A DNA stretch of 56,950 bases from Minwuia sp. (GTDB lineage: Bacteria; Pseudomonadota; Alphaproteobacteria; Minwuiales; Minwuiaceae), in NCBI GenBank assembly GCA_029213165.1, contig JARGNO010000021.1, positions 1-56,950 of the forward strand, given 5' to 3'. The stretch's first letter is position 1; each line of letters starts with the position of its first letter. A program made the position numbers and the translations under genes. Shown here piece after piece: positions 1 through 56,950 of the stretch. The notes under the pieces were generated by a model. The model searched no databases, was not told the DNA's origin, and worked only from the letters and a program-made list of their open reading frames with translations.

Positions 1-53
1 ATGCCTTTGCTGCCGATGCCGCACTGCAGGATCGCCTGCTGGGGCTGTCATGA
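1..53 (+). CDS. 3' end of an ABC transporter gene, probably the LivF-type ATPase (partial)
   Basis: The third reading frame is open from the window edge to a TGA at 51-53 and encodes AFAADAALQDRLLGLS. This resembles the C-terminus of branched-chain amino-acid ABC transporter ATPases, which commonly end in a short D-x-x-x-x-x-R-x-L-G-L type tail. It lies just upstream of livH, as expected for a liv operon. Only 16 residues are visible, so the assignment rests on position and a short tail. The first-frame reading of the same bases is an open extension of livH and probably not translated. Confidence 0.45.
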   Translation, partial: AFAADAALQDRLLGLS

Positions 54-60
54 GGAACTG

Positions 61-1053
61 ATGGAAAAGCTGGTGAACACAATCGAGCGGCTGGGCGGGG
101 TCAACCTGTTGCCCGTTGCCCTCGCGGTCGTTGCCTTCGTACTGATCGGGAACCCGTCATCGTGGGTGACCCTGACGGTTGCGGGCCTGGCGATGGGCAT
201 GATGATCTTCCTGATGGCTTCCGGACTGTCCCTCGTGTTCGGCCTGATGAATGTCCTGAACTTCGGTCATTCCGCCTTCGTCAGTTTCGGGGCTTTCGTG
301 GCCGCCAGCGTGCTTGCGAGCCTCAGCGGCTGGCTGTCAGGTGACAGCATCATGCTCGGTGCCCTGGCATTGTTCCTGGCGGTCACGGCGGCGCTGCTCT
401 TCGGCCTGATTGCGGGGTGGTTCTTCGAGACAGTGATCATCCGGCCGGTCTACGAAGACCATCTGCGCCAGATCCTGATCACCATGGGGGCCCTGATCGT
501 GTCGGAACAGATCATTCTGGCGGTCTGGGGCGGCACCCCGACTGCCGTGCCGCGACCGGATTTCCTGGAGGGCGCGCTGATCATCGGCGACATCTCCATC
601 GAGATCTATCGCATCTTCGCCTTCGCGCTCGGGCTGGTAGTCTACATCGCCCTCTATGCCGTGCTGAACCGTACCCGCATCGGCCTGCTGATCCGCGCCG
701 GGGTCGAGAGCCGGGAGATGGTGGAAGCTCTCGGGTTCCGCATCGATCGCCTGTTCATCGGCGTCTTCATGCTCGGCTCCGCACTTGCGGCCGTGGGCGG
801 CGCCATGTGGGCCGGCTATGAGACACTGATCTCCCCTGCCCTGGGTGGGGAGATCATGATCATCGTCTTCATCGTCGTGATCATCGGAGGACTGGGCTCC
901 ATCGAAGGCACCCTGCTGGGCGCGATCATGGTCGGCCTGGTGGGCAACTATGTCGGTTTCCTGGCACCGAAACTGGCGCTGGCGTCGAACATGCTGCTGA
1001 TGATGGCAATCCTGATGTGGCGGCCCAGCGGCCTCCGGCCTGCTGTGAAGTGA
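61..1053 (+). CDS. livH: Branched-chain amino-acid-type ABC transporter permease (LivH family)
   Basis: Inner-membrane permease of a high-affinity ABC importer, expected to pair with the LivM protein encoded next. The protein is about 330 residues and strongly hydrophobic. It carries the LivH signature around residues 50-75 (GLSLVFGLMNVLNFGHSAF) and a cytoplasmic ATPase-coupling loop around residues 205-230 (RTRIGLLIRAGVESREMVEA). The frame is open from the window edge, but the ATG at 61 is preferred because AGGA precedes it at good spacing and the upstream gene ends at 53. The substrate cannot be read from the permease: liv-type transporters also carry amides, urea and aromatic acids. The downstream hydrolase and CoA ligase hint at a non-amino-acid substrate (inference). 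Confidence 0.9.
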   Translation: MEKLVNTIERLGGVNLLPVALAVVAFVLIGNPSSWVTLTVAGLAMGMMIFLMASGLSLVFGLMNVLNFGHSAFVSFGAFVAASVLASLSGWLSGDSIMLGALALFLAVTAALLFGLIAGWFFETVIIRPVYEDHLRQILITMGALIVSEQIILAVWGGTPTAVPRPDFLEGALIIGDISIEIYRIFAFALGLVVYIALYAVLNRTRIGLLIRAGVESREMVEALGFRIDRLFIGVFMLGSALAAVGGAMWAGYETLISPALGGEIMIIVFIVVIIGGLGSIEGTLLGAIMVGLVGNYVGFLAPKLALASNMLLMMAILMWRPSGLRPAVK

Positions 1054-1060
1054 GGGTGCC

Positions 1061-2170
1061 GTGACCGCAACTGCAAACGCATCCACTGCCCGGCAGCGCA
1101 CGAAGGGCGAGACCGCGATCAGGCTTGTCGTGCTCACCATTGCCGCGCTGCTGCTGTTCGCTCCGTTCCTGTTTCAGGATGTCCGTTCGCTGGAGGTGGC
1201 GGCCAAGCTGTGCATCTTCATCGTGCTGGTCGCCAGCTACGACCTGCTGATCGGCTATACCGGAATCGTCAGCTTCGCCCACACCATGTTCTTCGGCTTC
1301 GGCGCCTATGGAGTCGCCATCGTCCTGAAGCAGTGGGGCGCCGGTTGGGATGCGATCTTTGTCGGCAGCCTGGCAGGAATTGCTGTCTCACTTGCCGTTG
1401 CGGTGGTGATCGGACTCTTGTCGCTGCGAGTGAAGGCAATCTTCTTCGCCATGATCACGCTGGCTGCAGCGAGTGTCGCGCTCGTCCTCGCCTCCCAGCT
1501 CTCCGACTTCACGGGCGGAGAGGACGGCATGACCTTCCGCACGCCCTCCCTCTTCAAGACCGCGACCAAACTGCTGGTGGACGAGGACAACAAGGTCGTG
1601 CGCCTGTTCGGGGTGAAGCTGAACGGGAAACTGGCGGCCTACTACTTTGTCTTTCTTTCCTGCCTGACCCTGTTCGTGCTGATGCTGCGCCTCGTCGGTT
1701 CGCCGCTCGGCACGGTCCTGAAATCGATCCGGGAGAATGAAGCGCGTGCCGAGGCAATCGGCTATCGCGTGGTCGCATATCGCACCTTCGTCTTCTGCGC
1801 GGCGGCGGTCGCGGCATCACTTGCCGGGTCGATCTACGCTGTCTGGCTGAAGTACACCGGGCCGGACACGACGCTCAGCTTCTCGATCATGATCGATATC
1901 CTGCTGATGGTGGTGATCGGCGGCATGGGCACCATGTGGGGGGCCGTCATCGGCGCGGTACTGCTGGTGATGGCGCAGTACTACCTGCGCGACCTGATGG
2001 GCGTGGCGGCGGAGGCCACGTCCAACCTGCCTCTGATCCCCGACATCCTGAATCCGGATCGCTGGCTGTTCTGGCTTGGGATCATCTTCATCCTGCTGGT
2101 CTACTTCTTCCCTGCCGGGATCGCCGGTTCGATCATGAAACGCGGCGCGCCCAGGGCAACATCCGAGTAG
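1061..2170 (+). CDS. livM: Branched-chain amino-acid-type ABC transporter permease (LivM family)
   Basis: Second inner-membrane permease of the liv-type importer, 369 residues. It shows the LivM signature around residues 60-85 (YDLLIGYTGIVSFAHTMFFG) and the ATPase-coupling loop around residues 215-240 (GTVLKSIRENEARAEAIGY). The start is a GTG only seven bases after the livH stop, consistent with translational coupling. The C-terminal half has several predicted membrane helices and ends in a short basic cytoplasmic tail. Together with livH and the ATPase end at the window edge it forms the 3' part of a transporter operon. The periplasmic binding protein and at least one ATPase must lie outside the window. 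Confidence 0.92.
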   Translation: MTATANASTARQRTKGETAIRLVVLTIAALLLFAPFLFQDVRSLEVAAKLCIFIVLVASYDLLIGYTGIVSFAHTMFFGFGAYGVAIVLKQWGAGWDAIFVGSLAGIAVSLAVAVVIGLLSLRVKAIFFAMITLAAASVALVLASQLSDFTGGEDGMTFRTPSLFKTATKLLVDEDNKVVRLFGVKLNGKLAAYYFVFLSCLTLFVLMLRLVGSPLGTVLKSIRENEARAEAIGYRVVAYRTFVFCAAAVAASLAGSIYAVWLKYTGPDTTLSFSIMIDILLMVVIGGMGTMWGAVIGAVLLVMAQYYLRDLMGVAAEATSNLPLIPDILNPDRWLFWLGIIFILLVYFFPAGIAGSIMKRGAPRATSE

Positions 2171-2281
2171 CGGTCACGGGTGCGTTGCGCTGGACCGGCT
2201 TGACCGCACAATCCCCGACTTGCGACAGTCGCCGCCAGCAGCGTTGTTCTGCGACGCCGTGATCCTGGGGAGGATACGACA

Positions 2282-3220
2282 ATGGGCGAACTGCCCGACT
2301 ACGACGACCTGCCGGTACTGGAAGGTCTGGACATGCGCCATGCGTGGGATGTGCATGGGCGTGACGACGATCTCGGCTCCATCAACCTGCTGACGGCGGA
2401 GCGTGTGAAGGCTGCCGCTGGGCTGGTGCGGTCAGGGCAGATGGTGAACCTGTCGCTGCCGCTGGATGAACCGGACCCGCCACTGTTCGGACGCAAGGCG
2501 CTGCATCACGACATCTACGCGCTGGACCGCAACACCCTGGACGACAGCGTCGACTCCCTGTTCATGCAGGCATCCAGCCAGTGGGATGGCCTGCGTCATG
2601 TAAGGGCGCGGGAGCATGGGTATTACACCGGCATCGCCGACGGTTTCAAACCGGGCCGGGGCCGGTTGGGTATCGAGCATTGGGTGGAACACGGCATGAC
2701 CGGCTGCGGTGTGCTGCTGGACGTCGCCGGATGGATGCGGGACACGGGGCGGGACTACGACCCGCTGTCACCACATCCCGTTTCAGCCGACGACCTGCGT
2801 GCCACCGCCGCGCATCAGGGGACGACCATCGGCACCGGCGACATGCTCTGCATCCGCTTCGGCTGGGTGGAGGCCTATCGCGCCCTCGCCCCGGCAGCGC
2901 GGCAGGACTACGCGACCTCCGTCCGCCATGCCGGGCTCGACGGTTCGGAGGACATGGCGCGCCAGCTCTGGAACTGGCACGTCGCGTCCATCACCTGTGA
3001 CAATCCGGCGGTCGAGGTCGTGCCGGGTGACCCGAAGATCGGGTCGCTGCACCGACGCATGATCCCCCTGCTGGGGATGGCGTTCGGAGAGATGTTCGAT
3101 TTCTCCGCACTTGCCCCGGCGCTGAAGGCACGCGGCGACTGGCACTTCATGATGACCGCGATACCACTCAACCTGCCGGGCGCCATCGGATCGCCAGCCA
3201 ACGCGCTGGCAATCCTCTAG
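2282..3220 (+). CDS. Cyclase-family metal-dependent hydrolase (kynurenine formamidase-like)
   Basis: A 312-residue member of the putative cyclase family (PF04199), whose best-known member hydrolyses N-formylkynurenine. The family metal motif HxGTHxDxPxH aligns here with SSQWDGLRH around residues 99-107. The Asp and last His are kept, but the first two His positions are replaced, including by Gln. This is typical of a separate subfamily of unknown substrate. Further family features follow, such as GCGVLLDVAGW and GTGDMLCIRFGW. The ATG is preceded by a strong GGGGAGG. The gene follows livM after about 110 bases and precedes an acyl-CoA ligase, suggesting hydrolysis of an imported amide, ester or lactone before CoA activation (inference). 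Confidence 0.85.
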   Translation: MGELPDYDDLPVLEGLDMRHAWDVHGRDDDLGSINLLTAERVKAAAGLVRSGQMVNLSLPLDEPDPPLFGRKALHHDIYALDRNTLDDSVDSLFMQASSQWDGLRHVRAREHGYYTGIADGFKPGRGRLGIEHWVEHGMTGCGVLLDVAGWMRDTGRDYDPLSPHPVSADDLRATAAHQGTTIGTGDMLCIRFGWVEAYRALAPAARQDYATSVRHAGLDGSEDMARQLWNWHVASITCDNPAVEVVPGDPKIGSLHRRMIPLLGMAFGEMFDFSALAPALKARGDWHFMMTAIPLNLPGAIGSPANALAIL

Positions 3221-3264
3221 AACACAGACAACCAACGACTCAGAACGCCGGGGAGGCATCAGAA

Positions 3265-4923
3265 TTGGAACTTGAGATAGACGTCGAGAATTTCCGCAAC
3301 CGCCGCAACGACCAGCGCTGGAACCGCATGTCGGTCGGCGACATCTTCGAACGCGTGACGTGGAGCACCCCGGACAAGGAATGCCTGATCGCCACGCCCG
3401 ACGCGACCGTTAACCCGAAGCACGCCCGCGTCACCTACCGTCAGGCGCATGAACTGGTGAACCGTGTCGCCAACGGGCTGCTGGCCCTGGGCCTGCCGGA
3501 TGCGGCGCGGGTGGCCATGCTCTGCGACAACTCCATTGAGGCATGGCTGTCGAAGATCGCCATCGCCAAGGCCGGGCTGGTTGCCACGCCGATGAACGTG
3601 ATGATGGCTCCCGACATCATCACTGACGGGTTGCAGCGGATGGAGGCCAGTTGCGCCATTGTCGATGCCGACCTGTGGAAGCGCATGGGCCATGCGTTCG
3701 AGGCGGCTGGCGTCACGCCGGTCATGTCCATCGGTGCGGGTCCGGACGAAGGGTACCCGTCCTTTGACGACTTCATCGCGGACCAGAGCATCGAGGATCC
3801 CGATGTCACGATCCATTCGGATGACATCTGGGAAGTCCTGTTCACCTCCGGCACGACGGCGAAGCCGAAAGCGGTGATGATCTCCCACACCTATGCCTAC
3901 ATGACCGGATACAATCACGTCCTGTCGATGACGCGGGGGCTGGACCACGAGAATGAACTGCGCGCAGGCACCTTCACCCCGATGACATTCCATATCGGTG
4001 ACCTGCTGATGATGATTGCTCCATTGCTGGCAGGCGGCACGGTGGTCATGGGTCGCAAGCCTGAAGGGCACGCCATGGCCCAGGCCTGCACGAAGGAAGC
4101 TGTCACCAGCCTCTTTGGCGGCTCCCCGCAGTTCGTTGAGTCCCTCATCAAGGCTGTCGAGGACTCACCGACCGCCTATGACCTTTCCAACATGACGGTG
4201 ATGTTCTACGGCTGGGCACCGCTGGCACCCGGTTCGCTGGCCAAGTTGCGGCGCATGACCGCTCCGAAGCTGAGCGTCTACGGGATCATCGGCCAGACCG
4301 AGTGCGTCGTCTGTCATTGCTTCCACATCAATCAGCACCGCGATACATACCTGCGCAATGCCCCGGCGGTGAACCATGTCGGGCTGCCCGTGCCGATGCT
4401 GGCATCCACCGTGATGGATGCCGACGGGAATGATCTGCGCGGCCAGCCGGGGGTCCAGGGTGAGGCGGTCTACCGTTCTCCCGCCATGTTCTCCGGCTAT
4501 TACCGCGACCCGGATGCGACGCGGGAGGCGCTGAAGGACGGCTGGCTGCATTCAGGCGACAGCTTCGTCTTCGACGATCAGGGCCTGCGCATCATGGTTG
4601 ACCGCTACAAGGACATCGTGAAATCAGGCGGCGAGAACGTCTCCAGCATCCGGGTGGAAGCGGTACTGCAGCAGCACCCTTCCGTCGCACGCGCCGCGGT
4701 CGTGGGTGTCCCCGACGACCGGTGGGGCGAAATGGTCACGGCCTGCGTCGTGGCCAAGCCCGGTGCCAAGCTGGACGAGGATGAGATCATCGCCTTCGCG
4801 CGGCAGCAACTGGCCGGATTCGAGACCCCGAAGCGGATTGTTCCGATGGAATCCTTCCCCGAAACGGTCGGTGGCAAGATCCTGAAGTACAAGCTGCGCG
4901 CGTCACTGGCGGAGGCGGGTTGA
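3265..4923 (+). CDS. AMP-dependent acyl-CoA synthetase/ligase
   Basis: A 552-residue adenylate-forming enzyme that activates a carboxylic acid with ATP and transfers it to CoA. The phosphate-binding A3 loop is at about residue 193 (FTSGTTAKPKAVMIS); the usual Gly-x-Pro-Lys-Gly has Ala for the first Gly and Ala for the last. GWLHSGD is near residue 425, SGGENVSS near 453, and the C-terminal catalytic lysine lies in GGKILKYKLR near 536. The start is taken as TTG at 3265 because GGGGAGG lies eight bases upstream; an ATG at 3328 would shorten the N-terminus by 21 residues. It is probably cotranscribed with livHM and the cyclase gene. The substrate is not predictable; long- or medium-chain fatty and aromatic acids are all possible. 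Confidence 0.9.
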   Translation: MELEIDVENFRNRRNDQRWNRMSVGDIFERVTWSTPDKECLIATPDATVNPKHARVTYRQAHELVNRVANGLLALGLPDAARVAMLCDNSIEAWLSKIAIAKAGLVATPMNVMMAPDIITDGLQRMEASCAIVDADLWKRMGHAFEAAGVTPVMSIGAGPDEGYPSFDDFIADQSIEDPDVTIHSDDIWEVLFTSGTTAKPKAVMISHTYAYMTGYNHVLSMTRGLDHENELRAGTFTPMTFHIGDLLMMIAPLLAGGTVVMGRKPEGHAMAQACTKEAVTSLFGGSPQFVESLIKAVEDSPTAYDLSNMTVMFYGWAPLAPGSLAKLRRMTAPKLSVYGIIGQTECVVCHCFHINQHRDTYLRNAPAVNHVGLPVPMLASTVMDADGNDLRGQPGVQGEAVYRSPAMFSGYYRDPDATREALKDGWLHSGDSFVFDDQGLRIMVDRYKDIVKSGGENVSSIRVEAVLQQHPSVARAAVVGVPDDRWGEMVTACVVAKPGAKLDEDEIIAFARQQLAGFETPKRIVPMESFPETVGGKILKYKLRASLAEAG

Positions 4924-4971
4924 ACCTCCGCACCACGCTGGCAACAGTTATTGCGGCGCGCGTGGGTCCGG

Positions 4972-5589
4972 TCAGGGAACCTCGAAGCCTTTCCTGACCG
5001 GCTCACGCGCCCAGATCCGGTCGTACCAGTCCTTCAGGTTGGGGAAGTCCTCCAGCTTCTGGCCGTGCCATTCGTGGCGGGCGATCCAGGGGAAGGAGGC
5101 AATGTCGGCAATGGTGTACTCACCCGCTGCCAGCCAGCCGTTTGCGGCCACCTGACGATCAAGCACGCCATAGAGCCGCGCGGTCTCGTTGGTGTAGCGG
5201 TCAACCGCATAGGGAATGGTTTCAGGCGCGAAACGGCGGAAATGATGTGCCTGCCCCAGCATCGGCCCCAGACCGCCCATCTGCCACATCAGCCACTGCA
5301 TCGTGTCGGTGAACTTGCGCGGATCGGTCGGCAGGAACCTGCCCGTCTTCTGCGCCAGATAGATCAGGATCGCCCCGGTCTCGAAGACGCTGATCGGTTT
5401 GCCGTCAGGGCCATCTGAATCGACAATCGCCGGAATCTTGTTGTTCGGCGAGATCTTCAGGAAATCGGGTGCAAACTGCTCGTCCTTGGAGATGTTCACG
5501 GCGAACGCCTGATAGGGCAGTTCGCATTCCTCCAGCATCATCGAGACCTTGCGTCCGTTCGGTGTGCCCCATGTGTAGAGATCGATCAT
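4972..5589 (-). CDS. Glutathione S-transferase family protein (YfcG/YghU-like)
   Basis: Cytosolic GST-fold protein of about 205 residues. The N-terminal thioredoxin-like domain opens with LYTWGTPNGRKVSMMLEE, the TPNG(R/K)K signature of the nu-class YfcG/YghU group. The cis-proline region (NNKIPAIVD) and an FETGAILIYLA glutathione-binding helix follow, then an all-helical C-terminal domain. E. coli YfcG is a disulfide-bond reductase using glutathione, and a similar thiol role is plausible here. The ATG at 5589 is preferred over the GTG at 5592 because GGGGAG lies six bases upstream. The gene starts directly after the stop of the PLP enzyme upstream on the same strand, so the two are very likely one operon linking sulfur amino-acid and thiol chemistry. 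Confidence 0.9.
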   Translation of the reverse strand: MIDLYTWGTPNGRKVSMMLEECELPYQAFAVNISKDEQFAPDFLKISPNNKIPAIVDSDGPDGKPISVFETGAILIYLAQKTGRFLPTDPRKFTDTMQWLMWQMGGLGPMLGQAHHFRRFAPETIPYAVDRYTNETARLYGVLDRQVAANGWLAAGEYTIADIASFPWIARHEWHGQKLEDFPNLKDWYDRIWAREPVRKGFEVP

Positions 5590-5592
5590 CAC

Positions 5593-6768
5593 TCACTCCC
5601 CGTCATCTTGTTTTGTTTCATTCCATGCGGTCGCGGTCAGGGCCTGATCCAGGTCGGCCCTCAGATCCTCAAGTGCCTCGATCCCAACCGACAGGCGCAA
5701 CAGGTCCTCCGGCGCCTGACTGGCCGGTCCCTCGACCGTGCGGCGGTGCTCCACCAGACTTTCCACCCCGCCCAGCGACGTGGCCCGGCGGAACAGCCGC
5801 AACTGCCCCTTCACGGCCCGCGCCCGCGCCTGCCCGCCACCTGTCCTGATCGACAGCATGGTGCCGAAGCCGCCGGCCATCTGCCGCGCGGCAACCGCAT
5901 GTCCCGGATGGTCCGGCAGTCCGGGATAGAGGACAGCGGCCACGTCATCGCGGGCGTCGAGCCATTCGGCAAGGGCGGCGGCATTCTGCATCGCCCGCTC
6001 CATGCGGACAAACAGGGTCCGCATCCCCCGGGCCAGCAGCCAGGCCTCGAACGGCCCGATGACCGCCCCGGCCAGCCGCCGTTCCTCCTTCGCGCCGTGC
6101 CAGAGCGGGTCATCAACGTCACCTGTCACCAGCGCCCCTGCCAGAACGTCCGAATGGCCGTTCAGGGCCTTGGTGGCTGAATGCATGACGATATCCGCGC
6201 CCAGTTCCAGCGGGCGGGTCAGCACAGGCGTCGGGACGGTGTTGTCCACCGCCAGCGTGGCACCAGCCGCCTTGCAGGCCCGGGCCACCGCGGCGATATC
6301 GGTGACGGTCCAGAGCGGGTTGGAAGGCGTCTCCACCCAGACCAGCCGGGCAGGCTCTCGCGAGAGCGCCGCGACATAGTCAGCCGCATCATTCCCGACC
6401 AGTTCCAGACGAAGGCCGAAGCGCTCCGCAAATCCCTGCACCCAGACCTGCAGCGCGAAATACATCACCCTTGGCAGGATCACCCGGTCGCCATGGCGCA
6501 ATGCCTTGAACAGTGAAGTGGCCGCCGCCATGCCGGACGCGAACAGCATGGCCTCCGCCCCGCGCTCCAGACGGCACAGCATTTCCTCCGCCACGTCGAA
6601 GGCCGGGTTATCATCCCGGCTGTAGACCGCGCCGCCGGGCAGGGACATGTCCGCGTCGCGTTCATAGGTGGTGGCGGGAAAGATCCCGGGGGCAAGCCCG
6701 CGCGAAGTGGCTTCGACGTGGCCCGCCGCCTGCGCGACCATGGTTTCCGGTGACTGCTGCTTTTTCAT
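5593..6768 (-). CDS. PLP-dependent trans-sulfuration-type enzyme (cystathionine gamma-synthase family)
   Basis: A 391-residue Cys/Met-metabolism PLP enzyme (fold type I). The Schiff-base lysine is about K200 in HSATKALNGHSDV. Cofactor-binding motifs include YSRDDNP (family YSRxxNP), FASGMAAATSLF, VETPSNPLW and LAVDNT. Members act in beta- or gamma-elimination or replacement, such as cystathionine gamma-synthase, cystathionine lyase and methionine gamma-lyase; sequence alone does not separate them. The frame extends upstream to 6885, but the ATG at 6768 with GGGAAGAG before it matches family length. It is followed without a gap by the GST gene. A small acidic protein gene diverges from the other side of a 138-base spacer. 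Confidence 0.88.
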   Translation of the reverse strand: MKKQQSPETMVAQAAGHVEATSRGLAPGIFPATTYERDADMSLPGGAVYSRDDNPAFDVAEEMLCRLERGAEAMLFASGMAAATSLFKALRHGDRVILPRVMYFALQVWVQGFAERFGLRLELVGNDAADYVAALSREPARLVWVETPSNPLWTVTDIAAVARACKAAGATLAVDNTVPTPVLTRPLELGADIVMHSATKALNGHSDVLAGALVTGDVDDPLWHGAKEERRLAGAVIGPFEAWLLARGMRTLFVRMERAMQNAAALAEWLDARDDVAAVLYPGLPDHPGHAVAARQMAGGFGTMLSIRTGGGQARARAVKGQLRLFRRATSLGGVESLVEHRRTVEGPASQAPEDLLRLSVGIEALEDLRADLDQALTATAWNETKQDDGE

Positions 6769-6906
6769 CTCTTCCCGTCGTCCCCTTTTCCGGGCCGCTT
6801 GGGTCAGGCCGCGCATTCGTGATATGGCGCAGGGTAGACGAGATTCCAGCGCCCTGTCAGAGACCATTTCCGGTCCTGCGCGCACCCCGGATGGAGACTG
6901 TTGAGA

Positions 6907-7266
6907 ATGAGCATTGATCGTGACGCCCTGCTTGCCGCACTGGACGCCCTGGGTGGAGAGGATGAGCAGACCGTGCTGAGCGCGGCGCGCGCCGCTGCCG
7001 CCATGATGGATCAGGCCGCGCTGGAGTGGGAGGAGGTGCTGGTGGAGCGGCTGCCGGGCACTGCCGTCAGCAGCGCCCCCGCCATCGAGGTGGGCGAGGA
7101 CGACGAGTCAATCCGCAAGGCTGTCGAGGCCATGCTGGCCCGCCCCTCCCTGCATGACGGCACGCGGGAGGATCTGGAGGATTTCCTGCGCGAACTGGAG
7201 GCAGGGGAGCTGGAGCAGGAGGACCGCACCTATATCACCGCCCTCTACCAGCGACTGCAGGACTGA
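6907..7266 (+). CDS. Small acidic hypothetical protein
   Basis: I do not recognise this 119-residue protein. It is strongly acidic and Ala/Glu-rich with no membrane segment or signal peptide, and appears almost entirely helical. A hydrophilic middle (VGEDDESIRKAVEAM) is followed by a Glu-rich C-terminal part (DLEDFLRELEAGELEQEDRT). The ATG at 6907 has GGAG about ten bases upstream. It ends four bases before an alpha/beta hydrolase gene and is almost certainly cotranscribed with it. It may be an accessory or regulatory cytosolic protein, but no function can be assigned. Confidence 0.7.
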   Translation: MSIDRDALLAALDALGGEDEQTVLSAARAAAAMMDQAALEWEEVLVERLPGTAVSSAPAIEVGEDDESIRKAVEAMLARPSLHDGTREDLEDFLRELEAGELEQEDRTYITALYQRLQD

Positions 7267-7270
7267 CCCG

Positions 7271-8077
7271 ATGCCCTTTGCCAGCGTCCGGGATATCGAC
7301 ATCTATCACGAGGTCCGGGGCGATGGTCCGCGCGTCCTGTTCATCAGTGGCACCGGCAGCGACCTGCGCCGCAAACCCAACGTATTCGATGTGCCCGGGA
7401 TCGACCGACTGACCCTCTGCGCCTACGATCATCGGCTGATGGGGCAGTCGACGATCACGGAACACGATCTGACGATGGAAGACTTCGCCGACGATGCGCT
7501 CGCCCTGCTGGATCACCTCGGCTGGGACGGTTGCGCGGTGGTCGGCATTTCCTTCGGTGGCATGGTGGCGCAGCATGTCGCGGCGAAGCTGGGTCCCCGA
7601 CTGGAACGTCTGGTCTTGTGCTGCACCAGCCCCGGCGGAGAAGGCGGGTCGTCATTCCCGCTGCAGGAACTGGCCGGTCTGGATGCTGACGCCTATGCGG
7701 AGACCATGCTCTCCCTCGCCGACAATCGCCGCGATGCCGCCTGGCGTGCGGCCAACCCCGACAAGGCCGGACAACTGGTCGAGTATTATCAGACCAGCGC
7801 CCGCGCGAATCGCACCGACCCGGTCAGACGCGCGGCGCAGAACCGCCAGTTTGCCGCCCGCGCCGGTCATGATGCCTGGGACCTGTTGCCGACCATCACC
7901 GCACCGACGCTGATCTGTGGCGGCCGGTATGATGATATCGCCCCCGGCGCACGGGCACATGCAATGCTGGAACGACTGCCAGACGCGACCCTGCAGGAGT
8001 TCGACGGCGGACACCTGTTCTTCATGGAAGACCCGACCGCGTGGCCGACAATGATGGATTTCCTGCTGGCAGACTGA
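7271..8077 (+). CDS. Alpha/beta hydrolase
   Basis: A 268-residue cytosolic alpha/beta-hydrolase fold enzyme. The nucleophile elbow is GISFGG with Ser94, the acid is probably Asp221 or Asp222 in GGRYDDIAP, and the base is His248 in FDGGHLFF. The oxyanion region follows strand 3 (FISGTGSDLRR). The order is that of 3-oxoadipate enol-lactonase and related C-C or ester hydrolases, but the substrate is not determined. It starts five bases after the small acidic protein and ends 18 bases before the stop of the oppositely oriented dioxygenase gene. Confidence 0.88.
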   Translation: MPFASVRDIDIYHEVRGDGPRVLFISGTGSDLRRKPNVFDVPGIDRLTLCAYDHRLMGQSTITEHDLTMEDFADDALALLDHLGWDGCAVVGISFGGMVAQHVAAKLGPRLERLVLCCTSPGGEGGSSFPLQELAGLDADAYAETMLSLADNRRDAAWRAANPDKAGQLVEYYQTSARANRTDPVRRAAQNRQFAARAGHDAWDLLPTITAPTLICGGRYDDIAPGARAHAMLERLPDATLQEFDGGHLFFMEDPTAWPTMMDFLLAD

Positions 8078-8095
8078 TGCCGGGTCCAGACCCGC

Positions 8096-8929
8096 TCAGT
8101 CGCGCGCAGTCTTGACGTCCGTGCCGGAATACAGCGCGGCAAGCTGCCCCTTCATCGCGTGCTCGTGCGCGGCAAGGGCATTCTTGTCCAGGTCCAGCAC
8201 GGGTGCCTGCTCCAGATCGAAATGACCGAACTGGTCGATGCCCCTTGCCAGCGTCGCATTGCGTGCTGCCTTCACCGGTTTCACATGGGCACCGATGTAG
8301 CGGATTGCGAAACCGATCCTGCGGTTCGCGGTCAGGTTCGGCTCTGAGCCATGCGCCAGCCGGATGTGATGCAGGGAGAATTCCCCGGCCTGGAGCGGCA
8401 CCGAAACCGCATCCGACAGGTCCAGATCGCCATCGATCACCTGTCCCCTGGTCAGCAGGTTCTTCGGGTGGAACGTGTCGCTGTGCGCGATCTGCCCACC
8501 CAGGTGGCTGCCGGGCTTGAACTTCATCGCGCCGGATTCCACCGGCGCGTCGGACAGGGCCACCCAGGCCGTGACCACATCCGGTGGCTCAAGCCCCCAG
8601 TAGGTCGAATCCTGATGCCAGGAGACGAAACTCTCGTCGCCTGCTTCCTTGATGAAGAAATTCGTGCTCCAGCAAAGGATGTCCGGTCCCAGCACATCCT
8701 CGACGGCATCGAGAATGCGGGGATGCCGGATCAACTCGCTCGCCCAGGTGAACAGCAGATGGACCTTGTGGCGCATGTTGGCCTGGATCGGACCACCCGT
8801 TTCCGCCTCGTAACTCTCCAGCCGGTGGCGGTAGGCATCCGCGGTTTCCCGCGCAAAGGCGCGCAGGGGGAAGACGAACCCGTCGCGCTGATAGTCCGCG
8901 ACCTGCTGTTCGCTCAGAAACCGCGTCAT
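8096..8929 (-). CDS. Phytanoyl-CoA dioxygenase (PhyH) family Fe(II)/2-oxoglutarate oxygenase
   Basis: A 277-residue double-stranded beta-helix oxygenase. The iron facial triad is visible as H105-x-D107 in SWHQDSTYW and H193 in RLAHGSEPN, with a conserved Arg near residue 204 (TANRRIGFAIR) expected to bind 2-oxoglutarate. Family members hydroxylate aliphatic substrates, including phytanoyl-CoA, ectoine and halogenation-type substrates. The open frame runs much further upstream to 9721, but that extension is antisense to the acyl-CoA dehydrogenase gene. The ATG at 8929 gives family length and a normal N-terminus (MTRFLSEQQVADYQRDGF). It diverges from the acyl-CoA dehydrogenase across a 174-base spacer, so the two may share control. 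Confidence 0.9.
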   Translation of the reverse strand: MTRFLSEQQVADYQRDGFVFPLRAFARETADAYRHRLESYEAETGGPIQANMRHKVHLLFTWASELIRHPRILDAVEDVLGPDILCWSTNFFIKEAGDESFVSWHQDSTYWGLEPPDVVTAWVALSDAPVESGAMKFKPGSHLGGQIAHSDTFHPKNLLTRGQVIDGDLDLSDAVSVPLQAGEFSLHHIRLAHGSEPNLTANRRIGFAIRYIGAHVKPVKAARNATLARGIDQFGHFDLEQAPVLDLDKNALAAHEHAMKGQLAALYSGTDVKTARD

Positions 8930-9065
8930 TGCTCTCGCGCTCCTCAAATCCGCAGTGCCGAACCTTATGCCCTCGCCCCGGCGCAGGTAAATGGTATTCA
9001 GACATGCCCGCCACCTGTCGTGTGGCGTTCCCATTGTTGCGGCAGGGTCGTAGGGTGCAAAAAAA

Positions 9066-9089
9066 TTGTAGCTCAAATGTTGTAGCTCA
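9066..9089 (+). repeat. Perfect 10-base direct repeat upstream of the acyl-CoA dehydrogenase
   Basis: TTGTAGCTCA occurs at 9066-9075 and again at 9080-9089, a 14-base period, directly before the GGGGGAGG ribosome-binding site of the gene at 9104. It is preceded by a run of seven A residues. The placement suits a repressor or activator half-site pair, or a leader element, but no regulator is identified. Confidence 0.5.
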
Positions 9090-9103
9090 GGGGGAGGCCG
9101 GTC

Positions 9104-10246
9104 ATGGCATTTGAAGTCGAACTGTCGAAGTCCGAACAGGAACTGGTTGATGCGGCGCGGGTTTTCACCGCAGAACACGTCACCCCCAATGCCGGAACCT
9201 GGGAACGTGACCGCATCTATCCGCGCGATACACAGCTGGAGGCCGCGGCCCGTGGACTTGGCGGTGTGCTGGTGCCCAAGGCAGATGGTGGACAGGGCGC
9301 AAGCTTCAGCGCCGCATGCCGTGTCTTCGAGGAACTGGCCAACGGTTGCATGGCCTTCACCTTCAGCATGGTGGTCCACAACAATTTCGCGCTCAGCCTG
9401 GCCAGCAATGGCAGTGACGCGCTGAAGCGGAAATTCCTTCCCGACCTGATCGCCTGCCGCAAGATCGGCGCCTTTCTGCTGACGGAGCCAGGCATGGGTT
9501 CGGACGCCCAGGCCGTTGCCTGCATGGCCCGCCCCGATGGGGACGGCTGGATACTGGATGGCGAGAAGGCCTGGATTTCCAGCGCCAGTCACGCTGGCGT
9601 CCTGTCGATCTACGCACAGACCGATCCTTCGAAGGGCTGGCGCGGCATCATGTGTTTCATGATCGAGGCGGAGCGCGCGGGCGTGCATCGCGTCGGTCCC
9701 TATGCCATGGCGGGTGGCCATGCGCTGGGCACCGGCGGTTTCCGGTTCGAAGGCGTGCGCCTGTCACAGGATGACGTGCTGATCCCGCAGGAAGCCGCCT
9801 TCAAGGCCGCCATGGGTGGTATCGATTCCGCCCGCTTCTTCGTCGCCGCCATGTGTACGGGCATGCTGCGCGCCGCCCTGGCCCGAAGCCTGGAATATGT
9901 CGCGGAGCGTCCCGCCTTTGGCAAGACGGTCGGCGACTTTCAGGGCATCCAGTGGATGCTGGCCGATGTTGCGACGGATCTGGAGGCAACGCGGCTGCTG
10001 ACCTACAGCGCCGCATCGCGCTGGGACGCGGGTCTGAATGCCAGCATGGAGGCCGCGCACGCCAAGAAGTTCGCCACCCGCGCCGCCCTGACCCGACTGG
10101 CCGACTGCATGCAGGTCATGGGGGCCAACGGCTTCATGGTGAACGAGGTCGCGGCCCGTCATTTCGCCTGCGCCAAGATGGCTCAGTACATGGATGGCAC
10201 GACGGAGATCCAGAACGTCGTCATCGCACGCGGTTTGCAGCGATAG
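9104..10246 (+). CDS. Acyl-CoA dehydrogenase family protein with Asp at the usual catalytic Glu position
   Basis: A 380-residue flavoprotein of the acyl-CoA dehydrogenase family. The order is an N-terminal helical domain, a middle beta domain (FLLTEPGMGSDA, then DGEKAWIS), and a C-terminal helical domain (RPAFGKTVGDFQGIQW). FAD-linked alpha,beta-dehydrogenation of a CoA thioester would be expected. In many members the catalytic base is the Glu of YEGT. Here the aligned sequence is YMDGTTEIQ, with Asp364. This could mean altered substrate geometry, another residue acting as base, or reduced activity. Ribosome binding is strong (GGGGGAGG). It is followed after 12 bases by the convergent DUF2155 gene. 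Confidence 0.9.
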   Translation: MAFEVELSKSEQELVDAARVFTAEHVTPNAGTWERDRIYPRDTQLEAAARGLGGVLVPKADGGQGASFSAACRVFEELANGCMAFTFSMVVHNNFALSLASNGSDALKRKFLPDLIACRKIGAFLLTEPGMGSDAQAVACMARPDGDGWILDGEKAWISSASHAGVLSIYAQTDPSKGWRGIMCFMIEAERAGVHRVGPYAMAGGHALGTGGFRFEGVRLSQDDVLIPQEAAFKAAMGGIDSARFFVAAMCTGMLRAALARSLEYVAERPAFGKTVGDFQGIQWMLADVATDLEATRLLTYSAASRWDAGLNASMEAAHAKKFATRAALTRLADCMQVMGANGFMVNEVAARHFACAKMAQYMDGTTEIQNVVIARGLQR

Positions 10247-10258
10247 CCCTGCCGCCGG

Positions 10259-10768
10259 TCAGTCCGCGACTGGCTCACCCTCCGGCGAAACGTCGTCCGC
10301 GTCATCGGCTTCCGGTTCCGGCTCTGGTGGCGCAGGATGACGGCAGCCAACCACCCAGACGTCATAGACCGGGTGCTCCAGCGGATTCAGTGCCGGGCTG
10401 GAGGCAATCATCCAGCCTGTGAACAGGCGCACCGCAGCGCGGGAGTCCGGTTCCTCGTCAATCTCCAGAAAGGCGAAGGTCTCCGGCGGCTCCTCCGGCG
10501 GGCGGGTCCGGCAATAGCGGACGGTGACCGTCAGGGTGCCGAAGCGGATCGGCGCGTCAACCGGCACTTCCAGATCAACCGTACGGGCCGTGACCTTGTC
10601 GAGGGCGCGCAGGATCGCCACACGGCCGGTTGCCTCCTCTGACCGGGCAGCGTCAAAGGTCTCGCCCTGCCCTTCCGTGATCAACTGGGCCTGCACGGGT
10701 CCAGCCGGAACAGCCGTCAGGCCGAGCGCGAGGCCGAAAACCGCAATCTGACATAGTCTGCTGTCCAT
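10259..10768 (-). CDS. DUF2155 domain-containing exported protein
   Basis: A 169-residue protein with an N-terminal signal peptide (about residues 1-28, ending PVQA). The DUF2155 core follows: ILRALDKVTARTVDLEVPV, FGTLTVTVRYC and RPPEEPPETFAFLEI, then FTGWMIASSPALNPLEHPVYDVW. The tail is acidic and Pro-rich. DUF2155 proteins are alphaproteobacterial periplasmic proteins of unknown function, usually near NDUFA12 and mlaD genes, as here. The start lies inside the 3' end of the methyltransferase gene, giving a 52-base same-strand overlap in another frame. The signal peptide begins exactly at this ATG, so a later start is unlikely. Confidence 0.88.
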   Translation of the reverse strand: MDSRLCQIAVFGLALGLTAVPAGPVQAQLITEGQGETFDAARSEEATGRVAILRALDKVTARTVDLEVPVDAPIRFGTLTVTVRYCRTRPPEEPPETFAFLEIDEEPDSRAAVRLFTGWMIASSPALNPLEHPVYDVWVVGCRHPAPPEPEPEADDADDVSPEGEPVAD

Positions 10769-11475
10769 CGTCCCTCACTGTCACAAAGCACCGAACGCAG
10801 CAGGTCCACGACCTCCGCCCTCAGACTGGCCCGGTCCTGAGCAGGCACCGCCGCGAAGAAGCTGTCGGCGAATGTATCCATCCATCCGCCCACGTCGGTC
10901 GGCAAGGGTGTGGGCCGCGGGATGAGTTCCGCAGAATGCACCGCAAATCCGGCCTCGCGCAGCACGGCGCCGTATTCATCCGGCGTCGGGAAGTACCAGG
11001 GGCTCAGCGCGGCACCATCAACGCCATGCCGGGCGAGCACCGCGATCAGAGCCGTCCTGATTGCGGCGACATTTCCATGCCCGCCAAATTCGGCAACAAA
11101 ACGACCGCCCGGTCGCAGCGCACGGTGAACGCCCGCGACAACCTCCGCCGGGCGCGTCATCCAGTGCAAAGCGGCATTGGAAAAGACGGCATCGAATTCA
11201 TTGCTGAAGGCCAGTGCATGGCCATCGACCACACGTGCATCCAGGCCGCGCGCCCGCGCTGCCGCAATCATGTCGGGGCCAGCATCGACACCAATCACCT
11301 GACACCCCGCGGCGACCAGTTTCTCGGTCAGTACGCCATCGCCGCAGCCGAGATCGAGGATACGCTCACCGGGTTGCGGGGCCAGCAGGTCCAGTACCGG
11401 GGTGCCCAGTACTGCGACAAAGCCCGCATGTTGCTGATATCGATCCGGTTGCCAGTCCTGGCTCTCCCGGCTCAC
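10717..11475 (-). CDS. SAM-dependent class I methyltransferase (trans-aconitate methyltransferase-like)
   Basis: A 252-residue Rossmann-fold methyltransferase. Motif I is ILDLGCGDGVLTEKL near residue 39, followed by VIGVDAGPDMIAAAR (acidic SAM-ribose contact), FDAVFSNAALHWM and LRPGGRFVAEFGG. The C-terminal region (WYFPTPDEY, then ADYVRLRF) resembles trans-aconitate 2-methyltransferase and related small-molecule enzymes. The start overlaps the mlaD stop by four bases, and the end overlaps the DUF2155 gene by 52 bases, so it sits inside a tight operon. Insertion of a methyltransferase between mlaD and DUF2155 is not the usual arrangement that I know. The substrate is unknown. Confidence 0.88.
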   Translation of the reverse strand: MSRESQDWQPDRYQQHAGFVAVLGTPVLDLLAPQPGERILDLGCGDGVLTEKLVAAGCQVIGVDAGPDMIAAARARGLDARVVDGHALAFSNEFDAVFSNAALHWMTRPAEVVAGVHRALRPGGRFVAEFGGHGNVAAIRTALIAVLARHGVDGAALSPWYFPTPDEYGAVLREAGFAVHSAELIPRPTPLPTDVGGWMDTFADSFFAAVPAQDRASLRAEVVDLLRSVLCDSEGRWTADYVRLRFSASRSA

Positions 11476-11924
11476 TGCTTGCTGCTTCCACCGGAATAGA
11501 TCGCCTGCCCCACCAGATCCATGATGTTGACCGACCCCTGTGCGAAACGGAACGAGTCCCCCGCATTCAGATTGGCCTCATCACCGCCCGGCTCGATCGA
11601 CAGGAAGGTGTCACCCAGCAGACCATCGGCCAGCACACGGATCGAGGAGTCCGCGGGAATCTTCACATCCGAGGCAATGTTGAGCCGGACCAGCGCCAGA
11701 TAGGTTGGCGATTCAAGCTCGGTCGACTTCACCGATCCGATCTTGATCCCGCTCAGGCGCACGTCAGCACCGGTGATTACACCGTTCACCTTGTCGAACT
11801 TGGCAATGAGTTCATAGCCGGAGGCCGGCGCGATATCGGCCGTGCGATAGGCAAAGATCAGGAACATTGCCGCAATGGCTATCACCACGGCCCCGATCAC
11901 GGTTTCGACGATATTGTTGGACAT
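11472..11924 (-). CDS. mlaD: MlaD-family outer-membrane lipid asymmetry protein
   Basis: A 150-residue MCE-domain protein. One membrane anchor lies at about residues 8-26, then a single MCE domain (about 38-115) with the characteristic VNGVITGADVRLSGIKIG and SSIRVLADGLLGDTFLSIEPGG. MlaD hexamers form the periplasmic lipid channel of the MlaFEDB importer, which returns phospholipids from the outer membrane. The partner mlaE and mlaF genes are not in this window. In alphaproteobacteria a mlaD copy beside NDUFA12 is common. It overlaps the downstream methyltransferase start by four bases. Confidence 0.92.
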   Translation of the reverse strand: MSNNIVETVIGAVVIAIAAMFLIFAYRTADIAPASGYELIAKFDKVNGVITGADVRLSGIKIGSVKSTELESPTYLALVRLNIASDVKIPADSSIRVLADGLLGDTFLSIEPGGDEANLNAGDSFRFAQGSVNIMDLVGQAIYSGGSSKQ

Positions 11925-11965
11925 GCGTTTGTCTGCCCCCGCGTTCGGATGAATTGCCTGCCGGT

Positions 11966-12313
11966 TCAGCCCTCGGGCGACCAGGCCTCGTAGTCACCGG
12001 TCGCTGCGGCGCGCTTCGCCCCCTTGGTGACATGACCCGCCGGACGATAGGCGTGTGGCGTGCCGGTCAGATTCGGCTGGTGCAGCTTTTCCCACTCCCG
12101 CAGATCCGACGTCGACTGCGGCGCGGTATCGGTGGTGCGGTGCAGCCAGGCATTCCACTGCGGTGGCACCTTCGACCCCTCGACCATGCCCTTGTAGACG
12201 ACCCAGCGACGCCCGGTTCCGCGACGGTCCTCATAGTAGCGATTGCCGAACTGGTCCTCGCCGACCAGCTTGCCGTTTCGCCAGGTGAAGAACCGTGTAC
12301 CGATGTGTGCCAT
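11966..12313 (-). CDS. NDUFA12-family NADH:ubiquinone oxidoreductase accessory subunit
   Basis: A 115-residue homolog of mitochondrial complex I subunit NDUFA12 (B17.2), found in alphaproteobacterial complex I. Diagnostic stretches are FFTWRNGKLVGEDQFGNRYYE, RRWVVYKG and PPQWNAWLHRTTD near the middle. A C-terminal part (HQPNLTGTPHAYRPAGH) matches the conserved tail that lies along the complex I peripheral arm. The core nuo operon is not in the window. It is the first gene of the leftward group NDUFA12-mlaD-methyltransferase-DUF2155, separated from the glpD stop by 107 bases in which I see no further gene. Confidence 0.92.
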   Translation of the reverse strand: MAHIGTRFFTWRNGKLVGEDQFGNRYYEDRRGTGRRWVVYKGMVEGSKVPPQWNAWLHRTTDTAPQSTSDLREWEKLHQPNLTGTPHAYRPAGHVTKGAKRAAATGDYEAWSPEG

Positions 12314-12420
12314 GTTCGCGACCGCTCCCTGCAGGGCTGACCGAGGAAATTCTGCGCCGGACTATGCCGAAACGGGCCTTGTCCGTCCAGTACCCAGCCA
12401 CCCGCCCTGAGGCGGCCGCT

Positions 12421-13944
12421 TCAGGCGTCACCGGCTGGCGACGCGTGCGGCAGCACTGCGGTCGCGATCCAGTCCGCCAGCCGTGAACGCTGGACTTCAT
12501 CCAGGTGCAGCGCCAGCTTGGTCCGGCGATAGAGCACGTCATCCGCGCAGGTGACCCATTCACGGTCGATCAGGTGCCGGATTTCTGCCTCGTAGATGCC
12601 TGCGCCGAAGTGGATTCCCAGCCCCTCCTCCTCCCCAGGCCGATCCAGGATCTCACGGGCCACGGTGCCGTAGAGACGCGCCAGCCGCAGGACGGTGGCG
12701 GGGTCGAGATAGGGGAAACCCGCCTGCAGTTCGGCAACAAAGGCGTCAAACCCGGTCACCGGAATGTCGCCGCCAGGCAGGGTTGCGCCAGCCGTCCAGG
12801 GTTTCGTTCTTGACCCCAGCAGATCGTCGATCTTCCCGACCACTTCCTCCGACAGACGACGGAATGTGGTGATCTTGCCACCGAAGACATTGACCAGCGG
12901 CGCACCGGCATCCCGGTCGGTGGTCAGCACGTAATCCCGCGTCGCCTCCTGCGCCTTGGAGGCACCATCGTCGTACAGCGGTCGGACGGCGGAGTAGGTC
13001 CAGACGATGTCATCGACAGCAACCGGCTTCCTGAAATAGGCACTGACCGCCCCGGTCAGGTAAGTCTTCTCCTCATCCGTGATCCGGATGTCAGCGGGAT
13101 CGCCGCCATAGTCGCGATCCGTCGTGCCGATCAGGGTATATTCATTCTCGTAGGGTATCGCGAAGACAATCCGACCGTCGGCGTTCTGGAAGATGTAGCA
13201 CCGGTCATGGTCGAACAGCCGGGGCACCACGATGTGACTGCCCTGGACAAGCCGGACATTGCGGGTGTTGTTGCGCCCGACCACGCCGCCGATGACATGA
13301 TCCACCCAGGGGCCCGCCGCATTCACCACAACATCTGCCGTGACCGTGTGCTGCGCACCGCTGCGCTGGTCTTCCATCTCCACCAGCCACTTGCCGTCCC
13401 TGGCGCGGGCGGAGGTGACACGGGTGCGGGTGCGCACCACCGCGCCCCGGTCCGCCGCATCGCGGGCATTCAGCAGGACCAGCCGGGCATCATCGACCCA
13501 GCAGTCCGAATATTCGAAGCCCTTGACGAATTCGTCACGCAGCGGCGCGCCCAGCGGATCGGTCCGCAGGTCCAGCGTCCGGGTGGAGGGCAACAGCTTC
13601 CGCCCCCCCAGATTGTCGTAGAGAAACAGGCCAAGCCGCAGCATCCAGGCCGGGCGCAACCCACGATGATGCGGCAGCACGAACCGCAGCGGCCAGATGA
13701 TCTGCGGTGCCATGGACCACAGCGTCTCCCGCTCCATCAGCGACTCTCGCACCAGCCGGAATTCGTAGTGTTCCAGATACCGCAGACCGCCATGGATCAG
13801 CTTGGTCGATCCGGAAGATGTGCCCTGCGCCAGATCGTTCATTTCTGCCAGCATGACCGTCCGGCCCCGTCCCACCGCGTCACGCGCAATGCCACAGCCG
13901 TTGATGCCGCCGCCAATGACGAAAATGTCGAAATGTTCCGTCAT
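12421..13944 (-). CDS. glpD: Aerobic glycerol-3-phosphate dehydrogenase
   Basis: A 507-residue membrane-associated flavoprotein that oxidises sn-glycerol 3-phosphate to dihydroxyacetone phosphate and feeds electrons to ubiquinone. The FAD-binding Rossmann motif is at the N-terminus (VIGGGINGCGIARDA), followed by GTSSGSTKLIHGGLRYLEHYEF, the GlpD signature. Later are VVNAAGPWVDHV and the substrate-binding region IGTTDRDYGGDP, then VFGGKITTFRRLSE near residue 350. The C-terminal helical domain ends normally. The gene starts seven bases after glpR on the same strand and is surely in its operon. With the rightward ABC transporter it forms a glycerol catabolic regulon; a glycerol kinase gene is not present in the window. 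Confidence 0.96.
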   Translation of the reverse strand: MTEHFDIFVIGGGINGCGIARDAVGRGRTVMLAEMNDLAQGTSSGSTKLIHGGLRYLEHYEFRLVRESLMERETLWSMAPQIIWPLRFVLPHHRGLRPAWMLRLGLFLYDNLGGRKLLPSTRTLDLRTDPLGAPLRDEFVKGFEYSDCWVDDARLVLLNARDAADRGAVVRTRTRVTSARARDGKWLVEMEDQRSGAQHTVTADVVVNAAGPWVDHVIGGVVGRNNTRNVRLVQGSHIVVPRLFDHDRCYIFQNADGRIVFAIPYENEYTLIGTTDRDYGGDPADIRITDEEKTYLTGAVSAYFRKPVAVDDIVWTYSAVRPLYDDGASKAQEATRDYVLTTDRDAGAPLVNVFGGKITTFRRLSEEVVGKIDDLLGSRTKPWTAGATLPGGDIPVTGFDAFVAELQAGFPYLDPATVLRLARLYGTVAREILDRPGEEEGLGIHFGAGIYEAEIRHLIDREWVTCADDVLYRRTKLALHLDEVQRSRLADWIATAVLPHASPAGDA

Positions 13945-13951
13945 CAGCCTC

Positions 13952-14752
13952 TCATCCGCTCACGGCCAATGCGCTGTCGGCGATCCTCAACTGCACCTCA
14001 TTGGCAGCGCATATCTCGCTTATCCCGGCTGTGGGAGCCTTGTCGGTTACAAAGACATCGATATCCGAAAGGTGGCCGATGCGCACAGGCGCCGTGCGCT
14101 GGAACTTCATGCTGTCGGCCACCAGGATCGTGCGGCGGGCGTGACGGATGATTGCCTGCGCCACGCGGACTTCGCGATAGTCGAAGTCCAGCAGGCTGCC
14201 GTCCTGATCGATGGCGGAGGCGCCGATCACCGCAAAATCCACCCGGAACTGGTTGATCAGGTCGATGGTCGCTTCGCCGACGATGCCGCCATCGGCATGG
14301 CGCACCAGCCCGCCGGCAATGATCACCTCCGCCGAAGGGGCCTCCCGCAGGATGTTCGCGACATTCAGGTTGTTGGTGATTGCCATGATTCCATCGTGCT
14401 GGCGCAGCGCGAAGGCCACCTGCTCCGTGGTCGTGCCGATGTTCAGCATGATGGATGACTTGTCGGGAATCAGTGCCGCAGCCGCGGCGCCGATGCGCTG
14501 CTTCGCCTCCGCCGCAAGGATCCGCCGCGAGTCATAGGCAAAGTTCGTCACATTCGAGGGATAGACCGCCCCGCCATGTACCCGCTGCAGCAGGCCGCGG
14601 TCACTGAGTTCGTTGATGTCCTTGCGGATCGTCTGTGGCGTGACCGCGAACTGCCCGGCCAGATCCTCAACGTCCACGCGCCCATGGGCGCGGGCGCGGC
14701 CGAGTATGTCCGTCTGGCGGGGCGATATGGCAGTAGCTTCGATTTCTTTCAT
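13952..14752 (-). CDS. glpR: DeoR/GlpR-family transcriptional regulator
   Basis: A 266-residue repressor. The N-terminal winged helix-turn-helix (residues about 8-60) contains RVDVEDLAGQFAVTPQTIRKD and DRGLLQRVHGGAV, typical of DeoR proteins. The C-terminal sugar-isomerase-like effector domain has MLNIGTTTEQVA, ITNNLNVANIL and the DREVRVAQAII-type helix (here DYREVRVAQAII). GlpR homologs respond to glycerol 3-phosphate and repress glycerol genes. The open frame continues upstream, but the ATG at 14752 gives family length. It diverges from glpV over a 184-base spacer containing several TTTCGTT-type repeats, plausible operators for control of both transcripts. Confidence 0.92.
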   Translation of the reverse strand: MKEIEATAISPRQTDILGRARAHGRVDVEDLAGQFAVTPQTIRKDINELSDRGLLQRVHGGAVYPSNVTNFAYDSRRILAAEAKQRIGAAAAALIPDKSSIMLNIGTTTEQVAFALRQHDGIMAITNNLNVANILREAPSAEVIIAGGLVRHADGGIVGEATIDLINQFRVDFAVIGASAIDQDGSLLDFDYREVRVAQAIIRHARRTILVADSMKFQRTAPVRIGHLSDIDVFVTDKAPTAGISEICAANEVQLRIADSALAVSG

Positions 14753-14795
14753 TTTCTTTCGCAATAGCGAGACGCGGTTGCAGCATGAACAAGCA

Positions 14796-14824
14796 ATGCG
14801 GGCAAACGGCTGTGATGCGGGCAA
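14796..14824 (-). repeat. Direct repeat upstream of glpR
   Basis: ATGCGGGCAA occurs twice in perfect form on the plus strand, at 14796-14805 and 14815-14824, with a 19-base period. It lies in the leader/promoter side of glpR. It may be a binding site for a second regulator or part of the glpR promoter. No consensus known to me matches it. Confidence 0.45.
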
Positions 14825-14825
14825 T

Positions 14826-14906
14826 TTTCGTTCATTTGGGGCTCTTACCGCAACATGAAATTTCGTTCTGGTTCATATTGACTTTCGTTTTCCTTCGCTT
14901 GATGAT
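14826..14906 (+). promoter_or_regulatory. glpV promoter with overlapping candidate GlpR operators
   Basis: TTTCGTTC is at 14826-14833, TTTCGTTC again at 14861-14868, and TTTCGTTTTC at 14883-14892, followed by a degenerate TCCTTCGCTT. Pyrimidine-rich TTTCGTT direct repeats are the form of site expected for alphaproteobacterial GlpR/DeoR proteins. A good sigma-70 promoter overlaps them: TTGACT at 14878-14883, 17 bases, then GATGAT at 14901-14906. Binding over the third repeat would cover the spacer, which is consistent with repression. The operator assignment is inferred from position and repetition. Confidence 0.65.
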
Positions 14907-14936
14907 CCCATTCATTAACCTAGGGAGGGTTGAATA

Positions 14937-16673
<1,737 letters not shown>

Positions 16674-16686
16674 CCTGCCGCGTTCT

Positions 16687-16740
16687 GGAGAAGGGTTCCG
16701 TCGCGCCACCTCCCCGGCGTGGCGGGGCCCTTCTCCTTCT
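16687..16740 (+). terminator. Intercistronic hairpin between glpV and glpS (probable attenuating terminator)
   Basis: GGAGAAGGG at 16687-16695 pairs perfectly with CCCTTCTCC at 16728-16736. An inner stem CGCCAC (16704-16709) pairs with GTGGCG (16719-16724). The outer stem is followed by TTCTTTT. It lies 13 bases after the glpV stop and about 38 before glpS. In many ABC operons such a structure partially terminates or stabilises the binding-protein message. Confidence 0.8.
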
Positions 16741-16774
16741 TTTCCCGAACGGTTTTCTTGAGTAATTTTCATCC

Positions 16775-17860
16775 ATGGCCCTGGAACTGAAATCAGTCGC
16801 GAAACAGGTGGACGGGGAAGTTCATATTCACCCCACCGACCTGACGCTGGCTCCGGGCAGCTTCAATGTCCTGCTCGGCACGACACTCTCCGGCAAGACG
16901 ACACTGATGCAGTTGATGGCCGGGCTGGAACGTCCGACGAGCGGCCAGATATGGTTCGACGGGCGCGATGTGACAGGCGTTTCCGTGCAGAAGCGCAATG
17001 TCTCCATGGTCTATCAGCAATTCATCAACTACCCGAACCTGAGCGTCTACGCCAATATCGCGAGTCCGCTGAAACTGGCCCGTATCGACAAGGCAGAGAT
17101 CAACCGGCGCGTGATGGAGATGGCTGAACTGATGCGGCTGACCCCGATGCTGGACCGCCGCCCGTCGGAGCTTTCCGGCGGACAGCAGCAGCGCACCGCC
17201 ATGGCCCGCGCGCTGGTCAAGGACGCCGACCTGGTGCTGCTGGACGAACCCCTGGCCAATCTGGATTTCAAGCTGCGCGAGGAACTGCGGGACGAACTGC
17301 CCCGCCTGTTTGCCGACCGCAACTGCATCGCCGTCTATGCGACCACCGAACCCATGGAGGCGCTGCTGTTCGGCGGCAATACCGCCACCCTGCATGAAGG
17401 CCGGGTGACCCAGTTCGGCCCGACAATGGAATCCTATCAGCACCCAAGGGATCTGATCAGCGCCCAGGTCTTCTCCGAGCCGCCGATGAATGCGGCGAAG
17501 GTGACCAAGCAGGGCGGCGAGTTCCTGCTGGGAGACAGCATTCGCTGGCAGGCCGATGCCTCGACCGTCGCACTGGCCGATGGCAGCTATCGGCTCGGCG
17601 TGCGGCCGCACCGGGTGACGATCCGCCCCGACGGCGCGCAGCCGGTTGCCATTCGCGGCCACGTGCGGATTGCGGAACTGAGCGGATCGGAAAGTACCGT
17701 TCACTTTGACCTGAGCGGCAATGACTGGGTGTCACTGTCCACGGGCGTGCATGACTTCGATATCGGGGCAGAGGCGGAGTTCCACATGGATGTCTCCCGC
17801 GCCATGTACTTCGACGATGCCGGTCACCTGGTAGGCGCCGCCGGCGGCAGGTCCGACTGA
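16775..17860 (+). CDS. glpS: Glycerol ABC transporter ATP-binding protein GlpS
   Basis: A 361-residue ATPase of the carbohydrate/MalK-like importer group. The Walker A loop is GTTLSGKT at residues 35-42. The Q-loop is MVYQQFINYP, the signature LSGGQ is at 133-137, and Walker B is LVLLDEP with Glu158. The switch-loop position reads YATTEP, with Thr191 where the partner GlpT has His. A C-terminal regulatory domain begins near residue 235. It pairs with GlpT, whose signature motif is degenerate, implying one canonical and one impaired ATP site. It starts after the intercistronic hairpin and ends two bases before glpT. Confidence 0.94.
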   Translation: MALELKSVAKQVDGEVHIHPTDLTLAPGSFNVLLGTTLSGKTTLMQLMAGLERPTSGQIWFDGRDVTGVSVQKRNVSMVYQQFINYPNLSVYANIASPLKLARIDKAEINRRVMEMAELMRLTPMLDRRPSELSGGQQQRTAMARALVKDADLVLLDEPLANLDFKLREELRDELPRLFADRNCIAVYATTEPMEALLFGGNTATLHEGRVTQFGPTMESYQHPRDLISAQVFSEPPMNAAKVTKQGGEFLLGDSIRWQADASTVALADGSYRLGVRPHRVTIRPDGAQPVAIRGHVRIAELSGSESTVHFDLSGNDWVSLSTGVHDFDIGAEAEFHMDVSRAMYFDDAGHLVGAAGGRSD

Positions 17861-17861
17861 A

Positions 17862-18944
17862 ATGGCACGCATCACCCTCGACAACCTGGGCCACGCCTAC
17901 ATGCCCAATCCGCAGGCCCCCGCCGACTGGGCACTGCAACAGCTTGATTTCGAGTTCGCGGATGGCGGTGCCTACGCCCTGCTGGGTCCCTCCGGCTGTG
18001 GCAAGACAACCCTGCTGAACATCATCTCCGGCCTGCTGGTGCCTTCGCGTGGTCGCGTGCTGTTCGACGGGGAGGACATGACCACCCGTGACCCCGCCGC
18101 CCGCAACATTGCGCAGGTATTCCAGTTTCCGGTGATCTACGACACCATGACGGTGCGCCAGAACCTGGCGTTTCCGCTGCGCAACCGTGGCGTCCCGGCG
18201 GCGGAGATCGATGCCCGCGTGCGCGAGATCGCGGAGATGACGGACCTGACCGAGATGCTGGACCAGCGCGCGTCGGGCCTGACCGCCGACGGCAAGCAGA
18301 AGATTTCGCTCGGACGCGGGCTGGTGCGCGATGATGTCAATGTCATCATGTTCGACGAACCGCTGACAGTCATCGATCCGCACCTGAAGTGGCAGTTGCG
18401 GTCGAAGCTGAAGGAACTGCACCGGCGTATCGACCGGACCATGATCTATGTCACCCATGACCAGATCGAGGCCCTGACCTTCGCCGACCGTGTCGTGCTG
18501 ATGAAGGACGGCGGTGTGGTCCAGATCGGCACACCGGTCGAACTGTTCGAACGCCCCGCGCATACCTTCGTCGGTCACTTCATCGGTTCCCCGGGCATGA
18601 ACCTGTTGCCCTGCATCATGGCGGGCGACAAGGCGATGATCGGCGACACCGCGGTGTCGGCGGCAAACGCGGCTGCCGTGAAACCCGGCGGATCACTGGA
18701 GATCGGCATCCGACCCGAATTCGTCAGTTTCGCCGACAAGGGTCTGCCGGTTCGGGTGACGCGGGTGATGAACGCCGGTCGCTATCGCATCGTCGAGACG
18801 GTCACCGGTTCGGGCGAGACCGTGAAGCTGCTGGCCAGCAACGAGGATGCGGTGCCTTCGGATGCCACACACCTGAGCTTCGATCCGGCCTTCACCCGGA
18901 TCTACCGCAATGGCTGGCTGGCGGGGGAAGGACGCGACGCATGA
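17862..18944 (+). CDS. glpT: Glycerol ABC transporter ATP-binding protein GlpT
   Basis: A 360-residue ATPase and partner of GlpS in the glycerol importer; this GlpT is unrelated to the E. coli glycerol-3-phosphate permease of the same name. Walker A is a textbook GPSGCGKT at residues 42-49, the Q-loop is QVFQFPVIYD, and Walker B is VIMFDEP with Glu166. The switch histidine is H199 in YVTHDQIEA. The ABC signature is replaced by LTADGKQ at 140-146 instead of LSGGQ. The C-terminal regulatory domain includes GIRPEFV. The gene lies two bases after glpS and overlaps the glpP start by four bases. Confidence 0.94.
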   Translation: MARITLDNLGHAYMPNPQAPADWALQQLDFEFADGGAYALLGPSGCGKTTLLNIISGLLVPSRGRVLFDGEDMTTRDPAARNIAQVFQFPVIYDTMTVRQNLAFPLRNRGVPAAEIDARVREIAEMTDLTEMLDQRASGLTADGKQKISLGRGLVRDDVNVIMFDEPLTVIDPHLKWQLRSKLKELHRRIDRTMIYVTHDQIEALTFADRVVLMKDGGVVQIGTPVELFERPAHTFVGHFIGSPGMNLLPCIMAGDKAMIGDTAVSAANAAAVKPGGSLEIGIRPEFVSFADKGLPVRVTRVMNAGRYRIVETVTGSGETVKLLASNEDAVPSDATHLSFDPAFTRIYRNGWLAGEGRDA

Positions 18945-19801
18945 GGAAAACCGTCAATCAGAAGGCCTGGTTCTTCATCCTGCCGGTGCTGGTGCTGGTT
19001 GCCTTCAACGCGATCCTGCCGCTGATGACCGTGGTCAACTATTCAGTGCAGGAAACCTTCGGGAACAATGAATTCTTCTGGGCCGGACTGATCTGGTTCG
19101 AGCAGGTGATCAGTTCGCCCCGGTTCCACGACTCGCTGATCCGGCAGTTGATCTTCACCTTCTCCATCCTGGCCATCGAGATCCCGCTGGGCGTCATCAT
19201 TGCTCTCGCCATGCCCCGCAAGGGGATGTGGGTCTCGGTCTGTCTGGTGCTGATGGCGCTGCCGCTGCTGATCCCGTGGAATGTCGTCGGCGCGATGTGG
19301 AACATCTTCGCCCTGCCCGATATCGGGCTGATGGGATACACGCTGAACGCAATCGGGTTTGATTTCAATTTCACCCGCCAGATCGAGGACGCCTGGTTCA
19401 CCCTGCTGCTGATGGATGTCTGGCACTGGACCTCGCTGGTGGTGCTGCTGGCCTATGCCGGGCTGGTATCCATACCCGACGCCTATTACCAGGCGGCGCG
19501 GATCGACGGGGCCAGTTCCTGGGCGATCTTCCGCTACATCCAGCTGCCGAAGATGAAGCGGGTCCTGACAATCGCGGTGCTGCTGCGTTTCATGGACTCC
19601 TTCAATATCTACACGGAGCCGTTCGTGCTCACCGGTGGCGGGCCCGGCAACTCCACCACCCTGCTGTCCATCGATCTGGTGAAGATCGCGCTGGGGCAGT
19701 TCGATCTGGGACCGGCGGCGGCCATGTCCCTGATCTATTTCCTGATCATCCTGCTGCTCAGCTGGGTGTTCTACACACTGATGATGCGGAACGAGGAGTG
19801 A
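18941..19801 (+). CDS. glpP: Glycerol ABC transporter permease GlpP
   Basis: A 286-residue inner-membrane permease with six predicted helices. The conserved ATPase-coupling EAA loop is near residues 185-205 (YYQAARIDGASSWAIFRYI). The N-terminus MRKTVNQKAWFFILPVLVL matches MalF/UgpA-like sugar-transporter permeases. It forms the translocation pore with GlpQ. It overlaps glpT by four bases and ends four bases before glpQ, so translation is coupled throughout. Confidence 0.93.
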   Translation: MRKTVNQKAWFFILPVLVLVAFNAILPLMTVVNYSVQETFGNNEFFWAGLIWFEQVISSPRFHDSLIRQLIFTFSILAIEIPLGVIIALAMPRKGMWVSVCLVLMALPLLIPWNVVGAMWNIFALPDIGLMGYTLNAIGFDFNFTRQIEDAWFTLLLMDVWHWTSLVVLLAYAGLVSIPDAYYQAARIDGASSWAIFRYIQLPKMKRVLTIAVLLRFMDSFNIYTEPFVLTGGGPGNSTTLLSIDLVKIALGQFDLGPAAAMSLIYFLIILLLSWVFYTLMMRNEE

Positions 19802-19805
19802 GCAG

Positions 19806-20603
19806 ATGCGAACCCGCTGGCTGATCCCGACGGTCTACATCATCTTCCTGATGCTGCCGATCTACTGGCTGCTGAACATGTCGTTCAAGACCACCAACGA
19901 GATCCTCGGTGGCCTGACACTGTGGCCGCAGACCTTCACGCTGGAAAACTACATCACCATCTTCTCCGACCCGACCTGGTACATGGGATATGTCAATTCC
20001 CTGATCTATGTGTCGCTGAACACGGTGATCTCGGTCGCGGTGGCCCTGCCTGCGGCCTATGCCTTCTCCCGTTACCGCTTCCTGGGTGACAAGCATGTCT
20101 TCTTCTGGCTGCTGACCAACCGCATGGCCCCGGCGGCCGTGTTCGCCCTGCCGTTCTTCCAGCTCTATTCAGCCGTCGGCCTGTTCGACACCCATCTGGC
20201 CGTGGCACTGGCGCACACGCTGTTCAACATCCCGCTGGCCGTCTGGATCCTGGAGGGGTTCATGTCCGGCGTGCCGAAGGAACTGGACGAGACCGCCTAT
20301 ATCGACGGCCATTCGTTCTGGAGCTTCTTCATCCGCATCTTCATGCCGACCATCGCCGCCGGTATCGGCGTCGCCATGTTCTTCTGCTTCATGTTCTCAT
20401 GGGTGGAACTGCTGCTGGCCAAGACCCTGACGTCGGTGGAGGCCAAGCCGATTGCAGCCACGATGACCCGGACAGCCTCCACATCCGGCTATGAACTCGG
20501 ACTGCTGGCTGCGGCAGGTGTGCTGACCATCGTACCGGGTGCCTTCGTGATCTATTTCGTCCGCAACTACATCGCCAAGGGCTTCGCCCTGGGCCGGGTC
20601 TGA
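19806..20603 (+). CDS. glpQ: Glycerol ABC transporter permease GlpQ
   Basis: A 265-residue MalG-like inner-membrane permease with six predicted helices and the EAA coupling loop near residues 158-178 (ELDETAYIDGHSFWSFFIRI). This GlpQ is a permease and not the glycerophosphodiesterase of the same name. It is the second half of the glycerol translocation pore. It starts four bases after glpP and is followed 21 bases later by the DUF2160 gene, an arrangement conserved in rhizobial glycerol operons. Confidence 0.93.
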   Translation: MRTRWLIPTVYIIFLMLPIYWLLNMSFKTTNEILGGLTLWPQTFTLENYITIFSDPTWYMGYVNSLIYVSLNTVISVAVALPAAYAFSRYRFLGDKHVFFWLLTNRMAPAAVFALPFFQLYSAVGLFDTHLAVALAHTLFNIPLAVWILEGFMSGVPKELDETAYIDGHSFWSFFIRIFMPTIAAGIGVAMFFCFMFSWVELLLAKTLTSVEAKPIAATMTRTASTSGYELGLLAAAGVLTIVPGAFVIYFVRNYIAKGFALGRV

Positions 20604-20624
20604 GTGCAGCGGAGGGACTGACAG

Positions 20625-20906
20625 ATGGGTCTTTCATGGATGGCCTGGACATGGCCGACCGCCGCCTTCTTCATCTTCGTCGCGGTGGCGATTTCCAGCA
20701 TGGGCGTCTGGGAATACTTCGTGCCCGGCGGCGCGCCACGGCGCGGCATCTTCCGCATCGACACCACGCGGGGCGACCGGCTGTTCATCAGCCTGCTCGG
20801 CACCGCCTTCGTCCTGATCGCCTGGATGGCGCTGTTCGGCACGCCACTCTGGGGTGGTGTCGGCGTCGCTGTCGTCTGGGCGCTGTTCGTGTTCTGGAAG
20901 GTCTGA
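20625..20906 (+). CDS. DUF2160 small membrane protein of the glycerol transport operon
   Basis: A 93-residue integral membrane protein with about three hydrophobic segments: near 10-30, around 55-72 and at the C-terminus. Conserved elements include WMAWTWPTA near the start and GDRLFISLLG in the middle. DUF2160 proteins occur almost exclusively inside glycerol ABC operons. An accessory role in the GlpPQ membrane complex is therefore likely, but no biochemical function is established. The gene follows glpQ with GGAGGG before its ATG and is the last gene of the operon. Confidence 0.87.
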   Translation: MGLSWMAWTWPTAAFFIFVAVAISSMGVWEYFVPGGAPRRGIFRIDTTRGDRLFISLLGTAFVLIAWMALFGTPLWGGVGVAVVWALFVFWKV

Positions 20907-20989
20907 GCGGGGCTGTCCCTGTCAACAGGGTAGGGAACTGATGTTGCCGCTGTGACAGTCCGGAACCGCAGGGCAACTCCCCGAGCAGC

Positions 20990-21286
20990 TCAGTCCAGCC
21001 CCTTGATCAGCCGCTGCAGATAGCTCTGGCGTCCGGCGCGTTTCCGGATTTCCTCCGGGTCCGCGTCCTCCCGCTCTTCAAGCGCATTCTCCAGATAGTC
21101 GATCAGGGCGCGATAGACCTGGCGGCGGGGCTTGGAGATCTTGTCAACGAAGGTCTCGACCGACAGCCGGTCAATCAGCGCCTGCACCTCTGCCGGGTCG
21201 GAGCGCCAGGCCGTGCCGAGCAGGCTCTTGATGGTTTCCAGACGTTTCTCGGCCATCTCCTGATGCGCATCGTCACTCACCTGCAT
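20990..21286 (-). CDS. Small hypothetical protein
   Basis: An unrecognised 98-residue hydrophilic protein, charged and probably all-helical, with no signal or membrane segment. The central part (VDKISKPRRQVYRALIDYLENALEER) is amphipathic and the C-terminus is basic (RAGRQSYLQRLIKGLD). It lies alone between the glycerol operon and the divergently oriented oxidase. Normal coding composition and a plausible start at 21286 support a real gene. No function is proposed. Confidence 0.65.
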   Translation of the reverse strand: MQVSDDAHQEMAEKRLETIKSLLGTAWRSDPAEVQALIDRLSVETFVDKISKPRRQVYRALIDYLENALEEREDADPEEIRKRAGRQSYLQRLIKGLD

Positions 21287-21358
21287 TCTCCCCTGCCGCC
21301 ACGGCGATCAGCCGCTTATGATCCGATCAGTGATCAACACTGCGGATGGTGGATCGGC

Positions 21359-22651
21359 ATGGCAAGCAGCAACTGGCAGAACTGGTCAGGGCATGTTCGC
21401 GCCACACCGACCGCCTTTGCCCGCCCGGGCGACCACGCGGCACTGTCGGCCTTGCTGGGCGAAAGCAGGGGCCGGGTGCGCGTCGTCGGTACGGGCCATA
21501 CGTTCACGCCGCTGGCCGCGACGGACCAGACCCTTGTCAGTCTGGACGAGATGCAGGGGACGGTCCTGTCCTGCGATCCGTCAGCCGCCACGGCACGTCT
21601 TCAGGCAGGGGCCAGTCTGAATGCCCTGTCACGTGATCTGCAGGACCACGGCCTGGCCTTCAGGAACCTCGGCGACATCGATGCGCAGACCCTGGCCGGA
21701 GCCACCTCGACAGGCACCCATGGCACGGGTCCCGGCTTCCCCTGCCTTTCCGCCGAGATGCAGGAAATCACGCTGGTCACAGCGACCGGTGAGACGGTGA
21801 CCGCCAGCACGGAGAATGGTGCCGACCTGCTGCATGCCGCACGCATCGCTCTGGGCAGCCTGGGAATCATCGTCGAGGCGGAGGTCTCCCTGCAGCCCGC
21901 CTACAGGCTGCACCGCCGCACCTTTACCCGCCCCCTGAAGGACACGCTGGCAGCCGCGATGGACAGTTGGGCCAGGCACCGCAACTTCGAATTCTTCTGC
22001 CTGCCGTTCTGTGACCATGCCTTCAACATCGTCCATGACGAGACCGATGCGCCGGATTCAGGGGCGAAGGACAACAGTGACAGCAATGCGGTGAAGCAGC
22101 TGAAACTGCTGCGCGACCTGCTCGGCTGGGCAACACCGCTCCGGCGTGCCCTGCTGAACCATGTGGCGAAGGGCCAGAAACCGGAAGATATCATCGGCCC
22201 GAGCTGGGCGATGCTGGCCAATGAGCGCAACAACCCCTTCAACGAGATGGAATACCACCTGCCGGTCGATCAGGGGCTGGAGGCACTGGAGGAAGTGCTT
22301 GCAGTGATCGAGCGGGAACGCCGCGACGTGTTCTTCCCGGTCGAATGCCGCATGACGGCAGGTGATGACGCCTGGCTCAGCCCGTTCCAGGGCGGCTCCC
22401 GCATTTCAGTCGCGGTTCACGCCTGGCACCTGGACCGCTTCGACTGGTTCTTCGAGCTGATCGAACCAATCTTCCGTCGCCGTGGCGGCCGCCCGCACTG
22501 GGGCAAGATGCATTCGCTCAAGGCCGATGACCTGCGCGCCCTCTATCCCGACTTCGACCGCTTCACCAGGTTGCGCCGTGAACTGGACCCGTCGGGCCGG
22601 TTCCTGAACCCCTATCTGGCCGACCTGTGGGGCGAACCATTCGACGCCTGA
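21359..22651 (+). CDS. FAD-linked sugar lactone oxidase (D-arabinono-1,4-lactone/L-gulonolactone oxidase family)
   Basis: A 430-residue VAO-fold flavoprotein. The N-terminal FAD-binding domain has ATPTAFARPGDHAALSALL and VVGTGHTFTPLAATD, with the His typical of aldonolactone oxidases. ATSTGTHGTGPGF completes the flavin site. The C-terminal ALO domain includes GRPHWGKMHSL and the terminal LDPSGRFLNPYLADLW. Enzymes of this group oxidise aldono-lactones or alditols with O2 or another acceptor. The frame opens upstream at 21263, but the ATG at 21359 starts the conserved N-terminus. It is a single gene, convergent with purB. Confidence 0.9.
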   Translation: MASSNWQNWSGHVRATPTAFARPGDHAALSALLGESRGRVRVVGTGHTFTPLAATDQTLVSLDEMQGTVLSCDPSAATARLQAGASLNALSRDLQDHGLAFRNLGDIDAQTLAGATSTGTHGTGPGFPCLSAEMQEITLVTATGETVTASTENGADLLHAARIALGSLGIIVEAEVSLQPAYRLHRRTFTRPLKDTLAAAMDSWARHRNFEFFCLPFCDHAFNIVHDETDAPDSGAKDNSDSNAVKQLKLLRDLLGWATPLRRALLNHVAKGQKPEDIIGPSWAMLANERNNPFNEMEYHLPVDQGLEALEEVLAVIERERRDVFFPVECRMTAGDDAWLSPFQGGSRISVAVHAWHLDRFDWFFELIEPIFRRRGGRPHWGKMHSLKADDLRALYPDFDRFTRLRRELDPSGRFLNPYLADLWGEPFDA

Positions 22652-22668
22652 AACATCAGGCCGATAGC

Positions 22669-23970
22669 CTATTCGCCGAAGACCCGCGCGAAGATCGTGT
22701 CCACGTGTTTCAGGTGGTAGCCAAGGTCGAACATGGATTCCAGGGCGTCATCGCTCAGTGCCGCAGTGACCTCCGGGTCCGCCTTCAGCAGGGCCAGCAG
22801 ATCGGCCTTGCCGTCCGCTTCCCAGACCTTCATGGCGTTGCGCTGTACCAGACGATAGGCGTCCTCGCGGCTGACCCCGGCCTGTGTCAGGGCGAGCAGC
22901 ACGCGCTGTGAATGGATCAGGCCACCCAGCCGGTTCATGTTGGCCAGCATCCGCTCCGGATAGACCACCAGTTTCTCGACCACGCCCGACAGCCGTGCCA
23001 GCGCGAAGTCCAGGGTGACGGTGACATCGGGACCGATCATGCGCTCGACGGATGAATGCGAGATGTCGCGTTCATGCCAGAGGGCCACATTCTCCATCGC
23101 CGGGATGACCTGGGCGCGGACATAGCGGGCCAGCCCCGTCAAATTCTCCGTCAGCACCGGGTTACGCTTGTGCGGCATGGCGGAGGAGCCTTTCTGCCCC
23201 GGCGAGAAATACTCCTCGGCCTCCAGGACTTCCGTCCGTTGCAGGTGCCGGATTTCCGTCGCCAGCCGCTCGACCGAGGAGGCGATGACGCCCATGACGG
23301 CGAAGAACATGGCATGGCGGTCGCGCGGGATGACCTGCGTCGACACCGGCTCCACCGTCAGGCCCAGTTTCTCGGCCACATGCGCTTCGACGTTCGGGTC
23401 GATGTTGGCGAATGTGCCGACCGCACCGCTGATGGCGCAGGTCGCGACCTCGGCGCGCGCCTGCACCAGCCGCTCCCGGTTGCGCGCGAACTCGGCGTAG
23501 AAGGTTGCCAGCGTGACCCCGAAGGTCGTCGGTTCGGCGTGAATGCCATGGCTGCGCCCGACCTTGACGCTCATCCGGTGCTCCATCGCCCGCTTCTTCA
23601 GCGCCGCAAGCAACTGGTCCATGTCGGCCAGCAGGATGTCCGCCGCCTGCGTCATCTGCACGGCAAGGCAGGTGTCGAGTACATCGGAGGAGGTCATGCC
23701 CTGATGCACGAAACGCGCTTCGTCGCCCACGTGCTCGGCCAGGGATGTCAGGAAGGCGATGACGTCATGCTTCACTTCCCGCTCGATCTCGTCGATCCGG
23801 TCGACGTCGAAGCCGCCCCGTTCCCAGACCGCCTTCGCCGCATCTGCGGGCACGATACCATTGGCGACCTGGGCATCTGTCGCATGGGCCTCGATCTCGA
23901 ACCAGATGCGGAAACGGTTCTCCGGCGACCAGATGTTCACCATGTCGGGGCGGGAATAGCGCGGGATCAT
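22669..23970 (-). CDS. purB: Adenylosuccinate lyase
   Basis: A 433-residue fumarase/aspartase-superfamily enzyme that cleaves SAICAR and adenylosuccinate in purine synthesis. The N-terminus MIPRYSRPDM is diagnostic of the Bacillus-type PurB. Further landmarks are TSSDVLDTCLAVQ, SHGIHAEPTTFG with its catalytic His, and the superfamily signature SSAMPHKRNP (flexible Ser loop) at about residues 260-270. The frame extends to 24012, but the conserved N-terminus fixes the start at 23970. It is monocistronic here, convergent with the lactone oxidase. Confidence 0.96.
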   Translation of the reverse strand: MIPRYSRPDMVNIWSPENRFRIWFEIEAHATDAQVANGIVPADAAKAVWERGGFDVDRIDEIEREVKHDVIAFLTSLAEHVGDEARFVHQGMTSSDVLDTCLAVQMTQAADILLADMDQLLAALKKRAMEHRMSVKVGRSHGIHAEPTTFGVTLATFYAEFARNRERLVQARAEVATCAISGAVGTFANIDPNVEAHVAEKLGLTVEPVSTQVIPRDRHAMFFAVMGVIASSVERLATEIRHLQRTEVLEAEEYFSPGQKGSSAMPHKRNPVLTENLTGLARYVRAQVIPAMENVALWHERDISHSSVERMIGPDVTVTLDFALARLSGVVEKLVVYPERMLANMNRLGGLIHSQRVLLALTQAGVSREDAYRLVQRNAMKVWEADGKADLLALLKADPEVTAALSDDALESMFDLGYHLKHVDTIFARVFGE

Positions 23971-24121
23971 GAGGCTCTCCGTGGCGGGGCGGCGGCGGGG
24001 TGGAGATGCCATCTAGCAGGGTGGCTTTGCCCCCTCAAGCATCGCGTTGTCGCGGGCCGGGGGATGAAATGGCCGCGACGCATCCCTATTTCACCTGAAA
24101 CGGAACAATCGGGGAAAGAAC

Positions 24122-24358
24122 GTGTTTGAAATTGGGTTCCTGGGCTGGATGGTCGTGGTGGGCATCCTGTTCGTGCTGCCGCTCTGGCGAATCTGTGACC
24201 GCGCCGGTCTCAGCCCGACAATCTCGCTCTACGCGCTGATCCCCTTCGCGGGATTGCCTCTGGCCCTGGGTTTCATTGCCTTCAAGACATGGCCCTCCGG
24301 CGAAGGCCGGGTCAATGGACCCTTTGACGAATTCGACCGGGTGAAGGACCGCATCTGA
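24122..24358 (+). CDS. Small membrane protein with a WRI-x(3)-AG motif (first of a tandem pair)
   Basis: A 78-residue protein with two predicted membrane helices and a hydrophilic C-terminus. Its core LWRICDRAGLS, followed by ALIPFAGLPLAL, resembles small DUF5684-type membrane proteins with a KAG...IP motif. It starts with GTG and has GGGGAAAG upstream. Its stop overlaps the next ATG (TGATG). The next gene encodes a diverged copy of the same motif. Function is unknown. Confidence 0.7.
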   Translation: MFEIGFLGWMVVVGILFVLPLWRICDRAGLSPTISLYALIPFAGLPLALGFIAFKTWPSGEGRVNGPFDEFDRVKDRI

Positions 24359-24666
24359 TGGAACACCTGCTGCTGCCCGGTTCACCCGTGGTCTTCATCC
24401 TCGCATGGTTCGGCTGGCGCATCGCCTCCAAGGCCGGATACAGCGGTTTCTGGGGCCTGACGGCCATCATCCCACCGATCGGGCTGGTCGCGCTCTGGGT
24501 CCTGGCATCGCAGAGGGAATGGCCGCGCGACAATCAACCGGGCCAGGGCAACGGGAACGGCCGACGCCGAACCGCCAAACGCACGACAGCCACCACACCG
24601 GCAAACCGCGAACCCGGCGACCTCACGATTCGCCGCCCCGGTGGTCCTGTCGTCCCCTCGGACTGA
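24358..24666 (+). CDS. Small membrane protein with a basic tail (second of a tandem pair)
   Basis: A 102-residue protein sharing the core of the preceding one: FGWRIASKAGYSGFWGLTAI, then IPPIGLVALW and EWP, against WRICDRAGLS, IPFAGLPLAL and TWP. After two predicted membrane helices it ends in an Arg/Thr/Asn-rich, probably disordered, basic tail (GNGRRRTAKRTTATTP). Translation is coupled to the preceding gene by a one-base overlap. Function is unknown; the pair may form a hetero-oligomer. Confidence 0.68.
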   Translation: MEHLLLPGSPVVFILAWFGWRIASKAGYSGFWGLTAIIPPIGLVALWVLASQREWPRDNQPGQGNGNGRRRTAKRTTATTPANREPGDLTIRRPGGPVVPSD

Positions 24667-24765
24667 TCCGGCAATACCGACGATCAACAGGGCTGCCCTG
24701 CCCCAATAGACGATTGCGTTCCTCCGGCCTGACGCGCAAACCTGCGCCGGAGGGAGACGCATCAC

Positions 24766-25722
24766 GTGGGCAAGGACAGAACCGAGATCACCGGTCTGGC
24801 GCTGGCGCTGCTGGCCGGAATCTTTCTGGGCAGCGCGGTTGCGGTTGCCCGCTTCGCATATGAAGGCGGGGCGAGCGGCATCGTCGTCGCCAGTGTCCGC
24901 AGTGCCCTGATGACCACGCTGATGGCCGGCTTCATCCTTTATCGCGGCGGCGGATTCGGCCTGCCAAGGAAGCTGGTGCCGCTGGCCATGTTCAACGGCG
25001 TGCTGATGTCGGCCATGACCTACGGCAACATCGGTGCGGTGGAGTTCATTTCGGTCGGACTTGCGGCACTGCTGTTCTTCACCTTCCCCGTCATCATCGC
25101 CGTCATCGTGACCGTGTTGCGGATCGAGCCAACCAGCCCGCTGAAGCTGTTTTCCATCGTCTTCGCCTTTGTCGGCCTGGCCCTGATGCTGGGCAGTTCG
25201 GTCGGCGACAGCGACTGGCGCGGTGTCGTGTTCTCACTTGTCGCCGCCTTCGCGACGGCGACAAATGCCGTGCTGGTGGCCCGCTTCTTCCGCGAAGTGA
25301 ACGTGTTTCTGATGACGTTTCATTTCAGCTGGACCGCGCTTCTGGTTCTGATCCTGATCGGCATCTTCGTCGCTGACGTGCGCTTCCCGGAGACACCGGG
25401 GGGCTGGGGCGGCGTCTTCGGTGTTGCGGTACTGCAGGCATCGGCCATGCCCATGTACCTCTGGTCGATCTCCCACATCGGCGCGCTGAAGTCGGGCATG
25501 GCGACCAATATCCAGCCCCTTACCTCCATCGGTGAGGCCTGGGTGCTGTTCGATGAAGTGCTGGGCGCATTGCAGGCGCTGGGCGGCGTTCTGGTGCTGG
25601 GCAGCATCCTGCTCATGCAATGGGCGGACATGCGCCTGCGTCGGCGGTCGTTGACCTCGGCCCCCGTGCCGGATCAAATGCCGCCCACCAATGATGTCAT
25701 GGATGGGGAGAGAGACAGATGA
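24766..25722 (+). CDS. EamA-family drug/metabolite transporter (DMT superfamily)
   Basis: A 318-residue inner-membrane protein with ten predicted helices in two EamA repeats (about 10-145 and 155-295). RSALMTTLMAGF in the first repeat and the second-repeat signature QPLTSIGEAWVLFDEVLGALQALGG fit the family. Members export or import metabolites such as amino acids; the substrate is unknown. Start is a GTG after AGGGAG. Its stop overlaps the start of the GST gene by four bases, and it is probably the first gene of the EamA-GST-SDR group. Confidence 0.88.
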   Translation: MGKDRTEITGLALALLAGIFLGSAVAVARFAYEGGASGIVVASVRSALMTTLMAGFILYRGGGFGLPRKLVPLAMFNGVLMSAMTYGNIGAVEFISVGLAALLFFTFPVIIAVIVTVLRIEPTSPLKLFSIVFAFVGLALMLGSSVGDSDWRGVVFSLVAAFATATNAVLVARFFREVNVFLMTFHFSWTALLVLILIGIFVADVRFPETPGGWGGVFGVAVLQASAMPMYLWSISHIGALKSGMATNIQPLTSIGEAWVLFDEVLGALQALGGVLVLGSILLMQWADMRLRRRSLTSAPVPDQMPPTNDVMDGERDR

Positions 25723-26321
25723 GTGACCTGACAATTCTGGGCCCGGCAGCGTCGCGCGCCATGCGCACGCTCTGGATGGCCGGTGAACTGGGGATCGAGT
25801 TCGAGCACAAGGCCGATATCAACTTCCGGGGCGGCGACTGCCGCAAGCCTGATTTTCTGGCCATCAATCGCGCCGGACGCGTGCCCGCGATCAAGGACAG
25901 TGACATCAGCATGGGCGAGTCCTGCGCCATCAACATCTATCTGGCGAAGAAGCACGGGAAGCTGATCCCGACCGATCTGGTGGGCGAGGCCAAGGTGCTG
26001 GAATGGTCGTTCTGGGTCATGACCGAAGTCGAGAAGCCGATGCTGAACTACCTGTTCCACGCGGCCATGCTGCCTGATGACCAGAAGGACCCGAAGGTCG
26101 TCGCCCAGTCGGTGAAGGATCTGGAGTGGCCGCTGGAAGTGCTGAACACCTATCTGGCCGACCACAAGTGGCTGGTGGGAGATGATTTCTCCGTGGCCGA
26201 CCTGAACGTCGCGGCAGTACTCGCCTGGGGCAAGATGTCGAAGTACGACTTTTCCGCGGTTCCCAATGTCGCCGAGTTCATGGGCCGCTGCCTCGGCCGC
26301 CCCGCGGCGAAGGTGCGCTGA
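25719..26321 (+). CDS. Glutathione S-transferase family protein
   Basis: A 200-residue cytosolic GST with an N-terminal thioredoxin-like domain (LTILGPAASRAMRTLWMAGE, then NRAGRVPAIKD with the cis-Pro and MGESCAINIYLAKKHG) and a C-terminal helical domain (LVGDDFSVADLNVAAVL, the hydrophobic-core motif). A Ser (SRAMR) sits where the catalytic Ser/Tyr/Cys lies in bacterial beta- or zeta-class enzymes. It overlaps the upstream transporter gene by four bases and is four bases from the SDR gene. The group could act on an electrophilic or thiol-conjugated metabolite (inference). Confidence 0.88.
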   Translation: MSDLTILGPAASRAMRTLWMAGELGIEFEHKADINFRGGDCRKPDFLAINRAGRVPAIKDSDISMGESCAINIYLAKKHGKLIPTDLVGEAKVLEWSFWVMTEVEKPMLNYLFHAAMLPDDQKDPKVVAQSVKDLEWPLEVLNTYLADHKWLVGDDFSVADLNVAAVLAWGKMSKYDFSAVPNVAEFMGRCLGRPAAKVR

Positions 26322-26324
26322 TCC

Positions 26325-27101
26325 ATGAAGCATCTGTTCGACATCACCGGCAAGGTTGCGGTCGTCACCGGTGGCTCCAAGGGCATCGGCAAGGCCATCG
26401 CGGAGGCACTCGCTGCCCATGGGGCGAAGGTGGTCGTGGCGAGCCGCAAGCTTGACGCCTGCCAGGCGGTCGTTGACGGCATCAAGGCAGATGGCGGTGA
26501 CGGCACCGCGATCTCCTGCAACATCACGAACCGCGAGGACCTGGAGAAGCTGGTCCGGGAATCAGAAGCCGCCTACGGCCAGATCGACATCATGGTCGCC
26601 AACGCCGCCGTGAACCCCTTCATGGGATCAAATCTGGATATCCCGGATGACGCCTTCCAGAAGATCATGACCTGCAACGTGCAGTCGAACCTCTGGCTGG
26701 CGCAGATGGTGATTCCCGGAATGCAGGCGCGCAAGGACGGGGCGTTCATCATCGTCTCTTCCATCGGCGGACTGAAGGGGGACCGGTCGCTGGGTGCCTA
26801 CGCGATCTCCAAGGCCGCGGACTTCCAGCTTGCCCGCAATCTGGCGGTGGAGTTCGGCAAGGACAACATCCGGGTCAACTGCATCGCACCGGGTCTGGTG
26901 AAGACTGACTTCGCCAAGGCGCTCTGGACCGATCCGGAGCGGTCGTCGAAGCGGCTGGCCGGAACCCCCATGGCGCGTCTGGGGGAGCCGGAAGACCTTG
27001 CAGGCATCGCAGTCTATCTCGCCGCACCAGCGGGGTCGTGGACCACGGGTCAGGTCTTCGTCGTCGACGGCGGCGTCATGGCGGGCGCTTCGGCCGGCTG
27101 A
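26325..27101 (+). CDS. Short-chain dehydrogenase/reductase
   Basis: A 258-residue classical SDR. The dinucleotide motif is TGGSKGIGKA near residue 15; NAAV, the catalytic Ser (IIVSSIGG) and YAISK supply the Ser-Tyr-Lys set, and the C-terminal VDGGV is standard. An NAD(P)-linked hydroxyacyl or alcohol oxidoreductase is expected. It is probably cotranscribed with the GST gene and precedes the CoA transferase by 145 bases, a spacer that holds a terminator-like hairpin. Confidence 0.93.
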   Translation: MKHLFDITGKVAVVTGGSKGIGKAIAEALAAHGAKVVVASRKLDACQAVVDGIKADGGDGTAISCNITNREDLEKLVRESEAAYGQIDIMVANAAVNPFMGSNLDIPDDAFQKIMTCNVQSNLWLAQMVIPGMQARKDGAFIIVSSIGGLKGDRSLGAYAISKAADFQLARNLAVEFGKDNIRVNCIAPGLVKTDFAKALWTDPERSSKRLAGTPMARLGEPEDLAGIAVYLAAPAGSWTTGQVFVVDGGVMAGASAG

Positions 27102-27141
27102 TCGGTCGTCCCGCAGAACACGCGGGGACCAGTGGATTCCC

Positions 27142-27160
27142 CTTCCCCTTCACGGGGAAG
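27142..27160 (+). terminator. Hairpin after the SDR gene
   Basis: CTTCCCC at 27142-27148 pairs with GGGGAAG at 27154-27160 around a TTCAC loop. It lies 41 bases downstream of the SDR stop and before the CoA-transferase gene. There is no T-run after it, so it is a weak terminator candidate or a repeat-type palindrome. Confidence 0.4.
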
Positions 27161-27246
27161 CGGGTGACACACAGGCACGCGTCCGCTCTGTGCAATACTG
27201 ACCGCACGGGCAAGGAATGCGGCAACGGACCATTGGGGAGAGAGAA

Positions 27247-28473
27247 ATGGCTCTGGAAACAGAGAACAAGGGACCGCTGGCGGGCTATCGGGTCGTCGAT
27301 CTGACACGCATTGTCCTGGGACCGCTGGCGTCGCAGATGCTGGGCGACCTGGGCGCGGATGTGATCAAGGTGGAGGAACCGGCCGGCGATCTGGCACGTG
27401 CCATCGGCACGACCCGCAATGCGGGCATGGCCAGTTGCTTCCTGAACTGCAACCGCAATAAGCGCTCCATCTGCCTGGACCTGAAACAGCCGGAGGGACT
27501 GGCCGCGATGCTGGACCTGGTGAAGACAGCCGATGTCTTCATCCACGCCCTGCGCCCGCAGGCGGTGCGGAAGCTGGGCATTGCCTACGAGGACCTGAAG
27601 GCCGTCAATCCGAACCTGGTCTATGTCGGGGCCTATGGCTTCTCCGAAAGCGGCCCCTATGGCCACAAGACAGCCTTCGATGACATCATCCAGGCGGCTT
27701 CGGGCGGGGCGTCCATCCAGGGCACGCTGCTGGACCAGCCGCGCTATGTCAGCTTCATCCAGGCCGACAAGACCTGCGGGTTGATGGCCTGCAACGCCGT
27801 CGTCGCAGCCCTGCTGCACCGGGAGCGTACCGGCGAGGGCCAGTTCGTCGAGGTGCCGATGTTCGAGACCATGGTCGGCATGAACATGGTGGAGCATCTG
27901 GACGGCGCGACCTTCGCCGATGCGGATGGACCCACCAAATACGTGCGGCTGATGACGCCCTGGCGCAAGCCCTACCCGTCGAAGGACGGCTGGGTCGCGA
28001 TCCTGCCCTATGACAACCGGCAATGGGCCGTGGTGCTGGAGGCTGCGGGCCGCAGCGATCTGGTGGACCATCCGCATTTCAACAGCTTCGCCGCCCGGCA
28101 GACGCATATCGAGGAAGTCTATTCGACCCTGTCGGAACTGGCTGGCGCGCTGACCACCGACGAATGGCTGGCCCGGCTGGAACCGCACGGCATTCCCTGC
28201 ACCCGCGTCAACACGCCGGAGGAACTGCTGGTCGATCCGCATCTGGACAAGGTCGGTTTCTGGCAGCGCTACGAACATCCCACCGAGGGCGAGTTGCGCA
28301 CCATGAAGTTCCCGGTCAATTTCGAACGCAGCCCTGTCTCCGTCCGTCGCCACACCCCGCATCTGGGGGAACAGACGCGGGAGGTGCTGGGCGAACTCGG
28401 CTATGACGACGCCACGATCGAGAGCATGCTCGCCGCCGGTGCCGCGCGGGAAAAGAAGGAAGAGAAGGTCTGA
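27247..28473 (+). CDS. CaiB/BaiF CoA-transferase family protein (class III)
   Basis: A 408-residue family III CoA transferase. The N-terminal block LAGYRVVDLTRIVLGPLASQMLGDLGADVIKVEEP is classic; the text here is quoted in pieces as VVDLTRIVLGP, MLGDLGADVIKVE and FLNCNRNKRSICLDL. VGAYGFSESGPYGHK follows near residue 130 and GEGQFVEVPMFE lies in the middle. It should move CoA between a thioester and a free acid. The frame begins at 27217, but the ATG at 27247 after GGGGAGAG is preferred. It is followed four bases later by a MaoC-like hotdog gene, an association seen in CoA-thioester degradation. Confidence 0.92.
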   Translation: MALETENKGPLAGYRVVDLTRIVLGPLASQMLGDLGADVIKVEEPAGDLARAIGTTRNAGMASCFLNCNRNKRSICLDLKQPEGLAAMLDLVKTADVFIHALRPQAVRKLGIAYEDLKAVNPNLVYVGAYGFSESGPYGHKTAFDDIIQAASGGASIQGTLLDQPRYVSFIQADKTCGLMACNAVVAALLHRERTGEGQFVEVPMFETMVGMNMVEHLDGATFADADGPTKYVRLMTPWRKPYPSKDGWVAILPYDNRQWAVVLEAAGRSDLVDHPHFNSFAARQTHIEEVYSTLSELAGALTTDEWLARLEPHGIPCTRVNTPEELLVDPHLDKVGFWQRYEHPTEGELRTMKFPVNFERSPVSVRRHTPHLGEQTREVLGELGYDDATIESMLAAGAAREKKEEKV

Positions 28474-28477
28474 GACG

Positions 28478-28942
28478 ATGAAACTACTGGGACACGGATT
28501 CTACTGGCAGGACTGGTCGGTCGGCTGGGCCTTCAAGACACAGACACGCACCATTCGCGGCGAGGATGTGACCGGTTTCACCGGCATGGTCGGGATGACC
28601 GAGGAACTCTTCACCAGCGACTGGTATCTGGAGGAACACACGAACTTCACGGGACGCCTGGTGCCCGGCGCGCTGGTCATGTCGATGGCCGAGGGGCTGG
28701 TCATACCGGCGACCATCGCACGCACCGGTCTCGCCTTCCTCGGCTGCCAGGTCAACGTCACCGGTCCGACCTATGCCGGAGACACGATCCATGTCGAAGG
28801 TGTGGTGACCGAAATCAAGCAGGCCAGCAAGGGCAACCGCGCGCTGGTCCGCACCGACAACAAGGTGATCAACCAGAACGGCGATGTGGTCATGACCTAT
28901 GACCCCCTGCGCATGATGAAGGGCGATCCGAAATTCGACTGA
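28478..28942 (+). CDS. MaoC-like hotdog-fold dehydratase
   Basis: A 154-residue single-hotdog protein. It shows the MaoC pattern: a central N-terminal helix segment (NFTGRLVPGALVMSMAEGLV) where the hydratase motif normally has D...H within about five residues, then a beta core (FLGCQVNVTGPTYAGDTIHVEG). In this copy the Asp/His dyad is not obvious; the nearest candidates are D in SDWYLEEHTNF and its His. Reversible hydration of an enoyl-CoA is the usual function. The start follows the CoA-transferase stop by four bases, so the two are coupled. Confidence 0.83.
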   Translation: MKLLGHGFYWQDWSVGWAFKTQTRTIRGEDVTGFTGMVGMTEELFTSDWYLEEHTNFTGRLVPGALVMSMAEGLVIPATIARTGLAFLGCQVNVTGPTYAGDTIHVEGVVTEIKQASKGNRALVRTDNKVINQNGDVVMTYDPLRMMKGDPKFD

Positions 28943-28946
28943 GCAG

Positions 28947-29807
28947 ATGAGCGCACTTGGCCAGGCACTGCAGGATCTGTCATCGACCGAACGGGTGATC
29001 GTTGCCCTGGTCGGTGTCGTCTGCGTGCATGGCTTCGTGCGCGTGCTGCGCTATGCCAGCACCCATGCGATGCGCAGTCAGGTGGCCCGCCGCTCGACCA
29101 AGGCGGTGACGCTGATAAGCCTGATCTCCAGCAGCATCGTCTTTGCTCTCTACTTCGCCGCATTCGGTTTCGTGCTGACCGAATCCGGCGTGCCGCTGTC
29201 CACCTATGTTGCCAGCGCGTCGATCATTGGCCTGGCGGTCGCCTTCGGCTCGCAGGGCATCGTGCAGGATGTGGTCAGCGGCGTGACCATTGTCTTCACA
29301 GATCTGTTCGACATCGGCGACGTCATCGAAGTCAGTGGCCAGGTCGGCGTCGTCGAACGCTTCGGCATGCGTTTCACCGTGCTGCGCAACCCGCTGGGGG
29401 CGGAGGTCTTCGTGCCCAACCGCTCCATCGTCAATGTCATCTGCTACCCGCGTGGCTATATCCGCTGCTTCGTCGACTTTTCCCTGCCCGCGGACAACGA
29501 ACTCGCGGCACGGATGGAGACAGAGGTTCGCCTGATGGCCGAAGCTGCAATCGAGCAGTATCCGGGCATCTTCCGCGCAGCGCCAGAGATCATGGACAGG
29601 CTCAGCACCAGGGCGGGGCGCAGCTTCCTGCGTCTCAAGTTCCGCATCTGGCCCGGTCGCGGCGCACCGCTGGAGGGGCCGTTCCGTCAGGAACTGATCC
29701 AGGCGGCGAAACGCATCCAGCCCGATTATGCCGACTGGATGGTGGCCGTGAATTTCGAGGTCGAGCGATATACCCCGCCACGCAGCCGCCGTGTGATGCA
29801 GGACTGA
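28947..29807 (+). CDS. Mechanosensitive ion channel, MscS family
   Basis: A 286-residue small-conductance mechanosensitive channel. Three N-terminal membrane helices are followed by the pore-lining TM3 and beta-domain boundary FGSQGIVQDVVSGVTIVFTD, then LFDIGDVIEVSGQVGVVE and RNPLGAEVFVPNRSIVNV. It opens on membrane tension during hypo-osmotic shock. Compared with E. coli MscS the Gly/Ala packing is kept in the TM3 region. The gene starts four bases after the MaoC gene and could be read through from that operon, although the functions are unrelated. Confidence 0.93.
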   Translation: MSALGQALQDLSSTERVIVALVGVVCVHGFVRVLRYASTHAMRSQVARRSTKAVTLISLISSSIVFALYFAAFGFVLTESGVPLSTYVASASIIGLAVAFGSQGIVQDVVSGVTIVFTDLFDIGDVIEVSGQVGVVERFGMRFTVLRNPLGAEVFVPNRSIVNVICYPRGYIRCFVDFSLPADNELAARMETEVRLMAEAAIEQYPGIFRAAPEIMDRLSTRAGRSFLRLKFRIWPGRGAPLEGPFRQELIQAAKRIQPDYADWMVAVNFEVERYTPPRSRRVMQD

Positions 29808-29849
29808 AGTCGGGTCCTGCCCCCCCAACGACGCCTTGCCTGACCCAGA

Positions 29850-30062
29850 CCCGGGTACCCAGGCGGTGCCGCACGGGCATGGGAGGCTGGGCTCTCGGGT
29901 CAAGCCCGAGAGCTTCGTGAAGTGGGGGGTGTTGACGACCAACCATTCCCACCGCCACCCCACAGACGACGTACCCGGACTCGATCCGGGTACCCAGGCG
30001 GTGCCGCACGGACGTGGGAGCCTGGGATCTCGGGTCAAGCCCGAGAGCGTCGTGAGGTGGGG
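29850..30062. repeat. Two tandem copies of a palindromic intergenic repeat
   Basis: Copy A (29850-29927) and copy B (29985-30062) are nearly identical over about 78 bases, offset by 135. Each starts CCGGGTACCCAGGCGGTGCC and has CTCGGG TCAAG CCCGAG as a short hairpin near its 3' end. A second inverted pair is formed by CCCAGGC and GCCTGGG in copy B (AGGCTGGG in copy A). The region between mscS and the TetR gene (29808-30189) contains nothing else except the promoter near its 3' end. The look is that of a dispersed alphaproteobacterial intergenic repeat, transcribable but not coding. Confidence 0.8.
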
Positions 30063-30131
30063 CCAGAGAGCGACACCTGCCACCGTTTCCCCGCCGACAA
30101 TCCGCCTCCCGTGACGCGGCGCGGCAAGGGT

Positions 30132-30178
30132 TTGACAGCACTGGACTGATCAGTCTATTTATGGATCGATCAGTCCAG
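30132..30178 (+). promoter_or_regulatory. TetR gene promoter with palindromic operator
   Basis: TTGACA at 30132-30137 is a perfect -35 box, with TATTTA at 30156-30161 as the likely -10. CTGGACTGATC at 30141-30151 is an exact inverted repeat of GATCAGTCCAG at 30168-30178. The left arm contains the palindrome ACTGATCAGT. The arms bracket the -10 region, the arrangement expected for autorepression by the TetR protein starting at 30190. Confidence 0.75.
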
Positions 30179-30189
30179 AGGAATGCAGA

Positions 30190-30819
30190 ATGAATCTCGT
30201 TGACGGCCTGCCCGCCGAAGCACCACCCCGAGGAGGCCGAAAGGCCCCGACGCGGGAGCGGTTGATCCGGGCATTCACCCATCTGGTGCAGCAGCGCGGC
30301 TTTGCGGCAGTCGGCACCGCCGAAATCCTGGAGACCGCCGCCGCGCCGCGCGGATCGCTCTATCACCATTTCCCGACTGGCAAGTCCGGGCTGGCCGTGG
30401 CAGCGGTGGAGGAAATGGCGGAGGCGGTGACGGATGCCCTGCATCGCGCGGCGACAAGCAGGCGGACCTTGCACGTTCTGCTGCGCGGGATGGCCAGCGC
30501 ACGCGCCGCCTGGCTGAAACGCACGGGCTGGTCGGAGGGACCACTGCTGACCGTCCTTTCCAACGAGGTCGTGCCGTACGAACCCGACATTGCCGAGGCC
30601 CTGAAAGTGACCAGCGCAGCGATCAACAGCGCGTTCACAGACCTGTTCATTGCCCGTGGATTCGCGCCGGACCATGCACGGCGCAACGCCCACACGGCCC
30701 GGTCGCTGCTGGACGGTGCGATGACGCTGTCACGCGCCGCACGGTCGACGGATGCCCTGCTGGAAGCGGGCGACTTCCTGGCCACCCGACTTGCCGATCC
30801 AGACAACAGAGGAGTCTGA
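30190..30819 (+). CDS. TetR/AcrR-family transcriptional repressor (LmrA/YxaF-like)
   Basis: A 209-residue regulator. The N-terminal HTH (residues about 20-65) reads RERLIRAFTHLVQQRGFAAV, with recognition region APRGSLYHHFPTGKSGLA typical of the LmrA/YxaF branch of TetR proteins. The C-terminal ligand-binding domain is variable. A perfect inverted repeat overlaps its own promoter, so autorepression is likely. It ends one base before the thioesterase gene, which is probably its main co-regulated target. The inducer is unknown; small acyl or aromatic compounds are possible. Confidence 0.9.
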   Translation: MNLVDGLPAEAPPRGGRKAPTRERLIRAFTHLVQQRGFAAVGTAEILETAAAPRGSLYHHFPTGKSGLAVAAVEEMAEAVTDALHRAATSRRTLHVLLRGMASARAAWLKRTGWSEGPLLTVLSNEVVPYEPDIAEALKVTSAAINSAFTDLFIARGFAPDHARRNAHTARSLLDGAMTLSRAARSTDALLEAGDFLATRLADPDNRGV

Positions 30820-30820
30820 C

Positions 30821-31255
30821 ATGACACTGGCCTCAACAAGCGATGTGCCGGAAGGCTTTCTTCCGCACTTCCGCAAGAGCCCGCTGACCGATCCCTGGGA
30901 GCCGCTCTGGTCGCGGGTTACCGACGATGCGGTCATCATCGGGCTGCGCGCAGGCGAACAGCACTGCAACGGTCGCGGTTTCGTGCATGGTGGCCTGATT
31001 TCCGCCCTCGCCGACAATGCACTTGGCCATTCCTGCCGCCAGCGGCGTACGGATGGTGCCAGCCTGGTGACCATCACCCTGAACCTGGAGTTCGTGCAGA
31101 CAGCGCAGATCGGCCAGTGGCTCGAGTTTCGCCCGATCTTCATCAAGTCCGGCGGCAAGGTGGATATCGCCCAGGGACAGGTCACCGCCGATGGCGAACC
31201 CTGCGCCCTGGTCTCTGCCACCTTCCGTGTGCTGCAGGCGCGCAAGGCCGCCTGA
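30821..31255 (+). CDS. PaaI-type hotdog thioesterase
   Basis: A 144-residue acyl-CoA thioesterase-like hotdog protein. The key PaaI/4HBT-II stretch is NGRGFVHGGLISALADNALG, with a conserved HGG and Asp for thioester hydrolysis. The beta core (LVTITLNLEFVQTAQIGQW) and a GGKVDIAQGQV C-terminal strand follow. The frame opens earlier, but the ATG at 30821 has AGAGGAG upstream and starts one base after the TetR stop. It may hydrolyse aromatic or medium-chain acyl-CoA intermediates under TetR control. Confidence 0.86.
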   Translation: MTLASTSDVPEGFLPHFRKSPLTDPWEPLWSRVTDDAVIIGLRAGEQHCNGRGFVHGGLISALADNALGHSCRQRRTDGASLVTITLNLEFVQTAQIGQWLEFRPIFIKSGGKVDIAQGQVTADGEPCALVSATFRVLQARKAA

Positions 31256-31339
31256 CCACGCACCCCGCAGGATTTCCAAAACCGCCGCGACCCCCTATCG
31301 TGGCCTTGCGCCACAGTGCGCATGTGGGGGGGGAATCGG

Positions 31340-32554
31340 ATGAGCGGCAAATGGCGATCAGTGCTGCTGCTGGCACTGGCCGAAGTACTGACGCTGAGCG
31401 TCTGGTTCTCGGGCGCGGCGACCCTGCCCGCGATCCGGGCGGAGACGGAAATCACGTCGCTGCAGGCGTCGCTCTATACGTCGATGCTCAGTGTCGGCTT
31501 CGTTACCGGTACACTGATCAGCGCCATACTGGGCCTCGCTGACCGCTGGCGGCCGCAATACTTCTTCGGCGCATCGGCCGCGATAGCCTGCACGGCCAAC
31601 GCCTCCCTGATCTGGATTGATCCGGCCTCCCCCCTGGTGCCCGTACTGCGTTTCTTCATCGGGGTCAGCATGGCCGGGCTCTACCCCGTCGGCATGAAGA
31701 TGATCGCGACCTGGGCCAAGGCGGACATGGGGCTGCTGACCGGTCTGCTGGTCGGCGCCCTGACGCTCGGTTCCGGCGCACCGCATCTGGCGCAGGCGTT
31801 CCTCGCCGGGATCGATTGGCGGCTGACGCTGGGCGTGACAAGCGCGGCGGCACTGACCGGCGGTGTGCTGGTGCAGTTCATGGCGCTCGGCCCCAACGCC
31901 ATGCGCCGCGCCGCCTTCAAGCCATCCGCAGTGCTGGAGGCCTGGCGCAACCGCGCCCTGCGCCTCGCCAACTTCGGCTATTTCGGCCACATGTGGGAAC
32001 TCTACGCAGTCTGGGGCTGGATGGTCGTGTTCCTCAACGCCTCCTTCAGCCGCTGGTACGGGGCGGGCGACCCGCGTGTCGGGCTGAATGCGTCACTGCT
32101 GACATTCGGTGTACTGGGTGCCGGTGCCATCGGCGCGCTGCTGGGCGGCTGGCTGGCGGACCGGATCGGGCGTACGGCGGTCACCATGTCCGCCATGGGT
32201 CTCAGTGCCGGGTGCTGTCTGGTGGCGGGATTCCTGTTTGGCGGGCCACCGTGGATCCTGGCGCTGTTCTGCCTGTTCTGGGGCGTGGTGGTGATCGCCG
32301 ATTCAGCGCAATTCTCCTCCAGCGTCATGGAACTGGCGGACCCGGAACGAGTCGGCACCATGGTCACGGCCCAGACCTGCATCGGTTTCCTGCTGACCCT
32401 GATTCCCATCCACATGCTGCCGGAAGTGGTGGCGCTGATTGGCTGGGAGTGGGCCTTCTGGACCATAGCCATCGGGCCGTTGCTGGGTTTCCTGGCCATG
32501 GCCAGACTGCGCGGGCACCCGGACGCGGTGAAGATCGCCGGGGGGCGGCGGTAG
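31340..32554 (+). CDS. Major facilitator superfamily transporter
   Basis: A 404-residue inner-membrane transporter with twelve predicted helices. The signature loops are visible: ADRWRP after TM2 and GGWLADRIGRTAV between TM8 and TM9. Conserved GxYPVGMKM near TM4 and PERVGTMVTAQTCIGF near TM11 resemble a cyanate/nitrate-type or tricarboxylate-like efflux group, but the substrate is unknown. The ATG at 31340 follows a G-rich run with GGGGGAA, giving a typical cytosolic N-terminus (MSGKWRSVLLLALAEV). It stands alone after a 60-base gap. Confidence 0.87.
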   Translation: MSGKWRSVLLLALAEVLTLSVWFSGAATLPAIRAETEITSLQASLYTSMLSVGFVTGTLISAILGLADRWRPQYFFGASAAIACTANASLIWIDPASPLVPVLRFFIGVSMAGLYPVGMKMIATWAKADMGLLTGLLVGALTLGSGAPHLAQAFLAGIDWRLTLGVTSAAALTGGVLVQFMALGPNAMRRAAFKPSAVLEAWRNRALRLANFGYFGHMWELYAVWGWMVVFLNASFSRWYGAGDPRVGLNASLLTFGVLGAGAIGALLGGWLADRIGRTAVTMSAMGLSAGCCLVAGFLFGGPPWILALFCLFWGVVVIADSAQFSSSVMELADPERVGTMVTAQTCIGFLLTLIPIHMLPEVVALIGWEWAFWTIAIGPLLGFLAMARLRGHPDAVKIAGGRR

Positions 32555-32563
32555 AGGGAACGG

Positions 32564-33406
32564 TCAGTCCGTCAGGGAATAGGTCCGGTCATTGCCGAGC
32601 GATGGCACCGACTGCCGCGACGTGGCGACCTTGGTCAGGTCGATCTCGGCGGTGACATAGCCGGTATCGGTGCCGGCATCGGCCAGCACCTCGCCCCAGG
32701 GATCGACGATCAGGGAATGGCCATAGGTCTCCCGGCCACCGTCGTGGGCACCGGTCTGGGCGGCGGCAATGACGAAGCACCCGTTCTCGATGGCGCGCGC
32801 CCGCAGCAGCACATGCCAGTGCGCCTTGCCGGTCTCCGCCGTGAAGGCCGATGGCATGGTCAGCACTTCCGCCCCCGCCTTGGCGAGATCGCGATAGAGG
32901 TGCGGAAAGCGCATGTCATAGCAGATGGTCATGCCGAGTTTCATGGCCACGTCCGCGGTGACCGGCACATCGATGACGTTGACCCGTTCGCCCGGCTGGT
33001 AGGCGCGCGATTCCATGAACTTCTGACCGGAGGGCAGTTCAACGTCGAACATGTGGATCTTGTCGTAGCGGTTGGCGATGGTGCCGTCCGGCGCGATCAG
33101 GAAAGACCGGTTGGCGAGGCGCTCCCCCTCCCCCTTCAGCGCCAGGGAGCCGATGTTGATCCAGACGCCCAGACGCGCCGCCAGATCCCGATAGGCCTTC
33201 AGCGACGGGTCATCTGCCTCCGCATGGGTATTGGCCATGGTGTCCTGACGGCGGCGGTAGATGAAATTGCTCACCTCCGGCGTCTGGATGTAGCTGGCGC
33301 CTTCGGCGGCGGCCTGCTCGATCCATCCGGTGCAGGCGCTCAGGTTGGCTTCCCAGTCGGTGCCGGTGTTCGGCTGGATGCAGGCGGCGCGGAACCTGAC
33401 GCTCAC
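32564..33406 (-). CDS. Carbon-nitrogen hydrolase, Nit1-like (deaminated glutathione amidase-like)
   Basis: A 280-residue nitrilase-superfamily amidase. The catalytic Glu is E44 in TPEVSNF, the lysine lies in [10 protein letters not shown] near residue 115, and Cys162 is in [10 protein letters not shown]. The [11 protein letters not shown] and [14 protein letters not shown] motifs match the Nit1/NitFhit group, which repairs deaminated glutathione. The glutaredoxin 3 gene immediately upstream fits a glutathione-maintenance role. Start is a GTG overlapping the grxC stop by four bases. Confidence 0.91.
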
Positions 33407-33663
33407 GCCGCACCCTGCAGCAAGGGATCAAGCCGCCCGGCCTGCTCCAGCGCCTCCATGTCGTCGAAACCGCCGACATGGGTCTCGCCGATGAATATCT
33501 GCGGCACGGTGCGACGCCCCGAACGCTGGATCATCTCTTCCTTCTTGCCCGCCGTGAACATCACGTCGATCTCCTCATAGCTCACGCCCTTGCGGTCCAG
33601 CAGCTTCTTGGCGCGGTAGCAATAGGGGCAGAGGCCAGTGGTGTAGAGGACAACGTTGCTCAT
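33403..33663 (-). CDS. grxC: Glutaredoxin 3
   Basis: An 86-residue dithiol glutaredoxin with active site C12-P-Y-C15, the cis-proline TVPQIFIG and the GGFDDMEAL glutathione-binding turn. It reduces disulfides and glutathionylated proteins with glutathione. The frame opens at 33690, but the ATG at 33663 gives the usual N-terminus (MSNVVLYTTGLCPYCYRA). It sits between comF upstream and the nitrilase gene downstream, overlapping the latter by four bases, in an arrangement common in alphaproteobacteria. Confidence 0.94.
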   Translation of the reverse strand: MSNVVLYTTGLCPYCYRAKKLLDRKGVSYEEIDVMFTAGKKEEMIQRSGRRTVPQIFIGETHVGGFDDMEALEQAGRLDPLLQGAA

Positions 33664-33720
33664 GGTGCGGCTCTCCTTCATCAGGGCCATCGGTCGAATG
33701 TCCGCCGGGACCCGTTTGGC

Positions 33721-34497
33721 TTATTTCGACTGGATATAGGTCGCGTGTCCAGTCCGGACAACGCGGGCGATGCCCAGCACCGTGATCTCCGCCGCACCCG
33801 CGCGTCTCAGCACCCGGGCACATTCGGAAATGGTGGCACCGGTCGTGATCACATCATCGACCAGCACCACATGGGCACCGGAAACACGGCCCCTGTGCGC
33901 CGGATTGACGGCAAAGGCACCACGCAGGTTGCGGCGCCGCGCCGAACCACTCAACCCGCCCTGGGTCCGGGTCGGGCGCGTGCGCAGCAACAGGTCCGGG
34001 ACACCCGGCACCCCGGCGCTCCTGGCCAGCAGGTCGGCCACCAGGGTTGCCTGATTGTAGCGGCGGCGCAGCAGCCGCCGGGGATGCAGCGGCACGCCTG
34101 TCACCATGTCCGCCTGCGCCAGCCACGGCTGTCCAATGCGGACCACCAGCCGGGCAAGCCCCACCGCACGGTCAGCGCGGTCACCATGCTTGAAACCCAG
34201 CAGGGCATCGCGGATACGATCATCATAGCGTGCGGCGGCGCGGGCGCGGGTGAAGGGTGGCGGATCGGCAGCGCAGGCGGCACAGATCCGATCCGGCGCA
34301 CCTGCAAACTCGAACGGCAGGCCACAGATGGCACACAGCGGATCGGCGATCAGGTCGATCTGGCTGAAACAGCGCGGGCACAGCCGCCCCGGTTCCGCCA
34401 CCTGCCGGTCACAGGCCAGACACTGCGGCGGCAACAGCAGGTCGAGCGCCCTTCGCGCCCACCGCCTCGCCCCTGCCCGGATCATCACCTGGTCCAT
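33721..34497 (-). CDS. ComF-family amidophosphoribosyltransferase-like protein
   Basis: A 258-residue ComF-family protein. An N-terminal zinc-ribbon-like region has paired cysteines (CLACDRQ, then CPRC, and further CAICGLPF and CAAC). The C-terminal phosphoribosyltransferase domain carries the PRPP-binding motif VVLVDDVITTGAT near residue 213 and RRRYNQATLVADLL. ComF proteins are involved in DNA uptake or nucleotide metabolism, but their alphaproteobacterial role is unclear. The frame extends upstream, overlapping the divergent methyltransferase; the ATG at 34497 avoids this and gives normal length. Confidence 0.9.
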   Translation of the reverse strand: MDQVMIRAGARRWARRALDLLLPPQCLACDRQVAEPGRLCPRCFSQIDLIADPLCAICGLPFEFAGAPDRICAACAADPPPFTRARAAARYDDRIRDALLGFKHGDRADRAVGLARLVVRIGQPWLAQADMVTGVPLHPRRLLRRRYNQATLVADLLARSAGVPGVPDLLLRTRPTRTQGGLSGSARRRNLRGAFAVNPAHRGRVSGAHVVLVDDVITTGATISECARVLRRAGAAEITVLGIARVVRTGHATYIQSK

Positions 34498-34564
34498 CCG
34501 CGGATTGTCGGTCAGGGTCACGACGGTTGCAACGCACCACGCGCGGCGGCATATGCTGCATGCC

Positions 34565-35455
34565 ATGAGCACGGTTCCCGAAGGCATGGACGTCTTTGAT
34601 CGCGCATTGCACCGGCGGCACCGGATGCGGGCAGCGCGGGACTTCGATGATCATGCCTTCCTGTTTCAGGAAGTTGCCACGCGATTGGCAGACCGCCTGC
34701 TGGATGTGGACCGGACCTTCGCACGGGCGCTGGTGGTCGGCGGACGCGGTGGACTTGCGCCGGAACTCGTGGGCGCAGGACGCAAGGTCGAAAGCGCGGT
34801 CACGATGGACCTGGCGGCCGCATTTGCCGCGCCCGGACCGGCGCTGGTCGGCGATGAGGAATTCCTGCCGATTGCCGAAGCGTCGGTCGACCTGGTCTTC
34901 AGCGTGCTGTCGCTGCACTGGGTCAATGACCTGCCCGGGGCGCTGGTACAGCTGCGCCGGGCCCTGAAACCCGACGGACTGCTGCTGGTCGCGATCCTGG
35001 GTGGCGACACACTGTTCGAGTTGCGTCAGTCGCTGATGGAGGCCGAACTGGAGGTGGAGAATGGTGTCAGCCCACGGGTTTCACCGTTTGCCGATATCCG
35101 CGATGCTGGGGCGCTGTTGCAGCGTGCCGGTTTCGCGCTGCCTGTCACGGACAGCGACACGATCACGGTAAGCTATGGCAACCCCTTCCGTCTGCTGCAG
35201 GATCTGCGTGGCATGGGGGAGCAGAACGTGGTGCATCAGCGCCGCCATTCGTTCCTGCGCCGTGAAACCCTGCTGCGGGCGATGACGCTCTATGCGGAGA
35301 AATTCGCCGGTTCCGACGGGCGCGTCCCGGCAACGTTTCAGGTCATCCAGATGACCGGCTGGACTCCTGACGCCTCGCAACAGCAACCCCTGAGGCCAGG
35401 CAGTGCAGCGGCGCGGCTGGCGGAGGCACTGGGTGACAAGGAGACCAAGCTTTGA
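34565..35455 (+). CDS. NDUFAF5-like SAM-dependent methyltransferase
   Basis: A 296-residue class I methyltransferase-like protein matching the mitochondrial complex I assembly factor NDUFAF5 group. The N-terminus DVFDRALHRRHRMRAARDFD is diagnostic. Motif I is altered to ALVVGGRGGLAPEL, then LSLHWVNDLPGALVQLRRAL and LKPDGLLLVAILGG follow, with FRLLQDLRGMGEQNVV near the C-terminus. Human NDUFAF5 hydroxylates an arginine in complex I subunit NDUFS7; a similar role here is plausible. ATG at 34565 or 34586 could be the start; neither has a strong ribosome-binding site. It diverges from comF. Confidence 0.88.
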   Translation: MSTVPEGMDVFDRALHRRHRMRAARDFDDHAFLFQEVATRLADRLLDVDRTFARALVVGGRGGLAPELVGAGRKVESAVTMDLAAAFAAPGPALVGDEEFLPIAEASVDLVFSVLSLHWVNDLPGALVQLRRALKPDGLLLVAILGGDTLFELRQSLMEAELEVENGVSPRVSPFADIRDAGALLQRAGFALPVTDSDTITVSYGNPFRLLQDLRGMGEQNVVHQRRHSFLRRETLLRAMTLYAEKFAGSDGRVPATFQVIQMTGWTPDASQQQPLRPGSAAARLAEALGDKETKL

Positions 35456-35805
35456 ACGTGAAACGGATCGTCGCGAACATCGCGACCGACAGTCCTGATG
35501 ATGCGACAGCGTTCTACGGCGATCTGCTGGGAATGGTGAAGGTCATGGATCAGGGCTGGATCAGCACCTTCGCCACTGCGCATGGTTCAGCGCAACAGGT
35601 CAGCTTCGCAACCGAGGGAGGCTCCGGCACTCAGGTTCCGGACCTGTCGATCGAAGTGGATGATCTGGAGGCTACGCACCAGCGCATGGTCGATGCGGGC
35701 ATGAAGATCGAATATGGCCCTGTCACCGAACCATGGGGCGTCAGGCGGTTCCATGTCCGCGACCCTTTCGGCAGGCTGCTCAACATCCTGTCACACGCCG
35801 ATTGA
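35452..35805 (+). CDS. VOC (glyoxalase/bleomycin-resistance fold) family protein
   Basis: A 117-residue single VOC domain with paired beta-alpha-beta-beta-beta units (ATAFYGDLLGMVKVM, then VDDLEATHQRMVDAG and the terminal FHVRDPFGRLLNIL). A metal-binding Glu or His set is not certain. Function could be a lyase, dioxygenase or binding protein. A TTG start at 35452 overlaps the methyltransferase stop and has AAGGAG eight bases upstream; GTG at 35458 is an alternative with poorer spacing. Confidence 0.83.
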   Translation: MNVKRIVANIATDSPDDATAFYGDLLGMVKVMDQGWISTFATAHGSAQQVSFATEGGSGTQVPDLSIEVDDLEATHQRMVDAGMKIEYGPVTEPWGVRRFHVRDPFGRLLNILSHAD

Positions 35806-35821
35806 GCCAGCGCGCGCGTCG

Positions 35822-36439
35822 TCAGTCGGCGCCCCGCGAATCCAGCCTGACTTCCCGCGCCAGCAGACCCTTCTGACTGCGCTGAACCATCACCCGCAAG
35901 GTTTCTCCGGGCTGCACCACAGTCATACCGACGCGGCGCAGGGTCTCGATGTGAATGAAGACATCCGGCTCATCCTCGCTGATGCTGAGGAAACCGTAGC
36001 CGCGGATGCGATTGAACCACTTGACCGTCGCAACATGCTCCTCCAGCGGAGAATCATCGTTCGCGCCTGACCTGCCCGTCCGGTCTGAAGCGCCTGGATC
36101 CACAGCGGGCCGGTCCCCGACCGCCGCAACAGCGGCATTGCCAGCCTGCATCTGCTGTGGCGTCTGATCAACGGTTTCGCGATTGGCCGGACGAACCTGC
36201 AGCACGGTCTGCGCCTGCAACCCACGCGGTCCTTCCGTGGCCTCGCACCATATTTCCGCCCCTTCATCAATGAAGGAGAGTCCCGCCTTGCGCAGGCATG
36301 ACAGATGCAGGAACACGTCCCGTCCGTCCGATGCCGTGACGAAGCCGTAACCCTTTACGTAATTGAACCACTTGAGGTGACCGCGCACTTCCAACGCAAC
36401 AGCATCTTCCGTGCGGTCACCTGCCTCAATCCCCCACAT
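35822..36439 (-). CDS. Cold-shock protein with two CSD domains
   Basis: A 205-residue protein with two OB-fold cold-shock domains. The first (about residues 18-83) has GHLKWFNYVKGYGFVTASDG and DVFLHLS, and the second (about 135-200) has ATVKWFNRIRGYGFLSI and DVFIHIE. RNP1-like KGYGFV or RGYGFL and RNP2-like VFLH or VFIH motifs are intact in both, so each domain should bind single-stranded RNA or DNA. A Gln/Ala-rich linker joins them. Two-domain CSPs are typical of alphaproteobacteria, where they act as RNA chaperones in stress and stationary phase. It diverges from the antiporter operon. Confidence 0.93.
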   Translation of the reverse strand: MWGIEAGDRTEDAVALEVRGHLKWFNYVKGYGFVTASDGRDVFLHLSCLRKAGLSFIDEGAEIWCEATEGPRGLQAQTVLQVRPANRETVDQTPQQMQAGNAAVAAVGDRPAVDPGASDRTGRSGANDDSPLEEHVATVKWFNRIRGYGFLSISEDEPDVFIHIETLRRVGMTVVQPGETLRVMVQRSQKGLLAREVRLDSRGAD

Positions 36440-36508
36440 CGCGCGTCCATCTGTCTGTTACGCTTTTCTTTCAGGCTAACAGTCCGATGCCGTTGCGACA
36501 AACAATAC

Positions 36509-36551
36509 CGTGATCGCCATCACGCCATGGCTCCGCTGTTGCGTGATCGCC
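36509..36551 (+). repeat. CGTGATCGCC direct repeats upstream of mrpE
   Basis: CGTGATCGCC occurs at 36509-36518 and 36542-36551 (33-base period). The first copy is also the left arm of CGTGAT CGCC ATCACG. They lie in the divergent spacer between the cold-shock gene and mrpE and could be regulator sites, but no consensus is recognised. Confidence 0.4.
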
Positions 36552-36617
36552 CGTCGTCAAGCTAGGTTGCGGCTAACGAAACGTCGGGCCGGTAACAAGA
36601 CGTCAGGAGGGGCATTC

Positions 36618-37133
36618 GTGGGTCGAGCGCTGGGATTGCTGGTCTTTCTGGCCGCGACATGGCTCCTGTTGTCGGGCATCTACGATCATTCCCTGCTCCT
36701 CTGGCTGGGCGCGGCTTCCTGCCTGCTGTGTGTGCTGATCGCCTGGCGCATGGACGTGGTGGATCACGAAGGCACGCCACTGGAACTGGGCTGGCGGATC
36801 ATCGCCTACTGGCCGTGGCTGTTCATCGAGATCGTGAAGGCGAATATCGACGTCATTCGCCGCCTGCTCCGCGCAGATCCGGACATCTCACCCACCCTTG
36901 TCCGCTCCCGGACAATGCAGCGCACGGACCTGGGTCGGGTCATCTATGCCAACTCGATCACCCTGACTCCGGGGACCCTGTCCATCGACATCGATGACGG
37001 CAAGGGCATCCTGGTGCATGCGCTGTCGCTGGAGGGGGCTGAGGGCGTGCTGAGTGATGACATGAACCGGCGCTGTGCCGGGCTGGAGAGTGACCGGCTG
37101 CATCGCCGCGCGCAGGAGGACCAGACGCCATGA
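36618..37133 (+). CDS. mrpE: Mrp-type cation/proton antiporter subunit E
   Basis: A 171-residue MrpE/MnhE-like subunit, with two or three N-terminal membrane helices followed by a cytoplasmic domain. The conserved YWPWLFIEIVKANIDVIRRL and a later ANSITLTPGTLSID are diagnostic. The start is taken as GTG at 36618 because AGGAGGGG precedes it at ideal spacing, whereas the upstream frame extends into non-conserved sequence. It opens the ten-gene antiporter operon and overlaps mrpF by four bases. Confidence 0.92.
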   Translation: MGRALGLLVFLAATWLLLSGIYDHSLLLWLGAASCLLCVLIAWRMDVVDHEGTPLELGWRIIAYWPWLFIEIVKANIDVIRRLLRADPDISPTLVRSRTMQRTDLGRVIYANSITLTPGTLSIDIDDGKGILVHALSLEGAEGVLSDDMNRRCAGLESDRLHRRAQEDQTP

Positions 37134-37405
37134 TCTACGGGGTCGCCGCATTGGGGCTGCTCGTCGCGATGCTGTTCGCCATCATCCGCGCCCTGCTGGG
37201 TCCCACCCTGATGGACCGTGTCATGGCCGCGAACATGTTCGGCACCAAGACCGTGCTGCTGCTGGCCGTTCTCGGCTATCTGGCGGGAAGGCCGGAGTTC
37301 CTGGACCTGGCCCTTGTCTACGCCCTGATGAACTTCATCAGCATCATCGCCGTGCTGAAGTACTTCCGTTATCGCGACCTCGGCCAGTCCCGGGTACGTT
37401 CGTGA
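37130..37405 (+). CDS. mrpF: Mrp-type antiporter subunit F
   Basis: A 91-residue subunit with three membrane helices. Conserved LGPTLMDRVMAANMFGTKTV and YALMNFISIIAVLKYF place it in the MrpF/MnhF family. It stabilises the Mrp membrane arm. It overlaps mrpE by four bases and mrpG by one. Confidence 0.93.
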   Translation: MIYGVAALGLLVAMLFAIIRALLGPTLMDRVMAANMFGTKTVLLLAVLGYLAGRPEFLDLALVYALMNFISIIAVLKYFRYRDLGQSRVRS

Positions 37406-37746
37406 TGGACTGGCCTGTCATCGTATCCGGCGTGCTGGTGATATCCGGCGCATTGCTGACGATTGTCGGTGCTTACGGCACCCTGCGCCTTCCCGACATC
37501 TACACCCGCCTGCACGCGGCCAGCATCACCGACACGCTGGCGACCTTTCTGATTCTGGCTGGACTGGCCGTGCCGTCGCTGGTCGCCGGGGAATGGCTGA
37601 TTGCGGTCAAGCTGTTGTTCGTACTGATATTCCTCTGGTTCACCAGCCCAATTGCTTCCTATTCGATCGGTCACGCGGCTTTCTTCACGGCGCAGAAGCC
37701 AAGGCTGGACCATGACCTCACCGATGGTGAGGGAGGCACGGCATGA
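37405..37746 (+). CDS. mrpG: Mrp-type antiporter subunit G
   Basis: A 113-residue subunit with three membrane helices. GAYGTLRLPDIYTRLHAASI is the MrpG/MnhG signature, followed by LFVLIFLWFTSPIASYSIG. The frame is open from 37075, but the ATG at 37405 overlapping the mrpF stop is the natural start; a GTG at 37402 is just upstream. The C-terminus is hydrophilic. It overlaps the DUF4040 gene by four bases. Confidence 0.93.
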   Translation: MDWPVIVSGVLVISGALLTIVGAYGTLRLPDIYTRLHAASITDTLATFLILAGLAVPSLVAGEWLIAVKLLFVLIFLWFTSPIASYSIGHAAFFTAQKPRLDHDLTDGEGGTA

Positions 37747-38339
37747 GCATCGGAGACTGGGAAGCCCTGATCAATGTCGCCCTGCTGGGTCTGCTGCTGG
37801 TGGTGACCTTTGGCATCATCCGGCTGCGCAACCTGTTTGGCGTCGTGATGCTGGCCGGCATCTACAGCCTGTTGATGGCAATGGTCTTCACCCTGCTGGA
37901 TGCGGTTGATGTGGCGTTCACGGAGGCTGCGGTGGGTGCCGGTGTCTCCACCATCCTGTCGCTGGGCACCCTGGCGCTGATCGACAGCCGACGGGAGAAG
38001 ATCCCCTTCCGGTTCCAGTTCACCCCGTTGCTGGTTGCACTGGTCACCGGCGGTGTCCTGCTGTGGGGCATGCAGGACATGCCCGCCGTCGGCGCGGCGG
38101 ACGCGCCGAACCAGGTGCATGTTGCGCCCTATTACATCCAGCAGACGCCCGTTGATATCGACGTGCCGAATATCGTGACCGCCGTCCTCGCCAGCTATCG
38201 TGGCTTTGATACGCTCGGCGAGGTCACGGTGATCTTCACCGCCGGGATCGGTGTGATGATGCTGCTGTCGTCGATGCCGGTCATCGGGGCACGGCGGCGC
38301 AGAAGGCGCGATGACGACGGACCGGAGGACGACGCCTGA
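37743..38339 (+). CDS. DUF4040/MbhD-E-like antiporter subunit (equivalent of the MrpA C-terminus)
   Basis: A 198-residue membrane protein. The N-terminal part (about residues 10-75) is a DUF4040 unit with LRNLFGVVMLAGIYSLLMAM and AFTEAAVGAGVST, homologous to the C-terminal helices of MrpA and to MbhD. After a soluble stretch (about 100-150), YRGFDTLGEVTVIFTAGIGV matches the MbhE-like last part of MrpA. A basic tail RRRRRR follows. It thus supplies the MrpA C-terminal segment as a separate protein. It overlaps mrpG by four bases and the next gene by one. Confidence 0.9.
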   Translation: MSIGDWEALINVALLGLLLVVTFGIIRLRNLFGVVMLAGIYSLLMAMVFTLLDAVDVAFTEAAVGAGVSTILSLGTLALIDSRREKIPFRFQFTPLLVALVTGGVLLWGMQDMPAVGAADAPNQVHVAPYYIQQTPVDIDVPNIVTAVLASYRGFDTLGEVTVIFTAGIGVMMLLSSMPVIGARRRRRRDDDGPEDDA

Positions 38340-38827
38340 TGATCGAGCATCTGGTCCCGCGCATCCTCGCCAAACTGCTGATACCGTTCATTCTCCTGTT
38401 CGGACTCTATGTCCAGTTCCATGGCGATTTCGGCCCCGGTGGCGGCTTTCAGGCCGGTGTGATCTTTGCCGCCGGCATCATTCTCTACGCGCTGATCTAC
38501 GGCCTCGACCGCGCCCGCAGCGTCGTCACGCCGGGCCTGGTGTCATTTCTGGTCGCACTCGGCCTGCTGATCTATGCCGGTGTCGGCGTTGCCACCATGC
38601 TGCTGGGTGCCGAGTTCCTGAACTATGGCGCACTGGACAGCCATGACCCGGTGCATGGCCAGCATCTTGGAATCCTGATCATCGAATTCGGGGTTGGTAC
38701 GACCGTTGCCGCCGTCATGATCACGATCTTCTACCAGTTCGCCGGACGCCTGAAGATCACACGCGAGCTGGAGGCGGATGACGAGGATGACGCGGATGAG
38801 GAACAGGTCACGGAGTCGCCGCGATGA
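38339..38827 (+). CDS. mrpB: Mrp-type antiporter subunit B (MnhB domain)
   Basis: A 162-residue membrane protein of the MnhB family. The conserved start is RILAKLLIPFILLFGLYVQF, then HGDFGPGGGFQAGVIFAAG and VGVATMLLGAEFLNY. The cytoplasmic C-terminal tail is highly acidic. It corresponds to MrpB and to archaeal MbhF. It starts on the one-base overlap with the DUF4040 gene and overlaps mrpC by four bases. Confidence 0.92.
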   Translation: MIEHLVPRILAKLLIPFILLFGLYVQFHGDFGPGGGFQAGVIFAAGIILYALIYGLDRARSVVTPGLVSFLVALGLLIYAGVGVATMLLGAEFLNYGALDSHDPVHGQHLGILIIEFGVGTTVAAVMITIFYQFAGRLKITRELEADDEDDADEEQVTESPR

Positions 38828-39213
38828 TGGAGTGGCTCGGTCAGTTCAATTACTACGTCTTCGCGATCCTGATGACGGCCGGAATCTATATCGCGATGAG
38901 CCGCGGCAATCTGGTGAAGAAGGTCGTCGGCCTGAACATCTTCCAGGCCAGTGTCTTCCTGCTCTACATCAGTTCCGGCAAGATCTGGGGCGGCACCGCG
39001 CCGATCCTGGGGGATGGTCTGACCCAACCCATTTCCAATCCGCTGCCGCATGTCCTGATCCTGACCGCCATTGTCGTAGGCGTCGCCACGACCTCCATCG
39101 GTCTGGCCCTGATCGTGCGCATCAAGGAAGCCTATGACACCGTCGAGGAAGACGAGATTGCCGAGGCCGAGGCCCTCTACGAGGAAGAACTGATGCGGGC
39201 GGAAGAGGCATGA
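38824..39213 (+). CDS. mrpC: Mrp-type antiporter subunit C (NuoK-like)
   Basis: A 129-residue NuoK-like subunit with three membrane helices. AGIYIAMSRGNLVKKVVGLN and then LPHVLILTAIVVGVATTSI fit the MrpC/NuoK proton-channel family. An acidic cytoplasmic tail (EEDEIAEAEALYEEE) extends past the last helix. It overlaps both neighbours by four bases. Confidence 0.92.
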   Translation: MMEWLGQFNYYVFAILMTAGIYIAMSRGNLVKKVVGLNIFQASVFLLYISSGKIWGGTAPILGDGLTQPISNPLPHVLILTAIVVGVATTSIGLALIVRIKEAYDTVEEDEIAEAEALYEEELMRAEEA

Positions 39214-40721
39214 GCACCGCCGCCAATGCCGGTTTCAGCCTGCTGGCAAACCTGCCCGCCCTGCAGGTCGTGGTGCCGATGGTCGCCGCCCCGATCTGCA
39301 CCTTCCTGCGGTTCCGCAACGGACCCTGGGCCTTTGCCCTGCTGGTCAGCGCCGCCACGTTCTGGATTGCCGCGACACTGCTGATGCAGGTGCTGAGCGG
39401 TGGCGTGATCTCCTACGAGATGGGTGGCTGGGCACCCCCCGTCGGCATCGAATACCGGGTCGACGAGATCAATGCCTTCGTGCTGCTGATCGTCAGCGGC
39501 ATATCGCTGATCGCCCTGCCCTACGCCCTGCGGTCGGTGGAGCGGGAAGTACCGCGCGACAAGCATCACCTGTTCTATGCGGCCTGGCTGTTGTGCCTTT
39601 GCGGAATGCTGGGCATCACCATCACCGGCGATGCCTTCAACATCTTTGTCTTCCTGGAGATTTCCTCCCTCTCCACCTACATGCTGCTCGCCTCCGGTCG
39701 GGATCCACGGGCACTGACTGCCGCGTTCCAGTACCTGGTGCTGGGGACCCTTGGCGCGACTTTCATCCTGATCGGCGTCGGACTGCTGTACATCATGACC
39801 GGCACCCTCAACATCGCCGATCTCGCGGATCGTCTCGGACCGGTCTCCGACACCACTTCCGTCCGGGCCGCCGCCGCATTCCTGACAGTCGGCATCGCAC
39901 TGAAGTTCGCGCTGTTCCCCGCGCATTTCTGGCTGCCGAACGGTTATACCTACAGCCCCAGCGCCGTCGGCGTGTTCCTGTCGGCAACGGCAACCAAGGT
40001 CTCGATCTACGTTCTGTTGCGGTTCCAGTTCACCGTCTTCGGTGACATTCCGGCATTTGCGGAGCTGGATTTCGCGACCCTGCTGCTGCCCTTCGCGGTC
40101 GTGGCGTTCCTTGTCGGTTCGACCGTCGCGATCTTCCAGACAGACCTGAAACGCCTGCTTGCCTGGTCGTCCATCGCGCAGATCGGCTACATGGTCGCCG
40201 GTATCGGTCTTGGCGGTGTCGACGGCCTGACCGCCGGTATCGTGCATCTGTTCAACCATGCGATCACCAAGGCGGCGCTGTTCATGGCCGCAGGCGCGAT
40301 CTTCCTGCGCGTCGGCTCGATGCATATCGACAAGCTGGCCGGGATCGGCAAGACCATGCCACTGACCACGCTGGCCTTCGTGCTGGCGGGCCTCAGCTTG
40401 ATCGGTGTACCGACCACCGTCGGCTTCATATCCAAGTGGTACCTGATCCTGGCGGCACTGCAGCACGGCGCGATCGGCTACGCGATCGCGGCACTTGTGC
40501 TGGCCAGTTCGCTGCTTGCCGTGATCTATGTCTGGCGCATCGTGGAAGTGGCCTATTTCCGTGAACCTGCGACGGACCGGGAGGTCGCGGAAGCCCCACT
40601 GTCGATGCTGCTGCCGCTGTGGGCGCTGACCATCGGCTGCTTCTACTTCGGGCTGGAAACCGGTTACTCCGTTGATATTGCCCGTGCCGCCGCGCAGTCG
40701 CTGCTGGGGATCACGCCATGA
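39210..40721 (+). CDS. mrpD: Mrp-type antiporter subunit D (first antiporter-like subunit)
   Basis: A 503-residue NuoN/MrpD-family subunit with about fourteen membrane helices. The proton-path residues are kept: E150 in FVFLEISSLSTYM, K232 in ALKFALFPAHFWLP (with the following WLPNGYTYSP) and K409 in GFISKWYLIL. It would couple proton and Na+/K+ movement through the membrane. It is the closest of the three to classical MrpD. It overlaps mrpC and the next gene by four bases each. Confidence 0.93.
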   Translation: MSTAANAGFSLLANLPALQVVVPMVAAPICTFLRFRNGPWAFALLVSAATFWIAATLLMQVLSGGVISYEMGGWAPPVGIEYRVDEINAFVLLIVSGISLIALPYALRSVEREVPRDKHHLFYAAWLLCLCGMLGITITGDAFNIFVFLEISSLSTYMLLASGRDPRALTAAFQYLVLGTLGATFILIGVGLLYIMTGTLNIADLADRLGPVSDTTSVRAAAAFLTVGIALKFALFPAHFWLPNGYTYSPSAVGVFLSATATKVSIYVLLRFQFTVFGDIPAFAELDFATLLLPFAVVAFLVGSTVAIFQTDLKRLLAWSSIAQIGYMVAGIGLGGVDGLTAGIVHLFNHAITKAALFMAAGAIFLRVGSMHIDKLAGIGKTMPLTTLAFVLAGLSLIGVPTTVGFISKWYLILAALQHGAIGYAIAALVLASSLLAVIYVWRIVEVAYFREPATDREVAEAPLSMLLPLWALTIGCFYFGLETGYSVDIARAAAQSLLGITP

Positions 40722-42196
40722 GCATCGAGACCCATATCCAGCTTGCCCTGCTGATCCCAATCATCGGACTGGTCGGCATTGTCCTGACCGGGCGCAGTCC
40801 GAACCTGCGGGAGGCGGTGACACTGATCACCGCGACGGCGAACGCGATCAATGTCTGGTCGATCTTTCCCGCGATCCAGGCAGGTGCCCGCCCCTCCGTG
40901 ACCCTGTTCGAACTGCTGCCGGGCCTGACCATCAACTTCACGGTGGAACCGCTGGGGATGATGTTCGCCGCCATCGCATCGACGCTGTGGATCGTCAATT
41001 CGATCTATTCCATCGGCTACATGCGCGGCAACAAGGAGACCAACCAGACCAGGTTCTATGCCTGTTTCGCCCTGTCGATCAGCGCTGCCATCGGCATAGC
41101 CTTCGCGGGCAACCTTCTGACGCTGTTCATCTTCTACGAGATACTGACCCTTTCGACCTATCCGCTGGTCACCCACAAGGGCAATGAGGACGCAAAGCGC
41201 GGTGGCCGGACCTATCTGGGCATCCTGATCGCCACCTCAATCGGCCTGCAACTGCCTGCGATCATCTGGACCTGGAACCTGACCGGGACACTGGACTTCG
41301 TGCCGGGCGGGACCCTGGCAGGCAAGGTACAGGGGCTGTCTGCGGGACTGTTGCTGGCGCTGTACATGTATGGTGTCGGCAAGGCGGCGCTGATGCCGAT
41401 CCACAAGTGGCTGCCGGCGGCCATGGTTGCGCCTACGCCGGTATCCGCACTGCTGCATGCGGTGGCGGTGGTGAAGGCCGGTGTCTTCACCGTCATCAAG
41501 ATCATTGTCTATGTCTTCGGGCTGGAGCTGATCAGCACGGAGAGCGCGACCAACTGGCTGATCTATGTTGCGGCGATCACCCTGACACTGGCCAGCCTGA
41601 TCGCCATGAACCAGGACAACCTGAAGCGGCGACTGGCCTACTCGACCATCAGTCAGCTTTCCTATGTCATCCTGGGCGCGGCACTTGGCACGGCGATGGG
41701 TGTCGTCGGCGGCGGCATGCACATCGCGATGCATGCGGCGGGCAAGATCACCCTGTTCTTCTGCGCCGGCGCGATCTACGTGGCGCTGCACAAGACCGAG
41801 ATATCCGACATGAAGGGCATCGGCCGGATCATGCCGGTGACCATGTTCTGTTTCATGATCGGCGCGCTGTCGGTCATCGGCATTCCGCCACTGGGCGGGT
41901 CATGGTCGAAGTTCCTGCTGATGGTCGGTGCCGCCGACGCGGGATTCCAGTTCATCATCGGTGTGCTGATCCTCAGTTCACTGCTGAATGTCGCCTATCT
42001 GATGCCGATCCCGCTGCGTGGCTTCTTGCTGAAGCCAGCAGGAGCGGGTGACGGGCCGGTGCGGGTTCAGGAGGCTCCTCTGGCCTGTGTGATCGCCATC
42101 TGCATCACGGCGACACTGACATTCGTGCTGTTCTTCCTGGCGCAGGACATCTTCGACTTCCTGCTGCCCATCACCGTTGCGGGAGGGGGCCAATGA
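40718..42196 (+). CDS. Second antiporter-like subunit (NuoM/MrpD-type)
   Basis: A 492-residue proton-antiporter membrane protein. Key residues are E141 in FIFYEILTLSTYPLV, K222 in GVGKAALMPIHKWLP and K398 in GSWSKFLLMVG. The stretch APTPVSALLHAVAVVKAG is closer to NuoM/NuoL than to classical MrpD. About fourteen helices are predicted. It overlaps the preceding subunit by four bases and the small 97-residue gene by four. It may replace the NuoL-like half missing from the split MrpA. Confidence 0.92.
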   Translation: MSIETHIQLALLIPIIGLVGIVLTGRSPNLREAVTLITATANAINVWSIFPAIQAGARPSVTLFELLPGLTINFTVEPLGMMFAAIASTLWIVNSIYSIGYMRGNKETNQTRFYACFALSISAAIGIAFAGNLLTLFIFYEILTLSTYPLVTHKGNEDAKRGGRTYLGILIATSIGLQLPAIIWTWNLTGTLDFVPGGTLAGKVQGLSAGLLLALYMYGVGKAALMPIHKWLPAAMVAPTPVSALLHAVAVVKAGVFTVIKIIVYVFGLELISTESATNWLIYVAAITLTLASLIAMNQDNLKRRLAYSTISQLSYVILGAALGTAMGVVGGGMHIAMHAAGKITLFFCAGAIYVALHKTEISDMKGIGRIMPVTMFCFMIGALSVIGIPPLGGSWSKFLLMVGAADAGFQFIIGVLILSSLLNVAYLMPIPLRGFLLKPAGAGDGPVRVQEAPLACVIAICITATLTFVLFFLAQDIFDFLLPITVAGGGQ

Positions 42197-42486
42197 GCGC
42201 GTCACCCGAATTTCGTGAACCGGAGAGATACGCCCTCGACCGCCCGGCGGTGGTGCGGCGCATCTATCACGTGCTGATCGTCGTCTGCGTGCTGCTGGGG
42301 CTGGCGGATGTCGCGGACCTGATCTGGCACATCTATCACAAGCACGGAATCTATGACGTCGAGTACCTGCCCAACTTCTACGGGTTCTACGGCCTGCTGG
42401 GCTGCATCTTCCTGGTGCTGTCGGCAAAGCAACTGCGCAAGGTCGTGATGCGGGACGAGGATTATTACGACGATGATGTGGACTGA
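42193..42486 (+). CDS. Small conserved-position membrane protein of the antiporter operon (unknown)
   Basis: A 97-residue protein that I cannot assign to a family. It has a basic N-terminus (RPAVVRRIYH), two predicted membrane helices (about 27-45 and 65-82), a soluble loop with HIYHKHGIYDVEYLPN and an acidic tail (RDEDYYDDDVD). It is completely embedded between two antiporter-like subunits, overlapping one by four bases and the next by 14. An accessory subunit of the complex is the simplest reading. Confidence 0.8.
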   Translation: MSASPEFREPERYALDRPAVVRRIYHVLIVVCVLLGLADVADLIWHIYHKHGIYDVEYLPNFYGFYGLLGCIFLVLSAKQLRKVVMRDEDYYDDDVD

Positions 42487-44173
42487 GCTGCCGCCAGGAC
42501 TGATCCTGCTGCTCGGTGGCGTCCTCGCCGCCGTGCTGCCTCACCATGGCCGCAAGGCCCTGATGCTGGTGTTGCCGTTCGTCGGCTTCTGGCAGCTGAT
42601 CGACGTGCCGAACGGCGACCATGCGGTCGTGACCCTGTTCGGGGCGGAACTGGTCGGCAGCCGCATCGACAGCCTGTCGCTGGTCTGGGGCTACATCTTC
42701 TACATCGCCGCGCTGATCGCCGGAATCTTCCACCTGCATGTGCGTGACCGGATGCAGGACGTGGCGGCGCTGACCTACATGGGCTCCGCAGTCGGCGCGA
42801 TCTTCGCCGGTGACCTGATCAGCCTGTTCATCTACTGGGAACTGACGGCGGTCACTTCCGTCTTCCTGATCTTCGCCAACCGCACCAACGCCAGTTTCCG
42901 CGCCGGTATCCGCTATCTGATCGTGCAGATCGCATCCGGCGTGCTGCTGTTGGGCGGGTTGATCATCCATTGGCGCGGCACGGGATCGGTGGAGTTCGGG
43001 AACCTCGGCCTGGATGCGCCGGGGGGGCTGCTGATCTTCCTTGGCTTCGGTATCAAGGCCGCCTTCCCGCTGCTGCACAACTGGCTGCAGGATTCCTATC
43101 CGCAGGCCACTGTGACCGGCACGGTCTTCCTGTCATCCTTCACCACCAAGATGGCGATCTACACCCTGGCGCGGGGCTTCCCCGGGCAGGAGGAACTGAT
43201 CTGGATCGGCGCCGCCATGACGGCCTTCCCGATCTTCTATGCGGTGATCGAGAACGACCTGCGCAAGGTGCTGGCCTACAGCCTGAACAACCAGCTCGGC
43301 TACATGGTCGTCGGTGTCGGCATCGGCACGGAACTGGCGCTGAATGGTGCTGCCGCCCATGCCTTCACGCATATCCTCTACAAGGGGCTGCTGTTCATGT
43401 CGATGGGCGCGGTCCTGTACCGCGTCGGTACCATCAAGGGCTCGGAGCTTGGTGGCCTCTACAAGTCGATGCCGTGGACTGCCGGATTCTGCATCGTCGG
43501 CGCGGCCTCCATCTCCGCCTTCCCGCTGTTCTCCGGCTTCATCTCCAAGTCGCTGATCATCACTGCGGCGGCCGAGGAAGGCTACTGGTTCGTCTGGCTG
43601 ATCCTGCTGTTCGCCTCCGCCGGTGTGTTCCACCATTCGGGCATCAAGATCCCCTATTTCGCTTTCTTCGCCTGGCCACATCAGGCGCAGAAGACCTGCC
43701 GGGAAGCCCCCCTGAACATGTTGCTGGCCATGGGTATCGCGGCCGTGTTCTGCGTCGGCATCGGCGTCTTCCCCAGCTATCTCTACGCCATCCTGCCCTA
43801 TCAGACTGACTTCGTGCCCTACACCGGATCGCACGTGGTGACACAGTTGCAACTGCTGCTGTTCTCCGCCCTCGCCTTCGCCTGGCTGATGCGGACGGGG
43901 CTGTACCCGCCGGAACTGAAATCCACGGTACTGGACTTCGACTGGGTCTATCGCCGCGCCCTGCACCGGGTCTGGCGCGCGACCGTGGAATGGGGCAGCG
44001 AAACCTCAGGCGCGCTGACTGGCGGCATGCGGGGCTGGGTGAACAATGTCATCGGCGTTGCCGGTCGTCTCGGCCGCCCCGGCGGGCTGGTCAGCCAGAC
44101 ATCGAAGCCCGGCACGGGCGTGCTCTGGCTCACCGCGATGCTGGGCCTCTACCTGCTGGTCTTCGGTCTCTGA
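42473..44173 (+). CDS. Third antiporter-like subunit (Na+/H+ antiporter subunit D family)
   Basis: A 566-residue antiporter subunit. E123 in FIYWELTAVTSVFL, K195 in GFGIKAAFPLLHNWLQDSYP and K359 in SGFISKSLIITA keep the proton-path residues. About fourteen helices are followed by a C-terminal extension with an amphipathic segment (WVYRRALHRVWRATVEWGS) and a last helix, recalling the lateral helix of NuoL-type proteins. The ATG at 42473 or 42476 could start it. It ends the operon and is convergent with the photolyase gene. Confidence 0.92.
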   Translation: MMWTELPPGLILLLGGVLAAVLPHHGRKALMLVLPFVGFWQLIDVPNGDHAVVTLFGAELVGSRIDSLSLVWGYIFYIAALIAGIFHLHVRDRMQDVAALTYMGSAVGAIFAGDLISLFIYWELTAVTSVFLIFANRTNASFRAGIRYLIVQIASGVLLLGGLIIHWRGTGSVEFGNLGLDAPGGLLIFLGFGIKAAFPLLHNWLQDSYPQATVTGTVFLSSFTTKMAIYTLARGFPGQEELIWIGAAMTAFPIFYAVIENDLRKVLAYSLNNQLGYMVVGVGIGTELALNGAAAHAFTHILYKGLLFMSMGAVLYRVGTIKGSELGGLYKSMPWTAGFCIVGAASISAFPLFSGFISKSLIITAAAEEGYWFVWLILLFASAGVFHHSGIKIPYFAFFAWPHQAQKTCREAPLNMLLAMGIAAVFCVGIGVFPSYLYAILPYQTDFVPYTGSHVVTQLQLLLFSALAFAWLMRTGLYPPELKSTVLDFDWVYRRALHRVWRATVEWGSETSGALTGGMRGWVNNVIGVAGRLGRPGGLVSQTSKPGTGVLWLTAMLGLYLLVFGL

Positions 44174-44192
44174 CGCCCATCCCGACAATCGC

Positions 44193-45728
44193 TCACAGGG
44201 TGTCGAGACCGTCCAGGATCGTCTTCGCACTCTCACGGTAGGCGGCACGCGTTTCCGGCTTCATCCGGTCCCAGGTGCTGTGCACCGGCTTCAGGCGCGG
44301 GTTGCTGCGCAAGGTCTCTCCGTTGCGCGCCAGAAAGTCCCAGTAGAGTGGGTTGAAGGGACAGGCCCCCGCCCCGGACTTCCGTTTCACATCATAGCTG
44401 CAATCCCCGCAGTGGTCCGACATGCGGTTGATATAGCTGCCACTGGCCGCATAGGGCTTGGAACCGAGCAGGCCACCATCCGCGAACTGGCTCATGCCCA
44501 GTGTGTTCGGCAGTTCAACCCATTCGAAGGCATCGGCGTAGACCGACAGATACCACTCATGCACCTGGCGCGGGTTGATCCCGGACAGCAGGGCAAAGGT
44601 GCCCGTGACCATCAGGCGCTGGATATGATGCGCATAGGCCTGACGTTTCGTCTGGTCGACCACGGCCCGCACGCACGCCATGCCCGTGTCACCGGTCCAG
44701 TAGAACGCAGGCAGGTCCCGGTCTGCCTGGAGATGGTTCATCCCCGCATAGTCCGGCATCTTCAGCCAGTAGATGCCGCGCACATATTCCCGCCACCCGA
44801 TGATCTGGCGAATGAAACCCTCCGCCGCATTCAGGGGCACATCCCCGTCCTGCCAGGCCTTCTCCACCCTTTGGCAGAGGTCGAGCGGGTCAAGCAGGCC
44901 AATGTTGATATAGGGGGAGAGCACGGAGTGATACAGGAAGTCCTCCCCCCGCAGCATGGCATCCTGAAAGTCGCCGAAGCGGGGCAAGGCCTCGGCCAGG
45001 AAGTGGTCGCGGGCCTGTTCGGCCTTCGCCCGGGTAACGGCGAACCAGAACGGCTGCAGGTCGCCGAAGCCTTCGGGAAAGCGGTCAGCAACAAGGTCCA
45101 GCACGGCACGTGTCGTGTCGTCGGGACGGGACTGGCGCGGGCGGGGCATGAAAAGGTCCGTGCCTGCGGGCTTGCGATTCTCCTGGTCGAAATTCCATCG
45201 CCCGCCGACCGGCTTGTCGCCATCCATCAGCAGACCCGTCTTCCGTCGCATCTCCCGATAGAAATATTCCATGCGGAGTTGCTTGCGGCCCTCGGCCCAG
45301 TCGGCGAACGCCTCTCGCGAACACAGAAAGCGATTGTCGGCCAGAACATCGACCGGCAGGCCAAGCGTGTCCGGCCAGCCTTCCACCATGCGTGAAACAC
45401 GCCATTCGCCCGGTTCGGTCAGACAGATCCGATCCGGCGCATGACGCTCCACGGCGCGCCTGACCTCCCCCGTGAAGCTGCCGCTGTTGCCACTGTCGTC
45501 CAGCCGCACGTAATCGACCTGCCAGCCCGCGGCGGTCAGTTCGGTCGCGAAGTGGCGCATGGCAGAGAGGATGAAGGCGATCTTCTTGCGATGATGGGGA
45601 ACGTAGGTCGTCTCCTCCGCCACCTCGACCATCAGCACCACATCCCGCGCCCTGTCCGCCGCCGCCAGGGCAGGCAGGCGGGGGGTGAGCTGGTCGCCCA
45701 TGATCAGGATCAGATTCTTCTTGGCCAT
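44193..45728 (-). CDS. FeS-type bacterial cryptochrome/photolyase (PhrB-like)
   Basis: A 511-residue member of the FeS-BCP (prokaryotic 6-4 photolyase) group. An N-terminal alpha/beta antenna domain (LILIMGDQLTPRLPAL) precedes the helical FAD domain. Cys352, Cys440, Cys443 and Cys456 match the four 4Fe-4S ligands of Agrobacterium PhrB (350, 438, 441, 454) in spacing. PhrB repairs (6-4) photoproducts with light; repair is the expected role. FAD-binding motifs such as GMSQFADGG and RQIIGWREYVRG are present. The frame extends to 45923, but the ATG at 45728 gives the PhrB-like N-terminus. Confidence 0.94.
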   Translation of the reverse strand: MAKKNLILIMGDQLTPRLPALAAADRARDVVLMVEVAEETTYVPHHRKKIAFILSAMRHFATELTAAGWQVDYVRLDDSGNSGSFTGEVRRAVERHAPDRICLTEPGEWRVSRMVEGWPDTLGLPVDVLADNRFLCSREAFADWAEGRKQLRMEYFYREMRRKTGLLMDGDKPVGGRWNFDQENRKPAGTDLFMPRPRQSRPDDTTRAVLDLVADRFPEGFGDLQPFWFAVTRAKAEQARDHFLAEALPRFGDFQDAMLRGEDFLYHSVLSPYINIGLLDPLDLCQRVEKAWQDGDVPLNAAEGFIRQIIGWREYVRGIYWLKMPDYAGMNHLQADRDLPAFYWTGDTGMACVRAVVDQTKRQAYAHHIQRLMVTGTFALLSGINPRQVHEWYLSVYADAFEWVELPNTLGMSQFADGGLLGSKPYAASGSYINRMSDHCGDCSYDVKRKSGAGACPFNPLYWDFLARNGETLRSNPRLKPVHSTWDRMKPETRAAYRESAKTILDGLDTL

Positions 45729-45864
45729 GAAACACCCTTCCCGGATTGCTGCCCTGATACGTCGGTCAGGATTGTGCGGGTCACTCCGGCAAAGGCCGGG
45801 TTGGCATTTCCGTCTGGCCGGGACAACAATGCCTCTCTCATCGACAGATTCAGAAAGCTCTGCC

Positions 45865-46968
45865 ATGCAACTGCCCGACGGAATCCGCACCCGAGACCTG
45901 CCGGGCATCAATGGCCTCGACATGCGGGTGCTGGAGGCGGGTGATCCCGCAGACCCGCTGATCCTGCTGCTGCACGGCTTTCCGGAACTGGCCTACAGCT
46001 GGCGCAAGGTCATGCTGCCGCTCGCGGCACTGGGCTATCACGTCGTTGCCCCGGACCAACGCGGTTACGGTGGCACGACCGGCTGGGATGACCGCTATGA
46101 TGGTGACGTCCGCAGCTTCCGCATGATGAACCTGGCGCGGGATATCGTCTGTCTCGTGGCGGCACTGGAGCGCATGCATGTTGCCGCCCTTGTCGGCCAT
46201 GACTTCGGCTCCCCTGTTGCGGCGCATTGTGCCCTGCTGCGACCGGACATCTTCCGCGCCGTCGCCCTGATGAGTGCGCCCTATGGCGGCCCACCGGCAC
46301 CCGACCGGGGCCAGGCGAAGCCGGACCTGGCAGCTGCGCTGGCTGCACTTGATCGCCCCCGCAAGCACTACCAGTGGTATTATTCGGAGCCTCAGGCGGA
46401 CCGTGACATGCGGGACGCGCCACAGGGACTGCATGACTTCCTGCGCGCCTACTATCACGCCAAGAGTGCCGACTGGCCCGGCAATCGCCCCTTTCCCCTG
46501 ACCGGCTGGACCGCCACGGAACTGGCGCGACTGCCGACCTATTACGTCATGGATCATGCCGCGACGATGCCCGAGACGGTTGCGCCGGAGATGCCGACAC
46601 CGGCACAGGTCGCGGGATGTGACTGGCTGCCTGACCACGAACTTGCCGTCTATGCCGAGACCTATGCCCGCACCGGCTTTCAGGGTGGACTGAACTGGTA
46701 CCGCTGCGCCATTGACCCGGACATTGGTGGCGAGATGGAACTGTTTCACGGACGCACCATCGACGTTCCCAGCACCTTCATCGCCGGCGCTTCCGACTGG
46801 GGTATCCAGCAATCTCCTGGCGCACTGGATGCGATGCAGGGCCCGTGCGTGACCAGCGATTTCCGGGGTCTGCACCTGATTGATGGTGCCGGGCACTGGG
46901 TGCAGCAGGAACAGCCCATTGCGGTTGTCGATGCCCTGGCCGGTTTCCTGGGCGGCCTGAAGCCATGA
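45865..46968 (+). CDS. Alpha/beta hydrolase (epoxide hydrolase-like)
   Basis: A 367-residue alpha/beta hydrolase. HGFPELAYSWRKVM contains the HGxP oxyanion motif, and the nucleophile is likely the Asp of VGHDFGSPVAAH, as in epoxide and haloalkane hydrolases. DQRGYGGT follows strand 4, and the His is in DGAGHWVQQEQP near the C-terminus. These fit epoxide hydrolase more than ester hydrolase. The ATG at 45865 follows AGAAAG; the longer frame upstream is antisense to the photolyase gene. It ends overlapping the PNPOx gene by four bases. Confidence 0.88.
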   Translation: MQLPDGIRTRDLPGINGLDMRVLEAGDPADPLILLLHGFPELAYSWRKVMLPLAALGYHVVAPDQRGYGGTTGWDDRYDGDVRSFRMMNLARDIVCLVAALERMHVAALVGHDFGSPVAAHCALLRPDIFRAVALMSAPYGGPPAPDRGQAKPDLAAALAALDRPRKHYQWYYSEPQADRDMRDAPQGLHDFLRAYYHAKSADWPGNRPFPLTGWTATELARLPTYYVMDHAATMPETVAPEMPTPAQVAGCDWLPDHELAVYAETYARTGFQGGLNWYRCAIDPDIGGEMELFHGRTIDVPSTFIAGASDWGIQQSPGALDAMQGPCVTSDFRGLHLIDGAGHWVQQEQPIAVVDALAGFLGGLKP

Positions 46969-47411
46969 AACTCAATGGCCCCTGGAACCGCACAAGGATC
47001 GACGCTTTCCTGACCTCGACAACCGTCCCGATGCGCCTGGCGGCAATCACCGGATCAGGCCGCCCGATGCTCGTCTCCGTCTGGTTTTCCTGGGAAGCCG
47101 ACGCCCTCTGGTGCGCATCCCCGATGCAGGCCGACATCGTCCGTGCGCTGCGCCACAACAGCGCCTGCGCCTTCGAGGTATCGGTCGAGGCCCCGCCCTA
47201 CTACGGCGTACGGGGACAGGGACAGGCCGAGATCCTGCCCGACGGCAAGGACCAGCTGCGCGACCTGATCATCCGCTACGGCGGCGATCCCGAAAGCGAC
47301 TTCGCGAAGTGGTTGCTGGGCCGGAAGGTCGAGGAGGCAACCCTGCGCATCACACCGGACCGACTGAGCACATGGGATTTCCGGAAACGGATGGGTGACG
47401 CGTTCGACTGA
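46965..47411 (+). CDS. Pyridoxamine 5'-phosphate oxidase-fold protein
   Basis: A 148-residue split-barrel flavin-binding protein. Near the N-terminus WNRTRIDAFLTSTTVPMRLA and then VSVWFSWEADALWCAS are typical of PNPOx-like FMN or F420-binding domains. It is too short and lacks the C-terminal arginine-rich region of true PdxH, so it is not assigned to vitamin B6 synthesis. It is translationally coupled to the hydrolase before it. Function is unknown, perhaps a small flavin reductase or an oxidative-stress protein. Confidence 0.8.
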   Translation: MKLNGPWNRTRIDAFLTSTTVPMRLAAITGSGRPMLVSVWFSWEADALWCASPMQADIVRALRHNSACAFEVSVEAPPYYGVRGQGQAEILPDGKDQLRDLIIRYGGDPESDFAKWLLGRKVEEATLRITPDRLSTWDFRKRMGDAFD

Positions 47412-47472
47412 CCGCGTTCACCATCCATTCACCATGTTGCGCCGCACAATTGTCGCAGGCCTGTGTCGCGTG

Positions 47473-47500
47473 TTGACCAGCGAATGTCGCCGCCTAATAT
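47473..47500 (+). promoter_or_regulatory. Predicted sigma-70 promoter of serC-serA
   Basis: TTGACC at 47473-47478 and TAATAT at 47495-47500 are separated by 16 bases. The expected transcript would begin near 47507, leaving a leader of about 50 bases before the serC ATG at 47556. Confidence 0.65.
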
Positions 47501-47513
47501 CCGCGGCGGGTCA

Positions 47514-47550
47514 CGCCCCCCCAACGGGGCGCTTCGTTCTGGAAGGAACG
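47514..47550 (+). ncRNA. Candidate serC leader RNA element (two hairpins)
   Basis: Two adjacent hairpins fill the leader. CGCCCC (47514-47519) pairs with GGGGCG (47526-47531). CGTTC (47535-47539) pairs with GAACG (47546-47550) around TGGAAG, which contains the serC ribosome-binding site. A two-hairpin serC RNA motif has been described upstream of alphaproteobacterial serC genes; location and shape agree, but the consensus sequence was not compared here. Confidence 0.55.
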
Positions 47551-47555
47551 CCATC

Positions 47556-48713
47556 ATGAAGAAGCCAGAAGTGCGCCCTGCGGCGCCTCAATTCTCGTCC
47601 GGTCCCTGCGCAAAGCGCCCCGGATGGTCCCCTGAAATCTACGCCAATGCTCCGGTGGGTCGATCCCATCGTGCGGCCATCGGCAAGGCGAGACTGAAGG
47701 AAGTGCTGGATCGCAGCCGCGCGATCCTGGGCCTGCCTGACGATTATCGCATTGCCATCGTTCCCGGCTCCGACACCGGCGCGGTCGAGATGGCCATGTG
47801 GTCGCTGCTGGGCGAACGCCCTGTTGACATGCTGGCCTGGGAAAGCTTCGGCGCAGGCTGGGTGACCGATGTTGTGAAGCAGCTTCGCCTGGACGACGCC
47901 CGCGTCATCGAAGCGCCCTATGGGGAGATTGTCGATTTCGCCGAAGTCGATTTCGACCATGACGTTGTCTTCACCTGGAACGGCACGACCTCGGGTGTGC
48001 GGGTCCCCAACGGCGATGGGATTCCCGCCGACCGCAAGGGCCTGACCATCTGCGACGCCACTTCCGCCGCCTTTGCCATGGACCTGCCGTGGGACAAGCT
48101 GGATGTGGTCACCTGGTCCTGGCAGAAGGTGCTGGGCGGTGAGGCCGCGCACGGAATGCTGGTGCTGAGCCCGCGTGCTGTGGAGCGGCTGGAAAGTCAC
48201 ACTCCTGCCTGGCCGATGCCGAAGATCTTCCGCCTGACCAAGGGCGGCAAGATCAATGAGGGGATCTTCAAGGGGGAGACCATCAACACCCCGTCGATGA
48301 TCGCCGTGGAAGACCAGATCGATGCCCTGCGCTGGGCCGAATCCGTTGGCGGCCTGTCCGGGCTGATCGCGCGGGCGGATGCCAACACGAAAGCCATTGC
48401 CGAATGGGTCGCGGCGTCTGATTGGGCCGCCTTCCTGGCGAAGGACCCGGCGACGCGGTCAACCACCTCGGTCTGCCTGGCCATCACCGATGGCTGGTTC
48501 ACCGGGCAGGACGAGAAGGCACAGGCCGCGATCGCCAAGAGCATCGCCACCCTGCTGGAAGACGAAGGCGTGGCACTGGACATCAACGGCTACCGCGATG
48601 CCCCGGCAGGCCTTCGGATCTGGTGCGGTGCGACCATCGAAACCTCCGACGTGCAGGCACTGCTGCCCTGGCTCGACTGGGCCTGGCAGCAGGTCCGCGC
48701 CGAAGCCTCCTGA
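47556..48713 (+). CDS. serC: Phosphoserine aminotransferase
   Basis: A 385-residue PLP enzyme of the class V aminotransferase fold. It converts 3-phosphohydroxypyruvate and glutamate to phosphoserine, the second step of serine synthesis. The SerC-type start [41 protein letters not shown] and the PLP lysine K191 in [14 protein letters not shown] are all present. [21 protein letters not shown] is a SerC signature. The frame begins at 47463, but the ATG at 47556 with GGAAGGA upstream fits the family. serA follows 78 bases downstream. Confidence 0.96.
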
Positions 48714-48754
48714 CGCGGCCCTGCCCGCTTCCTTTCCAAATCACGTGTACAGCT

Positions 48755-48776
48755 TTCCCCGCCAGCGCGCGGGGAA
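48755..48776 (+). repeat. Hairpin in the serC-serA spacer
   Basis: TTCCCCGC (48755-48762) pairs with GCGGGGAA (48769-48776) across a CAGCGC loop, immediately before the serA translation start. It is not followed by a T-run, so it more likely tunes mRNA stability or serA translation than ends transcription. Confidence 0.5.
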
Positions 48777-48791
48777 GACGGAGACAATTCA

Positions 48792-50372
48792 ATGCCCAAG
48801 GTCCTGATTTCAGACAAGATGAGCCCCCTCGCCGCGGAAACGTTCAAGCGCATGGGGGTCGACTATGACGAGAAGACCGGCCTCAGCCCGGAAGAGCTGA
48901 AGGCGATCATCGGCGACTATGACGGCCTCGCCATCCGCTCCGCAACCAAGGTGACGGCCGACATTCTCTCGGCGGCAACCAACCTGAAGGTCATCGGTCG
49001 TGCCGGTATCGGTGTCGACAATGTGGACATTCCCGCCGCCACGGCCGCAGGTGTCTGTGTCATGAACACGCCGTTCGGCAATTCCATCACCACCGCCGAA
49101 CATGCCATCGCCATGATGTTCGCGCTGGCCCGGCAGATCCCGCAGGCCAATGCCTCTACCCATGAGGGCAAGTGGGAGAAGTCGAAGTTCATGGGTGTCG
49201 AGCTGACCGGCAAGACGCTGGGCATCATCGGCTGTGGCAACATCGGTGCCATCGCGGCCAGCCGCGCGCTGGGCCTGCGCATGAAGGTGGTCGCCGCCGA
49301 TCCGTTCCTCAGCCCCGAGCGTGCGGCTGAAATCGGTGTCGAGAAGGTGGAACTGGACGAGCTCTATGCCCGCGCCGACTTCATCACCATGCATACGCCG
49401 ATGACCGACCAGACCCGCAACATGATCAATGCCGAGAGCCTGGCAAAGATGAAGGACGGCGTGCGCATCATCAATTGCGCCCGTGGCGGCCTGATCGTGG
49501 AACAGGACCTGAAGGATGCGCTGGACTCGGGCAAGGTCGCGGGTGCGGCCCTGGACGTGTTCCAGACCGAACCGGCAAAGGAAAACATCCTGTTCAACCA
49601 TCCGAATGTGGTGACGACCCCGCATCTGGGCGCCAGCACGACGGAAGCGCAGGTCAATGTGGCACTGCAGGTTGCGGAGCAGATGGCAGACTTCCTGGTT
49701 CATGGCGCGGTCACGAACGCCCTCAACATGGCCTCGGTCACCGCAGAGGAAGCCCCGAAGCTGCGTCCCTACATGCAGTTGGCCGAGCAGCTGGGCGCCT
49801 TCATGGGCCAGACGGTGCGCACCGGCATCAAGTCGATCCGCATCGCCTATCAGGGCCATGTCGCGACGCTGAACGTGAAGCCACTGTCGGCCATCGTCAT
49901 CCAGGGTCTGCTGGCCCCGCTGCTGGACTCGGTCAACATGGTCAATGCGCCGGTGCTGGCCAAGGACCGCAACATCCGCATTGTCGAGGAGCGCGACGAG
50001 AACCCGGGTGACTACCAGACCGCCATCCGCGTCTTCGTGGAAACCGGGCATGGCATCCGCTGCATCGGCGGCACCCTGTTTGCGGGTGAAAAGCCGCGCG
50101 TCGTCGAGATTGACAATATCGCCATGGAGGCGGAGATCGGCGCCAACATGCTGTACCTGCGCAACCACGACAAACCCGGTTTCATCGGCCAGTTGGGCAC
50201 CCTTCTGGGTGAGGCCGGCGTCAATATCGGCACCTTCCACTTGGGCCGTTCCAGCGCAGGCGGCGACGCACTGGCTTTCATCGAAGTCGATGGACCGGTG
50301 CCGGAGAAGGTATTGGGCCAGATCCGCGAACTGAAGGACTACGTGCTGCGGGCCGATTCGCTGAGCTTCTGA
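48792..50372 (+). CDS. serA: D-3-phosphoglycerate dehydrogenase
   Basis: A 526-residue long-type SerA with substrate-binding, NAD-binding, intervening and C-terminal ACT domains. It oxidises 3-phosphoglycerate, the first committed step of serine synthesis. GRAGIGVDNVDIPAA, GIIGCGNIGAIAA, INCARGGLI and the catalytic His in TPHLGAST are intact. The ACT region (YLRNHDKPGFIGQLGTLLGE) probably gives serine feedback control. It forms an operon with serC; serB is not in the window. Confidence 0.97.
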   Translation: MPKVLISDKMSPLAAETFKRMGVDYDEKTGLSPEELKAIIGDYDGLAIRSATKVTADILSAATNLKVIGRAGIGVDNVDIPAATAAGVCVMNTPFGNSITTAEHAIAMMFALARQIPQANASTHEGKWEKSKFMGVELTGKTLGIIGCGNIGAIAASRALGLRMKVVAADPFLSPERAAEIGVEKVELDELYARADFITMHTPMTDQTRNMINAESLAKMKDGVRIINCARGGLIVEQDLKDALDSGKVAGAALDVFQTEPAKENILFNHPNVVTTPHLGASTTEAQVNVALQVAEQMADFLVHGAVTNALNMASVTAEEAPKLRPYMQLAEQLGAFMGQTVRTGIKSIRIAYQGHVATLNVKPLSAIVIQGLLAPLLDSVNMVNAPVLAKDRNIRIVEERDENPGDYQTAIRVFVETGHGIRCIGGTLFAGEKPRVVEIDNIAMEAEIGANMLYLRNHDKPGFIGQLGTLLGEAGVNIGTFHLGRSSAGGDALAFIEVDGPVPEKVLGQIRELKDYVLRADSLSF

Positions 50373-50402
50373 GGCGGCCGCCCCTGCAAGACATCCACCA
50401 AA

Positions 50403-50433
50403 GCGCCCGTCGGGGGATTGCCCCGGCGGGCGC
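50403..50433 (+). terminator. Strong GC-rich hairpin after serA
   Basis: GCGCCCGTCGGGG at 50403-50415 pairs with CCCCGGCGGGCGC at 50421-50433 (one G-T pair) around a GATTG loop. A 13-bp stem 30 bases after the serA stop is a likely terminator, although no T-run follows. Confidence 0.65.
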
Positions 50434-50482
50434 TGCGTGTTGGACTGCGGACAGCAACCAAACCACGCGGAGCCGCAGCAAG

Positions 50483-51274
50483 ATGATCGTCGAACAGATC
50501 TGGACCGGAAACAACTATCGGAACTTCAACTACCTGATCGTCTGCCCGGAAACCGGTGAGGCCATGGCCATTGATCCGCTGGACCACGAGAAATGTCTGG
50601 CGAAGGCGAAGCAGATGGGCTGGCAGATCACCCAGGTCCTGAACACGCATGAACACGGCGACCACACCGGCGGCAACCGCCAGGTCATTGCCGCCACCGG
50701 CGCGAAGCTGCTGGCCCACGCCAACGCCAAGGACAGCATTCGCGGCATTGATCGCGGGTTGGTGGCGGGTGACGTCATCAAGGTCGGCAAGACGGTGGAG
50801 ATCGAGGCGCTGGACACCCCCGGCCATACCATGTGCCACATCTGCCTGAAGACCCACACCGACCAGCCGTCGCTGTTCAGCGGCGACACACTGTTCAATG
50901 CCGGTGCCGGCAATTGCCACAATGGCGGCCATCCGGAACAGATGTACGAGACCTTCGCGAAGCAACTCGACACCCTGCCCGACGACACCCTGCTCTATCC
51001 GGGCCATGAATATCTGATCGGCAACCTGAAATTCACGCTGGACCGGGAACCCGACAATGCCCGCGCGAAGGAACTGCTGGCAGAAGTCGAGAACCAGGAC
51101 CCCGATCAGGCCCTGGTCACGACCATGGGACAGGAAAAGGAGGTCAATACCTTCTTCCGCCTGCGCAGCCGCTCGGTGATCGAGGAACTGCGCAAGAGCT
51201 TCCCCGACCTGCCCGACGACCCGACCCCGCGCGAGGTCTTCCTGAAGCTGCGCGAACTGCGCAACAGCTGGTAG
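50483..51274 (+). CDS. gloB: Metallo-beta-lactamase fold hydrolase, glyoxalase II-like
   Basis: A 263-residue MBL-fold protein of the hydroxyacylglutathione hydrolase group. The binuclear-metal motif is T55-H-E-H-G-D-H61, followed by DTPGHTMCH (His), FSGDTLF (bridging Asp) and YPGHEY (last His). It probably hydrolyses S-lactoylglutathione from methylglyoxal detoxification. The C-terminal part (RSRSVIEELRKSFPDLP) matches the substrate-binding HAGH_C domain. It sits after the serA terminator in its own unit. Confidence 0.88.
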   Translation: MIVEQIWTGNNYRNFNYLIVCPETGEAMAIDPLDHEKCLAKAKQMGWQITQVLNTHEHGDHTGGNRQVIAATGAKLLAHANAKDSIRGIDRGLVAGDVIKVGKTVEIEALDTPGHTMCHICLKTHTDQPSLFSGDTLFNAGAGNCHNGGHPEQMYETFAKQLDTLPDDTLLYPGHEYLIGNLKFTLDREPDNARAKELLAEVENQDPDQALVTTMGQEKEVNTFFRLRSRSVIEELRKSFPDLPDDPTPREVFLKLRELRNSW

Positions 51275-51279
51275 GTTAC

Positions 51280-51296
51280 TGCCGGAAGCTTCGGCA
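51280..51296 (+). terminator. Hairpin downstream of gloB
   Basis: TGCCG (51280-51284) pairs with CGGCA (51292-51296) around GAAGCTT, six bases after the gloB stop. It is short and lacks a T-run; a weak terminator is possible. Confidence 0.4.
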
Positions 51297-51391
51297 TCAA
51301 GACTGGCCGCAGCGAACTATGAAAGCAGGACCCCTTCCTGCAATAGATCGTGAATGGACATGTACGACGGCTGAAGCTAAGCAGTTCAACC

Positions 51392-51730
51392 ATGAGACTG
51401 GTCTTGCTTATCGTTGCATTCGCGTTCCCGGTGATCTTCGGCACTGCTGAGATCGGCCAATCTGCTGTGCCTGCAAGCCCGGAACAGCAAGTGCTGTTCG
51501 CTTCCGGTGCTGATATGGGCTTCGTCGAATGCACAGCTTGCGAACATGGCGAGTTGTCACAAATGTCATGTAGTGAGTTGTGCGCCACCTTTCACATGAT
51601 CACGGTTTCGGATCCTGAGCAGACTGCCCCCTCAACCTATCGACTCGCCTACCTTGATACCGCCGACACCGCGAGCACGCGCCAGACGCGTCCGGAACCA
51701 TTCCCTCCGAAAGTGATCATCCTGGACTGA
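51392..51730 (+). CDS. Small cysteine-containing exported protein of the copper group
   Basis: A 112-residue protein with a signal peptide or membrane anchor (RLVLLIVAFAFPVIFGTAEI). The mature part is short, with four Cys grouped as CTAC and CSELC in a 20-residue span, suitable for metal or disulfide binding. It ends in a short hydrophobic tail. The ATG at 51392 places the signal at the N-terminus; a GTG at 51350 would add 14 residues. Codon usage and GC content are lower than those of neighbours: bases 51361-51420 hold 28 G or C of 60. It precedes a multicopper oxidase gene and may be a copper chaperone-like factor. Function is unknown. Confidence 0.65.
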   Translation: MRLVLLIVAFAFPVIFGTAEIGQSAVPASPEQQVLFASGADMGFVECTACEHGELSQMSCSELCATFHMITVSDPEQTAPSTYRLAYLDTADTASTRQTRPEPFPPKVIILD

Positions 51731-51732
51731 TT

Positions 51733-51745
51733 CCGGTCAGACCGG
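51733..51745 (+). terminator. Short hairpin after the Cys-rich protein gene
   Basis: CCGGT and ACCGG at 51733-51745 flank CAG, just after the stop, and are followed by CTTTCATT. It could partly terminate before the oxidase gene. Confidence 0.4.
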
Positions 51746-51845
51746 CTTTCATTCACACATGGCTGATCGCGCCATGGTGACAGGATGAACATCGGCACCC
51801 CGTCCATGCGTCGGCTGGTGCCACACTTCAGGAAATCCTCTCAAG

Positions 51846-53276
51846 ATGCTCTATGCAAATAGTGTGGCGTTATCGCGCCGCAAGCTTCTGTCGGTTCTCA
51901 TGACCAGCATGGGAATGGGGCTCATGCCCGCGTCCCTGGGAGCAGCCCCCCGCAACAGGCCGGTCCGTGAGTTTCACCTGCGCGCAGCCGCGAACAGGGC
52001 CGTTCCCGACGCACGACTCTCTGGTCCGACTGATGTCTGGACGTACAACAACAGTGTCCCCGGCCCGGAACTGCGCGTTCGTCAGGGTGACCGGGTTCGC
52101 GTGCGGGTAACCAATGGTCTAGCAGAGCCTACCACCGTCCACTGGCATGGCGTTCGGGTGCCTAACGCAATGGATGGTGTCCCCCACGTTACCCAGGCCC
52201 CCATCCCACCAGACGGGAATTTTGTCTATGAGTTTGATGCCGTCGATGCCGGCACCTACTGGTATCATCCGCACTATCGCAGCTACGAACAGGTCGGTCG
52301 CGGCCTGTATGGACCGCTGATAGTCGAAGAACCGGATCCAGTCCGCGCAGACCGCGACCTCACTTGGATACTGGATGACTGGCGACTGGGACCGGATGGC
52401 CTGATCCGTGACGATTTCGGCAACCGGCACGACATGGCCCACAACGGAAGGGTCGGAAACACCGTCACGATCAACGGCCGCCCGCCAGCCGGCCTTTCGG
52501 TTCGTGGTGGGGAGCGTATTCGCCTTCGACTGGTAAATGCCGCCAACGCGCGGATATTCTCCTTGGATTTTGAAGGACACGCGCCAACCATCATTGCTCT
52601 CGACGGCCAACCCGTCAGTCCGCACTCACCGAAGGACGGGCTGGTTCTTCTTGGTCCGGCCATGCGGGCAGATATCATCCTGGACATGCACGGTGAACCC
52701 GGTAGCCGTTTCGCAATCACGGACCGATTCTACAGAGGCCTAGAATACCAGCTTTCCGAATTCAACTATGCGTCCACTCCACTCAGGTCAGAAGCACCGG
52801 ACTGGAAAATGGATCTTCCGCCGAACCCGATCCCCGAACCATTGACAAGGGGGGCCAGCAGACACGAGGTCGTCTTCAATGGCGGAATGATGGGCAGAGG
52901 CATGGGAGCCGGAAACTCCGGTGGCATGATGAACATGATGAGGCGTTCAGGAATCTGGTCCGTCAACGGCATGTCCGTAGAGGGGCATTTCATGGAGCCC
53001 TTCCTGATGCTGGATCGAGACCGCAGCCATGTGATTTCCATGACAAACGCAACTGCCTGGCACCATCCGATTCATCTGCACGGCCATTCGTTCAGGGTCT
53101 TGTCACGAGACGGTATTCCAACGCGACACCAGGAATGGCAGGACACCGTGATGATGGCTCCACGAGAGAAGATCGACATCGCGCTGGTCGCCGACAATCC
53201 CGGCGACTGGATGTTTCACTGCCACATTCTCGAACATCAGGCCGCGGGAATGATGGGCGTCATTCGTGTCAACTGA
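51846..53276 (+). CDS. Multicopper oxidase (CueO/CopA-like), Tat-exported
   Basis: A 476-residue periplasmic laccase-type oxidase. SRRKLL at about residues 10-15 is a twin-arginine export signal, so it is folded with copper before transport. Copper ligands are complete: H99-W-H101, H141-P-H143, H407-P-x-H410-L-H412, and H458-C459-H460 with H464 and M469 (axial). Three cupredoxin domains are present. A Met/Gly-rich patch (MMGRGMGAGNSGGMMNMMRR) resembles the Cu(I)-binding segments of CueO and PcoA. It oxidises Cu(I) in the periplasm to protect against copper. The gene uses more AGA/AGG codons than nearby genes. Confidence 0.93.
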   Translation: MLYANSVALSRRKLLSVLMTSMGMGLMPASLGAAPRNRPVREFHLRAAANRAVPDARLSGPTDVWTYNNSVPGPELRVRQGDRVRVRVTNGLAEPTTVHWHGVRVPNAMDGVPHVTQAPIPPDGNFVYEFDAVDAGTYWYHPHYRSYEQVGRGLYGPLIVEEPDPVRADRDLTWILDDWRLGPDGLIRDDFGNRHDMAHNGRVGNTVTINGRPPAGLSVRGGERIRLRLVNAANARIFSLDFEGHAPTIIALDGQPVSPHSPKDGLVLLGPAMRADIILDMHGEPGSRFAITDRFYRGLEYQLSEFNYASTPLRSEAPDWKMDLPPNPIPEPLTRGASRHEVVFNGGMMGRGMGAGNSGGMMNMMRRSGIWSVNGMSVEGHFMEPFLMLDRDRSHVISMTNATAWHHPIHLHGHSFRVLSRDGIPTRHQEWQDTVMMAPREKIDIALVADNPGDWMFHCHILEHQAAGMMGVIRVN

Positions 53277-53299
53277 ACTGACTCAAGGGAGAACCCATT

Positions 53300-53740
53300 A
53301 TGCGTAGACTGCTTTCACTGGTTCTGGCGACGCTGCTGATCTCGGCAGCCTTTCCTGCATTCGCGAAGGATCACTCTGTCGAAGCCACGCTCTTCAAGAA
53401 CCCTCAGTGCGGGTGCTGCGAGAACTATGCGACCTACCTGCGGGAGAACGGTTTCACAGTCGTCGTCAAGCCGACGCACGAGCTTGCACAGATGAGCAGA
53501 ATGGCCGGAATCCCCGAGGAGTTCCAAGGCTGCCACATCTCGATGATAGATGGCTACGTCGTAAGCGGTCACGTTCCGGTTGCAAGTATTTTGAGGTTGC
53601 TCAATGACCAACCGAAGATCGTGGGCATCACGCTGCCGGGGATGCCGCAGGGGTCTCCGGGTATGTCAGGGATCAAGTCAGGGCCATTTACAATCTTCGA
53701 AATCGGGTCCCCTTCGCCACAGGTCTATGAGATCGACTGA
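53300..53740 (+). CDS. DUF411 metal-binding protein (copper-resistance associated)
   Basis: A 146-residue exported protein with a Sec signal peptide (about 1-22, SAAFPAFA). The mature domain is DUF411: KNPQCGCCENYATYL has C37-G-C39-C40, then MAGIPEEFQGCHISMIDGYVVSGHVP and TLPGMPQGSPGM. DUF411 proteins are periplasmic copper-linked proteins of unproven mechanism. It follows the oxidase with AAGGGAG before its ATG and is the last gene of the copper group. Confidence 0.9.
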   Translation: MRRLLSLVLATLLISAAFPAFAKDHSVEATLFKNPQCGCCENYATYLRENGFTVVVKPTHELAQMSRMAGIPEEFQGCHISMIDGYVVSGHVPVASILRLLNDQPKIVGITLPGMPQGSPGMSGIKSGPFTIFEIGSPSPQVYEID

Positions 53741-53789
53741 CGCTGCAAGCCGCCGACCTGACTGGACCGGGATTCCGTTTCGTCAATCA

Positions 53790-55028
53790 TCACGATTGCA
53801 ATGGAGTCCGGTATTTCATCAGATGGCGACGCACAGCATCATTCGGGGCCAACTCGATAGCGAGATCGATAGCCGCATTGGCGGCTGTCGATCGTCCGAG
53901 ATCGCGCAGGTAGCGGGCACGGGTGGCGTGAAACAGGTGATAATCCTGCAGTGCAGCACCTTCAGGCACCGCCGCCAGTCCCGCAGCCGGGCCTGAGACC
54001 TGTGCCACGGCAACCGAGCGGTTCAGGGCCACGACAGGGTCGTTCGACATGACGACAAGCTGATCATAGTAGGCGAGGATCGACGGCCAGTCGGTGTCAG
54101 GCCAGTGCGTCGCCCGAGCATGTTCCGCCGCGATGCCTGCAAGCAGATGCCAGGCTGTCGGCGCGGCATTGCCTCGTGACTTTTCCAGATAGCGCAGACC
54201 GCTGCTGATCAGACGCCTGTCCCAAAGTCCCCTGTCCTGGAATTCCAGATCCACCAGATCACCATGAAACTGCCTGGCGGGCAATCTTGCGGTCAGCAGA
54301 TGGAACAACGCCGCCAGGGCCAGCACTTCAGGTGCCGCTGTCCTTGAATGCCCCGTCAGCAGGATGCACAGCCGGGTTGCCTCGACACACAGTTCTTCCC
54401 TGATCCAGCGGATCTGGTCATTGCCACCGTATCCGCCATTGAACAGCAGATAGAGGGTGTTGAGAACCGGATGCAATCGCTCGGCGACATCACCACCCGG
54501 CAGCGCCGTTATCTCGACTGAGCCCAGCTTGCGCAGTCGGGCCTTGCCCCGCGAGATCCGCTGCGCCGCAGTTGCTTCGTCCAGCAACAGCGCGGCCGCG
54601 ATTTCCCGTGTGCTGAAACCGCAGGCCAGCCGCAAGGTCAGTGGAACCGATGTCTCCGGGCCGTTGACCGGATCGCAGCAGAGAAACAGCAGACGCAGTT
54701 CCTCGTCCGCAACCAGCAGATCGACTGGTAACCGGCCATCACCGACGTCGCAGAGCAACGCGTCGGATTCTGTACGGCCCGAACGGCGCATCCGGTCCAG
54801 GGCCAACCGCTCCGCCACGCGCCAGAGCCATCCAGCCGGATTGTCGGGAATGCCCTTCCACGGCCATGTCCGGCAGGCGCGCAACAGCGATTCCTGTACG
54901 ATATCCTCCACATCATCGACCGCCGCAGGGCCAAACCGGCCAAGCAGAATTGCTGTCATGCGGCCCGACTCCCGGCGAAACAACTGGTCAGCCAGTTTCT
55001 CCACCGCAGAGTCGGGAACGCCGGTCAT
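53790..55028 (-). CDS. ECF RNA polymerase sigma factor, ECF42-type with long C-terminal domain
   Basis: A 412-residue sigma factor, about twice the length of ordinary ECF proteins. Sigma-2 (about residues 10-80) has VEDIVQESLLRACRTWPW and PAGWLWRVAERLALDRMRR. Sigma-4 (about 110-170) has LRLACGFSTREIAAALLLDEATAAQRISRGK, an HTH. A long C-terminal domain (about 175-412) follows, typical of the ECF42 group. No anti-sigma factor gene lies nearby; the C-terminal domain is thought to replace one. The stop-start spacing to the DGPF gene upstream is two bases, the usual ECF42 partnership. Confidence 0.93.
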   Translation of the reverse strand: MTGVPDSAVEKLADQLFRRESGRMTAILLGRFGPAAVDDVEDIVQESLLRACRTWPWKGIPDNPAGWLWRVAERLALDRMRRSGRTESDALLCDVGDGRLPVDLLVADEELRLLFLCCDPVNGPETSVPLTLRLACGFSTREIAAALLLDEATAAQRISRGKARLRKLGSVEITALPGGDVAERLHPVLNTLYLLFNGGYGGNDQIRWIREELCVEATRLCILLTGHSRTAAPEVLALAALFHLLTARLPARQFHGDLVDLEFQDRGLWDRRLISSGLRYLEKSRGNAAPTAWHLLAGIAAEHARATHWPDTDWPSILAYYDQLVVMSNDPVVALNRSVAVAQVSGPAAGLAAVPEGAALQDYHLFHATRARYLRDLGRSTAANAAIDLAIELAPNDAVRRHLMKYRTPLQS

Positions 55029-55030
55029 GA

Positions 55031-55390
55031 TCAGTCCATGGTCTGAATCTGGCGGATCTCGATGGGCTTGCCGCGTTCGGCATGGGGACAGCCGCGTGCA
55101 ATGGCTTCTGCGGCCGCATAGTCATCGGCGATGATCAGGAAATAGCCGCCAATCACGTCCTTGGTCTCGCTGTATGGTCCGTCTGAAACGATCATCCCCT
55201 GCCCCGGTGCACCGCTGCGGATGATCCGTCCCGGATCGTCCATCAGCTTCTCTCCACCAGTCAAATGTCCGGATTCCCGCCATTTCTGGCTCCAGGTCCG
55301 GTAGCGCGCGATGATGTCCTGCATCTCGGCTGCTGACAGTTCCGCATCGTCCTTCGCATCATCGTGCAGCAGCAACATGAACTGACCCAT
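55031..55390 (-). CDS. DGPF/YciI-like domain protein
   Basis: A 119-residue ferredoxin-fold protein of the YciI-related DGPF family. The SDGPYSETKDVIGG motif is near residue 69, with MGQFMLLLHDDA at the start. DGPF proteins accompany ECF42 sigma factors and are often its target genes; their function is uncertain. It is two bases from the sigma gene on the same strand and first in the pair. Confidence 0.92.
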   Translation of the reverse strand: MGQFMLLLHDDAKDDAELSAAEMQDIIARYRTWSQKWRESGHLTGGEKLMDDPGRIIRSGAPGQGMIVSDGPYSETKDVIGGYFLIIADDYAAAEAIARGCPHAERGKPIEIRQIQTMD

Positions 55391-55502
55391 TTCCCGGTCT
55401 CCCTGTCTCTGTTCCTTGAATGCTACGGGCGATCATCGCCCGCTTCACCCCAAGAGACGTTCCGGAATCGCGTTTCTCGACACGTCAGCGAGAAAAAAAG
55501 TC

Positions 55503-56639
55503 TCACCCCGCCGCGATCTGCCGGGCGATGACCAGGCGTTGCACGTCGGACGTGCCTTCATAGATCTGGCAGACGCGGACGTCGCGGTAGATGCGTTCCA
55601 CCTCGTAGTCGGCGACGTAGCCATAGCCACCGTGGATCTGGATCGCATCGGTGCAGACCTGTTCGGCCATTTCGGAGGCGAAGAGCTTCACCATCGATGC
55701 TTCCGACAGGCAGGGTTCGCCCCGCTGTTTCAGGTCAGCCGCATGGAACAGCATCTGGGTCGCCACTTCGATCCGGGTCTTCATGTCCGCCAGCCGGAAT
55801 CCGACCGCCTGATGCTCGACGATGGTCTTGCCGAAGGCGGTTCTTTCCCGCGCATAATCGACCGCCTTCTCATATGCGGCGCGGGCCATGCCGATGGACT
55901 GCCCGGCGATGCCGATCCGGCCCGTTTCCAGGTTCGCCAAGGCGATGCGATAGCCCTGACCTTCTTCCCCAACCAGGTTCTCCAGCGGGACCTCACAATC
56001 CTCGAAGGCGATCTGACAGGTGTCGGAGCACCGCTGACCAAGCTTCTGCTCCTTCGACGCCACCCGGTAACCGGGCGTGTCCGTTGGCACCAGAAAGGCC
56101 GAGATACCTCTCGACCCCTTCTCCGGATCAGTCACCGCGAAGACCAGCGCCACGCCGCCGATGGAGCCGGAGGTGATGAACTGCTTCACGCCATTGAGTA
56201 CCCAGCGATCCCCCTTCCGCACCGCGCGGGTGCGCAGGTTGGAGGCGTCGGAGCCCGCCTGCGGCTCTGTCAGGCAGAAAGCCCCGATGATCTCGCCGGA
56301 GGCCTGCGGCCGCAGCCACTGCTCCCGCTGTCTGTCGTTGCCATAGCGCATCAGCGCGGCGCAGCAGGGGGAATTGTTGACGCTCATGACCGTGGATACC
56401 GCGCCATCCGCAGCAGCCACTTCCATCAGGGCCAGCACATAGGACGTCATGTCGGCCCCTGCACCGCCCCATTGCTCCGGCACTGTCATGCCCATCAGGC
56501 CGAGGTTGCCCATCTGCCGCAGCAGGTCCAGCGGCGGCTCACCCGTGCGATCCCGTTCCATGGCACCGGGGGCGAGCTCCCCTTGCGCAAAGGCACGCGC
56601 GGCATCACGGATCATGGTCTGGTCTTCGTTCAGTTGCAT
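55503..56639 (-). CDS. Acyl-CoA dehydrogenase family protein
   Basis: A 378-residue flavoprotein with the canonical ACAD architecture. [12 protein letters not shown], then [15 protein letters not shown] (flavin site), [15 protein letters not shown], and [10 protein letters not shown] with the catalytic Glu in YEGT. Ala/Gly-rich [10 protein letters not shown] fits short- or branched-chain enzymes. The frame opens to 56687, but the ATG at 56639 starts at the usual [15 protein letters not shown]. It directly follows a TcuA-like flavoprotein gene on the same strand, so the two may be cotranscribed. Confidence 0.94.
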
Positions 56640-56643
56640 GGGT

Positions 56644-56950
56644 TCAGGCCTCCTGCAATGCCCGCGCGGCGGCGCTGCCTGCCGCACGGCCGAAGACCGC
56701 GCCGGACATCAGGCCGGTGCCGCCCGGATAGTTGTGATAGAAGATGCCGCCGACCAGTTCACCCGCCGCATAGAGGCCAGGGATCGGTCGATGGTCGGTA
56801 TCAACCACCTGTGCCTCGTCGGTCACGCGCAATCCACCGAAGGTGAAGGTGATGCCACAGGTCACCGCATAGGCCTCGAACGGGCCTTCATCCCGCGTGT
56901 TGGCCCAATTGGTCTTGGGCAGTGACAGGCCGCTGGTACCACGTCCGTCC
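56644..56950 (-). CDS. tcuA: C-terminal part of an FAD-dependent dehydrogenase, TcuA-like (cut by the window edge)
   Basis: The visible 101 C-terminal residues match the FAD-dependent tricarballylate dehydrogenase/fumarate-reductase flavoprotein group. [16 protein letters not shown] precedes [19 protein letters not shown] and [18 protein letters not shown], the C-terminal FAD-binding signature. TcuA oxidises tricarballylate to cis-aconitate; other 3-ketosteroid dehydrogenase-like enzymes share this end, so the substrate is uncertain. The gene continues beyond the window. Its stop lies four bases before the acyl-CoA dehydrogenase start. Confidence 0.75.

Follow-up and report, generated by a model that had tools for sequence, protein, structure and literature searches.

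The window, by which we mean the whole 56,950-nucleotide stretch of Minwuia sp. DNA that was analysed, carries an operon of ten plus-strand open reading frames (ORFs) at 36618-44173 that belongs to the published group 3 Mrp class. We estimate a probability of about 0.75 that its products work as one complex, a group 3 Mrp-type monovalent cation/proton antiporter made of a base, three pump subunits and a small protein, S; based on sequence, this complex most likely exchanges protons for sodium or potassium ions. ORF calls and the sequence itself give the order E-F-G-(MbhD+MbhE)-B-C-D1-D2-S-D3, and successive genes overlap by 1 to 14 bases, as an earlier note on this DNA had described. Pfam and NCBIfam profiles identified Mrp-type subunit homology in nine of the ten genes:

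36618..37133, + strand: MrpE (MNHE), Pfam PF01899 (E 3.3e-29); GTG start with AGGAGG just 5'
37130..37405, + strand: MrpF (MrpF_PhaF), Pfam PF04066 (E 7.8e-18)
37405..37746, + strand: MrpG (PhaG_MnhG_YufB), Pfam PF03334 (E 4.6e-22); TIGR01300 above cut-off
37743..38339, + strand: MbhD+MbhE-like protein, Pfam MbhD and MbhE; NF009159 above cut-off
38339..38827, + strand: MrpB (MnhB), Pfam PF04039 (E 4.3e-28); NF009162 above cut-off; PGGGF motif present
38824..39213, + strand: MrpC, NuoK-like (Oxidored_q2), Pfam PF00420 (E 1.6e-19)
39210..40721, + strand: D1, MrpD-type antiporter-like subunit, Pfam PF00361 (Proton_antipo_M; E 1.2e-59)
40718..42196, + strand: D2, second antiporter-like subunit, Pfam PF00361 (Proton_antipo_M; E 8.7e-55)
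42193..42486, + strand: S, 97-aa two-helix membrane protein between D2 and D3
42473..44173, + strand: D3, third antiporter-like subunit, Proton_antipo_M; NF009310 at 709 bits against a cut-off of 564
43826..44167, + strand: predicted TM15 (residues 452-475), lateral helix (490-533) and TM16 (547-565) of D3, from a model with block pLDDT 44-69

A GTG at 37402 is a possible alternative start for MrpG.

Group 3 Mrp operons are defined, in a passage of PMC8415708, as those without mrpA and sometimes with several mrpD genes. The window operon has this composition: Pfam and NCBIfam searches found no full-length mrpA among the ten genes, mrpB, mrpC, mrpE, mrpF and mrpG are all there, and mrpD is one of three genes whose products belong to PF00361. 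The same source gives the stand-alone Mrp of P. furiosus, for which the absence of a full-length mrpA is likewise stated, as mrpEFGBB'CD; the first seven genes of the operon follow this order and that of the Mrp part of MBH, although P. furiosus Mrp has one pump and the window operon has three. Extra mrpD-like genes at the end of the operon are also described, in the pertinent text, for 'Ca. Nitrospira alkalitolerans' (PMC7784846), whose group 3 Mrp has mrpD followed by two NuoM/NuoL-like genes, and for Verruconatronum alginivorum (PMC13274419, a 2026 genome paper), where the text gives MrpEFGBCD1D2D3 but a table gives MrpABCD1D2D3EFG across 11 locus tags. These two operons are compared here by description only, and the pertinent text of neither source mentions a small subunit between pumps 2 and 3. 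With group 3 Mrp operons carrying extra mrpD-like genes already in print, the earlier suggestion of a possibly distinct ion-pumping complex is not supported, and the group 3 papers come close to describing this arrangement as ordinary Mrp, though not in full. All seven kinds of Mrp part are represented, as in canonical Mrp groups 1 and 2; in those groups, however, MrpA is a single protein, there are two pumps, the lateral segment is 48-53 residues long and MrpF has Asp at position 35.

The earlier note had stressed the lack of a full-length MrpA. No full-length gene is present in the operon, and TIGR00940 (E 1e-150 or 1e-130) has no match in the window's genome, but MrpA is split rather than missing, because D3 shares with NuoL and with the N-terminal part of MrpA the series TM15, lateral helix, TM16. 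D3 is the counterpart of this lateral-helix-bearing part of MrpA and of NuoL. The MbhD/E-like protein aligns to the MrpA C-terminus of 7d3u, 7qru and 6z16 and also to MbhD and MbhE, and these alignments identify it as the predicted equivalent of TM17-21, the C-terminal part of MrpA. Since the MbhD/E part (37743-38339) and D3 (42473-44173) are separate genes, the operon departs from groups 1 and 2, in which the MrpA core, lateral helix and C-terminal domain are in one protein.

AlphaFold modelled D3 (mean pLDDT 80.4) with a 14-helix core followed by TM15, an amphipathic lateral helix at low pLDDT and TM16, which is the architecture of a NuoL-type distal subunit. In a Foldseek search with D3, MrpA and NuoL chains fill the first five matches; VIA-align returned NuoL 8e9g with Z 45.2, rmsd 4.8 and 524 aligned residues, whereas in the three Mrp entries listed (7qru, 7d3u and 6z16) the better-scoring chain is MrpD, not MrpA, with Z 43.0-45.2 over the core only. 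Fold matches were insufficient as the sole means of separating MrpA/NuoL from the MrpD type, as Z is 45.2 for both NuoL 8e9g and MrpD 7qru. The stretch between TM15 and TM16 is 74 residues long in the window, and the D3 median is also 74 (78 of 91 exactly 74, range 63-76), compared with 48-53 residues in MrpA (n=32), 81-84 in NuoL (n=30) and 92 in the D3 of green complex I (n=4), which is about 16-18 longer than in operon D3; this comparison omits the cut D3 sequences of L048 and L070, the NuoL of L196, which has stops, MrpA rows shorter than 700 residues and NuoL rows shorter than 600 residues. The D3 excess over MrpA, 26 residues, equals the size of an insertion linked to one extra pump in the relevant part of PMC9040806, and the lengths fit a complex I-like arm with three pumps and D3 at its tip. 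Length is not strictly additive, as NuoL (84) and D3 (74) would both span two neighbors and yet differ by 10, and green complex I D3 is longer by only 16-18. The earlier proposal of a three-pump complex I-like arm agrees with the tree, the D3 model and the lateral-segment length. Extra pumps together with a longer lateral helix are also described, in the same part of PMC9040806, for 2M complex I of Nitrospira and Complex_I_3 of Manganitrophaceae; unlike the machine proposed here, both are redox-driven.

In a 65-row tree, in which D1, D2 and D3 were sampled from the window and 11 of the 80 related loci and the root serves for drawing only, the three pumps form three separate groups with support of 100/100 each. 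A single recent duplication as their source is ruled out by this tree, and the three do not fall into one recent paralog group, the outcome that the earlier note had named as contrary to its reading. D1 groups on the MrpD and NuoN side (93/96, not starred), and the deep D2 group (100/100) takes in the green complex I counterpart. Among solved structures, the best relative of D1 is 6u8y_H of MBS, those of MrpC are MbsG, then MbhG and MrpC, and the best sequence match of D3 is MBS chain X. The Glu/Lys residues E150/K232/K409 (D1), E141/K222/K398 (D2) and E123/K195/K359 (D3) are as stated in the earlier note, and each subunit also has a TM8-type lysine (263, 253 and 226, respectively). In alignments that include the window row, all four positions are conserved in 81 of 81 D3 rows and in every lettered D1 row (67 to 70 of 71); in D2 (78 rows), they are kept in lettered rows apart from one Q at 141 and one R at 398, and positions 222 and 253 each have one unreadable X.

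The three-pump arrangement is common. The ten-gene block occurs in the window's order in 63 of 80 related loci, which were searched with Mrp-type profiles only and ordered by ORF stop; 16 others are cut by contig ends, and one is a lone D2-S-D3 set. Among the 63, MbhD/E and B are fused in one ORF in seven, D2 appears as two ORFs in one, and L070 has the 3' end of D3 cut. A further 40 alphaproteobacterial loci, hand-picked from 38 genomes among 98 matches listed in 95 genomes, with odd ones included deliberately, comprise 38 Mrp-type loci that follow the window's order, 9 of them lacking a separate B, and 2 green complex I loci. Of 385 alphaproteobacterial genomes, 87 have a D3-family match above the curated cut-off. 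Row counts include near relatives, and at least one genome is probably counted twice, as L038 and L261 have chromosomes of equal length.

Rhizobial green complex I (for background, see the relevant parts of PMC9040806 and PMC7415380) also carries the D2-S-D3 trio, and both the tree and the gene order show it to be orthologous. There, the trio takes the place of NuoL between nuoK and nuoM, and lies between nuoJK and nuoMN, with nuoA-G, unlike in the window. In the window the trio comes after D1 and is not in the nuoL position of a nuo operon, and the NuoL/M/N homologs of the genome are elsewhere, on contig C69.

We propose that E, F, G, B, C and the MbhD/E-like protein would form a cation-translocating base, with D1 adjoining C, as MrpD does, and D2 as the second pump. 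D3 would be the distal, MrpA-N/NuoL-like pump, its lateral helix running back along D2 and D1 and clamping the arm. S most likely sits at the D2-D3 junction, a placement based on the run D2, S, D3 being common to the operon complex, the green complex I of rhizobia and the trios that stand alone. Proton inflow through the three pumps would drive cation export, presumably at a higher ratio of H+ to cation than in a two-pump Mrp.

Cation path residues bear on which ion is moved. At position 35 of MrpF, which lies on the proposed Na+ path, the window has Asn (codon 37232-37234), as do 102 of 103 rows (Ser in the other), whereas alignments show Asp in all five F chains of solved Mrp, MBH and MBS structures and in all eight canonical proteobacterial sequences, MrpF being within reach in just 8 of the 32 canonical loci. 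At the MrpC position of H40, F, Y or I occurs in 105 of 105 rows, whereas all 32 canonical sequences have N or H there; the rows behind these counts are not all independent, as some are close relatives. A. flavithermus Mrp requires MrpF Asp35 (D35L is inactive), and the Asn in these rows counts against the antiporter reading that we favor. These substitutions are what would be expected if the exchanger were not built for Na+ by the known route and differed in ion or coupling (K+, or mainly H+), a reading that we consider rather unlikely. Against this reading, the operon differs from the A. flavithermus cation path at MrpF 35 but shares its MbhD glutamate (65 of 65), RGFDTxGE (61 of 65), PGGGF (58 of 58 separate B rows) and D1 Glu150, the TM5 Glu of MrpD (67 of 67 lettered rows); MrpF Asp29 (99 of 103 rows) is also kept. 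According to the relevant text of PMC7419157, conservative changes to E and N at F35 were less harmful in B. subtilis itself, whereas in E. coli they were highly detrimental. The MrpC histidines say little alone, because canonical proteobacterial MrpC lacks H37 as well (0 of 32). Loss of both histidines was therefore dropped as a class mark, the canonical sequences mostly lacking them too (H40 is absent in 30 of 32), and the apparent class difference in MrpC is the change from polar to hydrophobic at position 40 only.

Two observations weigh against co-assembly of the ten subunits: the seven-gene base occurs alone in P. furiosus, as described in PMC8415708, and D2-S-D3 is found apart from the base in two loci (L067 and L136). 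In the L067 genome, the sole MrpF match is on contig C104, with just one antiporter-like match there, and two antiporter-like matches are on C88, presumably the contig of the trio. In L136, D2-S-D3 lies amid flagellar genes, and the genome has two more ten-gene-type operons elsewhere, one cut at the contig start. Both occurrences would suit an operon that encodes two complexes, a seven-subunit Mrp (E-F-G-DE-B-C-D1) and a distinct transporter made of D2-S-D3 that serves a function of its own. This is improbable given that the ten genes stay together in most related loci, that green complex I has the trio in place of NuoL and that the lateral segment of D3 exceeds that of MrpA by about what a reach beyond D2 to a further pump would require.

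The operon shares its Mrp-part gene order with Pyrococcus MBH and MBS, and its D1 and C are nearest to MBS chains among solved structures; unlike those systems, it has three pumps and no adjoining hydrogenase or sulfur-reductase genes. The flanking genes, a cold-shock-domain gene and, next after the operon, a photolyase-related gene, are both on the opposite strand, and neither is a hydrogenase gene, in line with the earlier claim that none follows; membership in MBH or MBS is ruled out, as no redox genes adjoin the operon. The MBH-like order and the occurrence of D2-S-D3 in complex I could also suggest that a redox module encoded elsewhere docks on the arm to give a respiratory complex of the MBH, MBS or complex I kind, but this is very improbable given these neighbors and given that, in the 38 Mrp-type loci, searches with Mrp, Nuo and Hyf queries, which did not include hydrogenase catalytic genes, never had a Nuo or Hyf protein as best match on the strand of the operon.

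Beyond the single antiporter complex that we favor, we tentatively raise a broader possibility, which we regard as doubtful. The operon may represent a widespread three-pump Mrp clade in which a seven-gene base is joined by D2-S-D3 as an exchangeable 'extension cassette'. The cassette would have been transferred between Mrp and complex I systems and would be able to stand alone. Such a clade would have a class-specific cation path (MrpF Asp35 to Asn, MrpC 40 hydrophobic), a dedicated, undescribed S joining the cassette, and an ion or stoichiometry unlike that of two-pump Mrp. How proton movement is coupled between neighboring antiporter-like subunits has yet to be settled for complex I, Mrp and MBH. 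In a redox-free three-pump complex with a matched longer lateral helix and a cassette shared with complex I, the effect of an extra pump on the ratio of H+ to cation would be measurable without electron transfer.

The least described features of the operon are the two-helix S and the class-wide MrpF Asn where known Mrp complexes have Asp. The literature searched contains no report of S, of a longer lateral helix in an Mrp or of the MrpF Asn, S being nameless and the searches not being aimed at the MrpF residue. S has no match in Pfam or NCBIfam, and a PDB profile search returned one chance match (E 0.6), which gives no support for a known fold. Its model, of middling confidence (mean pLDDT 69, pTM 0.38), has helices at residues 18-48 and 62-84. 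S is conserved in a 50-row alignment (A1) and present in 11 of 249 genomes, all 11 of which carry D3 above cut-off, and it seems to be a small conserved helper protein that is apparently undescribed. S is a clear gene target: it is conserved, it occupies the same joint across the loci read, and it lies beside a widespread D3 family.

We identified ten ORFs in the operon, and Pfam named nine of their products, which bears out the ten-gene operon with short overlaps proposed in the earlier note.

36618-44173, + strand, ten-ORF operon; neighbouring ORFs share 1 to 14 bases
44193-45923, - strand, deoxyribodipyrimidine photolyase-related protein (Pfam DPRP); next gene after the operon, transcribed towards it

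The named products are E, F, G, an MbhD+MbhE protein (DE), B, C and three antiporter-like proteins (D1, D2 and D3); the tenth, S (97 residues, encoded between D2 and D3), matched no Pfam or NCBIfam model. Curated NCBIfam cut-offs were exceeded by G (TIGR01300), DE (NF009159), B (NF009162), C (two models) and D3 (NF009310, 709 bits, cut-off 564); among the matches listed (the best 25 for D1 and D2), E, F, D1 and D2 had no model above cut-off. The neighbouring genes, for a cold-shock-domain protein and the photolyase-related protein, both lie on the opposite strand, so the operon ends with D3. The gene at 51846-53276 (+) encodes a multicopper oxidase in which Pfam recognises all three Cu-oxidase domains. 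Within the genome (4.1 Mb in 120 contigs), there was no match to MrpA at E 1e-130 and none to NhaA; there are three Na_H_Exchanger proteins, and three further Proton_antipo_M proteins, encoded on one contig (C69), have E. coli NuoL, M and N as best matches.

MrpA is split in this operon, not missing. The absence of a full-length MrpA reported in the earlier note holds in that there is no single MrpA gene, but its parts are present: DE aligns to the C-terminal part of MrpA, and D3 has a fold like that of MrpA and NuoL. The D3 model (mean pLDDT 80.4) comprises a core, TM15 (452-475), a helix (490-533) and TM16 (547-565), the last part with low confidence. The five top Foldseek matches were MrpA and NuoL chains. 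In VIA-align, a Z of 45.2 was reached both by NuoL 8e9g (524 residues aligned, rmsd 4.8) and by the MrpD chain of 7qru, the latter over the core (435 residues); for the three Mrp entries listed, the chain given was MrpD rather than MrpA.

The lateral helix of NuoL spans two neighbours. That of MrpA spans one, extending from the distal end to the vicinity of MrpD (PMC9568556). With TM15 and TM16 located by mean hydropathy, the gap between them was 48-53 residues in MrpA (n=32), 63-76 in D3 (n=91; exactly 74 in 78), 81-84 in NuoL (n=30) and 92 in D3 of green complex I (n=4), the rhizobial type with D2-S-D3 at the NuoL place. A second set, read with an alignment, gave 68-79 for D3 (74 in 25 of 39) and 90 in three rows of green D3, the Sinorhizobium row being common to both sets. 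The 26 residues that D3 has over MrpA equal the insertion associated with an extra pump in PMC9040806; D3 and NuoL differ by 10 although each would span two neighbours, so the length match is support rather than proof.

In a 65-row, 479-column tree (the window, 11 of the 80 loci kept from the D3 scan described below, Nuo and Hyf proteins, and the proteins of eight canonical Mrp operons; midpoint root for drawing only), D1, D2 and D3 formed three separate groups (support 100/100 each) rather than the single recent paralog group that would have told against the earlier note. D1 grouped with MrpD and NuoN (93/96, not starred), and D2 and D3 lay on the opposite side with MrpA, NuoL, NuoM and E. 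coli Hyf proteins, where the deeper order lacked resolution. The Sinorhizobium green complex I proteins were the first branches inside the D2 and D3 groups. As the note had also observed, Glu and Lys residues are conserved in all three pumps (TM5 Glu and TM7, TM8 and TM12 Lys, in nearly all rows).

Two cation-path positions depart from known Mrp. MrpF position 35, called invariably conserved in PMC7419157, is Asp in all five solved F chains and in 8/8 canonical proteobacterial operons where F was readable; here 102 of 103 rows carry Asn (window codon 37232-37234) and one carries Ser. D35L inactivates A. flavithermus Mrp; according to PMC7419157, E or N was highly detrimental in E. coli expression but less so in B. 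subtilis itself. MrpC has F, Y or I at position 40 (105/105 rows), against N or H in canonical Mrp (32/32). The remaining cation-path residues are conserved; these two substitutions suggest that the transported ion or ion affinity may differ.

The arrangement itself falls within the known range of group 3 Mrp and similar published clusters: no mrpA and only mrpD, in multiple copies in some (PMC8415708); irregular order, including clusters with two mrpD genes (PMC5703873); two NuoM/NuoL-like genes after mrpD (PMC7784846); MrpEFGBBCDD (PMC4287430); and Mnh/MrpEFGBCD1D2D3 in the text but MrpABCD1D2D3EFG in the table of PMC13274419. The suggestion of a distinct ion-pumping complex is therefore not supported, as the layout resembles published ones (PMC8415708, PMC7784846, PMC13274419). 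A literature search, with most subscription papers outside its reach, found neither S nor the MrpF Asn described, and no account of an Mrp complex whose lateral helix is lengthened.

A scan of genome contigs with D3 gave 293 related stretches, of which the best 80 were retained. These came from Alpha-, Beta- and Gammaproteobacteria, with a few from records whose titles name Planctomycetota, Phycisphaerales, Thermoanaerobaculales and Deltaproteobacteria. Read by stop-codon position, the order was E F G DE B C D1 D2 S D3 in 55; DE and B shared one ORF in seven and D2 was read as two ORFs in one, with order otherwise unchanged; a contig end cut the block in 16; and one (L067) held D2-S-D3 alone inside a long contig. 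No alternative order occurred among the 80. The D3 family exceeded its cut-off in 15/299 genomes of the phylum and 87/385 of the class; 40 loci picked from the 98 matches of the class survey, odd ones deliberately included, comprised 38 Mrp-type blocks (nine without a separate B) and two green complex I operons. S was detected in 11 of 249 genomes, all with D3 above cut-off, and was read adjoining D3 in four more D3 genomes (G253, G267, G276 and G280). Four divergent loci (L254-L257; S 17-38 bits by class profile, D3 391-488) kept the ten-gene order, with B not separately found in L257.

D2-S-D3 may be an exchangeable trio. The Sinorhizobium meliloti plasmid order, nuoJ, nuoK, D2, S, D3, nuoM, nuoN, nuoA-G, also found in three genomes of one genus, is that of green complex I, in which NuoL is replaced by two MrpD-like proteins according to PMC9040806 and PMC7415380. 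The parts shared by the ten-gene operon, green complex I and the lone trios are D2, S and D3, so that S probably has D2 or D3 as its binding partner. The lone L067 trio lies at 8205-11695, adjoined by TRAP-transporter-type genes. The sole MrpF match of that genome lies apart from the trio, on contig C104, which holds just one antiporter-like match; the genes for base and cassette thus seem to have separate locations. A second lone trio (L136; G081 contig 27, 16000-32000; trio at 5751-9313) is surrounded by flagellar and chemotaxis genes (FliM, FlgE, FlgD, CheW-type, FliK), and its genome has two more ten-gene-type operons at other places, one of them truncated where its contig begins.
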